Positions 1-64,000 of a stretch of DNA of 64,000 nucleotides are shown here, one piece after another (within the stretch, counting starts at the first letter, position 1; every line of letters starts with the position of its first letter). This DNA is from Stappia sp. ES.058. Lineage in GTDB: Bacteria > Pseudomonadota > Alphaproteobacteria > Rhizobiales > Stappiaceae. Where the stretch lies: NCBI RefSeq assembly GCF_900105595.1, contig NZ_LT629784.1, forward strand, positions 4,445,001 to 4,509,000. The letters run 5' to 3'. Under the pieces are notes generated by a model that was not told the origin of the DNA, searched no databases, and saw only the letters and a list, made by a program, of their open reading frames with translations. Made by a program: the position numbers and the translations under genes.

Positions 1-473
1 GCTTCGGTCATCAGGCTCCGTTCTTGGAGATCGAGCCCGCGGATTTCGACCGGATTTTCGCGGTTCATGTACGCGGCACCTACCTGATGACCCGGGTCTG
101 CCTGCCCGCGATGCTCGCGGCAGGGCAGGGGATCATCGTGAACGTGGCCTCGCAGCTTGGCCAGATCGGCGGCGTCGAACTGGCCCATTACTCCGGGGCC
201 AAGGCGGCCGTCATCGGCATGACCAAATCGCTGGCCCGTGAGGTGTCCGGACAGGGCGTGCGCGTCAACGCCGTTGCGCCGGGACCGGTCAACACGCCCC
301 TCGTCGAGGCGCTGTCGGATGAGTGGAAAGCCGCCAAGCGATCCGAACTCCCACTCGGCCGTTTTGGCGAGCCTGCCGAAATCGGCGGTGTCGTGGCCTT
401 CCTGTGCTCGGATGACGCAGCGCTGTTTGTCGGCCAGACGCTCGGGCCGAATTCCGGGGATGTAATGCTGTGA
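1..473 (+). CDS. SDR family oxidoreductase, 5' end cut by window
   Basis: This is the C-terminal part (about 156 residues, reading in frame 3 from base 3) of a short-chain dehydrogenase/reductase. The nucleotide-binding glycine motif lies before the window. The visible part has the catalytic Ser (motif VNVASQ), the YxxxK pair in HYSGAK near base 189, and the helix and loop VRVNAVAPGPVNTP typical of classical SDRs. The C-terminus GQTLGPNSGDVML is a variant of the usual GQ-(8 to 10 residues)-GG ending. The stop codon overlaps the GTG start of the next SDR by four bases, so the two are translationally coupled and probably act on the same substrate. The substrate is not deducible. The family call is firm. 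Confidence 0.85.
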   Translation, partial: FGHQAPFLEIEPADFDRIFAVHVRGTYLMTRVCLPAMLAAGQGIIVNVASQLGQIGGVELAHYSGAKAAVIGMTKSLAREVSGQGVRVNAVAPGPVNTPLVEALSDEWKAAKRSELPLGRFGEPAEIGGVVAFLCSDDAALFVGQTLGPNSGDVML

Positions 474-1234
474 GTGAAAAGATGGACAAGAGAGTTGTAA
501 TCGTGACCGGCGCCGGCATCGGCATCGGCAATGCCGTGGCCAGGCGGTTTGCCGCGCAAGGCGATCATGTCGTGGTGACGGATGTGCTGACGGACAAGGG
601 CCAAGCCACCGCCGACCTCATCGCCGAGGCTGGAGGCAGCGCCGAATTCATGCCGCTCGATGTGCGCGACACATCCGCGGCTGATGCGCTGGTTGCGGAT
701 TTGGCCGAGCGTCACGGTCGTATCGATGTGATCGTTGCGAATGCCGGAATTGCCCACCGCGTACCCATGTCCGAGATGACGGATGAAAAATGGGACGCCA
801 CCTTCGACATCGACCTCAAGGGCATGTTGCGGGTGATCCGCCCCGCGCTACCGGTGATGAAGGACGGCGGCGCGATCGTCTGCCTCAGTTCGATCATGGG
901 CGTTGCCTACGGGTGGGATGAGCATGTGCATTATTCCTCGGCCAAGGCCGGGGTTGTCGGGCTGGTCCGTGGCCTGGCCGTGGAAGTCGCCAAGCGTGGC
1001 ATTCGCGTGAATGGCGTGGCGCCGGGATACATCCGGACCGCACAACTTCTCAGCGAAGAAAACAGCCTCGGGCCGAACGCGGACGAAATCGCCTCGCCCT
1101 ATATTCCGATGAATCGCCTGGGCGAGCCTGAAGAAATAGCAAACGTCATCGGTTTTCTCGCATCTTCCGAAGCCTCTTACCTGACCGGGCAGATGGTGAC
1201 GGTCGATGGCGGCCTTCTGCCGGGCCGCTACTGA
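470..1234 (+). CDS. SDR family oxidoreductase
   Basis: A complete 254-residue classical SDR, an NAD(P)-dependent alcohol or ketone oxidoreductase of the cytoplasm. The cofactor motif TGAGIGIG is at residues 13-20, the NAG motif at 91-93, and the catalytic YSSAK with Tyr155 and Lys159. It ends in TGQMVTVDGGLLPGRY, the normal family ending. I use the GTG at 470, which overlaps the TGA of the upstream SDR; an in-frame ATG at 482 is the alternative. It is followed 34 bases later by a Tat-exported binding protein, so the SDR pair probably oxidises the compound brought in by that transporter. The exact reaction is unknown. Confidence 0.9.
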   Translation: MSEKMDKRVVIVTGAGIGIGNAVARRFAAQGDHVVVTDVLTDKGQATADLIAEAGGSAEFMPLDVRDTSAADALVADLAERHGRIDVIVANAGIAHRVPMSEMTDEKWDATFDIDLKGMLRVIRPALPVMKDGGAIVCLSSIMGVAYGWDEHVHYSSAKAGVVGLVRGLAVEVAKRGIRVNGVAPGYIRTAQLLSEENSLGPNADEIASPYIPMNRLGEPEEIANVIGFLASSEASYLTGQMVTVDGGLLPGRY

Positions 1235-1268
1235 AACTGCAACCAACTGAAACAGGGAACCTCTTACC

Positions 1269-2486
1269 ATGACAACAGCAAGTCGTCGTAATTTCTTGAA
1301 GGGGGGCGCCGCACTTGGTGCTGCCGCTCTGGGCACGGGCATCCACCCCTGGACCCGTTGGGCCCAGGCCCAGGATCTGGCAAGCCAGTCGTTGCGCACG
1401 ACCGGCCTTTCCGTGACGGTGCAGGATCGCATCCTCGAGATGTTCCAGAACGCCAGCGGTATCGGTTCGACCTCGGGCACGCCCGCGACCTTCCCCGACG
1501 CTCAGACCAAGATCCTCTCGGGTTCGGCCGATTTCGACACCTGGGAGATCATTGCCGAGCGGTTGCCCGCGCTGATCGCAACCAACAACGTCGAGACCAT
1601 CGCGACGTCGAGCCTGAAGAACTGGGCCAATATTCGCGACACCTTCACAACCGTGAATCCGAAGTGGGACGCCCGTTCGCAAATCACGGGCCAGATCTGG
1701 GCGGACGAGGCGCAGACCCAGCTCTACATGGTGCCGGCTGTCTACAACTATGACTCCATCGGCTACAATCCTGAAGTCCTGTCGGACGAGGAAGCCAACA
1801 CCTGGACCGCGATTTTCGACGAGAAGTGGCGCGGCAAGTCGGGCCTGAACGTCGACCCGCTGATCGCATTCGGTCAGGCGATTCTGGCGATGAATACCTG
1901 GGGCATGATGGAAGTTGCCAACCCGGGCAACCCCACCGCGGCTGAAATTGACGAAGCCGCCAAGTTCCTGATCTCGAAGAAGAAGGATGGCCAGTTTCGC
2001 GCACTTTGGGGCGACTTCGGTGAGTTGGTGAACCTGATGGCCTCGGGCGAGATGGTTGTCTGCGACGCGTGGCAGCCGGCTGTCATGGCTGTGAAGGCCC
2101 AGGGCAAGCCGGCGAAATACGCGACGCCGAGGGAAGGTTATCGCGGCTGGGCCATCGGTCCGTCGATGATCAAGGGCACGCCGAACCGTGATGCGGTGAT
2201 TGCCTATGCCGACTTCTGGCTGTCGGGCGAGCCTGGTATCGCCGTGACGGAACAGGGCTACTACTCGCCCTCGACCAACATCAAGGACGTCATGGATCCC
2301 AAGAAGTACGCCTTCTGGTATGAGGGCAAGCCTTGGGAGGGTGAGCCCGAGCGCGGCATCAACCCGGGCGACCTGCGTGATGGCGGATCGCTCGAAGAGC
2401 GCGCCTCGAACGTGGCCTACTGGCACCAGTGGCCGGATGAGTACGATCACCTGATCCAGCGTTGGGACGAGTTCTTGAACGCCTGA
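1269..2486 (+). CDS. ABC transporter solute-binding protein, PotD-like, Tat-exported
   Basis: A 405-residue periplasmic binding protein of the extracellular solute-binding family 1/PotD type. The N-terminus has a twin-arginine signal (SRRNFLK, residues 5-11), an alanine-rich hydrophobic stretch and a likely cleavage site after residue 34 (AQA). The C-terminal half contains GYRGWAIGPSMIKGT and a WYEGKPWEGEPERG segment that is echoed in a second, signal-less paralogue at 5915-7111. It is the first gene of a unit with a PotA-like ATPase and a hydrolase. A strong hairpin follows the stop codon (2497-2523), which would favour high relative expression. PotD relatives bind polyamines or other small nitrogen compounds; the ligand here is not known. 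Confidence 0.9.
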   Translation: MTTASRRNFLKGGAALGAAALGTGIHPWTRWAQAQDLASQSLRTTGLSVTVQDRILEMFQNASGIGSTSGTPATFPDAQTKILSGSADFDTWEIIAERLPALIATNNVETIATSSLKNWANIRDTFTTVNPKWDARSQITGQIWADEAQTQLYMVPAVYNYDSIGYNPEVLSDEEANTWTAIFDEKWRGKSGLNVDPLIAFGQAILAMNTWGMMEVANPGNPTAAEIDEAAKFLISKKKDGQFRALWGDFGELVNLMASGEMVVCDAWQPAVMAVKAQGKPAKYATPREGYRGWAIGPSMIKGTPNRDAVIAYADFWLSGEPGIAVTEQGYYSPSTNIKDVMDPKKYAFWYEGKPWEGEPERGINPGDLRDGGSLEERASNVAYWHQWPDEYDHLIQRWDEFLNA

Positions 2487-2496
2487 TCGACGGGTC

Positions 2497-2523
2497 GGGC
2501 GTGCAGGGCCTCCCTGCGCGCCC
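2497..2523 (+). other. Intercistronic hairpin after the binding-protein gene
   Basis: A 12-base stem with one G-U pair (GGGCGTGCAGGG against CCCTGCGCGCCC) closes a 3-base loop between the binding-protein and ATPase genes. There is no T run after it, so it is more likely an mRNA-stabilising or attenuating structure than a full terminator. Such hairpins commonly raise the level of binding protein over the ATPase. Confidence 0.65.
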
Positions 2524-2560
2524 GGCGCTTTACTCCCGAACTCCCGAGGCAAGGTAAGAA

Positions 2561-3628
2561 ATGCTCTTCGATCTTGAACTTATATCGGTCGGCAAGACCT
2601 ATCCTGACGGCACGGTTGCTGTGTCGGATTTCGACCTCAAGGTCGAAAAGGGTGAATTCGTGGCCTTCCTCGGGCCGTCCGGCTGCGGAAAGTCGACCAC
2701 GCTGCGCATGATCGCGGGCTTCGAGGACATCACGAACGGGGAAATCCTCATCAAGGGGGCCAATGTATCGCACGTGCCGCCCGAGCACCGGCCGACCTCG
2801 ATGATTTTCCAGAACTATGCGCTTTTTCCGCACATGACGGTGCGCCAGAACATCGCCTTCGGGCTGGATGTCAAGCGGATGGACCGGGTCGAAAAGAACC
2901 GCAAGGTCGATCGTATTCTCGACATGTTCGACCTGACCGAATTCGCGGATCGGACCGCCGACCGTCTTTCGGGAGGGCAGAGACAGAGAATCGCGCTTGC
3001 CCGCGGGCTTGTGGTCGAGCCCGAGATCCTGCTGCTCGACGAGCCGCTTGGCGCGTTGGACGCCAACCTGCGGCGCATTATCCAGAACGAGCTGAAGCTG
3101 CTTCAGCGCGATCTCGGGATTACCTTCGTCTTCGTTACCCACGCCCAGTCCGAAGCCCTCGGCCTGTCGGATCGTGTCGTGGTCATGTCCAACGGCGTCG
3201 TGGAACAGATATCGGCCCCGGAAGAGCTGTACAACCGGCCGGCCACGCCGTTCGTTGCAGAGTTCATCGGCTCCAACACGATCATCGAGGGCAAACCCGC
3301 GCAATCCGGCGACGACGGTCTGCAACGGATCGAGACGCCCTACGGCCTGATCTCGGGCGTGGGCAAGGCCGGATCCGACAAGGCGGTGATCCCGGCCGAA
3401 GCGTTCAATCTCGGTCTGCGCGATACGCCGAACGAAATCCGCCTGGACGGCGTCGTGACCGCAAAACAACTCGTCGGCTCGATCGGCTACATCCGCGTCA
3501 AGCTCGGCGACGGGCGCGAAGTCGAAGTGGAAACCCATGCCGGCTCGGCAGAGGCGCAGAACCTTTTGCCGGGCTCGTCCGTGACCCTTGGGGTGGACCC
3601 CGCGTCGGTCACGCTCATCCATCATTGA
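2561..3628 (+). CDS. ABC transporter ATP-binding protein, PotA/UgpC-like
   Basis: A 355-residue ATPase that powers solute import at the inner membrane. Walker [10 protein letters not shown] is at residues 38-46, the Q-loop Gln near 84, the signature LSGGQRQR from 136, Walker B EILLLDEP at 155-162, and the switch His at 194 (VTHAQ). The last 70 or so residues form a TOBE-like regulatory domain, as in PotA, MalK and FbpC. It follows the PotD-like binding protein. No permease gene lies in the window downstream, so the two membrane subunits are presumably encoded upstream of the window start or elsewhere. The family call is secure; substrate specificity is inferred only from the neighbours. Confidence 0.93.
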
Positions 3629-3650
3629 TCCAATAACAAGGAGACTACTC

Positions 3651-4529
3651 ATGGCTAAAGATATTCAGGTCGGTTTCGGTATCGATGTCGACGCCGTGGC
3701 GGGCTGGCTTGGGTCCTACGGCGGTGAGGACAGCCCCGATGACATCTCGCGCGGAATGTTCGCCGGCGAAGTCGGCTCGCCCCGTCTGCTGGACCTTTTC
3801 GACCAGCAGGGGCTGACAACCACCTGGTTCATTCCGGGCCACTCGGCCGAAACCTTCCCCGATCAGATGCGCGATGTGGCCAAGCGTGGCCATGAGATCG
3901 GGATTCACGGCTACAGCCACGAGAATCCGATCGCGATGACGGCCGAGCAGGAAGAAGCCGTTCTCGACAAGGGGATCGAGCTGATCACGGAAATCTCGGG
4001 CCGGCGGCCCACGGGCTATGTCGCCCCGTGGTGGGAGTTCTCCAACGTTACCAACGAGCTGCTGCTGAAGAAGGGGATCAAGTATGATCACTCGCTGATG
4101 CACAACGACTTCACTCCGTACCGGGTGCGCGTCGGTGACAAGTGGACCAAGATCGACTATTCCGCCAAGCCCGAAGACTGGATGAAGCCTCTGGTGCGCG
4201 GTGAGGAAACCGACCTGATCGAGATCCCCGCAAACTGGTATCTCGACGACCTTCCGCCGATGATGTTCATCAAGAAGTCGCCCAACAGCCACGGCTTCGT
4301 GAATCCCCGCGACATCGAGCAGATGTGGCGCGATCAGTTTGACTGGGTGTACCGGAACATGGACTACGCGGTGTTCCCGATCACCATCCATCCCGACGTT
4401 TCGGGCCGTCCTCAGGTTTTGCTGATGCTCGAGCGCCTGATCGCGCATATCAAGTCCCACGAGGGCGTGCGTTTCGTCACGATGAACGAGATGGCGGACG
4501 ACTTCGATAAGCGTTTCCCGCGCGGCTGA
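3651..4529 (+). CDS. Polysaccharide-deacetylase-fold hydrolase, possible cyclic imidase
   Basis: A 292-residue protein of the CE4/PuuE-like NodB superfamily: metal-dependent or metal-free hydrolases of acetamido, ureide or imide bonds. The candidate metal or acid motif is FGIDVDA (Asp12, Asp14), the HxxxH motif is HGYSH (His86, His90), and a late His occurs in [10 protein letters not shown], the pattern of the PuuE/HpPgdA branch. There is no signal peptide, so it works in the cytoplasm, which argues against cell-wall deacetylation. The length equals that I recall for bacterial cyclic imidases (about 293 residues), which belong to this fold. I chose ATG 3651 because an AAGGAG-type ribosome site precedes it and homology starts there; an in-frame ATG at 3588 lies inside the ATPase gene. 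Together with the asparaginase at 7147 it could open a cyclic imide to a half-amide. Confidence 0.8.
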
Positions 4530-4547
4530 TCCGGGCGTGAGGTTCGG

Positions 4548-4570
4548 GGCCGCCCTGTCTTGGGGCGGCC
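4548..4570 (+). terminator. Terminator or attenuator hairpin before the CxxCG/CobW pair
   Basis: GGCCGCCC (4548-4555) pairs perfectly with GGGCGGCC (4563-4570) across a six-base loop and is followed by TCTTTG. It sits 18 bases after the hydrolase stop and 30 bases before the next start. It could end the transporter/hydrolase transcript or attenuate read-through into the metal-chaperone genes. Confidence 0.5.
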
Positions 4571-4599
4571 TCTTTGCTCGGCAAGATGGAAGAGCCGCT

Positions 4600-4923
4600 A
4601 TGTGTTCGCTTTGTGGAATTCTCGGTTGTGACGACCACTGGACCCACTCCGTGGACCGTCCTGGCGTCTATACCCGCAATACCGATCGCCATTCGCGGCG
4701 CTCCGAGGGCGCGCGACGTGTTGCAGCGGCGAACCGCGTTCTGTCGTTCCGGCGCGTGAAACTCGATGAATGGCAGGGCACGTCCTATGTCGTGTCAAAC
4801 GCGACCGGCGCGTCCACGGTCTTTGAATCTTTTTCCCATCTGTGGCCAGAGGCCGAGGCCCTCGCGGGGCGCGAGATCGACCCGCTGGACGAGGCGCTGA
4901 TAGCCTGGGTGGAAGAACAATGA
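4600..4923 (+). CDS. Small CxxCG protein coupled to CobW GTPase
   Basis: A 107-residue protein starting MCSLCGILGCDDHW. The first ten residues hold three cysteines (CxxCGxxGC) followed by Asp-Asp-His, which looks like a metal site. The middle contains a basic stretch (NTDRHSRRSEGARR) and the C-terminus is acidic with no motif I know. I use ATG 4600; an earlier in-frame ATG at 4537 would lie across the hairpin. Its TGA overlaps the ATG of the CobW GTPase (ATGA at 4920-4923), so the two are made in a fixed ratio. A role as partner or metal-accepting protein of the GTPase is inference from position and cysteines. I do not recognise a named family with certainty. Confidence 0.7.
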   Translation: MCSLCGILGCDDHWTHSVDRPGVYTRNTDRHSRRSEGARRVAAANRVLSFRRVKLDEWQGTSYVVSNATGASTVFESFSHLWPEAEALAGREIDPLDEALIAWVEEQ

Positions 4924-5915
4924 TTGGCGTGACCCTGCTGACCGGTTTTCTCGGGTCCGGCAAGACGACGCTCCTGCAGCGGCTTCTTACCGACCCTGCC
5001 ATGGCACGGGCCGCGGTTCTGATCAACGAGTTCGGCGAGGTGGGACTGGATCACCATTTGCTCGACCGGATCGACGACAATGTTGTGCTCATGAAATCGG
5101 GCTGCATCTGCTGCACAGTACGCGGCGAGGTGGCCGACGCACTGATGAACCTCAACAGCCTGCGCACGCGGGGCGAGATCGATTTCGACCGCGTGGTGAT
5201 CGAAACCACCGGGCTCGCGGACCCCTATCCCGTGCTTCAGACGCTGCGGGCGCATCCCGTACTGCGCAGTCACTTCGAGAATGGCGGCGTCCTGACGACG
5301 GTGGATGCCGTGAACGCTGCGTGGCAGGTGGAAAATCGGGCAGAGGCCGTGCGTCAGATCGCGGCCGCCGACAGGATCGTGCTGACCAAGACCGATCTGG
5401 CGCAAGAGGCTGACACGCGCGCGTTGCGCGCAACATTTGCCCGGATGAACCCGTCTGCCCGAGTGGTGACCTCGGAAGACGACACCGACACAATCCTGGC
5501 CCGGCTCGACCCCGGCTTGCCGGTCTGGCCCGAGCCCGACAAGACCGACACGGGTCACCATCACCACCATCATCATCACAACCTCAACGAGGACCTGGGC
5601 GTCGTGACGTTCTCTTTGACCGTTGAGGAAAGCGTGGACTGGACCGATTTCGGCATCTGGCTGACGCTGCTGTTGCATCGCTATGGCGACCGGATCTTCC
5701 GGTTCAAGGGCATTCTCGCCATTGCGGGCGAAGACCGCCCCGTGGCGGTCCACGGCGTTCAGCACCTTGTTCATGCGCCGGTGCATATGGAACACTGGCC
5801 CGAGGGGAAGCGCGTTTCGCGAATGGTCTTCATCCTGGAGGGGCTTGATCCGGAGCGAATCCGCCTGTCATTCGCAGCTTTTATGGGACTGAAGAAAGTG
5901 AAGGCTGTGGCCTGA
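4920..5915 (+). CDS. CobW/COG0523 family GTPase, metal chaperone
   Basis: A 331-residue GTPase of the G3E class (CobW, YjiA, Nha3). Walker A GFLGSGKTT is at residues 9-17, the family metal motif GCICC at 61-65 (Cys62, Cys64, Cys65), and a TKTD base-recognition motif follows. A run of eight His residues (213-220) precedes the CobW C-terminal domain, as in zinc- or cobalt-handling members. These proteins load metal into a client enzyme. Gene order suggests the client is the deacetylase-fold hydrolase or another amidase here. The gene is coupled to the small CxxCG protein upstream (ATGA) and to the signal-less binding protein downstream (TGATG), so all three are probably co-translated. Confidence 0.92.
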   Translation: MIGVTLLTGFLGSGKTTLLQRLLTDPAMARAAVLINEFGEVGLDHHLLDRIDDNVVLMKSGCICCTVRGEVADALMNLNSLRTRGEIDFDRVVIETTGLADPYPVLQTLRAHPVLRSHFENGGVLTTVDAVNAAWQVENRAEAVRQIAAADRIVLTKTDLAQEADTRALRATFARMNPSARVVTSEDDTDTILARLDPGLPVWPEPDKTDTGHHHHHHHHNLNEDLGVVTFSLTVEESVDWTDFGIWLTLLLHRYGDRIFRFKGILAIAGEDRPVAVHGVQHLVHAPVHMEHWPEGKRVSRMVFILEGLDPERIRLSFAAFMGLKKVKAVA

Positions 5916-7111
5916 TGGAACCGCTGCGCATTCTGTGTACCGAAATCCTGCCGTGGCGGCTTTTGAAAGAGCGGGCTGAAGCGGATTTGGGGTTTCCGAT
6001 ACAGTTTATGGAGCAGGATTTTGTCACCGCGCAGCGGACTGCCGCCATGGCGCCCGACAGCTATGATGTTTACGATCAGTGCTTTCACAATCTCGATATC
6101 GTCTGGTACTGGCGCGCAATTCAGCCGATTGAGACGTCCCGGATCCAGATCTGGGACGAGATGAGCGATCTCGCCCGTTCGGTCGGCAGAGGCGCCTCGG
6201 GCCGCGAACTGGGGGATGCCCCGGCAACCCGGCTCTATGTGCAGCCCGACGCCACGTTGTCGGCCAATCCCACAGGGCAGATTTCGATGCTGCCCACGGT
6301 CCACAATTTCGACAGTTTCGCGATCAATGTCGGCAAGGTGTCGCTGGATGTGGATCGCGATGTCACCAGCTGGTCGGAGCTGCTGAACACGCGTTGGCAC
6401 GGGCGCGTGGCGTTGGTGGATGAGCCGGCCATCGGCGCTTTCGATCTCACGATGGCGCTGGTGGCGGCGGGCCGGATGCAAGTGCGCGATCTTGGCAACA
6501 TGACCGTGGCCGAGATCGAGGAGATGTATCACCACGCGGTGGACCTGGTGAATTCCGGCCATCTTGCGCCGTTCTGGCGCCGCGCCTCAGAGCCGGTTGA
6601 GCGATTTGCGAATGGCGAACTCTCCATTTCCTCGATCTGGTCTCCCTCCGTGGTGGCAATGAAGGCGCGTGGTCTGAGTGTGCGGCAGGCGTCTCCGACG
6701 GAAGGGTACCGCGCCTGGCATGGCGGTTTGTGTCTTGCCAAGCACCTGGAAGACCATCGGCTCGACATGGCCTATGCGTGGTTCAACTGGTTCCTCGATG
6801 GCTGGGCCGGGGCCTGCATGGCTCGGCAAGGCTATTACATGTCTGCCCCCGACCGGGTGCGCGGCTTTCTCGATCCTGAAGAATGGGATTACTGGTACGA
6901 GGGCAAACCTGCCGCGCGCGATCTCCCCGACCCTGAAGACCACCTGGCGATCCGCGCGGGCGAAGTGCGTTCTGGCGGCTCCTATCGGGCACGATCCAAA
7001 CATATCGCGGTGTGGAACAGCACGATGGACGAGCACAATTTCCTCGTTCGACGCTGGAACGAGATCATCGCCCTTGCCGCGGGGCGACGGGTGCGGCGAC
7101 GGGCAAGCTGA
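5915..7111 (+). CDS. Solute-binding-protein homologue without signal peptide
   Basis: A 398-residue protein of the same family as the binding protein at 1269-2486. The C-terminal halves align well: GYRAWHGG versus GYRGWAIG, QGYYMSAPDRVRGFLDPEEW versus QGYYSPSTNIKDVMDPKKY, and a shared WYEGKP. It starts directly with the first core strand (MEPLRILCTEILPW), with no signal peptide, and the start codon overlaps the CobW stop (TGATG), so there is no room for one. Unless exported in an unusual way it must be cytoplasmic. Possible roles are a ligand sensor, a carrier delivering substrate to the hydrolases, or an enzyme derived from a binding protein. The start is fixed by the overlap. The role is unknown. 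Confidence 0.85.
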   Translation: MEPLRILCTEILPWRLLKERAEADLGFPIQFMEQDFVTAQRTAAMAPDSYDVYDQCFHNLDIVWYWRAIQPIETSRIQIWDEMSDLARSVGRGASGRELGDAPATRLYVQPDATLSANPTGQISMLPTVHNFDSFAINVGKVSLDVDRDVTSWSELLNTRWHGRVALVDEPAIGAFDLTMALVAAGRMQVRDLGNMTVAEIEEMYHHAVDLVNSGHLAPFWRRASEPVERFANGELSISSIWSPSVVAMKARGLSVRQASPTEGYRAWHGGLCLAKHLEDHRLDMAYAWFNWFLDGWAGACMARQGYYMSAPDRVRGFLDPEEWDYWYEGKPAARDLPDPEDHLAIRAGEVRSGGSYRARSKHIAVWNSTMDEHNFLVRRWNEIIALAAGRRVRRRAS

Positions 7112-7146
7112 CTGCGGGGCCGCGTGACACAAGGGAAATCGATGCT

Positions 7147-8136
7147 GTGAAGACCGTGACACTGATCGCCACCGGGGGCACGATCGCCTCGAACGCGAAG
7201 AGCTCCGGCGGACCGGTCAATGCCGGTCTGGCAGGTGAAAGCCTGCTCGCTTCCCTGCATGAGCCGTTAGAGGATATCGCCGTCAAGGTCGAGAATTTCG
7301 AAGCCGTGGGCAGTTATGCGCTCGACCTGGAGACCGTGCATCGGCTCTGCGCGCGGATCAGCGAGGTTCTCGCGGAGGACGCGGTCGATGGTGTGGTGGT
7401 GACGCATGGAACCGACACGATGGAGGAAAGCGCCTTTCTCGCTGACATTCTCGTGTCCTCGGACAAACCCGTGGTGTTTACCGGAGCGCAGCGCCACGCG
7501 GGCGTTCCCGACACCGACGGCCCGCGCAATATCGCCGATGCCATCCGTTGCGCGGCTTCGGACGGGTTGCGGGCGCAGGGGGCCGTTATCCTGTTCGAGG
7601 GAGACATTCACGCCGCCCGCGACGTGACCAAGGCGCATACATCGCGCGTCGATACCTTTCGCTCAATCGGATTGGGCAAACTCGGGGAGGTTGATGACGG
7701 CCGCGTGTATCTCTATCGCCGGACGGCGACCCGTCTGCATGTGTCCGCGCCCGTTCTGGACCCGGGGGTGGAACTGATGCTGGTCGGTTTGGGCAGTGCG
7801 CCCGATTTCCTGGACTATTGCGAGAGCACGGGCAAATCCGGTCTGGTTCTCGCCGCCTTCGGACGGGGAAACGCGCCCCGCGGCTTTGCCGACCGGATTC
7901 AGCGTCTGACCGCACGGGGTATCCCGGTGGTTGTGGCCTCTCGCTGTGCCGAAGGCCGGACGCTTCCTGTCTATGGCGGTGATTCCGGCGGGCGTACGCT
8001 TGAGGATGCGGGCGTGATATTCGCCGGGACCCTGTCGGCCATCAAGGCCAGGTTGATTCTCAGCGCCTTGCTGGGCGCTGGCGCGGAGGAGACGGTCATC
8101 CGCGCGACGTTCCAGGATGCAAACCGCACGGCGTGA
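7147..8136 (+). CDS. L-asparaginase family amidohydrolase, possible half-amidase
   Basis: A 329-residue cytoplasmic enzyme of the bacterial L-asparaginase family, hydrolysing a terminal carboxamide to acid and ammonia. The first catalytic motif TGGTIAS has Thr12, and the second motif HGTDTMEE has Thr89-Asp90. A DGPRN segment matches the conserved ADGPxN region. There is no signal peptide, so it resembles type I or specialised amidases rather than periplasmic type II. I chose GTG 7147, where homology begins; an upstream in-frame ATG at 7012 lies inside the preceding gene. Next to an imidase-like hydrolase, the substrate may be the half-amide (a succinamate- or glutaramate-type compound) rather than asparagine. 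That is inference. Confidence 0.9.
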   Translation: MKTVTLIATGGTIASNAKSSGGPVNAGLAGESLLASLHEPLEDIAVKVENFEAVGSYALDLETVHRLCARISEVLAEDAVDGVVVTHGTDTMEESAFLADILVSSDKPVVFTGAQRHAGVPDTDGPRNIADAIRCAASDGLRAQGAVILFEGDIHAARDVTKAHTSRVDTFRSIGLGKLGEVDDGRVYLYRRTATRLHVSAPVLDPGVELMLVGLGSAPDFLDYCESTGKSGLVLAAFGRGNAPRGFADRIQRLTARGIPVVVASRCAEGRTLPVYGGDSGGRTLEDAGVIFAGTLSAIKARLILSALLGAGAEETVIRATFQDANRTA

Positions 8137-8252
8137 TCCTCTGGTGGCAAGGATTTATGCGTGAATCGCCAAGAACGACGGCCCCATTGTGACACTATCT
8201 GCGCATCGATCCATGTGTCGACGCGTCGAAGGACAGGCACAAGAGAGACGTC

Positions 8253-9212
8253 ATGATCATCAACAGTGGACGCCCCACCGCTCCGACCGGTGGCGACAGA
8301 TGGCAAAAAGTGGTCTCCGAGGCCTACTTCCCCCTCGACACGGAATGCCGCAATCGCGCCGATTTCTTCGGTGAGATGGACCGTTGGTCCCTGGGGGTCG
8401 TGGGCTTGTCGCGCATACGATGCGACGGTGTGCTCTACCGGCGTCGGCGTCGCCATTTCCTGGACGAGACGGAAAGCTCGTTGCTGATTGCCATCCCCGA
8501 AAATGAGGAAGTCCAGTTTTCTCAAAACCAGCGCCTCACCTCATGCAAGCCGGGCGGGTTTATCGTCGAGCGCAGCGATGCACCTTATGAATACTGGCAC
8601 GAGCGCCGCAATGTGCAGTTCGTGCTCAAGGTGCCTTCGGCCAGCGTCAGGGCGCGGATCGGACCGTCTGAACGTCTGGGCGGGCTGGCCTTTGATGCGC
8701 GTCAAGGCGTCGCCAGCTATTTCCTGAGCAGCCTGCGTGCCGCCATCTCGCATATCGATCAACTGGACGATGCGGCGCGCGAAGCGGCCGGCAACCATCT
8801 GCTCGAGATGTTGTGTCTGGCTATTCGCAGCGACAATCGGGTTCTGGACAGCAACATCTCGTCTATCCGCGCAGCGCATCTGCATCGCGCCGAACAGTTC
8901 ATCCGCGAGAACCTCAAGAATCCCGAGTTGTCGCCCAAAATGGTGGCCGAAGCCTGTGGTATCTCGCTGCGATATCTTCAACAGCTGCTTTCAGAATCGG
9001 ATCAGTCCATCAACGGCTATATCCGGGAACGTCGTCTAAACCGCTGCAACGAAGATTTGCGTGCCGGCGGGCATGGCACCACCGTGGCTGAGATCGCCTA
9101 TCGGTGGGGGTTTGCGGACCAGGCTCAATTTTCCAAGCACTACAAGGCAAAATTCAACTGCACGCCGACTCAGACGCGCAAGGCAGCGGATCGCTACCGA
9201 AATCCGATGTGA
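8253..9212 (+). CDS. AraC family transcriptional regulator
   Basis: A 319-residue regulator. The N-terminal 200 residues resemble the AraC_binding_2 type sensor domain (SLGVVGLSRIRCDG, later ENEEVQFSQNQ). The C-terminal 100 residues hold the double helix-turn-helix: first helix pair around AEACGISLRYLQQLLSE and second around VAEIAYRWGFADQAQFSKHY, ending FNCTPTQTRK. It lies 116 bases after the asparaginase gene in the same direction and probably controls the imide/amide operon around it. The inducer is unknown; by analogy with other catabolic AraC proteins it would be the pathway substrate or an intermediate. The start ATG has AGAGAG upstream. Confidence 0.92.
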   Translation: MIINSGRPTAPTGGDRWQKVVSEAYFPLDTECRNRADFFGEMDRWSLGVVGLSRIRCDGVLYRRRRRHFLDETESSLLIAIPENEEVQFSQNQRLTSCKPGGFIVERSDAPYEYWHERRNVQFVLKVPSASVRARIGPSERLGGLAFDARQGVASYFLSSLRAAISHIDQLDDAAREAAGNHLLEMLCLAIRSDNRVLDSNISSIRAAHLHRAEQFIRENLKNPELSPKMVAEACGISLRYLQQLLSESDQSINGYIRERRLNRCNEDLRAGGHGTTVAEIAYRWGFADQAQFSKHYKAKFNCTPTQTRKAADRYRNPM

Positions 9213-9351
9213 CGAAAGCGGGACGCGCGACGCGGGAGGCGCGCCCGTCCGCATGCCCTGCGACCCCGAAACCAAAAGTCTGACCCCTTCGCGATGACCT
9301 TGCCCTTTATGAGACAGGCGAGGTGTGTCCGATGAACCCTGAGGAGCTGAC

Positions 9352-11379
9352 ATGGCCAATACAAGAGTCGCCGTCGACGTAGGCGGTACCTTCACCGACA
9401 TCTGCATCATGGACGAGACGACAGGTCAGATCCGCATCGAGAAAACGGCATCCACCCCTGACGACCCGATGCGGGCGATCATGAACGGGATCGAGCAGGG
9501 CCGGATCGATCTTTCGGACGTGTCCATGTTCTCGCACGGCACGACCGTGGCGACGAATGCGCTCATCACCCGCAACCTGCCGCGCGCGGCGATGGTCTGC
9601 ACCGAGGGCTTTCGCGACGTGGTGGAGATCCGCCGTGCCAACAAGGAAGACCTCTGGGACACCTACAAGGACGTGGCCAAGCCCTATATCCCGCGCCGCG
9701 ATCGTCTCACCGTGCCCGAGCGCGTGAGCGCGGAAGGCGAGGTTCTGGCTGAGCTTGATGAAAAGACGGCCTATCGCGTCGCCGAGGTGTTGAAGAAGCG
9801 CGGCGTGGCCGCGATCGCGGTCTGTTTCATGAACTCCTATGTGAACGGAGCCAACGAAGCGCGAATGCGCGACATCCTCAAGGAAGTGATGCCCGATGTG
9901 CCCGTTTCGATCTCCTCGCAGGTAATGCCCGAGATCTTCGAGCACGAGCGGTTCTCGACCACGATGGCCAATGCGGTCGTCTCGCCCGTGGTGGTCGACT
10001 ACGTCTCGCGCCTGGCCGACAAACTGGCCGATGGCGGCTATGAGCGTGAACTGTTGCTGTTGCACACCGGCGGCGGCGTGATGACGACCAAGGCCGTGCG
10101 CGATTTCGCGGCACGGCTGGCGGGGTCGGGCATCGCGGCGGGGGCGATCGCCAGCCGGTTCATCGGCAATCTATGCGGTTATCCGAACACCATCGGTTTC
10201 GACATGGGCGGCACCTCGACCGACGTGTCGGTGTCCTTTCAGGGCGAACCGCGGATCACCAAGGACTGGTACATCGAGTATGGCTTTCCGATCCGCTTTC
10301 CCTCGATCGAGGTGCTTACCATCGGAGCCGGGGGCGGTTCGCTTGCCTGGCAGGACGAGGGCGGATCTCTGCGCAACGGGCCGCAATCGGCGGGCGCCGA
10401 TCCCGGGCCGGCCTGCTACCAGAACGGCAACGAGGTAGCGACGAACACCGATGCAAACGTGGTGCTGGGCCGTCTCGGCACCTCGCTTGCCGGCGGCAAA
10501 ATTACCCTGGACCCCGCGTTGGCCGAAGCGGCGGTGCGCGAGACCGTGGCCCAGCCATTCGGCATGGAACTGCATGAGGCCGCCGAGGCCGTCCTGCGCG
10601 TGGCCAATGCCAACATGGCCAACGCGGTGCGGCTGCTGTCGATCTCGCGTGGCTACGATCCCCGCGATTTCGCGCTTTGTGCCTTTGGCGGGGCGGGGGC
10701 GCTGCATGGCGCGGCCGTGGCGCGTGAATTGTCGATTCCGACCGTGATCGTGCCGCCGAATCCGGGTGTGACGTCGGCACTGGGCTGCCTTTTGGTCGAT
10801 ATCCAGCACGATTTTTCGGACAGCTTCATGCGAGGGGCCGCGGAGACCGATCCGGCCGAGCTGGAAGCATCCTTCCAGAAGATCGAGGATGAGGCCCGCG
10901 CCCAACTCAAGCGCGAGGGCGTCGAGCAAAAGGACATGATGCTGCAGCGGACGGTGGAGATGATGTACCAGGGTCAGTGGCGGTCTCTCGAAGTCTCCGT
11001 GCCCTCCAGGGTCACCACCATCGACGCGCTGATCCAGGCTTTCCACGACGAGCACGAACGCGAATACAGCTATTCGCGTAAGGACGCGCCGGTCTCGCTG
11101 TTCCGCGTGGCGGTGAAGGCGATCGGGATCGTGCCCAAGGCGGAGCCGGCGAAGAGCGATGTTCGCGTCTATGAGCCCGAGCCCGAAAGCCACCGCAAGG
11201 TGTGGTTCGACGGCAAAGCCCATGATGCCGCGATCTACGAGCGCGAGACGTTGACCGCAGGGGCCACGTTCACCGGCCCTGCCGTGGTCGAACAATTCGA
11301 TTCAACGACGGTTGTTCCGCCCGCCATGAAGGCAGAGGTGGATGCCTACATGAATATTCTCATTCACACGAAGGTATGA
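9352..11379 (+). CDS. hyuA: Hydantoinase/5-oxoprolinase subunit A
   Basis: A 675-residue member of the HyuA/OplA family: ATP-dependent hydrolases opening cyclic amides such as 5-oxoproline, N-methylhydantoin or hydantoin, and also forming part of acetone carboxylases. The N-terminal actin-like ATPase motif is DVGGTFTD (residues 9-16). The second nucleotide motif is FDMGGTSTDVS and the adenosine motif CAFGGAGALHG. Length is normal. A GAGGAG ribosome site precedes the start. It is followed three bases later by subunit B, and the two form the holoenzyme. The substrate cannot be fixed from sequence; the neighbouring 5-oxoprolinase genes favour a lactam or cyclic imide. Confidence 0.93.
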   Translation: MANTRVAVDVGGTFTDICIMDETTGQIRIEKTASTPDDPMRAIMNGIEQGRIDLSDVSMFSHGTTVATNALITRNLPRAAMVCTEGFRDVVEIRRANKEDLWDTYKDVAKPYIPRRDRLTVPERVSAEGEVLAELDEKTAYRVAEVLKKRGVAAIAVCFMNSYVNGANEARMRDILKEVMPDVPVSISSQVMPEIFEHERFSTTMANAVVSPVVVDYVSRLADKLADGGYERELLLLHTGGGVMTTKAVRDFAARLAGSGIAAGAIASRFIGNLCGYPNTIGFDMGGTSTDVSVSFQGEPRITKDWYIEYGFPIRFPSIEVLTIGAGGGSLAWQDEGGSLRNGPQSAGADPGPACYQNGNEVATNTDANVVLGRLGTSLAGGKITLDPALAEAAVRETVAQPFGMELHEAAEAVLRVANANMANAVRLLSISRGYDPRDFALCAFGGAGALHGAAVARELSIPTVIVPPNPGVTSALGCLLVDIQHDFSDSFMRGAAETDPAELEASFQKIEDEARAQLKREGVEQKDMMLQRTVEMMYQGQWRSLEVSVPSRVTTIDALIQAFHDEHEREYSYSRKDAPVSLFRVAVKAIGIVPKAEPAKSDVRVYEPEPESHRKVWFDGKAHDAAIYERETLTAGATFTGPAVVEQFDSTTVVPPAMKAEVDAYMNILIHTKV

Positions 11380-11382
11380 ACC

Positions 11383-13344
11383 ATGACCCCGAAGACAACT
11401 GACCAACTCGATCCGGTAACCTTCGAAGTCCTGAAGAACTCCTTTATCACTTCGGTCGATCAGATGGCCGAACAGATGCTGCGCACCTGCTATTCCTTCG
11501 TGATCTACAATCGGGACTTCTCGAACGGGCTGCACGATGCCGAGGGAAACTCCGTCGCGCAGGGCAACCAGGACATCGCTGTGCATGTCGGAACCCTGCA
11601 CTTCACCTGCAAGGATGTTATTCGCAAGTTCAAGGGCGAGATGATGCCCGGCGATGTCTATGCGATCAACGATCCCTACGCCGGCGGTACCCACTTCAGC
11701 GATGTGCGACTTGTGCGGCCGATCTTCGACGATGACACCCTGATCGGGTTCTCGCAGTCCAACGGTCACTGGTCGGATCTCGGAGGCTCGGTGCCCGGGT
11801 CGTTCGATGTCAGTGCCCGCGACATGTTCCGCGAGGCGGTTCGCATCACGCCGGTACGCCTGTTCCGCGCGGGAGAGTTCTGCCACGATGTCGCGGATCT
11901 GATCGCGGCCAATACCCGCGATCCGAACTCGATCATCGGAGACATCCACTCGCAGGCGCAGGCCACCCAGGTGGCCGAACGCGAGGTGCTGCGGCTCGTG
12001 GGCAAATACGGGCGCGATCAGGTCCTTCAGGGCATGAACGAGGTTCAGGACTACGTCGAGCGTGCCGTGCGCCAGCGCATCGCCGCCTTGCCCGACGGAA
12101 CCTGGGAGACGGTCGACTATATCGACCGCGATCCCGGGCAGGGCGAGGGGATGATTCCGATCCACATCAAGATGACGATCAAGGGCGACCGCATCCACTA
12201 TGATTTCAGCGGCAGCCACGCGACCATCGCATCGATTTACAACTCCGCGCCCGGCGCGACCTTCTCCGCCGTGGTGGCCGGGATGAAGACCTTTTTCCCG
12301 GATCTGCCGCTCAACAGCGGCTTCTACCGGATGATCGACATCTCGGCACCGGACAACAGCGTCGTCAGCGCCGAATGGCCGGTGGCGGTCACCGGCTTCC
12401 TGATGCCGTTCGAGAAGATCATGAACGCGATCTTCGAGATGTGGTCCAAGATCATGCCCGAAAGGGCCATCGCCTGCGCGTTCAACCTCGAATATCTCCT
12501 CGCCGGGGGACGCGATCTGCGAACGCCGGACAAGCCGATGTTCATGTTCTACGAATGGCTGCCCGGCGGCTGGGGCGGGCGCAATGGCAAGGACGGATCG
12601 GATGTCACCACCGCCTGTTTCGGAACCGGCCTGATGTCGCAGCCGAACGAGGGCAACGAGCGCGTTAATCCGACCCGCACGACGGAGTTCCAGATCCTGC
12701 GCGACAGTGCCGGGCCGGGAAAATGGCGGGGTGGCACAGGGGTCCAGAAGACCTCGGTCCTGCTCGACAGCGCAGATGCGGTGATGTCCTATATCTGCGA
12801 CCGCGAGCGCGCCGTGGTCTGGGGGGTCGAAGGCGGCCTGCCGTCGATGCCGCATGGTCTGACAATCACGCGCAATGGCGAGAGCGCGCCGAAATGGCTG
12901 GGGTCGGTGTTCTCGGATTATCCCGTCTACACTGGCGACGTCTTCGCACGGCCGACCGCCGGCGGCGGCGGGTTCGGCGATCCTCTGGAGCGTGATCCCG
13001 TCAAGGTCCGCGAGGACGTGATCGACGACTACGTTTCGATCGAACGGGCAGCGCGCGACTATGGAGTGGTGCTGAAAGAGATCGATGTCGATCTGTGCGA
13101 ATACGAGATCGATGCCGAGGCAACCGAAAAGTTGCGCGCTGAAATCAGGGCGGAACGACGCGGTTGGGCCCGCATGGACCCGCAGGAGGTCGCCGAACTC
13201 TACAAGGCAGGCGAGATCGACATGCTCGATGCGGTGCGTCGCTATGCGGTGATCCTGGAATGGGAAACCGGCGAGATGCTGCCCAAGACCACCGAGCAGT
13301 TCCGCGAGACCTTTGAGCGGCGCAGCCTTGCACACTGGAGCTGA
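11383..13344 (+). CDS. hyuB: Hydantoinase/5-oxoprolinase subunit B
   Basis: A 653-residue partner of HyuA. Family signatures include DPVTFEVLKNSF near the start, DPYAGGTHFSDV, SNGHWSDLGG and the late GGGGFGDPLERDP. It is longer than many HyuB proteins by a C-terminal tail of roughly 70-80 residues rich in Glu and Arg, a region that some HyuB-type and acetone-carboxylase alpha-type proteins also carry. It is co-transcribed with hyuA, with only three bases between them. A perfect 12-base hairpin ends the unit. A role in ATP-driven opening of a cyclic amide follows from the family; the true substrate is open. Confidence 0.93.
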   Translation: MTPKTTDQLDPVTFEVLKNSFITSVDQMAEQMLRTCYSFVIYNRDFSNGLHDAEGNSVAQGNQDIAVHVGTLHFTCKDVIRKFKGEMMPGDVYAINDPYAGGTHFSDVRLVRPIFDDDTLIGFSQSNGHWSDLGGSVPGSFDVSARDMFREAVRITPVRLFRAGEFCHDVADLIAANTRDPNSIIGDIHSQAQATQVAEREVLRLVGKYGRDQVLQGMNEVQDYVERAVRQRIAALPDGTWETVDYIDRDPGQGEGMIPIHIKMTIKGDRIHYDFSGSHATIASIYNSAPGATFSAVVAGMKTFFPDLPLNSGFYRMIDISAPDNSVVSAEWPVAVTGFLMPFEKIMNAIFEMWSKIMPERAIACAFNLEYLLAGGRDLRTPDKPMFMFYEWLPGGWGGRNGKDGSDVTTACFGTGLMSQPNEGNERVNPTRTTEFQILRDSAGPGKWRGGTGVQKTSVLLDSADAVMSYICDRERAVVWGVEGGLPSMPHGLTITRNGESAPKWLGSVFSDYPVYTGDVFARPTAGGGGFGDPLERDPVKVREDVIDDYVSIERAARDYGVVLKEIDVDLCEYEIDAEATEKLRAEIRAERRGWARMDPQEVAELYKAGEIDMLDAVRRYAVILEWETGEMLPKTTEQFRETFERRSLAHWS

Positions 13345-13360
13345 AGGTCGGACGCGTTTC

Positions 13361-13388
13361 CTGGCCGTCATCTTTGGATGACGGCCAG
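13361..13388 (+). terminator. Hairpin terminator after hyuB
   Basis: CTGGCCGTCATC (13361-13372) pairs perfectly with GATGACGGCCAG (13377-13388) around a TTTG loop. No T run follows on the plus strand. It lies between the converging hyuB and LysR genes and likely blocks read-through. Confidence 0.7.
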
Positions 13389-13514
13389 GGACCCGGTTAG
13401 GTGCTCCCGCCGGTGAGAGGCAAAAACCGGGTGACGGCCCGGTGTTCGGCCGCGGGAAGGGCGCCCGGGCTTCGACGATCCGGGGTCGCCCCCGTTTGCC
13501 GATGAGATCTGGGC

Positions 13515-14432
13515 TCAGCGCCTGGGGCTTTGCACCGGGCTTTGAGGGTCGACGAAGGCATCGCGGAAATAGTCATGCACAAGGGCCAGCGGCCCGGTGA
13601 GCGGTGTGCTGCGACAATAGGCGAGGCCGACGTCCATGGACGGGATCTCCTGCGTCGTGGATGCGGTGCCGATGCGTTTGCCTTCCAGCGACCAGGGGCG
13701 GTAGACCATGTCCGACAGGATCGTGACGCCCTGGCCGTTGGCCACCATCGAGCGCACCGCCTCGACAGAGGCCGTACGCAGTTTGACATTCGGGCGATAC
13801 TTGGTGTCGGACCAGTATTTCATCGTGGTGTGCGCGGCTTCATCCACGGTCAGCATGATGTAGTCCTGCTCGGCGATCTCCGCGAAACTGACCTTGCCGG
13901 CGCGGTGGAACGGGTGGTTCGCCGGCACCCACAGGCGCCGGGTCGAACGCAACAGCGTTTCCGTTTCTATTTCGGGATTGTGCAGGTTCGAGGTGAGCAC
14001 CACCGCCATGTCGAAGCGGTTGGACAACAGTCCCTCCTCGATGCTTTCACGGTTCAGCTCGCTCAGGCGGATGTCGAGGCCCGGATAGAGATGCGCGAGC
14101 CTGTCCAGATGATAGGGCAGGAAGTAACCGATCACAGTGTAGGTTGCCGCGATCGAGATCACGCCTTCGGCCGAGGACCGCCGCAGGGTCAGGTTCTTGG
14201 CCTCTTCAAGCCTTGCCAGGATGTCTTGCGCGGAAGACAGGAATTCCCGCCCGGCATCGGTCATTTCCATCCCATGGGCGGACCGCAGGAACAGTTGGGC
14301 ACCCAATTCGGCCTCGAGGTCGCGTATCGCCGTGGTGATCGCCGATTGCGAGATCGACAACGCCGTTGCCGCGCGGCTGACCTGTCCCGATTCCGCAGTC
14401 GCGACGAAGTACTTGAGGTGACGGAAGTTCAT
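13515..14432 (-). CDS. LysR family transcriptional regulator
   Basis: A 305-residue LysR-type regulator. The helix-turn-helix is within residues 1-60 (MNFRHLKYFVATAESGQV, then SISQSAITTAIRDLEAELG), followed by a linker helix and a periplasmic-binding-like effector domain (residues 90-300). It is transcribed away from the pxpA-bccp-bc-pxpBC operon, with a 244-base shared control region, the classic arrangement for a LysR protein that activates its neighbour. Its likely inducer is 5-oxoproline or a related lactam. It could also act on the hyuAB unit, which ends just beyond it. Confidence 0.93.
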   Translation of the reverse strand: MNFRHLKYFVATAESGQVSRAATALSISQSAITTAIRDLEAELGAQLFLRSAHGMEMTDAGREFLSSAQDILARLEEAKNLTLRRSSAEGVISIAATYTVIGYFLPYHLDRLAHLYPGLDIRLSELNRESIEEGLLSNRFDMAVVLTSNLHNPEIETETLLRSTRRLWVPANHPFHRAGKVSFAEIAEQDYIMLTVDEAAHTTMKYWSDTKYRPNVKLRTASVEAVRSMVANGQGVTILSDMVYRPWSLEGKRIGTASTTQEIPSMDVGLAYCRSTPLTGPLALVHDYFRDAFVDPQSPVQSPRR

Positions 14433-14676
14433 GATCTGCCCATTTCTCCTGCACTCAACCGCGGATGAGCGGTGCCTCCACCATCAAGACCGGCCCGCTG
14501 CGACGGCGGTCTGACCATCGGGGCCGGGTACAATGTAAATATATCAGCTACTTGAATTGGAATGGTGCTGCTCTGAAGGTTCTGTTTTTTTGATAATGAT
14601 GTAACAAGTATTAGAAATTTACAATATGAGAGTTGGCGCCAATCCTCTGCATGTCCGAAACGCGAGGGTCCTGACG
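14433..14676. promoter_or_regulatory. Divergent control region between LysR gene and pxpA
   Basis: This region is clearly AT-richer than its surroundings. It contains separated GTAAAT (14535-14540) and ATTTAC (14617-14622) half-sites facing each other, a TTGAAT box and a T7 run. One or more LysR sites (T-N11-A type) are expected here, but I cannot single out the true operator. No gene is seen. Confidence 0.5.
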
Positions 14677-15459
14677 ATGAAGACAATGGTCGATCTGAAC
14701 TGCGACATGGGGGAAGGGTTTGGCCAGTGGGTGCTGGGCGAAGCCCCGGACGAGAAGCTTATGGCGCTGATCAGTTCCGCCAATGTCGCGGCAGGGTTCC
14801 ACGCGGGCGACCCCAACACGATGGACCGGGTCGTCAAGCTGGCCCAGCAATTCGGCGTGGGCCTCGGTGCGCATCCTGGTTATCGCGACCTGCAGGGCTT
14901 TGGGCGCCGCTATATCCGCACGAGCGCCGAGGAACTCGTCAACGACGTTGTCTACCAGGTGGGCGCGATTCGTGAATTCGGCCGCCGCTATGGCATTGCG
15001 CTGCAGCACGTCAAACTGCATGGCGCCCTGTTCATGGAGGCGGCCGTGAACGAGGAGCTGTCGCAACTTTTGGTCGATACGCTGCAAAAGACCGGCAGCG
15101 ATGCGATCATTTTCTGCATGGGCGTGTCCAAGACATATGAAGTCGCGCTCAGGCTGGGGCATCCGGTGGTGCGCGAGTTCTATGCGGACCGCGATTACGA
15201 TGACAGCGGCTCGATCGTGTTCAAGCGGCAGGTGGCCCGCCCCGATCCTGAACAGATCGCCGAAAAATGCGTGCGCGCCTGCACGGAAGGGCTGGTCCGC
15301 ACCGTGGACGGCAACGACATCGAGATCGAGTTCGAATCGATCTGTTTCCATTCCGACACGCCCGGAGCGCTCGAGATGGGCAACGCCATCCGCACCGCGC
15401 TGACTGAAAAGGGCATCACCATCGCGGCTGCCGCGACGGTACTGGAAAACGCAAGCTGA
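14677..15459 (+). CDS. pxpA: 5-oxoprolinase subunit PxpA (LamB/YcsF family)
   Basis: A 260-residue LamB/YcsF protein, the catalytic-domain subunit of the three-part bacterial 5-oxoprolinase that turns 5-oxo-L-proline and ATP into glutamate. Family motifs are [11 protein letters not shown] at residues 6-16, [14 protein letters not shown], and [18 protein letters not shown] 14677 is used because it sits nine bases after GAGG and homology starts at once; an upstream in-frame ATG (14626) adds residues of no family match. The gene leads an operon with a biotin carrier, biotin carboxylase, PxpB and PxpC. Cytoplasmic. Confidence 0.93.
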
Positions 15460-15485
15460 ACCGACATTCGGCCAGGAGGACTATC

Positions 15486-15722
15486 ATGGCAGACATTCAA
15501 TCCCCCCTTCCCGGAACCTTCTATCATCGCCCCACGCCCGAGGACGCGCCCTACAAATCCAAGGGCGATGCCGTCGCCATGGGAGACGTGATCGGCCTGG
15601 TCGAGGTGATGAAGACCTTCATTGAGGTGAAAGCCGAGATCGAGGGCACGTTCGGCGGTTATGTTTCGGACAACGAGGGTGCAGTGACCGCCGGACAGGT
15701 CCTGGCGACGCTGGACGAGTGA
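15486..15722 (+). CDS. Biotin carboxyl carrier protein of the pxp operon
   Basis: A 78-residue stand-alone biotinyl domain. The biotin-accepting lysine is Lys43 in EVMKTF, a variant of the usual EAMKM. The C-terminal GAVTAGQVLATLDE is the normal closing strand, and there is no Ala/Pro-rich N-terminal arm as in the fatty-acid-synthesis AccB. A GGAGG ribosome site precedes the start. It is followed four bases later by the biotin carboxylase gene, so the two form the carboxylase half of a biotin enzyme. Given PxpB and PxpC downstream, the CO2 acceptor is probably a lactam or amide rather than acetyl-CoA. Confidence 0.92.
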   Translation: MADIQSPLPGTFYHRPTPEDAPYKSKGDAVAMGDVIGLVEVMKTFIEVKAEIEGTFGGYVSDNEGAVTAGQVLATLDE

Positions 15723-15726
15723 TCCC

Positions 15727-17109
15727 ATGGCTATCAAGCGACTGTTCATAGCCAATCGCGGCGAAATCGCCGTGCGGATCATCCGTGCCGCGCAAGCTCT
15801 CGGCATGCATACCATCCAGGCTCATTCCGAGGCCGACGCCGACATGCTGGCGGTTAAGCTGGCCGATGAAGCGATTTGCATCGGGCCGGCGGCTTCCAGG
15901 GATTCCTATCTGGACGTGGCACGCGTGGTCGCTGCAGCGAAGGAAACGCGTGCCGACGCGGTCCACCCGGGATACGGCTTCCTGTCTGAAAGTCCGCGCT
16001 TTGCCCGCGCCCTGGAAGAGGCCGGGATCGTCTATGTGGGACCGTCCGCCGACACGATCGAACGGATGGGCGACAAGGTCGCTGCACGACAGGCGGCCGA
16101 AGCCGCGGGCACCTCTGTGGTGCCGGGCTCGAAGGGCCGGATCGAAAGTGTCGACGATGCGGCCGCCGTCGCTTCCGGGGTCGGCTATCCCGTGATGATC
16201 AAGGCCGCCGCCGGCGGCGGCGGGCGCGGGATCCGCATCGCGGACAACGAGGAAGAATTGCGCAAGCTGGCGCCCCAGGCCCAGGCCGAGGCGCAGGCCG
16301 CCTTCGGGGATGGCGGGCTCTACCTCGAACGCGCGGTGAAGAACCCGCGCCATATCGAGGTCCAGATCCTGGGAGACGGCACCCGTGCCGTCCACTGTTT
16401 TGAACGCGAATGCTCGCTGCAGCGTCGCCGTCAAAAGGTCTGGGAGGAGGCTGGCGCCGTGTGCCTGGACGAGGAAACCCGGCAGGCGATCTGCGCCTCG
16501 GCCGTGGCCCTGGCGGAAGCCGTGAACTACAGTGGCGCGGGCACGCTGGAATTCCTGTATGAGGAAGCCAGCAACGAGTTCTTCTTCATCGAGATGAATA
16601 CCCGCATCCAGGTCGAACATCCGGTGACCGAGATGGTTACCGGCGTCGACCTCGTGCAGGAAATGATCCGCATCGCCGCCGGCGAGCCTTTGCGCCTGCA
16701 ACAGGATCAGATTCGCACCCGGGGCCATGCGATCGAGGTGCGGATCAACGCCGAAGACCCGTACATGCAGTTCATGCCCTTCCCGGGCAGGGTGGGAACG
16801 CTGACCCTGCCTGAAGGGCCGGGCATTCGTGTCGATCACTTTCTCTATGAAGGCTACCAGATCCCGCCGTTTTACGATTCCCTTGTCGGCAAGGTGATCG
16901 CACATGGCGCGAACCGGGCCGAGGCCATCGATCGTTTGCGCAGCGCCCTTGAGGGCTTCGTGATCGAAGGCCTCAAGACGACCATTCCCCTGCATTTGGC
17001 GCTGGCCGACGACCCGCAGGTGCAGGCAGGCGCGTTCCATACCAAATGGCTGGAATCGTGGCTGGATGCCGGAAACCTGATCCCCGCAACAACAGGAGGT
17101 GCTTCGTGA
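15727..17109 (+). CDS. Biotin carboxylase of the pxp operon
   Basis: A 460-residue ATP-grasp biotin carboxylase. The N-terminus is KRLFIANRGEIAVRIIRAA, the glycine loop KAAAGGGGRGIR, the bicarbonate/biotin motif ERECSLQRRRQK, and the metal and active-site region FIEMNTRIQVEHPVTEMV. Full length for the family. It charges the biotin carrier encoded just upstream with carboxybiotin. It is probably not the housekeeping AccC, because it lies between a dedicated carrier and PxpB/PxpC, whose fold matches the carboxyltransferase part of urea carboxylase. Its stop overlaps the GTG of pxpB (GTGA, 17106-17109). Confidence 0.93.
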   Translation: MAIKRLFIANRGEIAVRIIRAAQALGMHTIQAHSEADADMLAVKLADEAICIGPAASRDSYLDVARVVAAAKETRADAVHPGYGFLSESPRFARALEEAGIVYVGPSADTIERMGDKVAARQAAEAAGTSVVPGSKGRIESVDDAAAVASGVGYPVMIKAAAGGGGRGIRIADNEEELRKLAPQAQAEAQAAFGDGGLYLERAVKNPRHIEVQILGDGTRAVHCFERECSLQRRRQKVWEEAGAVCLDEETRQAICASAVALAEAVNYSGAGTLEFLYEEASNEFFFIEMNTRIQVEHPVTEMVTGVDLVQEMIRIAAGEPLRLQQDQIRTRGHAIEVRINAEDPYMQFMPFPGRVGTLTLPEGPGIRVDHFLYEGYQIPPFYDSLVGKVIAHGANRAEAIDRLRSALEGFVIEGLKTTIPLHLALADDPQVQAGAFHTKWLESWLDAGNLIPATTGGAS

Positions 17110-17981
17110 AAACACGTTACACATACGGTGGAGACGAGCATGTCTACGTAGAGATGGACGAGGAGATGTCGCTTGCGGCGTTCTTCAAGTCACTGTCCAT
17201 GTCGAAAGCGGTTCGAGATGCTGATATTCCCGGCGTCACCGAAATCTGCCCTGCCAATGCGTCCTTTCAGGTGCGATACGACCCGGATGTGACCAAACCC
17301 GAGGAGATGCTGAAACGCATCCAGGAGCTTGAACATACTGCGGATCAGGCGGAGAAACGGCTGACAACCCGGATCATCGAGGTGCCGGTCTACTACCAGG
17401 ATCCGTGGACGCACGAGACACTGATGCGCTTTCGCGAGCGGCACCAGGACCCCAGCGGCAGCGATCTGGACTATGCCGCCCGGATCAACGGGTATGACAG
17501 TCCCGAGGCGTTCATCGAAGCGCATCATTCGCAGCCGTGGTTCGTGTCTATGGTTGGCTTCGTCTCGGGTTTGCCCTTCCTTTATCAACTGGTCGAGCGC
17601 GACAAGCAGATCGAGGTCCCCAAGTATCTGCGCCCGCGCACCGACACCCCCCGGCAGACCGTGGGATATGGCGGCAGCTTTTCCTGCATCTACTCGGTCC
17701 GAGGCGCCGGCGGCTACCAGATGTTCGGCATCACGCCGATGACCATCTACGACCCCCGGCAGCACGTCTCCTATTTGCGCGATTTCCTGGTGTTCTTCAA
17801 ACCCGGCGACATCGTCAAATGGAAACCCATCGATCGGGCCGAATACGACCGCATTCTGTCCGAGGTCGAGGCCAACACCTGGACCCCGCGCGTGGCCACG
17901 GTCGAGTTCGACCTCGATGAGTTCAACAAGGACATGACCGGCTACAACGCCAAGCTGATGGAGGCGCTTGATGACGCTTAA
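17106..17981 (+). CDS. pxpB: 5-oxoprolinase subunit PxpB (KipI family)
   Basis: A 291-residue KipI/AHS1-family protein, longer than typical PxpB (about 220-240) because of an extra N-terminal 60-90 residues. The core is seen in SMVGFVSGLPFLYQL, VPKYLRPRTDTPRQTV, GYGGSFSCIYSVRGAGGYQM and GITPMTIYDP. It forms the ATP-using complex with PxpC; the AHS1-AHS2 pair also forms the carboxyltransferase of urea carboxylase. The GTG start at 17106 overlaps the biotin carboxylase stop and has a very good AGGAGG site. The gene overlaps pxpC by 11 bases. Several residues differ from the E. coli type (SGLPFL for the usual PGFPYL-like motif). Confidence 0.9.
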   Translation: MKTRYTYGGDEHVYVEMDEEMSLAAFFKSLSMSKAVRDADIPGVTEICPANASFQVRYDPDVTKPEEMLKRIQELEHTADQAEKRLTTRIIEVPVYYQDPWTHETLMRFRERHQDPSGSDLDYAARINGYDSPEAFIEAHHSQPWFVSMVGFVSGLPFLYQLVERDKQIEVPKYLRPRTDTPRQTVGYGGSFSCIYSVRGAGGYQMFGITPMTIYDPRQHVSYLRDFLVFFKPGDIVKWKPIDRAEYDRILSEVEANTWTPRVATVEFDLDEFNKDMTGYNAKLMEALDDA

Positions 17982-18942
17982 GATAGTCAAATCCGGTCTC
18001 GCCACCACCATTCAGGATCTGGGCCGCCCCGGCTATTTTCACCTCGGCATTCCCGAAGGCGGCGCAATGGACCGACTGGCAATGCGCGCGGCCAACATGC
18101 TGGTCGGCAATCCCGAGGAGGCCGCCGGCCTCGAAGCCGTTTTCATGGGCCCCGAGATCGCATTCGGCCGCGATCTCAGTGTTGCTGTCACGGGCGCCGA
18201 GATTCCGGTAATGGTCGATGGCGAGCCGCGCGAGACCTGGACCACCTTTACCGTCAAGGCCGGACAGGTGCTCAGTTTCGGTTTCCTGCAGGCTGGCGCG
18301 CGGGCCTATATCGCTGTTTCGGGCGGGATCGCCACCGAACCCGACCTGGGAAGCCGGTCCACCTATCCGATCGGTGCGCTGGGCGGGGTCGAGGGCAGGG
18401 CCGTTCAGCCCGGTGATGACCTGCCGGTGGGAGATGCCCCGCTCGTGCCCGAGGGGCGCAGCGTTCCAGGCACCCTGCGTCGCGGGCCTGCAAATCCCGC
18501 AGAGATACGGGTGTTGACCGGATTATACTGGTATCGCCTGACCGAGTCCGCCGGACAGCAGTTCTTCGACGACACCTGGACTGTCGCTGCCGAGGCGGAC
18601 CGCATGGGGTATCGCTTCAAGGGTGGACGGCCTCTGGAATTCGTCGAACGAGAACAGCCCTTTGGTGCGGGGGCGGATCCGTCGAACATCGTGGACGGCT
18701 GCTATTCCTACGGCTCCATCCAGGTTCCGGGCGGAACCGAGCCCATCGTCCTGCATCGCGACGCTGTGTCGGGTGGCGGCTACTTCACCCTTGGGGCCGT
18801 GATCTCGGCGGACATGGACCTGATCGGCCAATTGCAGCCCAACACGCAGGTCAAGTTCGTCAAGGTGGATATGGAAACAGCCTTGGCCGCCCGTGCCGAA
18901 CGCAAGGCGACGCTGCAGAAGATCCGTGAAGAACTGGCCTAG
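17971..18942 (+). CDS. pxpC: 5-oxoprolinase subunit PxpC (biotin-dependent carboxyltransferase AHS2 family)
   Basis: A 323-residue AHS2-family protein, partner of PxpB. Family features include LATTIQDLGRPGYFHLGIPEGG near the start (shown here in part), AMDRLAMRAANMLVGN, and the late IVLHRDAVSGGGYFTLG. Start ATG 17971; a TTG one codon earlier is also in frame. It is the last gene of the operon and no clear terminator follows. With PxpB, the biotin carrier and the biotin carboxylase it could form a complete biotin-dependent lactam or amide carboxylase, as in urea amidolyase. With PxpA it is a 5-oxoprolinase. Confidence 0.9.
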   Translation: MTLKIVKSGLATTIQDLGRPGYFHLGIPEGGAMDRLAMRAANMLVGNPEEAAGLEAVFMGPEIAFGRDLSVAVTGAEIPVMVDGEPRETWTTFTVKAGQVLSFGFLQAGARAYIAVSGGIATEPDLGSRSTYPIGALGGVEGRAVQPGDDLPVGDAPLVPEGRSVPGTLRRGPANPAEIRVLTGLYWYRLTESAGQQFFDDTWTVAAEADRMGYRFKGGRPLEFVEREQPFGAGADPSNIVDGCYSYGSIQVPGGTEPIVLHRDAVSGGGYFTLGAVISADMDLIGQLQPNTQVKFVKVDMETALAARAERKATLQKIREELA

Positions 18943-19806
18943 GGCGCGGACCCACAAATGAGGCCGCTCTGGCATGGGAAATGGCGAAACGCCGCGAGGA
19001 AGGGCGCGCAGAGCGGGCAGGTTGCCCGTTCTAGCGCGCTGGCGATGCGGTGCGAGGCCATTTCCGTGTCCTCCGGATTTGACCGGATTGCGCCTCTGCT
19101 TCGTCGAGAAGGGCTTGAAAATACTCGGATTTCCTGCGCTTCCGCTTGTTGAGGAAACACAATCCGCCTCAAACCATGGCAATCCCATTTATGGGTCCCA
19201 AACCTAGCTGCGTGGCATCCACAGGCTGTCCCCGGGCTGGCCGTGACGATCGGATGGTGTTGCGTTTTCAGGCTTCCGTGCCCTGATCCCCATCGCGCCC
19301 GAGGCGCATCGCCTCGCCCGGACTTTTGGTCCTTCGGCGTGCGTTCGCGTCGTTGGCCATCCGGGCCTTCACCGGTTGCTGAAGTCTGACAACTTCGGTT
19401 TCCGCAGCATGGCCCGGATGCACAATCTGAAGAAAGCCTGCACTCGGGGCCGGGGCCCGCGAACGTGGGTGGCACGTCATCGCAAAAGCTGGCGGTGTTA
19501 GGGCGTGGCCTCATTCATGGGGCCGTGCAAGAGGGTATCCGACTGAGTGTTGTGTGCCTCTCGCGCCGGTCGTTTCAACGCCGGTGACGCGAGATCATGT
19601 ATCAGAGCGACGCGGTGACCGGCGCGAGACTGGTCGCCGAAACGGTCGCGTTGCCGGCGCTTCGCAGCTTCGCACCTCCGATGGCCGTGGCGAATGGGAG
19701 AGAACAGGTCTGTGACCTGCGGGGTGGCGGTTGCGGTTTCGACGTCGTATAGGGTTTTTCTCTGGTGTGGCCGGAACGTGCCGCGTGTGGAAAGCGGAGA
19801 CGCATT
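18943..19806. other. Gene-poor stretch, no supported gene
   Basis: About 860 bases with only short overlapping reading frames on both strands, none of recognisable family. Base composition is mixed. Small hairpins occur (GAGGCG-CAT-CGCCTC near 19300; CAGGT-CTGTG-ACCTG near 19709). It could be a decayed gene or insertion remnant, and the last 200 bases could be a leader for the next gene. I see no clear riboswitch class. Confidence 0.5.
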
Positions 19807-20331
19807 GTGAGAATCGCCTATACGATGTCGCTAAGGCGTGGTGACATGGATCGCCTGCTTGTTGGGGTCGCCGACGCGCTCGCCGCACGCGGGGTGCGGT
19901 GTTGCGGCGTCGTTCAGATCAATTCGCCCGATTGCGACACCCGAACGTGCGACATGGATGTGCAGGTGCTGCCCGATGGCCCGCGCATTCGCATTTCCCA
20001 GTCGCTCGGTCTCGAGGCGCGCGGCTGCCGGCTTGATGTCGGGGCCCTGGAGACGGCAGTCGGGGAATGCGAACGCCGGCTCGATCCGCAAGCGGATGTC
20101 CTGATCGTCAACAAGTTCGGCAAGCGCGAGGCGGAAGGCGGCGGGTTTCGCGACCTGATCGCCGAGGCGCTGTCGCTGGACATTCCGGTGATCGTCGGGG
20201 TGAACGGCCTCAATGAGGTGGCGTTCCAGGAGTTTTCGGCAGGGACTGCGGTGTCGCTCCCGCCCGATGCGGGGGAGGTGCTTGACTGGGTGCTCGCTGC
20301 CACCGACGCCCGGCTCGGGGAGACGGCCTGA
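19807..20331 (+). CDS. DUF2478-like protein
   Basis: A 174-residue cytoplasmic protein that matches what I know of the DUF2478 family: RIAYTMSLRRGDMDRLL at the start, a Cys-containing strand CCGVVQINSPDCDTRTCDMDV, the core DVLIVNKFGKREAEGGGFRD and IPVIVGV. The NKFGK segment resembles nucleotide-binding P-loop relatives. DUF2478 genes are often found near molybdate or cofactor genes, but none is adjacent here. I start at GTG 19807; ATG 19825 is possible and an earlier ATG at 19765 has no family support. Function unknown. Confidence 0.75.
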   Translation: MRIAYTMSLRRGDMDRLLVGVADALAARGVRCCGVVQINSPDCDTRTCDMDVQVLPDGPRIRISQSLGLEARGCRLDVGALETAVGECERRLDPQADVLIVNKFGKREAEGGGFRDLIAEALSLDIPVIVGVNGLNEVAFQEFSAGTAVSLPPDAGEVLDWVLAATDARLGETA

Positions 20332-20345
20332 TCCGCGGTACGGAT

Positions 20346-20588
20346 GTGCGGGGGGTATCCCCTGCGACCGGGCTCCCGACACCGCGACAACGATCGGCCG
20401 TGTGTGCTGCGGCGCTCGATGCCCGCAGGCGGCCGGCTGAATTTTCCTGCACTGCGCTGTTCTTCCTCGCATTCGGTCTTTACATTGCCATGGTCTACGC
20501 AACCGGTTTCTTTCCAGCTACGGCCTTGGCCCTGTGCCTCTTTCTGCGCGGCGCTCGTGCCGGCACATCCGTCTTCGACGTTTTTTGA
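20346..20588 (+). pseudogene. TctB-like membrane protein remnant
   Basis: An 80-residue frame whose second half (ALFFLAFGLYIAMVYATGF, then FPATALALCLFLRGAR) looks like the middle two membrane helices of TctB, the small subunit of tripartite tricarboxylate transporters. The N-terminal 30 residues are Arg-rich and non-membrane, and the frame stops right after the third helix region, so both ends are missing. No TctA or TctC gene is near. I read it as a decayed TctB fragment; a small genuine membrane protein is the alternative. Confidence 0.4.
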
Positions 20589-20618
20589 ACATCCCATGGC
20601 CCCGGGGACCCTCAAGCC

Positions 20619-21659
20619 TTGTCTAGTGTCGCTGCCGTCTTCCGCTATGTCCTCAGCCTGTCCGTCGGCCTGACGGGGGGCGCCGTTTTCTATCTTCTTG
20701 GCCTGCCGTTGCCCTGGATGCTGGGCGCCATGCTGCTGACGTTGATCTGCAGCGTGTCCGGTTTGCCGCTGGCGTCGCCGAAGTCGGCGCGGCCGGCGAT
20801 GAGCGCCACAATCGGGGTGGTGCTTGGAACCTATTTTCAGCCGGACCTGTTCGCACATGTCGGCGAATGGGCATTCAGCATTTCCGCACTTCTGGTCTTC
20901 ATTGCGCTCGCCGGCGGCATCGGCGTGACCTACTTTCATTTTGTCGGACGGATGGACTGGAAGACGTCCTATTTCGCCGGCATGCCCGGCGGGCTGATCG
21001 AGATGGTCCTGGCCGCCGATGCCAATGGGGCGGATTCCCGCAAGGTCGCGCTGGTTCACTCCACCCGCGTTTTTCTCACCGTGATGATGCTTCCGCCGCT
21101 GGTCACCTGGATGGAAGGTGCCGCCGGACCTGCGTCGGCGCGCCCGATGATGCCCGTTACCGGCGAGAGCGTTCTGCTGGTGGTCGTCCTCGCCGCAGGT
21201 GGGGCGCTACTCGGGCGTTTGCTGCATTTGCCGGCGCGTTATCTGATGGGTCCGATGCTGCTTTGCGCCGTGCTCAATCTGTCCGGCGTGTTGCACGGTC
21301 TCGCCCCGCCGACGTTGCTCGTCTGGGGCGCGCAGATTGTTATCGGGACGGTGATCGGTTGCCGGTTTATCGGCGTGGACTGGCGACATGTTGTCGGCGT
21401 CGTGACGCTGACGGCGGGGTCGATCCTTGCGTTCCTGTGCCTCGCCTTCGCCGTCGCCTTCCTGCTCCAAGCGGTGATGAGCATCCCCCTCGCGCAGGGC
21501 GTCCTCGCCTTCGCGCCCGGTGGTGTTGCGGAAATGAGCCTCGTGGCGATCGCGCTGCACGCCGATGCAGCTTTCGTCGCGCTGCACCACGTGATTCGGA
21601 TTTCCGTGGTGATGGCTTTCGCGCCGCTTGTCTTCAAGCTCTTGAAGCGCGGCACGTAA
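20619..21659 (+). CDS. AbrB family membrane protein
   Basis: A 346-residue, very hydrophobic protein of the AbrB/'ammonia monooxygenase' membrane family (an internally duplicated domain of about 160 residues). The first copy has LPLPWMLGAMLLTL, and AGMPGGLIEMVLAAD with a charged end; the second copy has PARYLMGPMLLCAVL and AFAPGGVAEMSLVAI. About ten membrane segments are expected. The proteins are inner-membrane and their substrate is poorly known; they are often next to TctABC-type transport genes, which fits the TctB-like remnant upstream. The only in-frame start near the N-terminus is TTG 20619, so the true start is uncertain. Confidence 0.88.
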   Translation: MSSVAAVFRYVLSLSVGLTGGAVFYLLGLPLPWMLGAMLLTLICSVSGLPLASPKSARPAMSATIGVVLGTYFQPDLFAHVGEWAFSISALLVFIALAGGIGVTYFHFVGRMDWKTSYFAGMPGGLIEMVLAADANGADSRKVALVHSTRVFLTVMMLPPLVTWMEGAAGPASARPMMPVTGESVLLVVVLAAGGALLGRLLHLPARYLMGPMLLCAVLNLSGVLHGLAPPTLLVWGAQIVIGTVIGCRFIGVDWRHVVGVVTLTAGSILAFLCLAFAVAFLLQAVMSIPLAQGVLAFAPGGVAEMSLVAIALHADAAFVALHHVIRISVVMAFAPLVFKLLKRGT

Positions 21660-21725
21660 AACGGCAGTTGCTGGTGAGACGATCGGGGTCTTGTCCCCTG
21701 CAAGGGCGGGCATGCGGTCCGCACC

Positions 21726-22730
21726 CTAAAGGCAACCGCGCGTTGTCCCGCGCAGGATGAGTTCGCCGGTGAACTTGACCTGCTCCGGGCGCGGGGCACT
21801 CGCTTCGATGTTTTCCAGCAGAATTCGAACCGCTTCCGGCACCATTGTTTCCGGCGGCTGGGTCACTGTCGTCAGAGAATAGGACGGCCAGGCGGCCATG
21901 GGGGCGTTGTCATAGCCGATTACGGCAACATCCCGCGGCACGGCCAGGCCAAGCTCATGACGCAAGACGTCCAGGGCGGCGACGGCCATGTGGTCGTTCG
22001 CGCAAAACAGCGCATCGGGAAAAGGCGGGGTGGCAAACAGGCGACGCGTGGCCGCGCAGGCCTCCTCGCGATCATAGTGCCCGACATCCTCGCGGTAGAG
22101 CGTCCGGCCGTGGTCGGACAGGATCCGGGTGAAGCCCATGCGGCGGTCCCGGTCGGTGGAACTGCCCGGCCAGCCTGCGAGATAGGCAATGCGCTCATGC
22201 CCGCAGCACAGCAGGAACCGGGCAACCTTCTCGCCGCCGTCGACATTGTCCGAGCTCACCGCAGACAGCGTTTTGTCGTCGAGCGTCCGGTTGAACAGGA
22301 CGACGGGAATTCCGCTTGATGCGCATTTCGCCGCGAACTCCGAAGACAGTCCGGCGGACACCATGATCAGTCCGTCAACCTGGTATTCCAGCAACTCCCC
22401 CAGAACGGCATCCATCTTGTCGGACGACTGATGGGTGAAGAACATGAGCGCGTGAAAGCCGTTTTGCTGCAGCTCGCGCGAGAGCTTTTCCAGGACGTTC
22501 GGATAATAGAGGTTGTCGAGATAGGCGACCACGATCCCGACGATGCCCGAACGCCGGGTAATGAGGGAGCGGGCAATCTTGTTCGGCCGGTAGCCAAGGG
22601 CGCGGGCGGCTTCGAGTACCTTTGCCCGGGTTTCCACCGAGACACTGGCACCGGGCGTGAAGGTGCGGCTGACCGCCGATTGGCTGACTCCGGCCTCGCG
22701 GGCGACGTCGAGAGAGGTTACGCTTGCCAT
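21726..22730 (-). CDS. LacI family transcriptional regulator
   Basis: A 334-residue LacI/GalR regulator. The helix-turn-helix is near residues 5-25 (TSLDVAREAGVSQSAVSRTF), followed by the hinge region (ALGYRPNKIARSLITRRS) and a periplasmic-binding-like domain (VGIVVAYLDNLYYPNVLE, later AVIGYDNAPMAAWPSYSLTT). ATG 22730 is preferred; an upstream in-frame start at 22754 adds eight residues. It is the last gene of a minus-strand unit with an SDR and a HisD-like dehydrogenase and probably represses it. The inducer is unknown. Confidence 0.92.
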   Translation of the reverse strand: MASVTSLDVAREAGVSQSAVSRTFTPGASVSVETRAKVLEAARALGYRPNKIARSLITRRSGIVGIVVAYLDNLYYPNVLEKLSRELQQNGFHALMFFTHQSSDKMDAVLGELLEYQVDGLIMVSAGLSSEFAAKCASSGIPVVLFNRTLDDKTLSAVSSDNVDGGEKVARFLLCCGHERIAYLAGWPGSSTDRDRRMGFTRILSDHGRTLYREDVGHYDREEACAATRRLFATPPFPDALFCANDHMAVAALDVLRHELGLAVPRDVAVIGYDNAPMAAWPSYSLTTVTQPPETMVPEAVRILLENIEASAPRPEQVKFTGELILRGTTRGCL

Positions 22731-22734
22731 CGCT

Positions 22735-23505
22735 CTATCCGGCCGTCCAGCCACCGTCGATCATGACCGAGGACCCGGTGATGAGCGCGGCGGAATCCGA
22801 TGCCAGGAAGACCACGGCCCCGGTGACGTCGGTGACCTCCCCGACCCGGCCGAGATGGATTTTGGAGCGGATCCAGTCCATGCGATCCGGATCCTGCATC
22901 GTCGTCGCCGTCAGCGCGGTCGCGACGAATGTGGGGCAGATCGTGTTCACGCGGATGGCGTGCTTGCCGAGCTCGATCGCCATGGCCTTGGTCAGACCTT
23001 CCAGCGCATGTTTCGATGCGGCGTAGACCGTTCGGTCGACACCGCCGACGTGGCCCATCTGGCTCGACGTCTGGATAATCGACCCCCCGCGTCCTTCTGC
23101 GATCATGCCGCGCGCGACCGATTGCGCGATGAAATAGGCGGCCCGCACATTCACCGAGAACACCGCGTCGAAATCATCGGGCGTTGCGTCCAGAAACGGG
23201 CCCGGGCGGTTGATCCCGGCGTTGTTGAACAGGATGTCGAAGGCACCCGCCCGTTCGATCGCTGCAAGGGCGGCCGACAGGTCGGCAACATCCAGCGGCA
23301 GGATTTCCGCCTTCCCGCCCGCTTTGCGGATTGCTTCGGCCGCGTCGGTCAGATCATCGCGTGAGCGCGCTGCGAGCACGACATGCGCACCCGCCTCGGC
23401 GAGGGCCGCAGCCGATGCCAAGCCGATGCCCCGGCTGGCGCCGGTGACGAGCGCACGCTTGCCGTCCAGACGGAACGAAGGCGGCTTTGGCAGAAAAACG
23501 CTCAT
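22735..23505 (-). CDS. SDR family oxidoreductase
   Basis: A 256-residue classical SDR with TGASRGIG cofactor motif, NNAGI, active-site Ser in IQTSSQMGHVGG, and catalytic Tyr/Lys in TVYAASKHAL. It ends TGSSVMIDGGWTAG. I start at MSVFLPKPP (23505); a longer frame to 23562 has no family support. It lies between the LacI regulator (four bases away) and the HisD-like dehydrogenase. In a sulfopropanediol-type pathway this SDR could interconvert the alcohol isomers; this is inference. Confidence 0.9.
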   Translation of the reverse strand: MSVFLPKPPSFRLDGKRALVTGASRGIGLASAAALAEAGAHVVLAARSRDDLTDAAEAIRKAGGKAEILPLDVADLSAALAAIERAGAFDILFNNAGINRPGPFLDATPDDFDAVFSVNVRAAYFIAQSVARGMIAEGRGGSIIQTSSQMGHVGGVDRTVYAASKHALEGLTKAMAIELGKHAIRVNTICPTFVATALTATTMQDPDRMDWIRSKIHLGRVGEVTDVTGAVVFLASDSAALITGSSVMIDGGWTAG

Positions 23506-23562
23506 GTCTTGGATCGTCCTTCCTTTGGCAGGCGGGGTCTGCGACATGCCGGTGCGCGGCAT

Positions 23563-24870
23563 CTATTCGGCCGGCTTTCCATAGCCGACATGTAGCCCAC
23601 CGTATCGGCGAACCCGGATGTTCGCCTGTTCGGCATGACCGACAAACCCCTCGAGCAGACACAGGCGCGAACAGGTGCGCGCGATATCGGCCGCAGCCTC
23701 GTCGCTGGTGATGCGTTGATAGCTATGCGTTTTCAGGAACTTTCCGACCCATAACCCGCCGGTGTACCGCCCGGCTTGCCGTGTGGGCAGCGTATGGTTC
23801 GTGCCGATGACCTTGTCGCCGTTTGCGACATTGGTGCGCGGGCCGAGGAACAAGGCGCCGTAACAGGTCATCTTTTCGAGGAACCAGTCGTCCCGGTCGG
23901 TCATGACCTGGACATGCTCGAAGGCGAGATCGTCGGCAACGGCGAGCATTTCCTCATAGGTGTCGCAGACGATGACCTGACCGTAATCGGCCCAGCTCCG
24001 CCCCGCGGTCTCCGCCGTCGGCAAGATCGCAAGCAGTCGGTCGATTTCCAAAAGCGTGTCTTCCGCTAGGCGGCGCGAATTGGTGATCAGGACCGCAGGC
24101 GAATCGTAACCGTGTTCGGCCTGTCCCAGAAGATCAGTGGCGCAAAGCTCGCCATCCACGGTTTCGTCGGCGATGAGCAGCGTTTCCGTCGGACCGGCGA
24201 AAAGATCTATGCCGACGCGGCCGAACAACTGCCGTTTGGCTTCAGCCACATAGGCGTTGCCCGGCCCGACAAGCATGTGCACCGGATCGATCGTCTCTGT
24301 GCCGAGGGCCAGCGCTCCAACAGCCTGGATGCCGCCGAGCACGTAGATTTCATGGGCTCCGCCGAGGTGCATCGCGGCGATGACTGCGGGATTGGGCGTT
24401 CCCTTGAACGGCGGTGTGGCGGCGGCGATGCGCGGCACGCCCGCGACCGAGGCTGTGGCAACCGACATATGCGCGGAGGCGACCATGGGAAATTTTCCGC
24501 CGGGCACGTAGCAGCCGACCGATTGCACCGGGATCGTCTTGTGGCCGAGCACGACGCCCGGCATGGTTTCGATCTCGATATCGCGCATGGAGGCGCGTTG
24601 CGCCTTCGCAAAGCCGCGCACCTGATCCTGCGCGAAGCGGATGTCCTCCATGTCCCGGGTCGAGACCTGGTTCATCAGGGCCGCGATTTCGGATTCGCTC
24701 AGTCGAAATGAGGTCGGAGAGTAGCCATCGAATTTTTCCGAAAGGTCGCGCACTGCTGCGTCGCCTTCCTGTCCGATCCTCGTGAGGATTTCCTCGACGC
24801 CGGCGCGAATCCGCACGTCGTCTTGCGACCGTTCGCCGTCGGATCGTCCGTGTTTCAGGTGGGTAATCAT
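23563..24870 (-). CDS. Histidinol-dehydrogenase-family enzyme, HpsN-like
   Basis: A 435-residue member of the histidinol dehydrogenase superfamily, NAD-dependent alcohol-to-acid dehydrogenases. Conserved elements are [48 protein letters not shown], the Zn-ligand motif GQAEHG, the catalytic FEHVQV (Glu-His), and GTNHTLPT. The [10 protein letters not shown] segment in place of the PLPST pattern of true HisD, and the absence of any his gene nearby, point to a catabolic paralogue such as sulfopropanediol 3-dehydrogenase (HpsN). It is transcribed with an SDR and a LacI regulator. Start ATG 24870. The substrate assignment is tentative. Confidence 0.85.
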
Positions 24871-25095
24871 GTTTTGCTTCTGACTTGGTGTATTGTGACG
24901 CCATAATCATACAATTCTGCATAAACTATCCATGATATCGCTGATAGCCAAGGTCTCTGCGGCAGTTCTGAGGGACCGATGGACGAGAGTTTGCGCGAGC
25001 TTGTCGCAACCGATGCCGCACGCAGGCAATCGCCATTGACCGGGTTATCGGCGCGGCCTTAGGATCGCGCACAAATCCTGGTTGTTGATGCTGGA

Positions 25096-25650
25096 ATGGA
25101 TGATCTGATGATTGAATTCGTTTTTCGCGCAGCGCGCCGTATTGGGACGGTCGCTCCGTGTGTTTCCGCCTTTGTCTTCGCGTTGTTGCTGGGAGCCGCC
25201 GGACCGGCGCTTGCGCAAACGGCTGAGAGCGCGCCCTCCGGCGAAACGCCGCAGAACTGGGTCGTGCAATGCGGTGAGGAAACGCCCAAGCGTTGCCGTG
25301 CGGTCCAGAACATCGTGATGCAGAAAACCAGCCAGCGTCTCTTGACGGTTGTGGTCGAGCCGCGCGAAGGGGCCCCCAATCACGCACTTGTTCTGGCCTT
25401 GCCGCACGGTGTGTTTCTGCCAGCCGGTGCTACCGTCAAGGTCGACGACGGCGCGCCGTCGCCGATGGTGATCCAGACCAGCGACGCGAACGGTGCCTAC
25501 GCGGGAATGGCGATCAACGACGAATTGCTGGCATCGCTCAAGAAAGGCACCCAGCTGACGGTTGCGTTCAAGACGGCGCAGCGCAAGGACATCGCAGTGC
25601 CGGTGACACTGATCGGGTTCACCGCCGCATATACCCAGTTGGGCGGCTAA
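25096..25650 (+). CDS. IalB (invasion-associated locus B) family protein
   Basis: A 184-residue exported protein. It starts with a Met-rich segment, then a signal peptide (VFALLLGAAGPALAQ, cleavage near residue 41). The mature part has the family pattern NWVVQCGEE...RCRAVQNIV with a Cys pair, and VEPREGAPNHALVLALPHGVFLP followed by two beta-rich halves. IalB proteins sit in the periplasm or outer membrane and were first linked to host-cell invasion in Bartonella; in free-living relatives the role is unclear. A second in-frame start (25108) is four residues later. A perfect bidirectional terminator follows. Confidence 0.88.
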   Translation: MDDLMIEFVFRAARRIGTVAPCVSAFVFALLLGAAGPALAQTAESAPSGETPQNWVVQCGEETPKRCRAVQNIVMQKTSQRLLTVVVEPREGAPNHALVLALPHGVFLPAGATVKVDDGAPSPMVIQTSDANGAYAGMAINDELLASLKKGTQLTVAFKTAQRKDIAVPVTLIGFTAAYTQLGG

Positions 25651-25683
25651 ACCCGCTTCCCGCATTGCTGATCCACGCAAAAC

Positions 25684-25714
25684 AAATCGCCGCCTTCGTG
25701 CAAGGCGGCGATTT
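25684..25714. terminator. Perfect bidirectional rho-independent terminator
   Basis: AAATCGCCGCCTT (25684-25696) pairs with AAGGCGGCGATTT (25702-25714) over the loop CGTGC, giving a 13-base perfect stem with A and T runs at its ends. It stands between the converging ialB-like and sapC-like genes and would stop transcription from both sides. Confidence 0.9.
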
Positions 25715-25747
25715 TCATGTTTACGCTTGCCCTTGATACAAAGCGCG

Positions 25748-26518
25748 TTACCCGTCCTGTTCCAGCCGAACCAGTTCGCCCCAGTTTCGCATCGACAGCA
25801 TGTGGCTATAAATCGCCGTCAGCGCGTCGGCGTGCCGCAGTTCGAGGAATGCCTCGTCCGAAAGTGCCGCCAAGCGTTTCTCGTCGACAACGAGGAAATC
25901 ATTTACCGTCAGGACTTCGCCTGATGCCAGGGTAAAACGCCCCGAGTTCGGCACCAGAAGGTCATGCTCGGAGAGTTTGGCGAGAATCGTCTCGCTCGCC
26001 AGAGCCTCCCGCTGGAAGGCGCCGCAGAACTCCAGCGCCTTGCGCGTGATCTCAGCCGGCTCGCCGTCTTCAAACAGCAGGCTGCCCTCGTCTGTTGCGA
26101 TCTTGTCGCTGTCTGCATCCATGCACAGGACGAATTCGCTCTGGTCCTCGCTTCGTGCCAGCACGAATGGATACCGGCGTACGTAGGAGGGAATGTAGGT
26201 GTTCGCCTGCCAGTTGCCGGCTTCGTCTACAAACAGGTTTTTCCCTGTGCGCAGGCCAAGCACGGCCACCGCTGCGGGCGGCGTGGTCCCGGCCGCGAAC
26301 ACGATGGGGTAGTGCCGGGCAGCGGCGGCGAACTCGACGGCATTCAACGGCGCCGCATGGCTGCCCCTGGAAAATGTGTAGTTGGGGGTCAGGTCCACGC
26401 GAACGTTCGCGTGACGTTCGGCCCGAATGGCTTCCGGGCGGCTGTAAAACAGCGGCATGCCCGAGGGGGCTGCCTCCGCCGCGCGCGGTGCGGTGCCGTC
26501 GGCCTCTGACTTTGTCAT
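25748..26518 (-). CDS. SapC family protein
   Basis: A 256-residue SapC-family protein. Visible features: YSRPEAIRAERHANVRVDLT near the N-terminus, a hydrophobic strand FAAAARHYPIVFAAG, IPSYVRRYPFVLARS in the middle, and a DFLVVDEKRLAALSDEAF segment. Family members are named after a Campylobacter surface-layer transporter gene, but their function in alphaproteobacteria is not established and this one has no signal peptide. ATG 26518 is used; a frame to 26734 adds 72 residues of low-complexity sequence with no match. A hairpin terminator shared with the IalB gene lies beyond its stop. Confidence 0.85.
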   Translation of the reverse strand: MTKSEADGTAPRAAEAAPSGMPLFYSRPEAIRAERHANVRVDLTPNYTFSRGSHAAPLNAVEFAAAARHYPIVFAAGTTPPAAVAVLGLRTGKNLFVDEAGNWQANTYIPSYVRRYPFVLARSEDQSEFVLCMDADSDKIATDEGSLLFEDGEPAEITRKALEFCGAFQREALASETILAKLSEHDLLVPNSGRFTLASGEVLTVNDFLVVDEKRLAALSDEAFLELRHADALTAIYSHMLSMRNWGELVRLEQDG

Positions 26519-26725
26519 ACTGGGTCGTCCTTCGCCGGTTGGGACGTTGCGGGAGAGCCGGGCGAATCTCGGACAGACCCGGTCGACTGGCACTTTTTGT
26601 ACAATTCCTGCCCCATGTTGCCTAGGGTCGGAAGCTGGGTATATGCATACTGTCGGTTGCGATGATGCCGGTGTCGGCGCTCTCGCTTCGCGAAATCCGC
26701 ACCTGCTGCGAAACCGGGGCCGTCC

Positions 26726-27187
26726 ATGACACAATCAGATGCCGGAGAAAGCTGGGTCAGGGGCACGCATCTGGGCGTCGCGTTGACCGGCGAGGACATT
26801 GTTCTCGACGGCGGGGTCTTTCGAGATTGCCGGTTCAATGCGTGCCGCCTGCACTACGACGGAGGGATGTTGCCTGTTCTGACAGGGTGTCATTTCGACG
26901 ATTGCTCATGGCTGTTTGGCGGGCCCGCCGCCAATACGCTGTCCATTCTGTCGGCGCTGAACCAGGGCGGATTTGATGCCGTCGTCGAGCGCACGGTGGC
27001 CGCGATCCGAAGCGGCGCGATCGGCGTGCCTGCGCCGGCGGAACAGCCGGCCGAGCGGGGCCGCCGCAGGGTGATCGATCTCGGGTTCGGCCAGTTTCCG
27101 GTGCCAAGGGTGCTGCGTCGCTCAAGGCCTCGCCCCATCGACGGCCCGGACAGCGGCGGTCAGGACACTGAAGGACGGGAAGAATGA
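26726..27187 (+). CDS. Hypothetical protein, tail-collar cluster
   Basis: A 153-residue protein I do not recognise. The N-terminal 60 residues have a pentapeptide-like rhythm with spaced Cys (GGVFRDCRFNACRLHYDGG, CHFDDCSWLF), which may be a beta-helix start or metal site; the C-terminal 60 are basic and disordered. Start ATG 26726. It ends in an ATGA overlap with the following 100-residue gene, so the two are coupled. Its neighbours point to the tail-collar protein block, where such small genes recur. Confidence 0.6.
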   Translation: MTQSDAGESWVRGTHLGVALTGEDIVLDGGVFRDCRFNACRLHYDGGMLPVLTGCHFDDCSWLFGGPAANTLSILSALNQGGFDAVVERTVAAIRSGAIGVPAPAEQPAERGRRRVIDLGFGQFPVPRVLRRSRPRPIDGPDSGGQDTEGREE

Positions 27188-27486
27188 CAGGACCAATCGA
27201 TCTCTCGACAGCGACCATGGCGGATTTCGAGGCTTGCAGGGACAAGCCGATCCGGCTTACCTGCGACGGTGAAAGCATGTCGCTTACGATCGCCGAAATC
27301 GCGCCGGTCAGCGGACCGGAGCGGGAAGGCGGGGCGTTTTCCGTCGTGTTCAAGGGGCCGGCGGAGCCGGTTGTCGAACAGGCGATCCACCAGATCGAAA
27401 TCGAGGGCGCCGGCGAGACGGCGCTTTTCATTGTGCCGCTCGGGCCCGACGGCGAGGGCATGCTTTATGAAGCCGTGTTCAACTGA
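27184..27486 (+). CDS. Small protein, DUF6916-like
   Basis: A 100-residue acidic protein starting MTGPIDLSTATMADFEACR and ending LFIVPLGPDGEGMLYEAVFN. It resembles the DUF6916 type of small proteins that accompany tail-collar (MdpB) genes: a central predicted beta-barrel with EGGAFSVVFKGPAEP. It is coupled by ATGA to the 153-residue gene before it and points towards the minus-strand GNAT/propeller/tail-collar genes. Function unknown. Confidence 0.6.
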   Translation: MTGPIDLSTATMADFEACRDKPIRLTCDGESMSLTIAEIAPVSGPEREGGAFSVVFKGPAEPVVEQAIHQIEIEGAGETALFIVPLGPDGEGMLYEAVFN

Positions 27487-27573
27487 GACGAAAAGTCAGG
27501 TGACCTGACTTCCCTGATGCAGTGCACAGTGGCGGCCTTGAGCGCCGGCGCGATGCCATTGCCGCGATGGCGG

Positions 27574-28125
27574 TCATGCAGAAGCGCGGGCGTTCCATCG
27601 CATGAGGTGGTAGACGCCTTTGTCCTCGCGCTTGGTGAAGCCGAGACGCGTGTAGAGGCGCATCGCTGGATTGTTGTGCTCCACGTGGATGCCGACGCCG
27701 AGATTGGCGTGCTTGGCCAGCGCCATCACGTCGCGCAGCATCGCCGTGCCATATCCCTCTCCACGGGATTCCGGCATCAGGGCGATGTCGATGATGCGGA
27801 TCTCCGACGGCCATCGTTCCAGATACAGCCGGCCGATGGCGATGCCGTCGCGTTCCACGACCAGCCAGTCGGCATCCGGGTAATGCTGCATGTAGTGTGT
27901 ATGCTGCGCTTGGAACTGCATTTCGAGAAATGCGGCCTTTTCGGCTTCGCTCCACGGCAGTGGCGCGACTTCCTCGCGCCGGGTCGAGGCATAGAGCGCT
28001 GCGAGGAACGGCAGGTCGCTCTCGCCGATGCGGCGAAAGGAAAGCCCGCGCCGGGTGGCGCGGGCGAGTCTTGGCAGCTCGTTGCCCGCCGCCTTCGGGA
28101 TGGTGGCGGTCGGCGTGTCCGTCAT
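27574..28125 (-). CDS. GNAT family N-acetyltransferase
   Basis: A 183-residue GNAT. The acetyl-CoA loop is in ALMPESRGEGYGTAMLRDVM (R/Q-x-x-G-x-G/A pattern), with the later AMRLYTRLGF. ATG 28125 is preferred. It begins one base before the stop of the propeller gene upstream, so both are in the same transcript as the tail-collar genes. It might acetylate one of the neighbouring surface proteins or a small molecule; there is no direct evidence. Confidence 0.88.
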   Translation of the reverse strand: MTDTPTATIPKAAGNELPRLARATRRGLSFRRIGESDLPFLAALYASTRREEVAPLPWSEAEKAAFLEMQFQAQHTHYMQHYPDADWLVVERDGIAIGRLYLERWPSEIRIIDIALMPESRGEGYGTAMLRDVMALAKHANLGVGIHVEHNNPAMRLYTRLGFTKREDKGVYHLMRWNARASA

Positions 28126-28126
28126 G

Positions 28127-29404
28127 TCAGTCCGTACTGCTCGGTGGGGTAAGGTCGCGCACCACCTGGAAGGGCTTCTGGAAACCGCTTCCCGCAAGTT
28201 GGGTCCATCCCGCTTCCCAGGAGGTTGCCTCCAGTGTTGCCTCGGGAAGACAGGCGATGGTGCCGTCTCCGCTGGATCCCTGGAAATAATACAGGCGACC
28301 GTCGGCGCTGTAGTTCATGTCGGCCTCGCCGAAGCCCGGGGAGGTGCCGATTTTCTGCCAGCCGCGCCATTGCTGGAAGATGGCGTCGATCTGCTGGTTG
28401 GCATGGATCGCCTTGTTCTCGTCCTGTGCGACGAGCACGACGTTCCCGCTCGCATCGAAGGCTGCCGTCAGATTGACCAGTGCCTCGCCGACCATGCCGG
28501 GACGGATCCAGGGCGACCAGGTCATCGCGCCCGGCGGGTACTGGCGGATCTGCACGACGTCGGCGTCCTTGCCGATCATGAAGATGTTGAGCGCGCCCTC
28601 CCGGTCGAGCACCATGGTGGGCGTTCCGGAGCCGGCGCCGCTGGCGTCATTGTCGATCCGCGTCCATCCGGTCCATTTTTCGGGTGTGAGGGTCAGTGTC
28701 TCGGTCTGCTGATTGACGAAGACCTTGCGGCTGTTCGGATCGCTTTCGACCCCGACGAGGAGGATCCGCCCGTCGGAATTCGAGGCAGCGCCGATGGAGG
28801 CCATTTTCTCTGGCCCGAGCTGTTGCCAGTCGCCCCAGACATTGGCGGGCGGTTGCGCCACGGGCACCGTGATGGTGATCGGCTCGCTCGCCCCCGGAGG
28901 CGTGATCTCGATCGTTTCCTCGACGACCCTGTCGGGGTTCTGCTGGATCCACCAGATCTCGCCGGTATTTGCCAGTGCGAACACCGAGATCCGGCCGCTC
29001 GCGTCTCCGATGAGCGCGATCTCGTGGATCTCGGACACGCCGGTGGGCATGCCGAGCGAGACCGGCGCATTCCAGCTCTGGTCCGGCCCGGCGCCGTCGC
29101 CGGCCTCGTCGATGAAATCGATGCCGGAATGGTCGGATTTTTCCGCGGCGAGCGCCACGCGGCCGTCCGCCGTGAGGCCGCTGCCCAGCGTTGCATAGGT
29201 ATCGTCGTTGATCGCGGTCCATCCGTTCGACCACGGACCGTTGGGCGAGACCTGTGCGCGCCACGCCAATTTGTTGCCGATGCTGGAATCGATGCCGATC
29301 ACCATGAGCCGCGACAGCTCGGCGAAGGGCGTCTCGCTGCGCTCGTCGCCGGGCAGGGTGGCGCCATCTTCCAGTTCGATTTCGGTTCTCAGTGCTTCGG
29401 TCAT
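28127..29404 (-). CDS. Predicted beta-propeller lectin-like protein
   Basis: A 425-residue protein with repeated blade-like units of about 45-50 residues: WSNGWTAINDD, WNAPVSLGMPTG, WGDWQQLGPEK, WTGWTRIDND, WSPWIRPGM, WRGWQKIG, WEAGWTQLAG. Each Trp-x-x-Trp-x-x-(I/L) unit is followed by a strand such as GRISVFALANTGEIWWIQQ. This is the pattern of PLL/tachylectin-like seven-bladed carbohydrate-binding propellers. No signal peptide is evident. ATG 29404. It stands between the GNAT and three tail-collar genes, all minus strand. Carbohydrate binding is inferred from the pattern. Confidence 0.7.
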   Translation of the reverse strand: MTEALRTEIELEDGATLPGDERSETPFAELSRLMVIGIDSSIGNKLAWRAQVSPNGPWSNGWTAINDDTYATLGSGLTADGRVALAAEKSDHSGIDFIDEAGDGAGPDQSWNAPVSLGMPTGVSEIHEIALIGDASGRISVFALANTGEIWWIQQNPDRVVEETIEITPPGASEPITITVPVAQPPANVWGDWQQLGPEKMASIGAASNSDGRILLVGVESDPNSRKVFVNQQTETLTLTPEKWTGWTRIDNDASGAGSGTPTMVLDREGALNIFMIGKDADVVQIRQYPPGAMTWSPWIRPGMVGEALVNLTAAFDASGNVVLVAQDENKAIHANQQIDAIFQQWRGWQKIGTSPGFGEADMNYSADGRLYYFQGSSGDGTIACLPEATLEATSWEAGWTQLAGSGFQKPFQVVRDLTPPSSTD

Positions 29405-29447
29405 GGCCGCGCTCCTGTGAGAAAACATCTGAAATGACGTCGCAACC

Positions 29448-29972
29448 TCAGCTGCGCGACGGATAAAGCCCCTGCAAGGCGATGATGAAATTCATCGTCA
29501 GATAGGGCTGCATGTTGTTGTGCGCTTGCGACCCGCCGGCCGACGGCAACATTTGCTCTGCCATTGTGCTGTTGGGCTGGTTCAGGGAATAGGCATTGCC
29601 GCTGTCGGAAAACGCATATGACGTGGTGCTGGTCGGCGTGGTGATATCAGCGGGGTCGGTATTCACGGCGCGAAGCGTGTGATTGTGGTTGGGCATCTGC
29701 GCCTCGGTGAGCGTCACCGTCTCGACGCCACCACGTTGGCCGAGCCGCCGCGAGGTCAGACCGGGACCGCGGCCGGGATGCATCGGCGCCCGCCCTTCCA
29801 GGTTCGGCAGCGCCGTGGTCGAGCGCCCGTCGCCGCCATAGGTGGTGCCGATCAGGGAAAACAGCGCCGTGTTCTGCGAGACGGGGAGCAACTGGCCATT
29901 GCAGAAGGCCCAGCTGCGGGGCGCGAAATTGCCGGCGAAAATGCGAACCTCGGCAATGAACGGTTCGGACAT
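29448..29972 (-). CDS. Tail-collar (MdpB/microcystin-dependent type) protein 1
   Basis: A 174-residue tail-collar protein. Family signature: FAPRSWAFCNGQLLPVSQNT, LFSLIGTTYGGDGRSTTALP, NLEGRAPMHPGRGPG, MPNHNHTL, and the end MNFIIALQGLYPSRS. Members resemble phage tail fibre tip domains, but in bacterial genomes they occur as free-standing genes in tandem. I start at MSEPFIAE (29972). It follows a second copy by 13 bases. Function unknown; the fold is thought to be a trimeric collagen-like or receptor-binding tip. Confidence 0.88.
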   Translation of the reverse strand: MSEPFIAEVRIFAGNFAPRSWAFCNGQLLPVSQNTALFSLIGTTYGGDGRSTTALPNLEGRAPMHPGRGPGLTSRRLGQRGGVETVTLTEAQMPNHNHTLRAVNTDPADITTPTSTTSYAFSDSGNAYSLNQPNSTMAEQMLPSAGGSQAHNNMQPYLTMNFIIALQGLYPSRS

Positions 29973-29985
29973 GGGATTGCCTCCT

Positions 29986-30504
29986 TCAGTGCCGGCTCGG
30001 ATAAATACCGAAGAGCGCGATGATGAAGTGAACACACAGGAACGGCATCAGGTTCGTGTGCGACCGGCTGCCGCCGGTGTGGGTGATCGCGTTGGAGCTC
30101 ATGTTGCTGTTCGCGGTCCCGTCGAAATAGATATCGACCGCTGTCGACGTTGCCGTAACGTTGCCGGCGGGACTGCTCTCCGTTCCGATCGCTGTATCTG
30201 CGCGAGCGGGATGTCCGTGACTCGGTATTTGGTTGACGGTAAGAGTGACCTTTTCCGAGCCAGCCTTGGCGCCGAGCCGGCGTTCCGACAGGCCGGGTCC
30301 GTGCCCGGCGTGGATCGGCAGGCGACCGCGCATGTCCGGCAGGCCGAAGGTCGTGCGGCCGTCGCCGCCATAGATCGTGCCGAGCAGGGAAAACAGCGCG
30401 TCGTTCTGGCTGACCGCGAGCAATTGCCCGTCGCAAAACGCCCAGCCGCGCGGGGCGAAATTGCCCGCGAACATCCGGATTTCACCGACAAAAGGTTCGG
30501 ACAT
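29986..30504 (-). CDS. Tail-collar (MdpB type) protein 2
   Basis: A 172-residue paralogue of the flanking proteins, starting MSEPFVGEIRMF and with GWAFCDGQLLAVSQND, LFSLLGTIYGGDGRTTFGLP, DMRGRLPIHAGHGPG and HFIIALFGIYPSRH. The variable part is the middle 60 residues, which carries an Asn/Thr-rich stretch and GGSRSHTNLMPFLCVHF. The three copies differ mainly in that middle, as in receptor-binding tips. Same strand and operon as its neighbours. Confidence 0.9.
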   Translation of the reverse strand: MSEPFVGEIRMFAGNFAPRGWAFCDGQLLAVSQNDALFSLLGTIYGGDGRTTFGLPDMRGRLPIHAGHGPGLSERRLGAKAGSEKVTLTVNQIPSHGHPARADTAIGTESSPAGNVTATSTAVDIYFDGTANSNMSSNAITHTGGSRSHTNLMPFLCVHFIIALFGIYPSRH

Positions 30505-30558
30505 GCGTGTGGCCCTCCCAAGCCTTTCGAAAAGTCAGTGCGGATTTGTCGGGTTGCG

Positions 30559-31074
30559 TCAGTTGCGCGAGGGGAACAGGCCCTGGATCGCGATGCAGAA
30601 GTTTACCGCGATGTAGGGCTGCATGTTCTCATGCGCTTGACTGCCTCCCACGTTGGTGACCGTGCCCGCGCGCAGCGTCACGCTCGACGCGCTGAAATCC
30701 GCGTAGCCACCCGGGAAACCGGCGAAGATATGTCCCGTCGGTGAAGCTTGCATACCCGAGGCCGAGTCGGCCTGCACGAAGTGATCGTGCTGCGGCAGTT
30801 CGTTGACGGCGAGCGTGTGCGTTTCCTCGCCGCTCTTCTGGCCTTCGGTATGAAACTGTCCGCCATTCGAGCGCCCGACATGGATCGGGGTGCGGCCGCG
30901 CAGGTCGGGAAGGGCGAAACTCGTGCGCCCGTCGCCCCCATAGGTCGTGCCGAGCAGCGAATAGAGCGACTGGTTCTGGTTGATCGGCAGGATTTGCCCG
31001 TCGCAGAATGCCCAGCCGCGCGGGGCGAAATTGAACCCCATCATCCGGATCTCGGCGAGGAATGGTTCAGACAT
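30559..31074 (-). CDS. Tail-collar (MdpB type) protein 3
   Basis: A 171-residue member of the tandem set, starting MSEPFLAEIRMMGFNFAPRG. It shows FCDGQILPINQNQSLYSLLG, TTYGGDGRTSFALPDLRGRT, PIHVGRSNGGQFHTEGQKSG, QHDHFVQAD and the end VNFCIAIQGLFPSRN. It is the first gene of the minus-strand cluster; the next upstream gene is the giant adhesin, 326 bases away. It is likely co-transcribed with copies 2 and 1, the propeller and the GNAT. Confidence 0.9.
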   Translation of the reverse strand: MSEPFLAEIRMMGFNFAPRGWAFCDGQILPINQNQSLYSLLGTTYGGDGRTSFALPDLRGRTPIHVGRSNGGQFHTEGQKSGEETHTLAVNELPQHDHFVQADSASGMQASPTGHIFAGFPGGYADFSASSVTLRAGTVTNVGGSQAHENMQPYIAVNFCIAIQGLFPSRN

Positions 31075-31400
31075 TGGACCCCCGAAATATGCGCATGAGT
31101 GTAAGTGGCATCATTTCAACTGTCGGTATCATGCACGAAAAACTGCTGATTGAAAGAGGCAAATCGAGAATCATGTTATCCGGGTATTTATCTATTTCCT
31201 GGTGTTTTTTTGAATCACGCAATCTTTTGCAGCGCGGCACTGCCGGCTTTCCGGAGATCCGGCGGGAGGCCACGTCACGTGAGGCGCCGGCCGGCGCGCT
31301 CTTGCGAGAAACGCCTGCGTGCCGGCGAAACCTCAAGACGGTTTTACATCGCCATGCAGGCCGCGCATAAGGCAGGCGCAGGGGTGTTCTGGCCCCTCGA
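31075..31400. other. Intergenic region between adhesin and tail-collar operon
   Basis: 326 bases without a convincing gene. It should hold the end of the adhesin transcript and the promoter of the tail-collar genes (both minus strand). It is AT-rich near 31090-31230. A perfect 14-base palindrome GCGCCGGCCGGCGC lies at 31284-31297. No T-run terminator is clear. Confidence 0.5.
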
Positions 31401-34400
31401 TCAGTTCGGGCAGCTTGAGACAAAGGTGACGGATCCGCTCGTCGAAATCACCGCGTCGATCGTGTTGCCGACCGTATTGTTTGCGGTCAGGTGGTTTTCG
31501 ATCGCCACTTCCGTGGCCGCGCCGCCACCACCGTTGTTGATCTGCAGGTTGCCGTTGTTCCGCGCTCTCACGCGGATCCCGTCCACGTAGTTGCCGTTGG
31601 CGGTCACCTCGTTGCCGGAGATCGTGGCGCAGACCGTCGGCGTAGCTCCGGATTGGGCGCCTGAATCGACCTGGATGCCGCGCTCGAACGCGCCGCTGGA
31701 GAGATTGTCGGTGATTATGTTGTTCTGAATCAAAACGCTCAGCTGATGACTGCTCCCGACGCCTACGCCTGCTGTAACGCCGATGCCGTTGCGATCGTGG
31801 TCGTAAATTTTGTTGTTGGTAATCCTGTAGATGGACGACCCGCCCCCGGCGGCATCCACGTCGATCGCCGTGAAGGCCGTACCGCTACCGACGCTTCCGA
31901 TCGATCCGATGGTGTTGTCGGAGATCGTCATGTCGACCGTTCCGGAAAACACGCCGCCGCCATTAACGCTGCCGACGTCGATGGCGTTGTTGAGCGAGCC
32001 GAGCGTCGCCAGGTTGTTGTTCGAGATGGTGATATTGAAGTCGCCGGAACTCTGTGTGTCGGCACGGACGCCGATGCCGCCGTTGCCGGCGATGCCGGAA
32101 TGCTTGGTGAAGGTGTTGGTGTCGATCGTCAGTCCGAAATCGGCGGTGCCGGCCGAAACGAGCTGGATGTGCGCCCCGACGGCCGCGGTGAACGTATTGT
32201 TGTTGATCGATCCGTTCACGCTGCCGCCCTCCGCGACAATCGTGATGCCGTTGTCGCCGATCGCGGCATTCGCGCCATCGCCGGTCGTCACGGTTGCGCC
32301 TGTCATCGTCAGGGTCAGCGTGCCGCTGGTCCCGTCGTTGTCGATATTGATGGAATCTTCGATACCGCCAAGATAAGTGCCACCGGCGATCCCGACGGTT
32401 CCCGTCAGGTTGTTGACATAGAACACGCCTTCGTCCGGACCCTTGTCGTCGCCATGCGCGCCGGTGAAATCGACATTGTTCATCGTCATGCCGTCCACGC
32501 CGAAGCCGCGCAGGCCGAAGTTCGTCGTGTTTTGCACCTGCAGGTTGGCGATGCGCACGTCGGAGACATTTTCCAGATAGATCGCCGCGCCCTGGCCACT
32601 GGCCGTGGGGGTCTCGTCCGCCATGTTCGCGCCGGTGATGTTCTGGATCAGGCCGCCGGAGCCGTCGGTCGAGCCCGTGCCGGTGATCGAGAAGAAGCCG
32701 GTCGAGCCGGTGTTGCGCAGGTTGATCGCGTTCGAAGCGCCATTCGTCGAGACCGACTGGAAGGTGACGCCGTCTGCACCCAGCGTTGTTCCCTCGATTT
32801 GCACGGCCCGGCCGGTCGTGGTGGTGACCGAGTTGGGGTTGCCCGTACCCTGAACGGTCACCGTCCCGCTGCTGCTGGCAAGGAAGCCCGCGCCGCTCGT
32901 CGTGTCGATGTCGAGCCCGCCACCGATGAAATTGATCGCCGTCCCGTTATTGTTTGTCAGACTGACGGCGGTGTTCGTACCCGTGCTGAGCGTCTTCGTG
33001 CCGCCCGAGAAATTGATCGTGCCGTTATTGTTCGCCGTGACCTGGATACCGCCTGCCGCGCCGGTCGCGCTCAGATTGCCCGAGAAGGTTACGGTTCCGG
33101 CGCTGCGCCCGGAAATCTCGATGAGATCATTCGCAGTGGTCTTGGTGACGGTCGCGGCAATCGTCACATTGGCAGAACCACCGTTGATATCCACGGCGAT
33201 GCCGGCCGGATCATTGGTCGCGCCGATCGATCCGCCGCTGATCGTCACGGCACTGTGGGCGTTGGCGATTTCCACGCCATCACCGCCCGTCCCGTCGATG
33301 TCGACGGTGTCGAACGTCACGGCGCCATTTGCGCCGCTGAGAAGGATGCCGGCACCCGCCGCGCCGTCGATCGTCGCGGACGTGAAGTTGAACGTCGACG
33401 TGGAAAAGCCGGAAATCACGATGCCGTTGCCGGCGGTCGACGTGTTGGCCACGCTCACCGCGCCCCCGTTGAAGGCCCCGCCATCGACATCGAACAGCCT
33501 GACGGCGTCGCCCGAGACCGTGCTCGAAGCAGCGAGCGTGTCGAAGGACACGCCGGTGCCGCCGATGGTGACGTCGTTCATCCGCAGGATCTGGCCCGTC
33601 GCCGTGTTGATCTCCTGCGTGCCGCTGCTTGCGACATTCAACGTCAGCGCGCCGCCGCCCGTGGCATTGGCATCGAAGCCGGTGCCCGCACTCGTGTCGA
33701 TGTCCAGCCCGCCGGTGAAGGCGAGGCTGGTGGTGTCGCTCGCCGTCGCCACGACCTCGACGCCACCGCCCGCGGATCCGGCATTGTTGATGGTCGTCGT
33801 GCCGAAGCTGAAGTCGCCGCTGGAATTGACGATCTGCACACCGGAGTCACTGGAGCCGGTGATGTTGAGCGTGCCGATGGTCAGGGCGCTGTTGCCCGCG
33901 CCGCCGACCGCGTCGCCCGCGTCGATGAACACGCCCGATCCGAACCCGTTGGCGCCATTCGCACTCGTCGAACTCACCGAGGAGAAGCTGAGGTTCATCG
34001 TCAGCGGATCGAGGAACAGCGCGCTGCCGTTGGTCGTGTCGACCGTGCCCGAGCCGCCGCCCGTCATGGTGAAGTCGGTGTTCAGTCCGTTCGTCTTGGT
34101 GTCGACCAGGAGGCCGGTGCCATTGCTGTTGTAGATGTTGAGCGTGGCGAAATCGATCGCGCCCGTGGTGTCGGCGAAGCCGACGCCATCGCCCTCGACG
34201 CGCGCGCCGGTCCCCTGGCCCACGTTCAGCGTGCCGGCGGAGACTGTAGCGCCGGCGCCATCGCTGTCGAAGTCCACCTTCTCGAAGAAGATGCCGCCAC
34301 CCGTGCCGTTGCCGATCACGGTGTTGCCGGCGAAGGCGCGCACCTGCACGGAGTTCTGCTCCGTCGAGATGTTCTTGCCTATGATCGAGACGGTCGAAGC

Positions 34401-37400
34401 GCCCGTCGCGGCGCTCTCGAAGGTGGTGTTCGAGATCGAAAGTTGAAGTTTGTTGGCCGATGTGGGCCCCAAATCGTCGACGTCCAGTGCCTGGCCGGTG
34501 GATCGGATGACATTCGTGCCGGTCATGTTGACCGTCAGATCACCGGGGCCAATGCCAGCAATGAAAATACCGGCTCCAGCGACATCGCTCGTGTCGCCGC
34601 TGCCGCCGGACCCCATGGTGATGTCCGTCAGGGTGACCGTGTTGGAAACCCCGTTCGAGTTCACGATATGGATGCCTGCACCGGCCACGTCATTGCCGGT
34701 GCCGGTGTTCGACGAACCGATGATCAGCCCGGACAGCGAGGCATCCGCGTCCTGGAGGAAGACGGCTTCCGCATCGGTGTCATCGACCCGATTGATGCCG
34801 GTCGAGGTGACCGAGAGAGATCCGCCGCCGCTGCCGAGGAAGCTGATTGAGCCGTCCAGGTCGAGATCGGAGAACTCGACGTTGCTCGCCCCGCCCGTCG
34901 TCGCGATGTCGATCGATCGCGCGGAAGAACTGACGTCGATCTGGCTGGAGCGGATGCGGGCCGTCGCACTGGCCGCATAGGACGCGGAGATGCCGTCACC
35001 CGAACCGGTGTTGCGAATGGTGGTGTTCTGGATCGTCGAGGACCCGGAGAGTGTCACGGTGCCGTTCGCGGAATCGGATGTCAGGATGGCGCGGACGTCG
35101 TCGAGAGTGCCGCCGGTCGCCGTCACTTGCGTACTGGAGGCGATGCCGGTGAGCTTCAGACTGGCCGGTGCGCCCGAGCCGCTGAGGCCGAGCGTCGCAA
35201 GGTCCACCGTCTCGCCATTGACCATGGACACCAGCACCTGGTCGTCCGCGAGCGTGAATGTTCCGTCGTCCTGCGCCGCCACGTTGATCACGTCGCGCGT
35301 GTCGTCGTCGTTGTTGTCGACGAGGATGATCGCGTCGGCGCCGGAGGCTTCCGCGCCCGTGATCGTGCCCGGTGTCACGAAGGTGCCGTTGCCCGCGCCC
35401 GTGCTGCCGTTGCTGCCCACGACATAGTAGGACGGTCCGGCGAGGTTCGAGGTGTTGGTGGTGCCGAGCACCGTGCCGAAGGCCACGTCCTCGAGATCGT
35501 ATTCGCCGGTCGAGCCCATGCCCGTCGTCACCACGGCAAAGCCGGTCGTGTCGATGGTGCTTTCCGTGCCCGGATTGGTGCCGTCGCCGTCGCCGTACTG
35601 GAAGCGCACGCCGTTTGCGATATTCGCGTTGGTCAGGTCGATGCCGGTTTGCACGCCCTGGATCGTGCCCGATCCCGTCGTCACGACGTCCTTGGAGTTG
35701 TCGTAACTCGTGAGATCGATACCCGTGGACCCGGTCTGGCTGGTGCCGGTGATATCGAGCGTTGCGAAGGTTGCCTGACCGTCGAAGGTGCCGCCAGAAA
35801 GATTGAGTCCGGTTCCAGCGCCAAGCCCCGTGATATCGACATTCCCGAAAGTCATGTCGCCGTTGGTGCCGGTGGCGCGGATGCCGTTGCCGCCGGTGCC
35901 CATGGCGATGGTCATGTCGCCGGTTGTCAGGGTTCCGGCGTTGCCGATCAGCAGCAGGCCCTCGTCGCTCGTGACCGAGATGTTGACCGTGCCGAAGCTC
36001 ATGTCCGACGACACGTTGGTCAGCGAGAAGGCCGAGCCGGCAGAGCCTGAGACCGTGGTCGTGCCTGTGACGGTGAAGTCGCCGCCCGTGATGGTGTTGA
36101 GGCCGATACCGACGGGGCCGACATTCGTGCCCGTGATCGAGGTGAAATTCACCCCGCCTGCACCGAAGCCGATACTGCCGAAACTTATGGTCTGGGCATT
36201 GTCGACCGCAAGCGAACCGGTTCCGACCGACAGCGTACCGCCGATCTGCACGAGCATGCCGAAGCCGCCATCCGTCACCACATCGATATCGGCGAAATTG
36301 ATGTCCACGTTCTGGCCGTTGTTGTCGATGGCAACGCCGGAGAAACCGAGGGCGGTTGTCAGGCCGAGATCGACGGTGCCGGTAAACGATATCGAATGGG
36401 CGCCCGTTGCACCGGAGGAGGAGATGCCGCCCGTGCCCGGGCCATCGGCGACCACCGTTCCCGCATGGGTGAAGCTTCCGCCCGTGCGGTTGTTGATGCT
36501 TACCGCGGAACCGCTGGTCGTGGTGATCGAGCTGTCGGCATCGAAGGTGAAGACCGCGTCGCCGCCGTCGATCGCCAGCGTGTTGCCGCCGGCGATGTCG
36601 ACATTCGTCGCGGTCACCGTGCCGGACGCATCGGTGAACGAGATGCCGTTTGCCGCACCGGTGATCGAGATGTCGGACAGCGTGGTGGTGCCGGTCGTAT
36701 TGGTGAGCGTGATCGCCGTTCCGGTCGCGCCGGTCGAGGTGATGTTCGTCAGCGTCGAGCCGGCCGCGTTCAGCAGGATGTCGCCGGCGTTCCCGGAGAA
36801 GTCGACGTCGTTGATCGTGGTGTTGGTCGAGGGCGTGATCTCGATGCCGACGGTTGCGAAATTCGACACGTTCGACCGCTCGATCACGCTGCCTGTCGCA
36901 CCGGCGCCGCCGTCGTTGATGCCGCGTGCGGCGGTGCCATTGCCCTCGAAATCGATACCGGAGATGCGGATGCCGTCGCCGCCGAGCGTGACGACGTCAT
37001 TGCCGGCCGAGGTCGTCAGCGTCGCCGCGCCGCCTCCGGTCGGGTCGGCGATGGTCAGCCCGGCGGCGAACAGCTGGATCGTCGGCGGAACGGTCAGGCT
37101 GACTTGCACCGACTGGCTGCCGCCCGCGCCGTCGCCGAAGGAAAGCAGTTGCTGGCTGGCGGCGAGATTGAGCGTGTCGTCGGCGTTTGTACCGGCAGCG
37201 GTGATCGCCGATCCGTTGTCGATCAGCACGATGATGTCGCCGGCGCCTGCGGCCGCCTCGGCGGCGGCCAGCGTCATCGGATTGGTAGCGCTCGAGCCGG
37301 ACCCGTCGCCGCCGCCGGTCGCGCCGTCGGAATCGACGAAATAGATCGTGCCGATGCCGAAACCCGCGCCCGGGCTTCCCGCGAATTCGACGTCCTGGAA

Positions 37401-40400
37401 ATTGTAGGTGCCGGCCACGGGCGCATTTGTGGCGTCGATGGCGGTTGTCGCGGAGATCGTCGATCCCTGGTCGGTCGCGCCTTCGCCGTCGCCGAAAATG
37501 AATGCGGCGTTGCTCGCGGCATTGACGAAGACGCCGGTCTGGACACCGGCAATGGCGGCGTCCTCGCCGTCAGCCGCTGCATCTCCGAGCCGCACCGTGC
37601 TGCCGCCCGTCGTGCCGCGCAGATCGACGCCGATGGTGTTGGCGGACCCGTTGCCGGTCACGTCGAAGTCGTTGGCTGTGACGGCGGCGTTCAGTGTCGC
37701 GCCGTTCAGCTCGATGCCTGTCGTCTCTTCCGAATTGAGCGCGATGTCGAGATCGTTGAAGGAGATCGTCCCGTCGATCGTGCCGGAAATGTCGACGCCG
37801 GCGCTGTGCGCCTCCCGGGCGGTGCCAACGACAGGGCCGGTGAACGGGTAGAGGGCCGCGCGTGGATTGACGATGGCGACCTGGTTGAAGGCGATCGCGC
37901 CGCTGGTGTCGGCGATGCGGATCGCGTCCTCCACCGTGTCGGTGATCGTGACGGTTCCCGTGGAGGTGAAGGTGCCGCTGTTGCCGGCCAGGTTGATGCC
38001 GACGGCCGAGCCACCGGTCGTATAGGCTCTGCCTGCGAGCGCGGAGCCGCTCTCGGTGCCGATGGTGATGTCGCCAAACGTGAAATTGCCCGAGGACGTG
38101 ACAACCGATAGCCCGAAGATTCCCGAATCCCGGAAGTAGCCGGAGCCTCCAAAGTCCTGTGCCTGCTCGCCGTAGGTGATGTTGGTGGCGCCGGTGACCG
38201 TGAACGATCCGGCATAGTTGGATGCCCGGAAACCGCCGAGGCCAGCGTTCTCGTTATCCAGGGTCATGCTGGACAGTGAGATCGAGCCGTCGAGCTCGCC
38301 GGTCGTGCTTTCGAGCTGCACCCTGCCGGCATCGATGCTGCCGCCGGCGATATTGAGGGTCAGACCACCGTTGTCGCCGCTTGCCGACAGTCCGGTGTTA
38401 ACGGTGTTGACCGTGTAGTCGCTGAAACTGATGCTGCCGCTGTTCTCGGCGCTGAAGGAGAGACCGTTGCGGTTTGCCAGGCCCGGCGTTCCCGACGCGA
38501 AGGTGCCGCCATTGACGGTCTGGATGCCGGCGGTTCCGAGATCCGCATCGAAGGTGACGCCTTCGAAGAAGACACCGTTGTTGAAGAAAGTCGGATCGAA
38601 GGACGTGGCACTGCCCAGCAGCGTGTTGTTCGCGAAATTGGTGACGGTCGCCAGCCGGTTGGCGGCGAGCACCTGGACCGCCGCATCCTCGGTCGCGAAT
38701 GTGGAGTTGGACACGGAGACGACGGCGCTGTCATCTCCATCGGTCTCCACCAAGATGCCCTGTTCGACGATCCCGACGTTTCCGGAGGATGCGTCGTGGG
38801 TGATCGTCAGCCCGTCCACGGCAAGCTCGAACGCGCGTGTCGCCGCGCCGTCGTTCTGGATGAGCTCGACACTATTGAAGGCGCTGCCGGAGGCAACCGT
38901 CGCCAGTGTGCCGCCGTTGACGGCGAGCGATCCGTCGAGATCGCGAAGGGCCACCGAGCCCATGTTCGAATTGTTGGTGTCGATCGAGTCGAACGTCGCC
39001 TGCACGTTGAGGCCGGTGAGCGACAGCGCCATGGCGCCGGTCGTCGTGATCGTCTCGCTGGCGAAGTTGCTGACCCTGAGCGTGCCGCCGCCCGTTCCGT
39101 CGAGGCCCGTCTGGCCCGACGTCGTGATCCGCAGGCCGCCGTCGAAGGCAAGGGTGGACGTGGTCCCGTTGTTGTCGAAGGAAACACCCGCGCCGCCGCC
39201 AAGCGCCGTGGTCTGGCCGAGGGACACCTGACCGCCGAAGGTCACATCGCTCGCGGCGGTCGCCCCCGTGATGGAAATGCCGCTCGCGCTGCCTCCGTTC
39301 GACGCAATGCTGCCGAAGTGGGTGAAGCTGCCGCCGATGCGGTTCGTGATCGAAACCGCCGTGCCGGAGGTGTTGGTGATCGAGCTCGAGGCATTGAAGG
39401 AAACGGCCGCGTCTCCGCCGGTCACCGACAGCGCGTTGGCGCCTGTGATGTCGACGTTGTTGCCGGTCACGGTGCCGCTTGCACCGTTCAGCGACAGGCC
39501 GGTGCCCGTCGTATTGGTGATGTCGACGTTGGTCAGCGTCACCGCGCCGGTCGTGTTCGTCAGTTCGATGCCGTTGACCGGCGTGTCGGTGCCGGTCCCG
39601 ATGGTCACGCCCTCGATGGTCAGGCCGGCGACGCCGGAGCCGGACAGGGCCGTGCCCAACGTGCTGCCAAGCGTGATGTTGCGGATGGTGTTGCCGTTGG
39701 CGACGGCGATCGTGCTGACAGCGCCGGAGGAATTTGTCAGCGTTGCGGCGCCGTTGCCCGTCGGATCGGTGATCGCGGTTGTGCCGGCGGGAAGGTTGGT
39801 TCCGGTGATGTTGGCGGCGATGATCAGGCCGGCGGTGGTAAAGGTTCGCCCGCCGCCGAAGGTGTCTATGGTCTGATTGTCGGCGAGCGCGAAGGTCAGG
39901 CCGGAGGTGTCGATCGCCGATCCGTCGTTGATCAGGATGAAGTTCACGGTTCCGAGGCCCGCGGCATCGGCGATCGCCGTTGCGATCGAGGCGCGGTTCG
40001 TCGTGGACGAGCCGTCGCCGGAGCCGGTCGCGGTGGCGGCAACGAAATAGTTCGGCGCGCCGGAGGTCGTGAAATTGAAGGCGCCCGTGAAACCGGTGGT
40101 GCCGAAAGCGTAGGAGCCGTTTGCTGCGTTCACGCCGACGCCGTCGAGCGCGTAGGTCAGCCCGCCGATGTCGCCGCCGCCCCAGGTGAACACCGCATCG
40201 GGCGCGGCGAGCGCGTTTCCGTTCGTGCCGAGCACGAGGCCGACATCCACATTGGTGATCGTGCCGCCGTTGGTGACGGCGATGGTGCGCCCGTTCTGCG
40301 TGCCGGAGAGATCGACGCCCGCGCTGCCGGCAACGCCGGTGCCGGTGATGTCGAGGCTCTGCATGGTGAGGGTGGCGTCGGCGCCGGCCATGTTCAGGCC

Positions 40401-42254
40401 CGTGCCGCCGCCAAGGCCCGTGACGTCCACATCACCGAAGGTCAAGGTGGCGTTGTTGGTGTTGCTGAGGTCGATGCCGTCGCTGGTCGCACCCGCGCCG
40501 AGGCCGTTCAGCGTTGTCGTGCCCGAAAAGCCGAAGGTGCCGCCGCCGGTCACGGCGATGGCATCGTCGCCGGTGTTGGTCGCGGTGAAGCCGGTGACGT
40601 TGATGATGCCGGTGTTGTTGGTGAACGTCAAAGCATCGCCGGAGACATTGCTGACGTTGATGTTCGACAGCGTGGTCGTGCCGGTGTTGTTGGCGATCGA
40701 CAGGCCGTTGGTGCCGCCGTTGATCGTGATGTTGCTGATCGTTGCCGACTGGTTGTTCAGGAACAGCGATGTGCCGGTGATGCCGGAGAAGGAAATGTCG
40801 CTGACGCTGGCGTTCACCGCGCCCGTGACGCGGATGCCGTCGGTCGCGTTCTGGATGGAGAGATCCGTCAGCGTGAAGTTCGAGACGGCGTTGCCGCCGA
40901 TCACCGTTGTGCCGCCCTGGATGGTCAGGTCGCGAATGGTCACGCCGTCGGCAAGCGTCACTGTCGTGACGCCGGGGTCGCCGTCGATGGTGCCGTTGGT
41001 GCCCGACAGCAGGAAATTCGTCGTGGAACCGTCGGCGAGCTGGACCAGGATGCTCTCGCCACCGCCGATCAGGGTCTGACCGGACTGCAGCGTGATGCCG
41101 GCGGTGGTGATCGGTCCGCCGCCGCCAAGCGCGACGACAATGCCGCCAACGCCAGCATTGGCGACAGCGGTGGCAAGCGCGGTCGGATCCGCGAAATCGC
41201 CAGTGCCGCCACCCGCCTGATCCGCGTAGTAAACGCCACCGTAGGCAACGCCCGTCGCCGGATTGATCACGCGAACGCCGTTGACGGCGGTCGTGCTGCT
41301 TTGCGTGCCGACGCGGATGCCCTTGTCGCGGCGCACGCCCTCATTCATGCGCTGCTGGATCGCGGACAGTCGGCTTTCGCCATTCGCGTCCGTTGATTGC
41401 GCCCCGGCAAACAGCGGAATGCGCAGGCGTGCGGAGGCGATGGCGTCGAACTCGTCGTCCTTGTCGTAGACGAGTTCCGCGCCCAGCGTGAAACGCGATC
41501 CGGCAAGGCTGAGGACATCGTTGATCTGATATTCGAGACCGAGCCGCCCGCCGGCCTCGGTGTCATAACCGCTGCGGTCGTAGATGTAACCGCCGGCGTA
41601 GGCGCGCAATCGCTGATTGTCGGCGAAGGGCGAATCGAACATCGCGCCGATCTCGCCGGTCAGGCCGTAGAGCAGCCCTTCCTTGCGATCCGTGCGCGAG
41701 CGGTTCTCGACCAGCTGGTTGGCGACGATGCTGACGCCGTCGCCGGTAACGATCGGAGACAGGGTCGTGCCGCCTCCGATTGGAATATGGGCGTTGACGC
41801 GCAGGTCGAAGATCGAGGTGAAGGCTTCCAGACCCAGCGTCGCGCCGGCGAATGTGTTGCCGTTTTCGGTGCGTACCGCATCGACGAAGGCGTTCGCGCC
41901 GAGGATCAGGTCCGGTCCGACGATCTCGCGCACGCCCAGGCCGATCGACGTTGAGCCGCGGCTGTTCACCCCATAGTCGAGGCGCATGTCGAGGAAGACG
42001 ATGCTGTCCGCATCCTGGCCGATCGGCATGAACCCTTCGAGAAAAGCGTTCGTCTCCGGGCCCGCCTGCGCGCCAAGCTCGCCCCATGCGCCCCAGAGGC
42101 GCTGGGAATCCTGAGCGACAGCCTGTCCGCCGGCACCCGCCATGATGGCGGCCGCGCAGGAGGACGACAGCAATTCCCGGCCGGAAACACGAAAGCGGCG
42201 GGTGGCGGGCGGATTGTACGAAATGACACTCTCCCAAGTGTTCAAACGATGCAA
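31401..42254 (-). CDS. Giant inverse-autotransporter-like adhesin (type Ve), 3617 aa
   Basis: A 10.9-kb gene. Residues 1-48 form an extended signal peptide (cleavage near AVAQ). Residues 50-285 form an outer-membrane barrel of the intimin/invasin inverse type: FLEGFMPIGQDADSIVFLDM, then VGPDLILGANAFVDA, TLGLEAFTSIFDLRVNAHIP, GGYIYDRSGYD and SARLRIPLFAG. From about 340 the passenger is a Gly/Thr/Asn-rich, beta-helix-like fibre with modules opening at about residues 343 (VYYADQAGGGTGD), 736 (NYFVAATATGSGDG), 1638 (IYFVDSDGATGGGDG) and 2276 (SYYVVGSNGSTGAGNG). Mature cysteines appear only near the C-terminus (TVCATISG and the final SSCPN), compatible with a disulfide-capped tip. Start 42254; the barrel is N-terminal and the passenger follows, the reverse of classical autotransporters. 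It is likely surface-anchored and binds cells, surfaces or kin. The barrel call is good; ligand unknown. Confidence 0.85.
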   Translation of the reverse strand: MHRLNTWESVISYNPPATRRFRVSGRELLSSSCAAAIMAGAGGQAVAQDSQRLWGAWGELGAQAGPETNAFLEGFMPIGQDADSIVFLDMRLDYGVNSRGSTSIGLGVREIVGPDLILGANAFVDAVRTENGNTFAGATLGLEAFTSIFDLRVNAHIPIGGGTTLSPIVTGDGVSIVANQLVENRSRTDRKEGLLYGLTGEIGAMFDSPFADNQRLRAYAGGYIYDRSGYDTEAGGRLGLEYQINDVLSLAGSRFTLGAELVYDKDDEFDAIASARLRIPLFAGAQSTDANGESRLSAIQQRMNEGVRRDKGIRVGTQSSTTAVNGVRVINPATGVAYGGVYYADQAGGGTGDFADPTALATAVANAGVGGIVVALGGGGPITTAGITLQSGQTLIGGGESILVQLADGSTTNFLLSGTNGTIDGDPGVTTVTLADGVTIRDLTIQGGTTVIGGNAVSNFTLTDLSIQNATDGIRVTGAVNASVSDISFSGITGTSLFLNNQSATISNITINGGTNGLSIANNTGTTTLSNINVSNVSGDALTFTNNTGIINVTGFTATNTGDDAIAVTGGGTFGFSGTTTLNGLGAGATSDGIDLSNTNNATLTFGDVDVTGLGGGTGLNMAGADATLTMQSLDITGTGVAGSAGVDLSGTQNGRTIAVTNGGTITNVDVGLVLGTNGNALAAPDAVFTWGGGDIGGLTYALDGVGVNAANGSYAFGTTGFTGAFNFTTSGAPNYFVAATATGSGDGSSTTNRASIATAIADAAGLGTVNFILINDGSAIDTSGLTFALADNQTIDTFGGGRTFTTAGLIIAANITGTNLPAGTTAITDPTGNGAATLTNSSGAVSTIAVANGNTIRNITLGSTLGTALSGSGVAGLTIEGVTIGTGTDTPVNGIELTNTTGAVTLTNVDITNTTGTGLSLNGASGTVTGNNVDITGANALSVTGGDAAVSFNASSSITNTSGTAVSITNRIGGSFTHFGSIASNGGSASGISITGATAASDVTFGGQVSLGQTTALGGGAGVSFDNNGTTSTLAFDGGLRITTSGQTGLDGTGGGTLRVSNFASETITTTGAMALSLTGLNVQATFDSIDTNNSNMGSVALRDLDGSLAVNGGTLATVASGSAFNSVELIQNDGAATRAFELAVDGLTITHDASSGNVGIVEQGILVETDGDDSAVVSVSNSTFATEDAAVQVLAANRLATVTNFANNTLLGSATSFDPTFFNNGVFFEGVTFDADLGTAGIQTVNGGTFASGTPGLANRNGLSFSAENSGSISFSDYTVNTVNTGLSASGDNGGLTLNIAGGSIDAGRVQLESTTGELDGSISLSSMTLDNENAGLGGFRASNYAGSFTVTGATNITYGEQAQDFGGSGYFRDSGIFGLSVVTSSGNFTFGDITIGTESGSALAGRAYTTGGSAVGINLAGNSGTFTSTGTVTITDTVEDAIRIADTSGAIAFNQVAIVNPRAALYPFTGPVVGTAREAHSAGVDISGTIDGTISFNDLDIALNSEETTGIELNGATLNAAVTANDFDVTGNGSANTIGVDLRGTTGGSTVRLGDAAADGEDAAIAGVQTGVFVNAASNAAFIFGDGEGATDQGSTISATTAIDATNAPVAGTYNFQDVEFAGSPGAGFGIGTIYFVDSDGATGGGDGSGSSATNPMTLAAAEAAAGAGDIIVLIDNGSAITAAGTNADDTLNLAASQQLLSFGDGAGGSQSVQVSLTVPPTIQLFAAGLTIADPTGGGAATLTTSAGNDVVTLGGDGIRISGIDFEGNGTAARGINDGGAGATGSVIERSNVSNFATVGIEITPSTNTTINDVDFSGNAGDILLNAAGSTLTNITSTGATGTAITLTNTTGTTTLSDISITGAANGISFTDASGTVTATNVDIAGGNTLAIDGGDAVFTFDADSSITTTSGSAVSINNRTGGSFTHAGTVVADGPGTGGISSSGATGAHSISFTGTVDLGLTTALGFSGVAIDNNGQNVDINFADIDVVTDGGFGMLVQIGGTLSVGTGSLAVDNAQTISFGSIGFGAGGVNFTSITGTNVGPVGIGLNTITGGDFTVTGTTTVSGSAGSAFSLTNVSSDMSFGTVNISVTSDEGLLLIGNAGTLTTGDMTIAMGTGGNGIRATGTNGDMTFGNVDITGLGAGTGLNLSGGTFDGQATFATLDITGTSQTGSTGIDLTSYDNSKDVVTTGSGTIQGVQTGIDLTNANIANGVRFQYGDGDGTNPGTESTIDTTGFAVVTTGMGSTGEYDLEDVAFGTVLGTTNTSNLAGPSYYVVGSNGSTGAGNGTFVTPGTITGAEASGADAIILVDNNDDDTRDVINVAAQDDGTFTLADDQVLVSMVNGETVDLATLGLSGSGAPASLKLTGIASSTQVTATGGTLDDVRAILTSDSANGTVTLSGSSTIQNTTIRNTGSGDGISASYAASATARIRSSQIDVSSSARSIDIATTGGASNVEFSDLDLDGSISFLGSGGGSLSVTSTGINRVDDTDAEAVFLQDADASLSGLIIGSSNTGTGNDVAGAGIHIVNSNGVSNTVTLTDITMGSGGSGDTSDVAGAGIFIAGIGPGDLTVNMTGTNVIRSTGQALDVDDLGPTSANKLQLSISNTTFESAATGASTVSIIGKNISTEQNSVQVRAFAGNTVIGNGTGGGIFFEKVDFDSDGAGATVSAGTLNVGQGTGARVEGDGVGFADTTGAIDFATLNIYNSNGTGLLVDTKTNGLNTDFTMTGGGSGTVDTTNGSALFLDPLTMNLSFSSVSSTSANGANGFGSGVFIDAGDAVGGAGNSALTIGTLNITGSSDSGVQIVNSSGDFSFGTTTINNAGSAGGGVEVVATASDTTSLAFTGGLDIDTSAGTGFDANATGGGALTLNVASSGTQEINTATGQILRMNDVTIGGTGVSFDTLAASSTVSGDAVRLFDVDGGAFNGGAVSVANTSTAGNGIVISGFSTSTFNFTSATIDGAAGAGILLSGANGAVTFDTVDIDGTGGDGVEIANAHSAVTISGGSIGATNDPAGIAVDINGGSANVTIAATVTKTTANDLIEISGRSAGTVTFSGNLSATGAAGGIQVTANNNGTINFSGGTKTLSTGTNTAVSLTNNNGTAINFIGGGLDIDTTSGAGFLASSSGTVTVQGTGNPNSVTTTTGRAVQIEGTTLGADGVTFQSVSTNGASNAINLRNTGSTGFFSITGTGSTDGSGGLIQNITGANMADETPTASGQGAAIYLENVSDVRIANLQVQNTTNFGLRGFGVDGMTMNNVDFTGAHGDDKGPDEGVFYVNNLTGTVGIAGGTYLGGIEDSINIDNDGTSGTLTLTMTGATVTTGDGANAAIGDNGITIVAEGGSVNGSINNNTFTAAVGAHIQLVSAGTADFGLTIDTNTFTKHSGIAGNGGIGVRADTQSSGDFNITISNNNLATLGSLNNAIDVGSVNGGGVFSGTVDMTISDNTIGSIGSVGSGTAFTAIDVDAAGGGSSIYRITNNKIYDHDRNGIGVTAGVGVGSSHQLSVLIQNNIITDNLSSGAFERGIQVDSGAQSGATPTVCATISGNEVTANGNYVDGIRVRARNNGNLQINNGGGGAATEVAIENHLTANNTVGNTIDAVISTSGSVTFVSSCPN
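35420..41240 (-). repeat. Adhesin passenger modules (four openings)
   Basis: Within the adhesin, a repeated opening Y-(Y/F)-V/A-x-G-x-G-x-G-(D/S/T) is followed by a segment with a VNFILINDGSAI / DIIVLIDNGSAI / DAIILVDNND-like strand. These occur at about residues 343, 736, 1638 and 2276. A second motif, (S/T)GTAVSITNR.GGSFTHFGSI, recurs near residues 972 and 1925, with a weaker third copy near 3050. They indicate internal duplication of large beta-helix domains. Positions are my counts and approximate. Confidence 0.6.
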
Positions 42255-42573
42255 TTATTTGGCGAGTTCACTGACGAATGCAGCGTTCAAGATGTTGCCC
42301 AATTTCAACAACCGTGGCGCGAAATTCAACTTCTCATTCTGCCCAAGTGTCTCTTCGGTAACGTTTTCGTAAGAGTGTTGCCCGGGCGCTACAGTGCTTT
42401 CCGGTAGTTGCGGCTCTTCGCTATTATGCGGGGTCGAGGGGATTTTTTGTTGCCGTCGGCACCGCGATCCGGTTTGCGCGCCCCGACCCGGACGCCCTAT
42501 AAATCATCGGTGCCACCGGAAATGCGGTTCGCGACCCGGTACACCGGCTCTTGCATATTTATCGGAGGTCTCC
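42255..42573. other. Divergent control region, adhesin and allA
   Basis: 319 bases between the divergently transcribed adhesin and ureidoglycolate lyase genes. The adhesin-proximal half is AT-rich (CAATTATTTGG, TCAAGATGTTGCCCAATTTC) and would hold its promoter. A GGAGG ribosome site for allA lies at 42564-42568. I see no clear operator or small gene. Confidence 0.5.
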
Positions 42574-43080
42574 GTGATCGCATCTGACACCCGCCCCTCG
42601 CTCGTTCCGATGCCGCTTACCCGTGAGGACTTCCTCGCATTCGGAGAGGTGATCGAGGCGGATCATGCGCGCAGCCATCTCATCAACGAGGGGCGCACGC
42701 GCCGGTTTCATGCATTGGCCACAAGTGTGCCGGGAGAGGACGGCGAGGCGATTCTCTCGATCTTCCGGGGAACGCCCTGGCCGAGCCCGGTGACGATCCG
42801 CATGCTGGAGCGTCACCCGCTCGGATCGCAGGCCTTTGTGCCGATGGAACGCCACCCCTGGCTTTTGGTGGTGGCCGATGCGCCCCGCGCCGACGCATGC
42901 CGCTGTTTTCTCGCGCGGGGCGATCAGGGCGTGCAGATCGCGCGCGGCGTGTGGCACCATCCCCTGCTCGTGCTTCAGCCCGCGCAGGATTTTCTCGTGG
43001 TCGACCGTGCCGGCGAGGGCAACAATCTGGAAGAGGTTTGGTTTTCCGACGGCGAGGCGGCGACGCTCGCTCCGGTCTGA
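42574..43080 (+). CDS. allA: Ureidoglycolate lyase AllA
   Basis: A 168-residue member of the AllA/cupin family that cleaves ureidoglycolate to glyoxylate and urea, a late step of allantoin (purine) breakdown. Family motifs: PLTREDFLAFGEVIEAD near the start, SIFRGTPW, and MERHPLGSQAFVPMERHPWL with the conserved Glu and His, later FLARGDQGVQIARGVWHHPL. GTG 42574 is preferred because it follows GGAGG by five bases; the upstream frame has no match. It stands alone with no other allantoin gene in the window, converging on a TRAP transporter. Confidence 0.9.
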   Translation: MIASDTRPSLVPMPLTREDFLAFGEVIEADHARSHLINEGRTRRFHALATSVPGEDGEAILSIFRGTPWPSPVTIRMLERHPLGSQAFVPMERHPWLLVVADAPRADACRCFLARGDQGVQIARGVWHHPLLVLQPAQDFLVVDRAGEGNNLEEVWFSDGEAATLAPV

Positions 43081-43143
43081 CGATCTCGGATATGACAGTT
43101 TTCGGAAATTGACAATCGTTTCCGATGGTGAGGTTTCCGCCTT

Positions 43144-44697
43144 CTAGAAGATGAGTTTCGGCAGCATCGTTGCGATTGAAGGCAGCAGCCAGATCAGGCC
43201 GATGCCGGCGATCTGCAGCGCGATGAACGGCAGCACGCCCTGATAGATCTGTCCCGTCGTGATTTCCTTCGGTGCCGCCCCGCGCAGATAAAACAGCGAG
43301 AAGCCGAAGGGTGGCGTCAGGAAGGATGTCTGGAGGTTGATCGCGATCAGCACCGACAGCCACACCGGGTCGTGTCCCATGATGATCAGGACGGGTGCCA
43401 CCAGCGGCAACAGGATCACTGAAATCTCGACGAAGTCGAGGAAGAAGCCGAGCACGAAGATCAGCGCCATCACAAAGAACAATGCGCCTTGCGGCCCGCC
43501 CGGCATGTTGGCGAGAAACTCCTCGACCCGGGTGTCGCCGCCCAGGCCGCGAAACACCAGCGAGAACACGCTGGCGGTCAGGATCGTTGCGAAGATCATC
43601 GCGGTCACGGACAGCGTTGAGGTCATCACGGGCTTGAGCACGTCGGCGCGGAACGTGCGCACGAGCGCCTGGATGACAGCGCCGAGGGCGACAAGCACGA
43701 GGAGGCTTGCAAGCCCACCGATGATCCAGTCAAGGGCCGTCGCGTCCGTCCGCTGCAGCCGGACGGGATGGACACCCGCCAGCACCGCGAGCAGGGCGAG
43801 AGCGACGGCTCCGGCGGTGACCAACTTGATGGATCCGCCCCCCAGGCGTGCGCTTGCCATCAGGAGCGCACCGACGGCCCCGACCGACGCGGCCTCGCCG
43901 GGCGTGGCGATGCCGCCGAGGATCGAGCCGAGCACCGCGACGATAAGCAAGACGGGAGGCAGGATTGCGCTCGCCACATCCAGGCGGCTCGGTTTCGTCG
44001 CCAGCGATTTCATCGCCGGCGCGGCTTCCGGCGAGAGCCATGCCTTGATCAGCAGATAGACGATGTAGATCCCGACGAGTGTGAGACCTGGCAGAAGGGC
44101 GGCGGCGAAGACCTGGCCGACCGAGATCGTATCGATGGTGAATTTGCCCTCGCGAAACTGCGCCTGCTGATAGGCGTTCGACATGACGTCGGAAAGAATG
44201 ATCAACAAAGTCGACGGCGGGATGATCTGTCCGAGGGTGCCGGAGGTGCAGACAATCCCGCTGGCGAGCTTCGGATCGTAGCCGTTCCTCAGCATCGCCG
44301 GCAGCGCGATCAGGCCCATGGCGACCACGGTCGCGCCGACGATGCCGGTGGAGGCGGCCAGCAGCGCGCCGACCAGAACCACGGAAATGCCGAGCCCGCC
44401 GCGCACGCTGCCGAACAGGCGCCCGGCGGTTTCCAGCAGGTCTTCCGCGATCCGGCTTTTTTCCAGCACCACGCCCATGAAGACGAAGAGCGGAATGGCG
44501 ATCAGCACCTGGTTTGTCATCAGCCCGAAGACTCGCTGGGCCAAGGCGCCAAGCAGGCTCATGTCGAACTGGCCCGTGAAATAGCCGAGAAACGCGAAAA
44601 GCGTCGCGATCCCGGCAAGCGTGAAGGACACGGGATAGCCGACGAGAATTACGCCGATCAGCGCGGCGAACATCAAGAGGTCGAGCGGCAGGCTCAT
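43144..44697 (-). CDS. dctM: TRAP transporter large permease DctM-type
   Basis: A 517-residue inner-membrane protein with about 12-14 hydrophobic segments. Landmarks of the DctM family: IAIPLFVFMGVVLEKS, ASTGIVGATVVAMGLIALPA, TSGTLGQIIPPSTLLIILSD, ATPGEAASVGAVGALL, and FLTPPFGFSLFYLRGAAP near the C-terminus. Length is above the usual 430 because of an extra loop and helix around residues 270-330. ATG 44697 overlaps the dctQ stop by four bases. It is the last gene of the hut-linked TRAP unit. Confidence 0.93.
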   Translation of the reverse strand: MSLPLDLLMFAALIGVILVGYPVSFTLAGIATLFAFLGYFTGQFDMSLLGALAQRVFGLMTNQVLIAIPLFVFMGVVLEKSRIAEDLLETAGRLFGSVRGGLGISVVLVGALLAASTGIVGATVVAMGLIALPAMLRNGYDPKLASGIVCTSGTLGQIIPPSTLLIILSDVMSNAYQQAQFREGKFTIDTISVGQVFAAALLPGLTLVGIYIVYLLIKAWLSPEAAPAMKSLATKPSRLDVASAILPPVLLIVAVLGSILGGIATPGEAASVGAVGALLMASARLGGGSIKLVTAGAVALALLAVLAGVHPVRLQRTDATALDWIIGGLASLLVLVALGAVIQALVRTFRADVLKPVMTSTLSVTAMIFATILTASVFSLVFRGLGGDTRVEEFLANMPGGPQGALFFVMALIFVLGFFLDFVEISVILLPLVAPVLIIMGHDPVWLSVLIAINLQTSFLTPPFGFSLFYLRGAAPKEITTGQIYQGVLPFIALQIAGIGLIWLLPSIATMLPKLIF

Positions 44698-45224
44698 ATT
44701 CGTGTCTCGTCTTTGTCGGCGGTGTCGGGAGCGGTCAGCCGCGCGATGTCGCGCAACAGGCAGGCCAGTCCCTGCACGATCAGCAGGAAGCAGAAGGCGG
44801 GAATGAGCGATTTGAGCAGGAAGGACGCGGGAATGCCGCCGACCGAGATCGCGCCTTCCAGGACCGACCAGGAATTGCGCACCGACGGCCAGGAGTACCA
44901 GGCAAGAACGATCATCGAGGGCAGCAGCAGGAGAAGCGCGCCCGCGGCATCGATGCCGGCGCGGCCGCGCCGCGTCGCCTTGGCATAGAAGATGTCGACC
45001 CGCACATGCCCGTCGACCAGCAGCGTGAAGCCTGCGCCCAGCATGAAAAGGACGGCATGCAGATAGAGAACGCCTTCGCTCAGCGAGATGAAGCTGATGC
45101 CATAGACGTAGCGCAGCACGACGATGACGAACTGCAGGAGCACCATTGCAAGGGCAAACCATCGAACGCCGGCACCGACGGTGCGGTTGAGGCGGTCGAG
45201 CCGGTCGGCAAGACGGTCGAGCAC
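44694..45224 (-). CDS. dctQ: TRAP transporter small permease DctQ-type
   Basis: A 176-residue four-helix membrane protein: WFALAMVLLQFVIVVLRYVY, LYLHAVLFMLGAGFTL, VRVDIFYAKATRRGRAGID and the final SLIPAFCFLLIVQGLACLL. The conserved R-V-D-I-F/Y loop is typical of the family. It overlaps dctM by ATGA. A hairpin separates it from dctP. It pairs with dctM in a Na+-driven importer. Confidence 0.92.
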   Translation of the reverse strand: MLDRLADRLDRLNRTVGAGVRWFALAMVLLQFVIVVLRYVYGISFISLSEGVLYLHAVLFMLGAGFTLLVDGHVRVDIFYAKATRRGRAGIDAAGALLLLLPSMIVLAWYSWPSVRNSWSVLEGAISVGGIPASFLLKSLIPAFCFLLIVQGLACLLRDIARLTAPDTADKDETRI

Positions 45225-45270
45225 GGGCTGATCCCTTTTCGGCAGGCAGTCTCGAGAGCGGGGAAACGGT

Positions 45271-45298
45271 GCTGCGGGCCAAGATGGTGGCCCGCAGC
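45271..45298 (-). other. Intercistronic hairpin between dctP and dctQ
   Basis: GCTGCGGGCCA (45271-45281) pairs perfectly with TGGCCCGCAGC (45288-45298) over AGATGG. On the minus strand it lies between the binding-protein gene (ends 45334) and dctQ. No T run, so it likely stabilises or attenuates. Similar hairpins follow the other two exported binding proteins in the window. Confidence 0.65.
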
Positions 45299-45333
45299 GT
45301 GTCGTTGACGGATGCGCCCGGAAGCGCGTCGTC

Positions 45334-46431
45334 TCAGTACTTGTAGTCCATTGCGCGGGCGTTCATCTGCCCGTTGTCGGCATAGGGCATGTAGCCTGCG
45401 ATGCTTTCGCGGTAGCTCAGGAAGCTCTCGGTGATACGCTGGACCAGTTCGTCATCGTCTTCGCGCAGGTCCGCGATGACTTCGCCGGCGGCGTTGCCCA
45501 TGGCAATGATCACCTCGTCGGGGAGCTTTTTGACCTGCACACCCTGTTCCGCCACAAGCTTCTCCAGCGCGAGCGCGTGTTTGGTCGTGTATTCGGTCCA
45601 CACCGGATTGTAGAGAGACTCGCAGGCATAGGCGACGGCCTGCTGCAGATCCGCCGGCAGGGCGTCGAACGCCTCCTGATTGACCGCGCATTCCTCGGCC
45701 GAGGAAGGCTCGCCGACCCCAGGCCAATAGTAGTTCTTGGCGACCTGATAGAAGCCGAGCGCGCTGTCGGTCCAGGGTCCGATGAACTCGCCCGCGTCGA
45801 GTGCGCCGGACTGCAGTGCCTGGAACATGTCGCGTCCGCCCATGGCCTGCACGGCCATGCCGAGCTTCGAGCACATCTCCGACGCCAGACCCGTGGTGCG
45901 GAAACGCAGGCCCTTGAGGTCTTCTGCGGACGTGATCTCGTTGCGGAACCAGCCGGCCCACTGCGGACCGGAATTGCCGCAAAGGAAGGGCTTCAGGCCG
46001 AAGCGGCCGTACATCTCGTCATAGAGCGCCTGGCCGCCGCCGTGGGCGAGCCAGCCGAACTGCTCGTCCGCGCGCAGGCCGAAGGGCTGCGACCCGAACA
46101 GCAGGATGCCCTTGGACTTGGATCCCCAATAGGCCGGAACCGCGTGGTAGAGCTCGGCGGTGCCCTCAGACACGGCATCGAAGACGCCGCTGCCGGGAAC
46201 GAGTTCGCCGGCGGCGAAGAGCTCGACTTCCAGTCGGCCGCCCGACAGGGCGGTGATGCGGTCGGCGAGGTTCTGGGCGGCCACGCCCGGACCCGGCAGG
46301 TTCTTCGGCCAGGCGGTGACCATCTTCCAGCGCATCGTGCCCTGGGCGGTGGCCGGAGCGGCGAGGGTGGTGCCGGCCGCGGTGGCCACGGCGCCGGTGG
46401 CGGCGGTCTTCAGAAAATCGCGTCTTTTCAT
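45334..46431 (-). CDS. dctP: TRAP transporter substrate-binding protein DctP-type
   Basis: A 365-residue periplasmic binding protein with a Tat signal (MKRRDFLKTAATGAVATAAG, cleavage near residue 29 after ATAQ). Family core: RWKMVTAWPKNLPGPGVAAQ, GTAELYHAVPAYWG, and the substrate-clamping arginine region LKGLRFRTTGLASEMCSKLG. It belongs to the FcbT1-like group. It follows hutU by 103 bases and precedes dctQM, so the TRAP system is probably expressed with histidine catabolism and may import histidine, urocanate or another imidazole acid. The ligand is inferred. Confidence 0.93.
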   Translation of the reverse strand: MKRRDFLKTAATGAVATAAGTTLAAPATAQGTMRWKMVTAWPKNLPGPGVAAQNLADRITALSGGRLEVELFAAGELVPGSGVFDAVSEGTAELYHAVPAYWGSKSKGILLFGSQPFGLRADEQFGWLAHGGGQALYDEMYGRFGLKPFLCGNSGPQWAGWFRNEITSAEDLKGLRFRTTGLASEMCSKLGMAVQAMGGRDMFQALQSGALDAGEFIGPWTDSALGFYQVAKNYYWPGVGEPSSAEECAVNQEAFDALPADLQQAVAYACESLYNPVWTEYTTKHALALEKLVAEQGVQVKKLPDEVIIAMGNAAGEVIADLREDDDELVQRITESFLSYRESIAGYMPYADNGQMNARAMDYKY

Positions 46432-46480
46432 GACAGGCTCTGTCCTCTGGTTGCGATGAAAGGTCGTCTTCTTGTTATCG

Positions 46481-46510
46481 GGGCGGCACTGCTCCGGGCT
46501 GTGCCGTCCC
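46481..46510 (-). terminator. Hairpin between hutU and dctP
   Basis: GGGCGGCAC (46481-46489) pairs with GTGCCGTCCC (46501-46510) with one mismatch over an 11-base loop. It sits between hutU and the TRAP genes and could reduce read-through from hutIHGU into dctPQM. Confidence 0.4.
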
Positions 46511-46534
46511 GCAACGGGTCTGCGCCGGTCCTGG

Positions 46535-48208
46535 TCAGTTGCCCAGAATTCCGGGAAGCCGCAAACCGTTTTCTCTCGCGCAGTCCTGCGCGATCTCGTA
46601 GCCGGCGTCGGCGTGACGCATCACCCCTGTCGCCGGGTCGTTCCACAGCACCCGCTCGATGCGCCGGTCGGCGTCCTCGCTGCCGTCGCAGCAGATCACC
46701 ATGCCCGAATGCTGCGAGAAGCCCATGCCGACGCCGCCGCCGTGATGCAGGCTGACCCAGGTCGCGCCGGACGCGCAGTTGAGGAGCGCGTTGAGCAGCG
46801 GCCAGTCGGACACGGCGTCGGAGCCGTCTTTCATGGATTCGGTCTCGCGGTTGGGCGAGGCGACCGAGCCGCTGTCGAGATGGTCGCGGCCGATCACGAT
46901 CGGCGCCTTGAGCTCGCCGGTGCGGACCATTTCGTTGAAGGCGAGGCCGAGCCTGTGGCGGTCGCCTAGACCGACCCAGCAGATGCGCGCCGGCAGGCCC
47001 TGGAAGGAAATCCGCTCGCGCGCCATGTCGAGCCAGCGGTGCAGGTGATGGTCGTCGGGCATCAGCTCGCGCACCTTCTCGTCGGTGCGGTAGATGTCTT
47101 CCGGATCGCCCGAAAGCGCGGCCCAGCGGAACGGGCCGACGCCGCGGCAAAACAGCGGGCGGATGTAGGCCGGGACGAAGCCCGGGAAGGCGAAGGCGTT
47201 CTCCAGACCTTCTTCGAGCGCCACCTGGCGGATGTTGTTGCCGTAATCGAGCGTGGGCACGCCGGCGTTCCAGAAGGCGACCATGGCTTCGACGTGATCG
47301 CGCATCGAGGCGCGTGCGGCCTTTTCGACCGCCTTGGGGTCGCTTTCGCGCTTGGCGGCCCATTCCGCCATCGTCCAGCCCTTCGGCAGATAGCCGTTGA
47401 TCGGATCGTGCGCCGAGGTCTGGTCGGTGACGATGTCCGGGTGCACGCCGCGCGCGACAAGCTCGGGGAAGACGTCGGCCGCATTGCCCAGAAGGCCGAC
47501 GGACTTGGCTTCGCCCGCCGCCGTCCAGCGGTCGATCATCTCCAGCGCCTCGTCCAGCGTTTCCGCCTTCTCGTCAAGATAACGGGTGCGCAATCGGAAA
47601 TCGATGGAGTCGGGGTTGCACTCCACGGCAAGGCAGCAGGCACCGGCCATCGCCGCGGCGAGCGGCTGGGCGCCGCCCATGCCGCCGAGGCCGCCGGTCA
47701 GGATCCACTTGCCCTTCAGGTTGTCGTCGAAGTGCTGGCGGCCGGCCTCCACGAAGGTCTCGTAGGTGCCCTGAACGATGCCCTGCGAGCCGATGTAGAT
47801 CCAGGAGCCGGCGGTCATCTGGCCGTACATCATCAGCCCGGCCTTATCGAGCGTGTTGAAGTGGTCCCAATTGGCCCAATGCGGCACGATGTTGGAATTG
47901 GCGATCAAAACGCGCGGGGCATCCTTGTGCGTCTTGAACACGCCGACCGGCTTGCCCGACTGCACCATCAGCGTTTCGTCGGCCTCCAGGTCGCGCAGCG
48001 TGGCGACGATCTTGTCGAAATCGTTCCAGGTGCGTGCGGCGCGCCCGATCCCGCCATAGACAACCAACTCGTTCGGCTTTTCCGCCACTTCTGGATCGAG
48101 GTTGTTCATCAGCATCCGCAAGGGGGCCTCGGTCAGCCAGGATTTCGCCGTAAGCTCGGTTCCTGTGGCCGCGCGGATGGTGCGGATGTTGTGGCGCGGA
48201 TTGGTCAT
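46535..48208 (-). CDS. hutU: Urocanate hydratase HutU
   Basis: A 557-residue NAD-dependent urocanase (urocanate to 4-imidazolone-5-propionate), the second step of histidine degradation. Clear features: [28 protein letters not shown], the NAD-loop [27 protein letters not shown], and [17 protein letters not shown] with the active-site Cys. Normal length. ATG 48208 overlaps the hutG stop by four bases. Cytoplasmic dimer in known members. Confidence 0.97.
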
Positions 48209-49023
48209 TGGGCATCTCCTTTGGGAAGAGCCCCGTCGAGCGCGAGGCGCTCGAGACGGGTCAGAAGCATTGCAAGATGCGGACGCAGCCGCGCCGCGCT
48301 GGTCTCGTCGTAGGCGAAGGGTGCGGTCTCGCTCGCCAGGTGAGTCGATTGCGCCAGCTCCATCTGGATGGCATGGACGCCGGCCTCCGGCCGCCCGTAG
48401 TGGCGTGTCGTCCAGCCGCCCTTGAACCGGCCGTTCAGGACCGAGCTGTAACCTTCCGCCGCGCCGCAGACCTCGACCGCCGCAGCCTCGATGGCGAGCG
48501 CGCAGGAGGTGCCGGAATTCGTGCCGATGTTGAAGTCGGGCAGGATGCCTTCGAACAAAAAGGGGATGTGCGAGCGGATCGAGTGGCAATCGTAGAGGAT
48601 CGCCACGCCATGAAGCGCCTTCACGCGTGCGATCTGCGCGGCAAGCGCCTCGTGATAGGGCGTGTGAAAGCGCGCCCGGCGTTCGGCGATTTCCGCATCG
48701 CCCGGTTCCTCGCCCGCGCGCCAGATCGGGGCTCCGTCGAAATCCGTGATCGGAACCAGCCCGGTGGTGTTCTGTCCGGGATAGAGGCTTGCGTCGTCCG
48801 GGCCGCGGTTGGCGTCGATCACATACCGGTGGAAGGTCGCGCGCACCGTGGTCGCGTCGGCGAGAAGCCCGGCATAGAGCGTGTGGATATGCCAGTCGGT
48901 GTCCGCAAGTTCCCGGCCGCGCGCATTCAGCCGGGCGAAAATGTCCTCCGGCGCATGGGTGCCGGTGTGCGGCAGCCCGAGAATGACCGGCGAGGTGCCT
49001 TCGTGGATTTCAACGGGTGTCAT
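48205..49023 (-). CDS. hutG: N-formylglutamate deformylase HutG
   Basis: A 272-residue N-formylglutamate amidohydrolase, which makes glutamate and formate, the last step of the HutF/HutG route. Motifs: [67 protein letters not shown] and [11 protein letters not shown] 49023. It lies between hutU and hutH with a four-base overlap on hutU. Confidence 0.95.
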
Positions 49024-49048
49024 TTGGCGTGTCGTCTCCTGATGGATC

Positions 49049-50587
49049 TCACAGGCGCGGCAGCATGGCGTCTGGCGTCGCGGCTTTCGCCGCACGGACC
49101 AGCCTGTCGCCGGCGACCAGGGTCTCCGCGAGCGCGAGATCTCCGGCCATGTAGCGGTCGTCGGTCAGGCTCGGCACGGCGCTGCGGATTTCCCGGATGG
49201 CGCCGGCAAGGGCGGGGCTGGTTGCAAGCGGGGCGCGGAACTCCACGCCCTGTGCCGCCGTCAGGGCCTCGATGCCGATGATGCGGGCGAGATTGTCGGT
49301 CATGTCGAGCAGCCGGCGCGCGCCGTGGCAGGCCATCGACACGTGGTCTTCCTGGTTGGCCGAGGTCGGGGTGGAATCAACACTTGCCGGCATTGCCCGC
49401 TGCTTGTTTTCCGACATGAGCGCGGCGGCCGTGACTTCCGCGATCATCAGCCCGGAGTTCAGTCCCGGGGTCGGCGTCAGGAAGGCCGGCAAGCCGAAGG
49501 ACAGCGCCGGATCGACCAGCAACGCGATGCGGCGCTGGGCGATGGCGCCGATTTCGCATACGGCGATGGCGATCTGGTCGGCGGCGAAGGCCACCGGCTC
49601 GGCGTGGAAATTGCCGCCGGAAATCACCGAACCGTCGGAGAGCACCAGCGGATTGTCGGTCACCGCATTGGCTTCGCGGCGCAGCGTTTCGCCGGCCTGG
49701 CGCAGCAGGTCGAGACAGGCGCCGGCGACCTGCGGCTGGCAGCGGATGCAATAGGGGTCCTGGACGCGCTCGTCGCCGCTGCGGTGGCTTTCGCGGATTT
49801 CCGAGCCGTCCATAAGCGCGCGCAGAGCCGTCGCCGCCTCGATCTGACCGGGCTGGCCGCGCAGCTGGTGGATCTCGTTGCGGAAGGGGGCGGCGGAGCC
49901 CATCGCGGCATCGGTCGACAGCGCACCCGTGACGAGGCTCGCGGCCGCCGCGCGCCAGGCCTTGAAGAGACCGGCGAGTGCCAGCGCAGTCGACACCTGG
50001 GTGCCGTTGATCAGGCCGAGGCCTTCCTTGGGACCGAGCACGACCGGGGACAACCCGGCCTTCGCGAGTGCTTCGCCGCCCGGCAGGCGCTCGCCGCCGA
50101 CGAAAGCCTCGCCCTCGCCGATCATCACGGCGGCCAGATGGGCGAGCGGCGCCAGATCGCCGGATGCGCCGACCGATCCCTGACCCGGAATGACCGGAAT
50201 GACGTCGTTTTGCAGCATGGCGTCGAGCAGCGACAGCGTTTCCCAGCGCACGCCGGAAGCGCCCGCGCCGAGCGACAGGAGTTTCGTTGCCATCACCAGA
50301 CGCACGACGTCGGCGGAAAGCTCCGCGCCGACGCCGCAGCAATGCGACAGGATCAGGTTGCGCTGGAGGGTGGCGACGTCGCCGGGCGCGATGCGCACGC
50401 TGGCGAGCTTGCCGAAGCCGGTGTTGACCCCGTAGACGGGCTCGTCGCCGGCCGCAACCTCGGCGATGCGGGCCGCGCTCGCCTCGACCGCAGTCTGGAC
50501 GGACGCATCCAGCTTCGCCGGTGCGCCGCGATAGATCGCCTCGAGTTCGGCGAGCGTTGCCTTGCCGGGGGTCAGAACATGCGTCAT
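49049..50587 (-). CDS. hutH: Histidine ammonia-lyase HutH
   Basis: A 512-residue histidase, which converts histidine to urocanate and ammonia through an MIO cofactor. The MIO tripeptide Ala-Ser-Gly is at residues 141-143 in [28 protein letters not shown] and [14 protein letters not shown] complete the active-site pattern. Length is standard. The start ATG overlaps the hutI stop (ATGA). Second gene of the hutIHGU operon. Confidence 0.97.
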
Positions 50588-51795
50588 GCCGCGCCTTGCT
50601 TGATACGGGAGTGAAGGGGATTGAAGCCGATGCGATAGGTCAGTTCCGCCGGTGTCTCGACGTTCCAGACCGCGAGATCGGCGACCTTGCCGGCCTCCAG
50701 CGTGCCGAGGTCATGGGCAAGCCCAAGCGCCTGTGCCGCTTCGCGGGTGATCCCGGCGAGCGCTTCTTCCGGGGTGAGGCGAAACAGCGTCGCGCCCATG
50801 TTCAGCGCGAGCAGCAGCGAGCTCATCGGCGAGGAACCGGGGTTGCAGTCGGTCGCCAGCGCGATCGGAACGCCAGCCGCGCGCAGGGCGTCGACCGGCG
50901 GAAGCTGCTTTTCGCGCAAGGTGTAGAAGGCGCCGGGCAGGAGCACGGCAACCGTGCCGGTCTGCGCCATGGCGGCAATGCCATCCTGCGAGAGATACTC
51001 CAGATGGTCGGCGGAGAGCGCGCCGTGGTCGGCGGCAAGCTTCGCCCCGCCGAGATCGGAGAGCTGTTCGGCATGCAGCTTGACCGGCAGCCCGAGGGCT
51101 TTGGCGCGCTCGAATACACGTGCGATCTGCGCCGGCGAAAACGCGATGCCCTCGCAAAACCCGTCGACGGCATCGACCAGGCCCTCGGCATGGGCTGCGT
51201 CAAGACCGGGCAGAACCACCTCGTCGATATAGGCGTCGGCGCGGTCCTTGTACTCCGGGGGCACCGCATGGGCGGCGAGATAGGAGGTCACGACGCGCAC
51301 GTCGCGCTCGCGGCCCAGCCGTCGGGCGGCGCGCAGCATCTTCAATTCGTCGTCGACGCTCAGCCCGTAGCCCGACTTCACCTCGACAGTGGTCGCGCCT
51401 TCCGAAATCAGCGCATCGAGGAAGCGCAACGCGCCCGCGACGAGGTCGTCCTCGCTCGCCGCCCGTGTGGCGGTCACCGTGGAGACGATGCCGCCGCCGG
51501 CCCTTGCGATCTCCTCGTAGCTCGCGCCCTCAAGTCGCAGCTCGAACTCGCGGGCGCGGTTGCCGCCATGAACGATGTGGGTGTGGCAGTCGATCAGGCC
51601 CGGTGTCACGAGGCGTCCACCAAGGGACTCCGTCGGCCATCCGGAAAACTCGCTCGGAAGGTCGGCGCGCGGACCGGTGTAGGCGAAGCGCCCGTCTTTC
51701 GAGATCGCGAGCGCGCCGTCCTCGATCAGGCCGTAGGGCGTGCCACCGGGCACCATCGTCGCCAGGCGCGCCTGCTGCAGAACCGTTCCGGACAT
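50584..51795 (-). CDS. hutI: Imidazolonepropionase HutI
   Basis: A 403-residue amidohydrolase-superfamily enzyme that opens imidazolonepropionate to formiminoglutamate. The metal motif is HTH at residues 71-73 ([19 protein letters not shown]), followed by [18 protein letters not shown] and [15 protein letters not shown]. First gene of the minus-strand operon; its start faces the hut control region. Ends with ATGA overlap on hutH. Confidence 0.97.
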
Positions 51796-51822
51796 GCGCC
51801 CTCCCTTGTGTGATCCGTCTGA

Positions 51823-51868
51823 ATATGTATTGAATTAATTACGATATGTATGCACATAATTGTCAATT
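51823..51868. promoter_or_regulatory. Probable HutC operator/promoter region between hutI and hutF
   Basis: The hutI-hutF gap is AT-rich against very GC-rich flanks. It holds two direct ATATGTAT copies (51823-51830 and 51844-51851, 21 bases apart, two helical turns), an inverted TATGT-ATGC-ACATA element (51845-51858) and an AATTG-T-CAATT palindrome (51858-51868). Their density next to the GntR-family hutC suggests operators. The exact binding site is inferred. Confidence 0.6.
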
Positions 51869-51888
51869 ACAAAAATGAGGCGGATCTG

Positions 51889-53262
51889 ATGCGGATTTGG
51901 GCGGCGGCGGCTTTGCTGGAAAACGGATGGCAGCGCGATGTCTGTCTAGATATCTCGTCCGAAGGCAGGATCGCGCGGGTTCAAAGCGGCGTGGAGCGGT
52001 CGGTGGCATCCGCCAATCAAACCCGGGACCTTGTGCTTCCGGCGCCTGGAAATCTCCATTCCCACGCGTTCCAGCGCGCCATGGCCGGTCTGAGCGAGCG
52101 GCGCGGCGCGGGCGCTCACGACACCTTTTGGACCTGGCGCGACATCATGTACCGCTTCCTGTCGGGCTTTACGCCGGAAGAGGTCGAGGCGGTCGCCGCC
52201 TTCGTGCAGATGGAGATGCTGGAAGCCGGCTATGCCTCGTCCGCCGAGTTCCACTATGTGCACAACCAGGTCGACGGCACGCCCTATGACGACCGGTCGG
52301 AACTTTCACAACGCGTCGCCAGTGCCGCGGAGATCTCCGGCATCGGCCTGACCTTGCTCCCGGTCTATTATGCCGTCGGCGGTCTCGACGGCCGCGATCT
52401 GGTCGGCGGTCAGCGTCGCTTCGGCTCCGATCTCGACAGCTTCTCGCGCATTCTTGAAGGCGCGGAAGCCGCCGTCGCACGCATGCCGGAGGACGCGCGC
52501 ACCGGCGTCGCGCCGCACTCGCTGCGCGCCGTTCCGCGCGATGCGCTTGCCCGTCTCGTTTCCTTGCGACCCGATGCGCCGCTGCATATGCATATCGCCG
52601 AGCAGACCGGCGAGATCGACGAGGTCGAGGCGGCCTACGGGCGCCGTCCCGTCGACTGGCTCTTCTCCGAGCATTCCGTCGACGCGCGCTGGTGCCTGAT
52701 CCACTGCACCCATCTGACCGAGGCCGAACGCCGGTCGATCGCCACAAGCGGCGCGGTCGCGGGGCTCTGCCCGATCACCGAATCGAGCCTCGGCGACGGG
52801 ATCTTCGACGGGGCGCACTACCTCGCCGACGGCGGCACGCTCGGCATCGGATCGGATTCCAACATCCGTATCGCGCTTTCGGAAGAGTTGCGCACGCTGG
52901 AATATTCCCAGCGCCTGCGCGACCGTCACCGCGCGATCCTTGCGACCCCCGATACCTCCTGCGGCCGGCGCCTGTTCGATGCCGCCTGCGCCGGTGGGGC
53001 CCGCGCGCTTGGCCGTGACGCCGGCGCGATTGCGGCCGGAAACTGGGCGGACCTGCTTGCGCTCGATGCGGCGTCGGTGCATCTGGAAGGGCTTGAGGGC
53101 GATACGCTTCTCGACGCCTGGATCTTTGCCGGCGACGACCGGCTTGTCACCGACGTCTGGTCGGCCGGGCGGCATGTGGTGAAGGCGGGACGTCATGTGC
53201 GCCGCGACGAGATCGAGGCCCGCTATCGCCGGGCGATGAACGCCCTGAGGGAGTGTCTTTGA
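51889..53262 (+). CDS. hutF: Formimidoylglutamate deiminase HutF
   Basis: A 457-residue amidohydrolase converting formiminoglutamate to formylglutamate and ammonia. The metal motif is in PGNLHSHAFQRAMAGLSER (His57, His59), with SAEFHYVHNQVDG and the late GSDSNIRIALSEELRTLEYS. ATG 51889 gives normal length; an in-frame ATG at 51850 lies inside the operator region. It is divergent from hutI and overlaps hutC by the sequence GTGTCTTTGA. With HutG it defines the five-step pathway. Confidence 0.95.
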   Translation: MRIWAAAALLENGWQRDVCLDISSEGRIARVQSGVERSVASANQTRDLVLPAPGNLHSHAFQRAMAGLSERRGAGAHDTFWTWRDIMYRFLSGFTPEEVEAVAAFVQMEMLEAGYASSAEFHYVHNQVDGTPYDDRSELSQRVASAAEISGIGLTLLPVYYAVGGLDGRDLVGGQRRFGSDLDSFSRILEGAEAAVARMPEDARTGVAPHSLRAVPRDALARLVSLRPDAPLHMHIAEQTGEIDEVEAAYGRRPVDWLFSEHSVDARWCLIHCTHLTEAERRSIATSGAVAGLCPITESSLGDGIFDGAHYLADGGTLGIGSDSNIRIALSEELRTLEYSQRLRDRHRAILATPDTSCGRRLFDAACAGGARALGRDAGAIAAGNWADLLALDAASVHLEGLEGDTLLDAWIFAGDDRLVTDVWSAGRHVVKAGRHVRRDEIEARYRRAMNALRECL

Positions 53263-53993
53263 CCGCAGCAGCACCCAAATCGCCCGAGGCGTCCGGCGCC
53301 CGCGCGCTGACCTCCTTTCGCACGATCAAGACCGAGATCCTGCGCCGGATCCGCGACCGCGTCTGGCAGCCGGGCGAGTTGATCCCGGGTGAGGAGGATC
53401 TCGCGCGCGAGTTCGGCTGCGCCCGGGTCACCGTCAACCGGGCGCTGCGCGAACTGGCCCAGATCGGCATCGTGGAGCGCAAGCGCCGCGCCGGCACGCG
53501 TATCGCCGAGCACCCCTTGCGCGAGGCGCGGCTGGAAATCCCGGTCGTGCGCGTCGAGGTCGAGGCGCTGGGCGCGCAGTACCGCTTTTCCGTGTTGAGC
53601 CGTGAGACGCTGGCCGCGCCCGAGGCGATGCGCGCACGGCTCGATCTCGCCGGCGACGTGCGGATGCTGCATCTGCGCTGCCTGCATTTCGCCGACAATC
53701 GTCCGTGGCAGTTCGAGGACCGCTGGATCAATCTCGCGGCGGTTCCCGATGTCGGGGATGAGAGCTTCGACACGATGAGCCCGAACGAATGGCTGGTGAA
53801 GAACGCGCCGTTCTCGGAGATGGAAATCGCGCTCAGCGCCACGGCTGCGACAGTGGTGGAGGCGGATCTTCTCGGCATCGCCAGGGGCGACCCGCTGTTC
53901 GTCTTCGAGCGCACCACCTGGCTGCTCGACCAGCCCCTCACCCACGTGCGCATGCTGCACCGGCCCGATTACCGCATGGTCTCGCGGTTCTGA
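53253..53993 (+). CDS. hutC: GntR family histidine utilisation repressor HutC
   Basis: A 246-residue GntR/HutC regulator. The winged helix is at residues 24-95 (EILRRIRDRVWQPGELIPGE, LAREFGCARVTVNRALREL) and the effector (UTRA) domain follows: YRFSVLSRETLAAPEAM, FEDRWINLAAVPDV, NEWLVKNAPFSEMEIALSA. GTG 53253 overlaps hutF; the next in-frame TTG is 53259. Known HutC proteins bind urocanate and repress hut genes; here it likely acts on the region at 51796-51888. Confidence 0.95.
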   Translation: MSLTAAAPKSPEASGARALTSFRTIKTEILRRIRDRVWQPGELIPGEEDLAREFGCARVTVNRALRELAQIGIVERKRRAGTRIAEHPLREARLEIPVVRVEVEALGAQYRFSVLSRETLAAPEAMRARLDLAGDVRMLHLRCLHFADNRPWQFEDRWINLAAVPDVGDESFDTMSPNEWLVKNAPFSEMEIALSATAATVVEADLLGIARGDPLFVFERTTWLLDQPLTHVRMLHRPDYRMVSRF

Positions 53994-54518
53994 GGAGCGC
54001 AGAGACGTCGCGCGCGCAGCCCTGAGGCGAAAGCAGCCTTGCCGGCTTGATCCTGACGGTGGCTCTGATCATACTTCACTACGCTACAAACCACTCGGCA
54101 ATAAAGCCACTTGAGAGGTGCTTTCCTGTCCGGTTGGTTTGCGACCGAAATGTGATCACCTGTATTTTTCATATCCTTACTGTTGGCTGCCGCATGATAA
54201 TCTCCGTGCTGGGCGCACTATCTTTGCCAAAGCACTTCCTCGCGGACAATGTCTACGGTTTCGATACGCTTACGGGGCTGACTCATGCGCAACCAGATTG
54301 GGATTTTCATTTCGTCGCGTCAATCGAGGTTAATCTGCCTCTTTGGCGGCACTGCATACAGACGATGAGACGAGGTCGAACACGTGCTTGCAAAATTCAA
54401 AGCCCGATGGGTCATAGTCACCCGCTCCGCCTAATGAGCGCCAAATATTTTTTTATCTCAACATTTTATGTTATCATAATATTTATCTATTTTAACTCTA
54501 GCCTGTTCGTGAATCTAA
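53994..54518. other. AT-rich stretch upstream of unknown lipoprotein gene
   Basis: 525 bases with a sharp change to AT-rich sequence. An open frame of 168 codons (54047-54553) gives a protein with no domain and unusual composition and overlaps the next gene, so I do not call it. No tRNA or integrase remnant was found. It marks the left edge of an AT-rich islet and holds the promoter of the next gene. Confidence 0.5.
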
Positions 54519-55307
54519 ATGTTGAGCAGACGTCAGTTTATCTTGGGATCTAGCCTTAGTCTTGTTCTACCCGCTAGCGGTTGCGTGTTACTGCTTTTTC
54601 GTCTGATGCTGGGGCGTTCGCTAGCTCGAGGACTTGTCGGTGGCGCACGGGCGGCATTGGGCGGAAGCAGGGGTGGTAGCGGCGTGATGCGTGTGGCTGC
54701 TATAGGGCGGGGTACGGCAACGACGACGAATCTTGCAATTATGCGAGGCGCTCGTTTCTCCTCCAGACCGGTCAATGGACGTGTCATTGATTCTTCGGGT
54801 AGCACATTGGTTACGTCGACGACGGTCAGAACCGGTACCACTATCAATTCACGCAGTGGCGGTATCGTATCGCGCTCCTACCGCGAAACAGATGAATTGC
54901 AGGTACACACAGATCGTTTCGGAAATGAGATTGGTCGTTCCTACCGGGATACGGAAAGACGGACGAGCCATTTCGGCCCGCATGCTCGCCGCCGTTTTGG
55001 ATTCGATGAAATTACTCGTGGCGGCAATATTATCCGACATTTCAACAACGCGCGGCGAGCAGAGGAATATCTGGGGCAGACGACTATCGAGAGCAATGAT
55101 GGGTCCGAATTTGTCGCTTCCGCAGATCGCGATCTTGCAGGCAGCCTAGCCGATATTTCCAACTATCGCGGCTGCCCGGAAGCGGACCGCCTTGAGGATG
55201 TGATCGAGCGTTTGGATAAACTGTGTCGAAGCGGAGAGAGCGTGCAATGCGGCCGAATTTCGCGGCTCAACATCCGGTTCATGGAAGCACTTAGGAAATG
55301 TCGATAA
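54519..55307 (+). CDS. Putative Tat-type lipoprotein, function unknown
   Basis: A 262-residue protein with SRRQFILGSSLSLVLPASGC at the N-terminus: a twin-arginine-like signal followed by a lipobox-like ASGC (Cys22), so an exported lipoprotein is likely. Next comes a Gly/Arg-rich segment (GLVGGARAALGGSRGGSG), then a region with the repeated units SRSYRETDE and GRSYRDTER, and a C-terminal domain with three Cys (NYRGCPEA, KLCRSG, VQCGRIS, plus final RKC). I recognise no family. Its AT content is far higher than that of its neighbours. It converges on the next gene 13 bases away. Confidence 0.65.
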   Translation: MLSRRQFILGSSLSLVLPASGCVLLLFRLMLGRSLARGLVGGARAALGGSRGGSGVMRVAAIGRGTATTTNLAIMRGARFSSRPVNGRVIDSSGSTLVTSTTVRTGTTINSRSGGIVSRSYRETDELQVHTDRFGNEIGRSYRDTERRTSHFGPHARRRFGFDEITRGGNIIRHFNNARRAEEYLGQTTIESNDGSEFVASADRDLAGSLADISNYRGCPEADRLEDVIERLDKLCRSGESVQCGRISRLNIRFMEALRKCR

Positions 55308-55320
55308 TGGTGCTCGCCCC

Positions 55321-56109
55321 TCATTCAAAGCGGTATAGGATTTGTTCTCGTATTTGCCGGCTTGCCGCACCGCAATTGACCCGTCGTGAATTCGACAGAG
55401 GGCGGCAACGGCTGCCCATTTGACTATAAAATGCGATCGATCGCTGTCGAGTGTTGTGATCAAAGGCCAAAATGGTTGCCTCAACGCTGAGTAATCCAGT
55501 ATTTTTGATGAAAACTTCCTCAATTTTTAAGGAAAAGAATGCATCGCCGCGTTCGACTACTGTACCGCCCAGGCCGCGAATATAACGAATAGACCGTGCT
55601 CGATAAGAGATTGGTACATCCAATTTAAACAATTTTGGCTTGAACTCGAAGCCCATGCTGTCCAATTCGTTACGAACGAACGTAACATTGCTTTCGAACT
55701 CCGGTGGCATGCTGCTTACACCACCGGGCCTCACGGCCAGGGTTGGCTGATTAGGTTGAGTCTTCATGGCGGCCGACCGAAGCAAAATCTGTAGTTCCGA
55801 TGTGGTCAGCTGCCCTGTTTGGGGCCTATCAATGCTGGCTTGGAATTGGCGGATCGCGGTTCGACTGGCCTTGGTTGGTTGATCGTACGAGAGTCCTTCA
55901 TAGAAGCCAATTATTCGTAAAGCGTCATGTATATCGAACCATGTAATCTGCTGTGGCTGCCGATTTGAACTGGTGTTATTTTCAAGTTCTTGAATTAATT
56001 GATTTCCGATAATTCCGAAGATCCCGCGCAGTATGTCTTCATTGGAATGAGCTTGCATCGGGACCAGAAAAAACATCATCGCCGTGACCGCTATTATGTG
56101 CCTTGTCAT
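55321..56109 (-). CDS. Exported protein with peptidoglycan-binding-like domain
   Basis: A 262-residue protein with a clear signal peptide (HIIAVTAMMFFLVPMQAHS, residues 4-22). Residues 60-110 resemble a PG_binding_1 module (ITWFDIHDALRIIGFYEGLS, TAIRQFQASIDRPQTGQLTT). The C-terminal half is beta-rich with two Cys (GSRCRPLSN, VNCGAAS) and no match I know. ATG 56109 is chosen; 11 more residues are possible upstream. AT-rich like its convergent partner. Probably periplasmic, cell-wall-associated. The pair may be recently acquired. Confidence 0.7.
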   Translation of the reverse strand: MTRHIIAVTAMMFFLVPMQAHSNEDILRGIFGIIGNQLIQELENNTSSNRQPQQITWFDIHDALRIIGFYEGLSYDQPTKASRTAIRQFQASIDRPQTGQLTTSELQILLRSAAMKTQPNQPTLAVRPGGVSSMPPEFESNVTFVRNELDSMGFEFKPKLFKLDVPISYRARSIRYIRGLGGTVVERGDAFFSLKIEEVFIKNTGLLSVEATILAFDHNTRQRSIAFYSQMGSRCRPLSNSRRVNCGAASRQIREQILYRFE

Positions 56110-56679
56110 AATGCCCTGCACCGTCTTCAAGCGTATGTCCACTCAAAAAAGCCAATTATATTTGATCTATTAATGTACCACAACTAATTATAGGTCTGAT
56201 TGAAAAATGCTCTCTTTCGCCTTGGGTGTGCTGCAGACCCAAAACGTGACTGTTGCTCTGTTTCTGGTTCCATATTTTGGGAATTTGGTTGTCGCAAACC
56301 TGCTACTGTTCGTGGATTTTGCAAGTAGTTCTTTCTCCCGAGAGATCTGAAATCTGAATTTTGATTGTTGATACCTCAACAGAAATTCCAGTAATTTCTG
56401 ATATAGATGTCATCCTGATCTGATCAACAAGCACAGGCCGCCAAGTATTTTATCTTTGATCTTGGGGGGTATGCATTGACGAAGAGATGTCCATTTTCAA
56501 TGGAGAGAGCTGCGGGGCGCCGCGTCCCCTGAGACTTGATCTGCTCATGCGTCGGCGGCATACTCGTTTACATCATAAACGATCAGCCCTCGGCTTGACC
56601 TTCCGGTCGGTTCGTGCGGCTGTATCGATCCGATCCGGAGAGCGTTCCGGACGCTATCGTGTTCTGGGAGGATCCGCGC
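56110..56679. other. AT-rich intergenic region, right edge of islet
   Basis: 570 bases, AT-rich up to about 56480 and then abruptly GC-rich. Only short, non-family frames occur. The promoter of the exported-protein gene (minus strand) and of the TRAP binding-protein gene (plus strand) should be here; GGGAGGA precedes the latter start. No RNA gene is evident. Confidence 0.5.
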
Positions 56680-57714
56680 ATGAACCGCTTGAAATCCGTT
56701 GCCCTTGCCGCTGCCGCCTTGTGTGTCGGCATCGCGCCCGCGCTTGCCCAGGAGGTGACGCTGCGCGTGCATCACTTCCTGCCGGCGCCCGCGCCGGTGC
56801 CGAAGAACTTCATCACGCCCTGGGCGGAAAAGGTGATGGAGGAGTCCGACGGGCGCATCAAGGTCGAGGTCTATCCGTCGATGCAGCTTGGCGGCGGCCC
56901 GCCGGCGCTGTTCGATCAGGCACGCGACGGCGTGGTCGACATCGTCTGGACGCTTCCCGGCTACACGCCTGGCCGCTTCCCCGGCACCGAGGCCTTCGAG
57001 CTTCCCTTCATGCCGGCCAAGGCGGAAGCCACCAGCCAGGCGTTCTGGGACTTTTATGAGAAGTACCTCACCGAGGAATTCAAGGACGTGCATCCGATCG
57101 CGCTGCATGTGCACGGTCCGGGCCTCCTGCACGTCAAGGGCGACGGCGTGGCGAAGCTAGAGGACATGAAGGGCCTGAAGCTGCGCGGTCCGACGCGCCA
57201 GACCAATGCGTTGCTCAAGGCGCTTGGCGCGACGCCGGTCGGCATGCCGGTTCCGGCCATGCCCGAGGCGCTCTCCAAGGGCGTGATCGACGGCACCGTC
57301 GTGCCGTGGGAAGTGACCACGCCGCTCAAGGTCGCGGAACTCGTTGGCAGCCACACCGACTTCGAGGGGTCGCGCGGGCTTTACACCGCGACCTTCGTCT
57401 TCGCGATGAACAAGGCGAAATACGACAGCCTGCCGGATGATCTGAAGGCGGTGATCGACGCCAACAGCGGCCGCGAGATGTCCAAATGGGTCGGCCGCGT
57501 GATGGACGAGGGCGATGCGCCGGGGATCGTTGCGGCGGAAAAGGCCGGCAACATCATTCGCAAGCTGCCTGAGGACGAGGTTGCTCGCTGGAAGGCGGCA
57601 GCCGACCCCGTTGTCGAGGCCTGGGTCGCCGAGGTGACGGAAAAGGGCTACGACGGCGCGGCGATGGTGGAAGACGCCAAGGCGATGATCTCGAAATACG
57701 CCGACGCCAACTGA
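56680..57714 (+). CDS. Orphan TRAP transporter substrate-binding protein
   Basis: A 344-residue DctP-type binding protein with a Sec signal peptide (RLKSVALAAAALCVGIAPALA, cleavage about residue 23; first 20 residues hydrophobic). Core motifs: VHHFLPAPAPVPKNF, GGGPPALFDQARDGVVDIV, GLKLRGPTRQTNALLKALGA (specificity region with Arg), and PVPAMPEALSKGVIDG. ATG 56680 follows GGGAGGA. No dctQ or dctM is adjacent, so it must use membrane subunits encoded elsewhere. A perfect hairpin follows. A flavin monooxygenase and MarR regulator come next, suggesting an aromatic or similar acid ligand. Confidence 0.93.
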   Translation: MNRLKSVALAAAALCVGIAPALAQEVTLRVHHFLPAPAPVPKNFITPWAEKVMEESDGRIKVEVYPSMQLGGGPPALFDQARDGVVDIVWTLPGYTPGRFPGTEAFELPFMPAKAEATSQAFWDFYEKYLTEEFKDVHPIALHVHGPGLLHVKGDGVAKLEDMKGLKLRGPTRQTNALLKALGATPVGMPVPAMPEALSKGVIDGTVVPWEVTTPLKVAELVGSHTDFEGSRGLYTATFVFAMNKAKYDSLPDDLKAVIDANSGREMSKWVGRVMDEGDAPGIVAAEKAGNIIRKLPEDEVARWKAAADPVVEAWVAEVTEKGYDGAAMVEDAKAMISKYADAN

Positions 57715-57736
57715 GCCCGACCGATCCGCGCCATGA

Positions 57737-57763
57737 CACACGGGCGGTGCATCCGCCCGTGTG
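57737..57763 (+). terminator. Hairpin after the orphan TRAP binding protein
   Basis: CACACGGGCGG (57737-57747) pairs perfectly with CCGCCCGTGTG (57753-57763) over TGCAT, 22 bases after the stop. No T run. It may end the transcript or protect the upstream message while allowing read-through to the monooxygenase gene. Confidence 0.65.
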
Positions 57764-57799
57764 CATCATTGGCGGATTTGAGACGAGAGCCTTGCGAAC

Positions 57800-59071
57800 A
57801 TGACCGTATTGATCGCGGGCGCCGGTGTCGCCGGCCTGACGCTCGCCCTGTCCCTCCATCAGCTCGGCATTCCCGTTCGCGTGTTCGAAAGCGTGCGCGA
57901 GATCCGGCCGCTCGGTGTCGGCATCAACCTCCAGCCGCATGCGGTGCGCGAGCTCGATGAGCTGGGCCTGCTCGACCGGCTCGACGCCATCGGTCTGCGC
58001 ACCCGCAAGGTTGCCTATTTCTCCACCCACGGCCAGCCGGTCTGGGCGGAGCCGCGCGGAAAGACGGCCGGCTACGCCTGGCCGCAATTCTCGATCCATC
58101 GCGGCAAGCTGCAGATGATGCTGTTTGACACTGTGCGCGAACGGCTCGGCCCCGACGCCGTGCGCTGCGGTGCCGCCGTGGCGGCCTGGCGCGATGCGGG
58201 CGAGGGCGTCGAGATCGATCTCGTCGACCGCACGAGCGGTGAGGGGCTCGGCAGCGTGTCCGGATCCGTGTTCATCGCAGCCGACGGCATTCATTCCTCC
58301 GCCCGCGCGACGCTTTATCCCGACGAGGGTCTGCCGGTCTGGGGCGGCATCGTCATGTGGCGCGGCATCACCCGGGGGCCGCGGTTTCTCGGGGGGCGGA
58401 CGATGGCGATGGCCGGCTGCAAGCCGCGCAAATTCGTCTGCTATCCGATCGAGGACATTGCGCTCGATGACGGCACCGAGGGCTCGCTGATCAACTGGAT
58501 CGCTGACCTGCGTCTGCCGTCGGACTACCTGTGGCGACGCGAGGACTGGAACCGTCCGGGCGACAGGGCGGACTTCCTGCCGAAATTCGAAAACTGGCAT
58601 TTCGATTGGCTCGATGTTCCAGCCGTCATTCGCGCTGCCTCGGAGATTTTCGAGTATCCGATGGTCGACCGCGATCCTCTGCCGCGCTGGACCCATGGCG
58701 CGATGACGCTGATGGGAGACGCCGCGCATCCGATGTATCCGATCGGCTCAAACGGCGCGAGCCAGGCCATCCTCGACGCGCGCGTCCTGACCCGTGAGTT
58801 TCTGACCCATGGCCCGGGCCCGGCAGCGCTGGCTGCCTATGAGGCGGAGCGCCGCGAGGCGACGGCGAAGATCGTTCTCGCCAATCGCGCCGATGGACCG
58901 GACCGGATCCTCGATATCGTCGCGGAGCGCGCGCCGGAGGGGTTCGATCGCATCGACGACGTGCTGACGCGCGAGGAGCGGGTCGAGGCCGCCGCCGGTT
59001 ACAAACAGGTCGCGGGCTTCAGCGTCGAGGCGCTCAATGCACGCCCCCCGATCGTTCCGGCGCCGGGATGA
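57800..59071 (+). CDS. FAD-dependent monooxygenase (PhzS-like group)
   Basis: A 423-residue class A flavoprotein hydroxylase. FAD-binding GAGVAGLTLAL is at residues 7-17, the GVGINLQPHAVRELDELGLL region is typical of PhzS-like enzymes, the DG motif is FIAADGIHSSAR, and the GD motif is LMGDAAHPMYPIGSNGASQA. It would use NAD(P)H and O2 to hydroxylate an aromatic or heteroaromatic acid. It lies 85 bases after the TRAP binding protein and overlaps a MarR gene (ATGA). Substrate unknown. Confidence 0.92.
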   Translation: MTVLIAGAGVAGLTLALSLHQLGIPVRVFESVREIRPLGVGINLQPHAVRELDELGLLDRLDAIGLRTRKVAYFSTHGQPVWAEPRGKTAGYAWPQFSIHRGKLQMMLFDTVRERLGPDAVRCGAAVAAWRDAGEGVEIDLVDRTSGEGLGSVSGSVFIAADGIHSSARATLYPDEGLPVWGGIVMWRGITRGPRFLGGRTMAMAGCKPRKFVCYPIEDIALDDGTEGSLINWIADLRLPSDYLWRREDWNRPGDRADFLPKFENWHFDWLDVPAVIRAASEIFEYPMVDRDPLPRWTHGAMTLMGDAAHPMYPIGSNGASQAILDARVLTREFLTHGPGPAALAAYEAERREATAKIVLANRADGPDRILDIVAERAPEGFDRIDDVLTREERVEAAAGYKQVAGFSVEALNARPPIVPAPG

Positions 59072-59550
59072 GCCGCGCCGGGCCTGATTTCGGTGAACCA
59101 TCGGGCACAGACGTGTCCGCATCCCTGGACCGGGGCTGTCTCGATGATCTCGTAGGTCATCTCCTGCGGCATGCCTTTCTGCGCGGGCATCAGGTCTTCG
59201 CCGGCGTTTTCGAAGGCGACGGCCTCACGCCGCTGCAGTTCATGGTTCTGGAACTGGTCGACAGGAATCCCGGTTTGACCCACCGCGAGGTCGCCGGGGC
59301 CATGTCCTGTGCGCCGTCGGTGCTGACCACCGCGCTCAAGCCGCTGGTCGCGTCCGGAGTGCTGTTGCGCGGGGCCGTTGCGGCGGACGGACGACGGGCG
59401 GCCTATCGGTTGTCGGACGGCGGGCGGGACCGGTTCCGCAAGCTGCGACCGAAGATTTCCAGGGCGGAATCTCTGCTGCTCGCAGACCTCGACGATGCTG
59501 AACAGGCGGTCCTGCGGGCAATGCTTCGTCGCATTGCAACTCGCGTTTGA
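59068..59550 (+). CDS. MarR family transcriptional regulator
   Basis: A 160-residue winged-helix regulator. DNA-binding region: LTPLQFMVLELVDRNPGLTH, REVAGAMSCAPSVLTTALKP, then the wing GVLLRGAVAADGRRAAYRLS. Start ATG 59068 overlaps the monooxygenase stop. It probably controls the monooxygenase/TRAP genes in response to their aromatic substrate, the usual MarR arrangement. Confidence 0.92.
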   Translation: MSRAGPDFGEPSGTDVSASLDRGCLDDLVGHLLRHAFLRGHQVFAGVFEGDGLTPLQFMVLELVDRNPGLTHREVAGAMSCAPSVLTTALKPLVASGVLLRGAVAADGRRAAYRLSDGGRDRFRKLRPKISRAESLLLADLDDAEQAVLRAMLRRIATRV

Positions 59551-59688
59551 GGTCCCGGCCGCTCAAAGCGCAATGCAGCTTCCCGTCTTGTTGCCGCACC
59601 GCGCGCGAGCGCCCCGACATCGTTTTACGGCTGGCCTGGCGAGGCCTGTCGAGGGCCTTGTCGCGAATAGGTGAATATAATGGTGAAC

Positions 59689-59705
59689 TTTAGAATAATT
59701 CTAAA
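59689..59705. promoter_or_regulatory. Irr-box (ICE)-like palindrome upstream of iron operon
   Basis: TTTAGAATAATTCTAAA is a perfect 8+1+8 palindrome and fits the TTTAGAA-N3-TTCTAAA type of the alphaproteobacterial Irr box. It lies 122 bases before the first gene of the imelysin operon. A TTGACT hexamer (59731-59736) and a TGTATT-like box 16 bases further on make a plausible promoter downstream of the box, so activation by Irr under iron limitation would fit. Confidence 0.75.
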
Positions 59706-59826
59706 CCATTGATTTTGTTAATTTATAAACTTGACTCCTTGAGTAAGGTAATTGTATTTCCGGACATGGCCACTGAGGGCCACCCTTTGATGACGGGACC
59801 TTGACCCTCGTTGATTGGAGGCCGGA

Positions 59827-60336
59827 ATGACTGACACGACACCTTTCCACGCAGGTGTGCCTTGCGTGAATGGCGAAGCGGAACGCCTCGTTGTCGAGGG
59901 GCTGCGTCGCTGGATCGCAGGCTATCAGACCGGCAGCATCGCCTGCTGGGAACTGGCATGGAATCTCTATGCCGAAAAGCTTGGCGTGGAGCGCGCGCGG
60001 CCCGTGATGACGGGAATCGGCTGTTACGCGCGGGCGCTCAACGGCTTTGCCAAATGCGGCTTTTGCCTGCTCCCTTACGACTGCAAGCGCCGTTGTCCGC
60101 ATGAGGCCCTGGCGGTCGGTGTTGTGGCGGCGTGGCAGTGCGGCGACCGGGAGGCGGCCAGCGGTATTGTCGAGGAACTCGTCGTTGGGGCCGGATTGCC
60201 GGCAACCCTCGAGGCGGCGGCGCATCTTGCCGACAATCTGCGCCGTGTCGACCTGACCTTGTCGAGCGGTCTCTTGCGACCGTCGGTCTCATCGCTTCCG
60301 TCTTGCACGCATTCACCGGTGGCGACCCGTCATTGA
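59827..60336 (+). CDS. Cys-rich protein leading the imelysin operon
   Basis: A 169-residue cytoplasmic protein. Cysteines cluster in AKCGFCLLPYDCKRRCPHEA (CxxC, CxxxC), with others in GVPCVNG, IACWEL and GIGCYAR, suggesting an iron-sulfur or metal site. The second half is helical (AAAHLADNLRRVDL). It is the first gene after the Irr-like box and ends 56 bases before the imelysin start. I do not recognise a named family; a role in iron sensing or storage is a guess from position. Confidence 0.7.
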   Translation: MTDTTPFHAGVPCVNGEAERLVVEGLRRWIAGYQTGSIACWELAWNLYAEKLGVERARPVMTGIGCYARALNGFAKCGFCLLPYDCKRRCPHEALAVGVVAAWQCGDREAASGIVEELVVGAGLPATLEAAAHLADNLRRVDLTLSSGLLRPSVSSLPSCTHSPVATRH

Positions 60337-60392
60337 CCCCGACCATCGCCGGGCGGATATCGCCGGGCGGTCAACCAAAGGATTACAATTCG

Positions 60393-61655
60393 ATGAAGAC
60401 AACTGTTCTCATGGTCGCGCTCGCCGGCCTTGCGCTATCGGGCGCGGCGCGCGCCGAGACGGCGGAGCCGGTGCTTGACACCTATTCCGACATCGCGGCC
60501 GCCGCCTACAAGGATGCCCTGGCAAGTGCCCGGACCCTTTCGGGCAAGATCGACGCGCTGGTTGCGTCACCGTCCGACGAAACGCTTGCTCAGGCCCGTG
60601 AAGCCTGGGTCGCGGCTCGCCGGCCCTATCAGCAGACCGAGGTGTATCGCTTCGGGAATTCGCTCGTCGATGCCTGGGAAGGCAAGGTCAACGCATGGCC
60701 GCTGGACGAGGGTCTGATCGACTATGTCGATGCGGGCTACGGCAATGATTCGCCTGAAAATGCCTTCTACACCGCGAATGTGATCGCCAACCCGGTGCTT
60801 GAACTCGGCGGACGCAAGATCGATGCGTCGAAGATCACGCCCGCGCTTCTGGCGGAAGAACTGCAGGAGGCTGGCGGCATCGAGGCCAATGTCGCGACCG
60901 GCTATCACGCCATCGAGTTTCTCCTGTGGGGTCAGGACGTCAACGGAACCGGGGCCGGCGCCGGTACCCGTCCGGCGACCGATTTCGATCCCGAAAATTG
61001 CACCGGCGGGAATTGCGACCGTCGTGCGGCCTATCTCAAGGCCGCGACCGATCTTCTCATCAGCGACCTGGCCGAAATGTCAAATGCGTGGACAGAGGGT
61101 GGCGCGGCCCGTGCCGATCTCGCCGCCAAGGGCAGCGAAGGCGGTCTTGCCACGATCCTCACCGGTATGGGCTCGCTGAGCTACGGCGAACTGGCGGGCG
61201 AACGCATCAAGCTCGGCCTGATGCTGCATGACCCGGAGGAAGAGCACGATTGCTTTTCCGACAACACCCATATGTCGCATCTGGACGACGTGATCGGCAT
61301 CCGCAATGTCTGGTTCGGGACGTACAAGGGATTTGAGACCGGATCGGTCGACGGCACGTCGCTGCGCTCCTATGTGGCCGAGCGCCACCCGGCTCTTGCG
61401 GAGGAGATGACGATGAAGCTGGACGCCACCCTTGCAGCGTTCGAGGCGATGCGTGCGCGTGCCGAAACCGTCGAGGCTTATGACCAGATGATCGGTGAAA
61501 GCAACGCGGAGGGCAACGCCGTTGTCCAGGCCGGGGTCGATGCGTTGGTTGCCCAGACCCGCACGATCGAGAAGATTGTCGTCGCGCTTGATCTGGGCTC
61601 GGTCGCCTTCGAGGGTTCCGACAGCCTCGACAATCCTGGCGCCGTCTTCCAGTAA
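60393..61655 (+). CDS. irpA: Imelysin-family iron-regulated protein (IrpA-like)
   Basis: A 420-residue exported imelysin (peptidase M75/IrpA family) with signal peptide MKTTVLMVALAGLALSGAARA. The family GxHxxE motif is GYHAIEFLLWGQD, and the C-terminal half includes MLHDPEEEHDCFSDNTHMSH with many acidic and His residues. Imelysin proteins are outer-membrane- or periplasm-associated, iron-regulated proteins thought to bind iron or haem rather than act as peptidases. ATG 60393. A perfect hairpin follows the stop. Co-transcribed with the di-haem oxidoreductase and a second imelysin. Confidence 0.93.
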   Translation: MKTTVLMVALAGLALSGAARAETAEPVLDTYSDIAAAAYKDALASARTLSGKIDALVASPSDETLAQAREAWVAARRPYQQTEVYRFGNSLVDAWEGKVNAWPLDEGLIDYVDAGYGNDSPENAFYTANVIANPVLELGGRKIDASKITPALLAEELQEAGGIEANVATGYHAIEFLLWGQDVNGTGAGAGTRPATDFDPENCTGGNCDRRAAYLKAATDLLISDLAEMSNAWTEGGAARADLAAKGSEGGLATILTGMGSLSYGELAGERIKLGLMLHDPEEEHDCFSDNTHMSHLDDVIGIRNVWFGTYKGFETGSVDGTSLRSYVAERHPALAEEMTMKLDATLAAFEAMRARAETVEAYDQMIGESNAEGNAVVQAGVDALVAQTRTIEKIVVALDLGSVAFEGSDSLDNPGAVFQ

Positions 61656-61668
61656 GGATCAACCCAGG

Positions 61669-61696
61669 CGGCGGGCGCTGGACGGAGCGCCCGCCG
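61669..61696 (+). other. Hairpin after irpA-like gene
   Basis: CGGCGGGCGCT (61669-61679) pairs with AGCGCCCGCCG (61686-61696) over GGACGG, 13 bases after the stop, without a T run. It resembles the hairpins after the exported binding-protein genes and may raise the first gene's share of the transcript. Confidence 0.65.
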
Positions 61697-61750
61697 TACG
61701 CATGTATCCGCCACACGGCTCGGGAGGGGTGTGGCACAAGGTGTAGTGTG

Positions 61751-63274
61751 ATGACCAAATCGACAGTTTGGGCGGTTGCCGGTCTTGTTCTGGCTGCCGC
61801 CTTGCCGGCGTTTGCAGGCGATGAGACCTCCTTGCCGCATCGTGACGATCTCTCGCTTCAGGACAGGGCACGTGTGGCGCGTGTGGTTGCGCCGTCTGCG
61901 GATCCTGGGGCGCTGGACCCTTATGAAGAAATGCCCGGTGGCGCGACGACTTCACACAAGCGTTTGAATGCAAACGCTTTTTCCTTTCCATCGGCCAATC
62001 TTTCGTTTTCCGGGCAGCGCGATTTCGCGCTCGGAAACGGGCTTTTCGAGAAATTCTGGGTATCGTCGCCGGCCTCGACCCGTGCCTCCGACGGATTGGG
62101 CCCGCTTTACAATGCACGCTCTTGCCAGGGCTGTCATTTGAAGGACGGTCGCGGATATCCGCCGAAGAAGGGCGAGGACGCTGTCGCATTGTTTCTGCGG
62201 CTCTCGGTCCCGCCAAAAACCGAGCGGCAACGCACACGGCTAGCCAGCGGGGCGGATCTCGTCGTGCCCGAGCCGATGTACGGCACCCAGTTTCAGACCT
62301 TTGCCGTTCCGGGCCTTTCGGCGGAAGGCCGACTTGCCATCGACTATGCTGAAAAGGCCGTGAAGCTTGATGATGGCACCACGGTGATGCTCCAGGTGCC
62401 GACCTACGAGATGACCGATCTGGGCTATGGGGAGATGCAATCCGACGTGATGGTCTCGCCCCGCGTTGCGCCGCCGATGATTGGCCTGGGGCTTCTCGAG
62501 GCCATCCATCCCGGCGACATTGTCGCGCTGGCCGATCCGGACGATGCGGATGGCGATGGCATTTCGGGCCGGCCAAGCTGGCTTGGCGAGACACCGGACG
62601 GTGACCGGGCCCTCGGACGGTTCGGCTGGAAGGCGTCGGCGCCAACGGTTCGCGCGCAATCCGCTGGCGCCTTTGCGGGTGACATCGGCATTTCCTCGCC
62701 GGACGCGCCGCGCCCGCATGGGGACTGCACCACGCGCCAGACAGCCTGTCTGGACATGCCGACCGGCGAGCAGGCGGACCTCGGGGAAAGCGAAGCCCCC
62801 GACCCGGTGCTGGAGTTGGTCGATTTCTACGCCAGAAACCTCGCGGTGCCGGCGCGGCGAAATGCTCGCGATCCCGAGGTTCTGGCCGGAAAGGCGCTGT
62901 TTTCCGATCTGGGTTGTACCGGATGTCATAATCCGAAATTCGTTACTTCGCGCGCGGCTGCGCAGCCGGAGCACCGGTTCCAGTTGATCTGGCCTTATAC
63001 GGATCTGTTGTTGCACGACATGGGCGAGGGGCTTGCCGATCACCGGCCTGCCGGAACCGCGACGGGGCGAGAATGGCGCACGCCGCCGCTGTGGGGGGTC
63101 GGCCTCACCGAGATGGTGGGCGGGCGCGAAGCCTATCTTCATGACGGGCGTGCCCGTACGCTTGAAGAGGCGATCCTTTGGCATGACGGAGAGGGAAAAT
63201 CCGCCCGCGACGGATATGCCGCACTGGTGAAGAAAGACCGGGAGCGCTTGCTGCGTTTTCTGGGGTCGCTGTGA
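61751..63274 (+). CDS. Di-haem oxidoreductase (DHOR/DUF1111 family)
   Basis: A 507-residue periplasmic c-type cytochrome. Signal peptide: MTKSTVWAVAGLVLAAALPA, cleavage near FAG. Two CxxCH haem sites: SCQGCH (in NARSCQGCHLKDGRG) and GCTGCH (in LGCTGCHNPKF). The conserved GRFGWKASAPTVR is diagnostic. In alphaproteobacteria this gene is found between imelysin genes and is thought to oxidise or reduce iron or thiols during uptake. ATG 61751 preferred; GTG 61748 is one codon earlier. Confidence 0.93.
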   Translation: MTKSTVWAVAGLVLAAALPAFAGDETSLPHRDDLSLQDRARVARVVAPSADPGALDPYEEMPGGATTSHKRLNANAFSFPSANLSFSGQRDFALGNGLFEKFWVSSPASTRASDGLGPLYNARSCQGCHLKDGRGYPPKKGEDAVALFLRLSVPPKTERQRTRLASGADLVVPEPMYGTQFQTFAVPGLSAEGRLAIDYAEKAVKLDDGTTVMLQVPTYEMTDLGYGEMQSDVMVSPRVAPPMIGLGLLEAIHPGDIVALADPDDADGDGISGRPSWLGETPDGDRALGRFGWKASAPTVRAQSAGAFAGDIGISSPDAPRPHGDCTTRQTACLDMPTGEQADLGESEAPDPVLELVDFYARNLAVPARRNARDPEVLAGKALFSDLGCTGCHNPKFVTSRAAAQPEHRFQLIWPYTDLLLHDMGEGLADHRPAGTATGREWRTPPLWGVGLTEMVGGREAYLHDGRARTLEEAILWHDGEGKSARDGYAALVKKDRERLLRFLGSL

Positions 63275-63353
63275 TCAACGGCAACGTGAATGGCGACGCG
63301 GTCCCGACCTTGCTCCGGGCCGATCGCTGCGACATTGGGAAAGGGTCCCGACG

Positions 63354-64000
63354 ATGAGAGCCTTGCGATTGTCCGGCATTGCCGGACTCATTGCCCTTGT
63401 GGCGGCTTCCGTGCCACCACGGATCGCGCTTGCCGATGAAAGCGAAAAGAACCCGCAGACGAACGCGTATTCATCTCTGGTTCCGGCTCTCGTGAGCGAT
63501 TATGCGGTGCCGGCGGCACGCGACCTGGAAGCACGGCTTGTGACGCTTGACGAGCGCATTGGCGATCTTTGCGCGGAGGCGGCCGACGATGATGCCGGTC
63601 GCGCGTTCGACGCTGCGTTTGGCGCGGCGGTGACGGCCCATGGCCGGCTTTTCGTGGTGCGCTTCGGCGCCCTGGCGGAAGACACGCGGCTGGAGCGGCT
63701 TGCTTTTGTGCCAGACCGGCGCGGTGTGGTGCGGCGCCAGGTGACCCGGTTGATGGCCGACCCGGACGCGTCGGCGACCGATCCGGTGTCCCTGCGAGAC
63801 AAGAGCGTGGCGCTTCAGGGTCTTTCCGCGCTCGAATGGATCGCCTACGGCGCCGACGGCACCGTGGCGCTTGGCGACCGGGATCCGGAAAGGGCATTTC
63901 GGTGTGCCTACGCCCGCGCGCTCGGTGCGCGCCTCGTCCTGCTCGCGGATGAGATCGTGGAAGCCTTTCGCGCGCCGAGCGGACAGACGGCCCTGTTGCT
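63354..64000 (+). CDS. Second imelysin-family protein, 3' end cut by window
   Basis: An open frame of 215 codons running off the window end. It begins MRALRLSGIAGLIALVAASV with a signal peptide ending near ALA|DES. It contains the imelysin-like SALEWIAYGADGT (position of the GxxALExLLxG family motif) and CAYARALGARLVLLADEIVEAF. It follows the di-haem oxidoreductase by 79 bases and completes the irpA-DHOR-imelysin arrangement; the catalytic-type GxHxxE is replaced by SALEW here. The C-terminal part lies outside. Confidence 0.82.
   Translation, partial: MRALRLSGIAGLIALVAASVPPRIALADESEKNPQTNAYSSLVPALVSDYAVPAARDLEARLVTLDERIGDLCAEAADDDAGRAFDAAFGAAVTAHGRLFVVRFGALAEDTRLERLAFVPDRRGVVRRQVTRLMADPDASATDPVSLRDKSVALQGLSALEWIAYGADGTVALGDRDPERAFRCAYARALGARLVLLADEIVEAFRAPSGQTALL

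Follow-up and report, generated by a model that had tools for sequence, protein, structure and literature searches.

A giant type Ve surface-fibre candidate of Stappia with a predicted beta-helix passenger, a variable tip and an apparent AUU start

The closest described relatives of the protein discussed here are the inverse autotransporters intimin and invasin (type Ve; PF11924, TC 1.B.54), with which it has in common the N-terminal barrel core and its predicted fold, a long C-terminal passenger and a linker of the V-x-R-x-x-x-I type. Intimin is described as passing a hairpin through its barrel and being secreted from N- to C-terminus, driven by the sequential folding of its extracellular domains (PMC6555100, excerpt). 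Other outer-membrane secreted beta-helix fibres are the type Va autotransporters and the TpsA proteins (pertactin, FHA). In type Va, the barrel is C-terminal and translocation runs from C- to N-terminus (PMC6555100, excerpt), and TpsA proteins use a separate pore protein, whereas the barrel of the present protein is fused at the N-terminus. TpsA proteins cap their beta-helix at the N-terminal end (PMC5422565, excerpt), which shows that capping at this end is possible for such a fold. The inverse autotransporter family has been called almost exclusively gammaproteobacterial (PMC6714894), and expression of an inverse autotransporter by an alphaproteobacterial sponge symbiont has already been noted (PMC10947273, excerpt). 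Among the matches listed in openly licensed papers, no description of an inverse autotransporter whose passenger is a beta-helix was found. The pair of IAT and Beta_helix domains is already present in databases (P0016-P0018) and is thus annotated, not described.

The window, i.e., the whole stretch of 64,000 nucleotides that was analysed, belongs to a genome that consists of one contig, 4.63 Mb long. Homologues whose barrel shares 90-93% identity with that of the window protein carry the name Stappia. Stappia is a marine alphaproteobacterium. The frame from 42254 to 31401 on the minus strand comprises 3617 codons from a TTG without an internal stop, with the position and the length in residues that a preliminary description had reported; the true start is probably the in-frame ATT at 42224, giving 3607 aa. 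An assembly artefact that joins repeats was considered and rejected as unlikely, because the genome is a single contig, the internal DNA repeats found in the gene reach 70.5% identity over 258 bases, and uninterrupted long frames (3347-5030 aa) are present in 11 of 14 same-genus genomes. The gene probably encodes a Stappia type Ve surface fibre of stacked beta-helix modules, with a constant anchor, an exchangeable, target-contacting tip and an AUU start. Its features are the following:

42376 to 42393, minus strand: conserved upstream motif TGT...GCAACA, from comparison of the copies by eye.
42231 to 42235, minus strand: Shine-Dalgarno-like GGGAG, 6 nt before the ATT, in a conserved block.
31401 to 42254, minus strand: giant inverse autotransporter gene, 3617 aa from the TTG and probably 3607 aa from the ATT.
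42222 to 42224, minus strand: proposed ATT (AUU) start, residue 11 of the listed open reading frame, from its position before GREL in 12 same-genus copies.
42114 to 42224, minus strand: putative signal peptide, residues 11-47, cleavage AVA/QD, read by eye.
41415 to 42086, minus strand: IAT beta-barrel, approximately residues 57-280, from PF11924, profile matches to PDB entries 4e1t and 4e1s, model strands and Foldseek.
41343 to 41363, minus strand: short helix, residues 298-304, inside the conserved RM-x-E-x-V-R-R-D linker, from the alignment and model helix 259-265.
40050 to 41231, minus strand: predicted beta-helix module 1, residues 342-735.
37344 to 40049, minus strand: module 2, residues 736-1637, with an opening homologous to those of modules 1 and 3.
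35430 to 37343, minus strand: module 3, residues 1638-2275, from self-comparison; best Beta_helix stretch 1758-1898, under cut-off.
32844 to 35429, minus strand: module 4 and distal shaft, residues 2276-3137, from self-comparison and the opening match.
31404 to 32843, minus strand: apparently exchangeable C-terminal tip, residues 3138-3617, with Cys3542 and Cys3615, from pairwise comparisons and the cysteine pair in 11 of 13 long copies.

Read by eye, residues 11-47 form a plausible Sec signal peptide. When all 3617 aa were scanned against Pfam, IAT_beta was not listed and only Beta_helix appeared, under its cut-off. Scanned alone, residues 1-318 match IAT_beta over the curated cut-off (35.1 bits, E 1.4e-8, residues 68-160, cut-off 22.3), which bears out the N-terminal barrel of the preliminary description; this description saw what routine full-length annotation would miss. 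In the PDB, a profile of 19 related barrels matched invasin (4e1t, E 1.5e-6) and intimin (4e1s, E 5.7e-4), and the match after these had an E value of 0.38. An AlphaFold2 model of residues 40-735, based on nine sequences in the alignment, reached a mean pLDDT of 86.1 and a pTM of 0.70 and contains the N-terminal barrel, followed by the helix, and beta-helix module 1. Foldseek placed invasin and intimin entries at ranks 1-3 for this model (E 1.1e-8 to 3.1e-8), with target-normalised TM values of 0.69 for the first (invasin, E 1.1e-8) and 0.76 for the second (intimin, E 1.8e-8). Both lines support homology of the barrel to that of intimin and invasin, with the same predicted fold. In many relatives, the linker follows the pattern RMT-x-x-V-x-RD-x-DI, compared to RNNNIVLE in intimin and invasin. 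The passenger is C-terminal to the barrel, and the full-length Pfam scan gave no C-terminal barrel family, i.e., no type Va translocator barrel, and no N-terminal TPS secretion domain. In contrast to intimin and invasin, the window protein has a beta-helix passenger (as predicted) instead of Ig and lectin domains, no LysM was found, its tip is mosaic, and it occurs in Alphaproteobacteria.

The passenger is rich in Gly, Thr and Asn (together 40%), as described before, and contains 0.3% Lys. Four module openings, at residues 342, 736, 1638 and 2276, were found with an HMM that had been seeded with these same openings, so the independent support for them comes from self-comparison by chunks. This revealed duplications, for example between residues 356-554 and 1658-1883 (E 1e-12), 342-549 and 736-974 (E 8e-6), and 601-810 and 2131-2355 (E 5e-16). 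The four repeated openings of the preliminary description were recovered in this way, and its reading as an inverse-autotransporter barrel with duplicated modules of beta-helix fold finds support in profiles, sequences of solved structures and the predicted structure of residues 40-735. Pfam Beta_helix scored 21.3 bits with the full-length protein and 23.3 bits with module 1 alone, both under the cut-off of 25.9. The best fold matches of the module 1 model include the alginate epimerases AlgE6 and AlgE4 and phage tailspikes, and module 1 is predicted to be a right-handed parallel beta-helix. By their sequence relationship, modules 2-4 and the tip may share this fold. In the hydrophobic autocorrelation of the passenger, lag 22 scored 0.037, compared to the 0.034 that shuffled sequences reached on average at their best lag between 15 and 39, and no clear coil period emerged. 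A sequence search of the PDB returned no match for the full length (E <= 0.01) or for module 1 (E <= 1), and no Big, lectin, LysM or known adhesive domain was found in the full-length Pfam scan. The giant protein is considered a putative adhesin.

A smaller version of the same architecture is encoded on the minus strand elsewhere in the genome (L002:8681-11038). This 786-aa paralogue matches IAT_beta with 51.5 bits and Beta_helix with 39.4 bits and has the RMT linker; it differs from the giant protein in having a single short passenger and no giant array.

The far end of the protein appears to have a different history from its anchor, as judged from sequence comparisons. The listed frame contains cysteines at positions 33, 3542 and 3615, the first of which falls in the likely signal peptide, so the earlier statement that cysteines occur only at the C-terminus holds for the protein in its mature form. 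The C-terminal pair is absent from two of the 13 long copies, and a disulphide between Cys3542 and Cys3615 probably closes the tip, for which no PDB relative was found by sequence (E <= 1). The relatives nearest to the window protein are L033 and L034, with identities of 93 and 91% in the barrel and of 94 and 93% in the flanking DctM, yet the tips are unlike: that of the window protein (3138-3617) is 30% identical over 71% of the length to that of L033 and 40% over 12% to that of L034. The more distant L035 has 85% identity in DctM and 68% in the barrel, but 74% in the tip, and collars 2 and 3 of the neighbouring cluster are 90% identical to those of L035 versus 83/77 and 82/73% for L033/L034. 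Database protein P0009 is 68% identical in the barrel, 96% in residues 1051-1500, 98% in residues 2851-3137 and 37% in the tip, and a metagenome-assembled Hoeflea protein has 71% identity in the tip and 31% in the barrel.

A pairwise comparison of barrels and tips (last 400 residues) of 25 proteins, with 12 of 22 database proteins used, gave 300 pairs. Twelve pairs have barrels more than 85% identical and tips that are unlike; in the extreme pair, L033/P0003, the barrels are 98.9% identical and the tips have no detectable similarity at E 1e-3. Tip identity exceeds barrel identity in 15 pairs, for example in P0008/P0021 (83 versus 32%) and P0022/P0023 (94 versus 52%). About six of these 15 are telling, since four pairs with P0021 differ slightly (33-35 versus 28-30), four further ones differ by 3 to 7 points, and the barrel alignment of L038/L039 is incomplete. 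These patterns suggest a mosaic of tip and inner segments, with recombination between genomes and a constant anchor. Silent cassettes in the own genome were considered as a source of tips and rejected: residues 335-3330 (E <= 1e-5) and the tip query each match their own place only. As the own genome holds no second matching site, exchange between genomes is preferred.

Downstream of the giant gene, the following genes are present:

30559 to 31074, minus strand: collar-domain protein 1, 171 aa (PF07484, 102 bits; synteny).
29986 to 30504, minus strand: collar-domain protein 2, 172 aa, similar to the T4 short tail fibre gp12 (PF07484; 1ocy, E 3.3e-6).
29448 to 29972, minus strand: collar-domain protein 3 (PF07484).
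28127 to 29428, minus strand: 433-aa protein related to the Photorhabdus protein 8q82 (PDB search, E 2.7e-10).
27574 to 28197, minus strand: GNAT acetyltransferase, a syntenic neighbour (PF00583).

The 433-aa protein has no Pfam family, and 8q82 is its only PDB match at E <= 1; we take 8q82 to be a PLL-type lectin, i.e., a lectin-like propeller. Collar genes follow the long inverse autotransporter gene in 13 of 14 related loci (L033-L043, L045 and L047, the last with two collar genes instead of three), the exception being L044, and the 433-aa gene is present in eight of these 13 and missing from L038-L042. The gap between the giant gene and collar 1 is 326 bases, in which no terminator-like site was found on the minus strand, a result compatible both with an operon and with separate transcription. 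Inspection by eye showed no signal peptide on the collar proteins or the 433-aa protein. A restriction of collar clusters to long inverse autotransporters was considered and dropped, as such clusters also occur in six genomes without one (G022, G028, G030, G032, G035 and G046); the barrel search was empty for these genomes, except for a short form on another contig of G028. In three genomes, the collar cluster lies beside another secreted-looking protein (1674 aa in G030, cut short in G032 and G035; by eye). Also located beside the cluster in the window are a SapC-family gene (25751-26734, minus strand) and a DUF6916 gene (27187-27483, plus strand), which adjoins it in several relatives. Elsewhere in the window, the G+C content of positions 54001-57000 is approximately 51% versus 60-69% in the rest, possibly due to acquired DNA, and a 381-aa frame without a Pfam family (19917-21059, minus strand) lies in a region of strong AT skew.

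Other readings of the protein have to be weighed against that of an anchored fibre. The fold matches of module 1 could point to a surface-anchored polysaccharide-modifying enzyme, such as an epimerase, a lyase or a tailspike-like hydrolase, instead of an adhesin. However, a shared fold shows no function, the beta-helix being a common scaffold, and identity to the AlgE6 and AlgE4 epimerase A-modules and the phage Sf6 tailspike is 10-18% in the rows cited. These are also soluble enzymes or virion parts, in contrast to the predicted anchored fibre. The active-site motif of AlgE-type epimerases is DPH[DEQ]; it is absent from all 13 long copies, including the window protein, and the enzyme reading is considered quite improbable. 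An S-layer or structural coat protein, suggested by the database name 'S-layer family protein' of P0005 and by the nearby SapC-family gene, appears most improbable given the N-terminal outer-membrane barrel and a variation in length and exchange of tips that would be unsuited to a lattice protein. The barrel and module 1 may also form a platform that exports or holds the collar and lectin-like neighbours, with the fibre as their scaffold, in the manner in which ZirT serves ZirS and ZirU (PMC6714894, excerpt). The regular succession of collar genes is in line with this, as is the pattern of relationships, in which the tip and collars 2 and 3 are nearer to L035, and barrel and DctM nearer to L033/L034. 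Against it stand the apparent lack of signal peptides on these neighbours, the collar clusters in genomes without a long inverse autotransporter, the inverse autotransporter of L044 without collars, and the 326 bp before collar 1, and this reading is held to be unlikely.

With respect to the start of the fibre gene, the 12 same-genus copies, among them L040 (interrupted further on), have in common the block TTGGGAG[A/G]GTGTCATT or a near form. An in-frame ATT lies 14 codons before GREL in 11 copies and 24 codons before it in L043, and the starts assigned to homologues in databases vary widely. An ordinary ATG, GTG or TTG start upstream of the ATT, the conserved block being chance or another signal, is favoured by such an in-frame codon in seven of the 12 copies; it is rather unlikely overall, considering that the other five (L039-L043) have none between the upstream stop and GREL, and that the upstream candidates vary among copies, whereas the GGGAG-ATT block is conserved. 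The start that the copies have in common is apparently AUU, preceded by a Shine-Dalgarno-like site. The infC gene of this genome (L107) has an ATT, nine bases after GAGGAG, at which IRRPYRAPPP... begins, with two in-frame TTG codons further upstream; the sequence after this ATT presumably fits as the beginning of IF3, and infC likely starts there. In E. coli, AUU starts only infC and pcnB, and IF3 discriminates against AUU (PMC9410913, excerpt). In staphylococci, conservation of an AUU start together with a strong Shine-Dalgarno site has been described (PMC13009471, excerpt). Further upstream, GCAACA is found at the same place in all 12 copies and its TGT half in 11 (by eye, no significance test). 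In many copies, it is followed by CTTA and a TTAN-N7-TTAN pattern, which resembles the consensus of the CtrA box. No sigma-70-like promoter was found upstream of the giant gene, and no Rfam family matched any part of the window at its gathering score.

The barrel was found in 20 of 61 genomes searched, the own genome included. Among the same-genus genomes, G001, G006 and G007 showed no uninterrupted long frame: that of G006 is interrupted, and G001 and G007 have only the short paralogue in the barrel search, with a partial long frame of 2816 aa in G007 found in a separate tip search. In L040 (G006), the frame ends after 849 codons, and in L047 (G027), the gene is in several pieces; in both, collar genes are still downstream. 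Two other genera of the family have long copies of 2727 and 3542 aa, and G453, from another family of the order, has a relative of 4457 aa whose opening is of the same kind, with no collar genes in the 20 kb read.

In a sample of 289 alphaproteobacterial genomes, PF11924 is present in 32, the own genome included. Twenty of these proteins were chosen and fetched, and 15 were scanned with Pfam (L090, L091, L092, L102 and L105 were left out): Beta_helix is over the cut-off in four, Calx-beta is present in four (three from one genus), Big_5 in one and IQ motifs in one, and five have no passenger family. The protein with many IQ-motif matches (L099) comes from an alphaproteobacterium whose genome measures 1.8 Mb. 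A tree of 38 barrels, with a midpoint root only and seven long-branch rows of unsure place (L021, L061, L064, L066, L068, L076 and L083, including one beta-helix row and the Ig row), is split into 11 and 27 rows with support of 100/99. The smaller side holds seven barrel-only proteins, one with Ig, one with Calx-beta, one giant of G259 and one without a family. The larger side holds ten giants, seven short paralogues and four others with beta-helix, five with no or another passenger family and one barrel-only protein, the beta-helix labels of most giants and short paralogues resting on homology to scanned members. Outside the class, in 20 open reading frames from 14 same-phylum genomes, presumably Gammaproteobacteria, none matched Beta_helix and nine matched Big_1, for loci that ended approximately 1.5 kb after the barrel and with matches without a locus and broken pieces left out. 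On the evidence of the barrel tree, the beta-helix passenger is the mark of one of two separated alphaproteobacterial barrel clades and no one-off. The preliminary description had called both the beta-helix and the size unusual for an inverse autotransporter. The former holds against the literature seen, but the trait is clade-wide in Alphaproteobacteria and not peculiar to this protein; as for the latter, the protein is large but no record, as alphaproteobacterial IAT_beta frames of 9595, 10334 and 12720 aa exist. These open frames are from L102 and L105 of a 1.9 Mb genome (G259). A homologue with 47 D0 repeats has also been reported (PMC3008723, excerpt).

In the proposed type Ve fibre, the protein would be exported by Sec, after which the N-terminal barrel would insert in the outer membrane and the passenger would pass through it from N- to C-terminus. 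Threading in this direction and outward folding are proposed by homology with intimin. Outside the cell, the passenger would fold as stacked right-handed beta-helix modules in place of Ig domains. The recurring module openings could renew folding as fresh starts, so that folding would run away from the cell. With the usual rise per coil, the fibre would be very roughly 50-70 nm long, with the far tip, closed by the probable disulphide, contacting the target. Recombination would swap tips and shaft segments among strains and genera, altering binding specificity, with the anchor and start staying put, and the AUU start would keep synthesis low and IF3-sensitive. We infer the direction of secretion, surface exposure, the fold of modules 2-4 and the tip, adhesion, the use of AUU and the role of the neighbours. 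A wider proposal, which is possible but doubtful, is that of a separate alphaproteobacterial type Ve sub-class, in which the barrel has co-evolved with N-to-C secreted beta-helix passengers, and in which the Stappia giant fibre, with exchangeable tips and an AUU-throttled start, forms one modular surface-recognition system with the co-inherited gp12-like collars and the lectin-like propeller.

The occurrence of PF11924 in 32 of the 289 sampled alphaproteobacterial genomes speaks against the view of a family found almost exclusively in Gammaproteobacteria, and the large beta-helix passengers and strong tip exchange also run counter to earlier views of these proteins. The clade also offers a natural test of beta-helix secretion in a direction opposite to that of type Va, through an outwardly similar barrel. 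If true, conservation of an AUU start on such a giant adhesin-like gene would rank among the rare instances of throttling by the start codon. With the same anchor kept and the far end swapped among related strains, the fibre is a promising candidate for a device of modular attachment.
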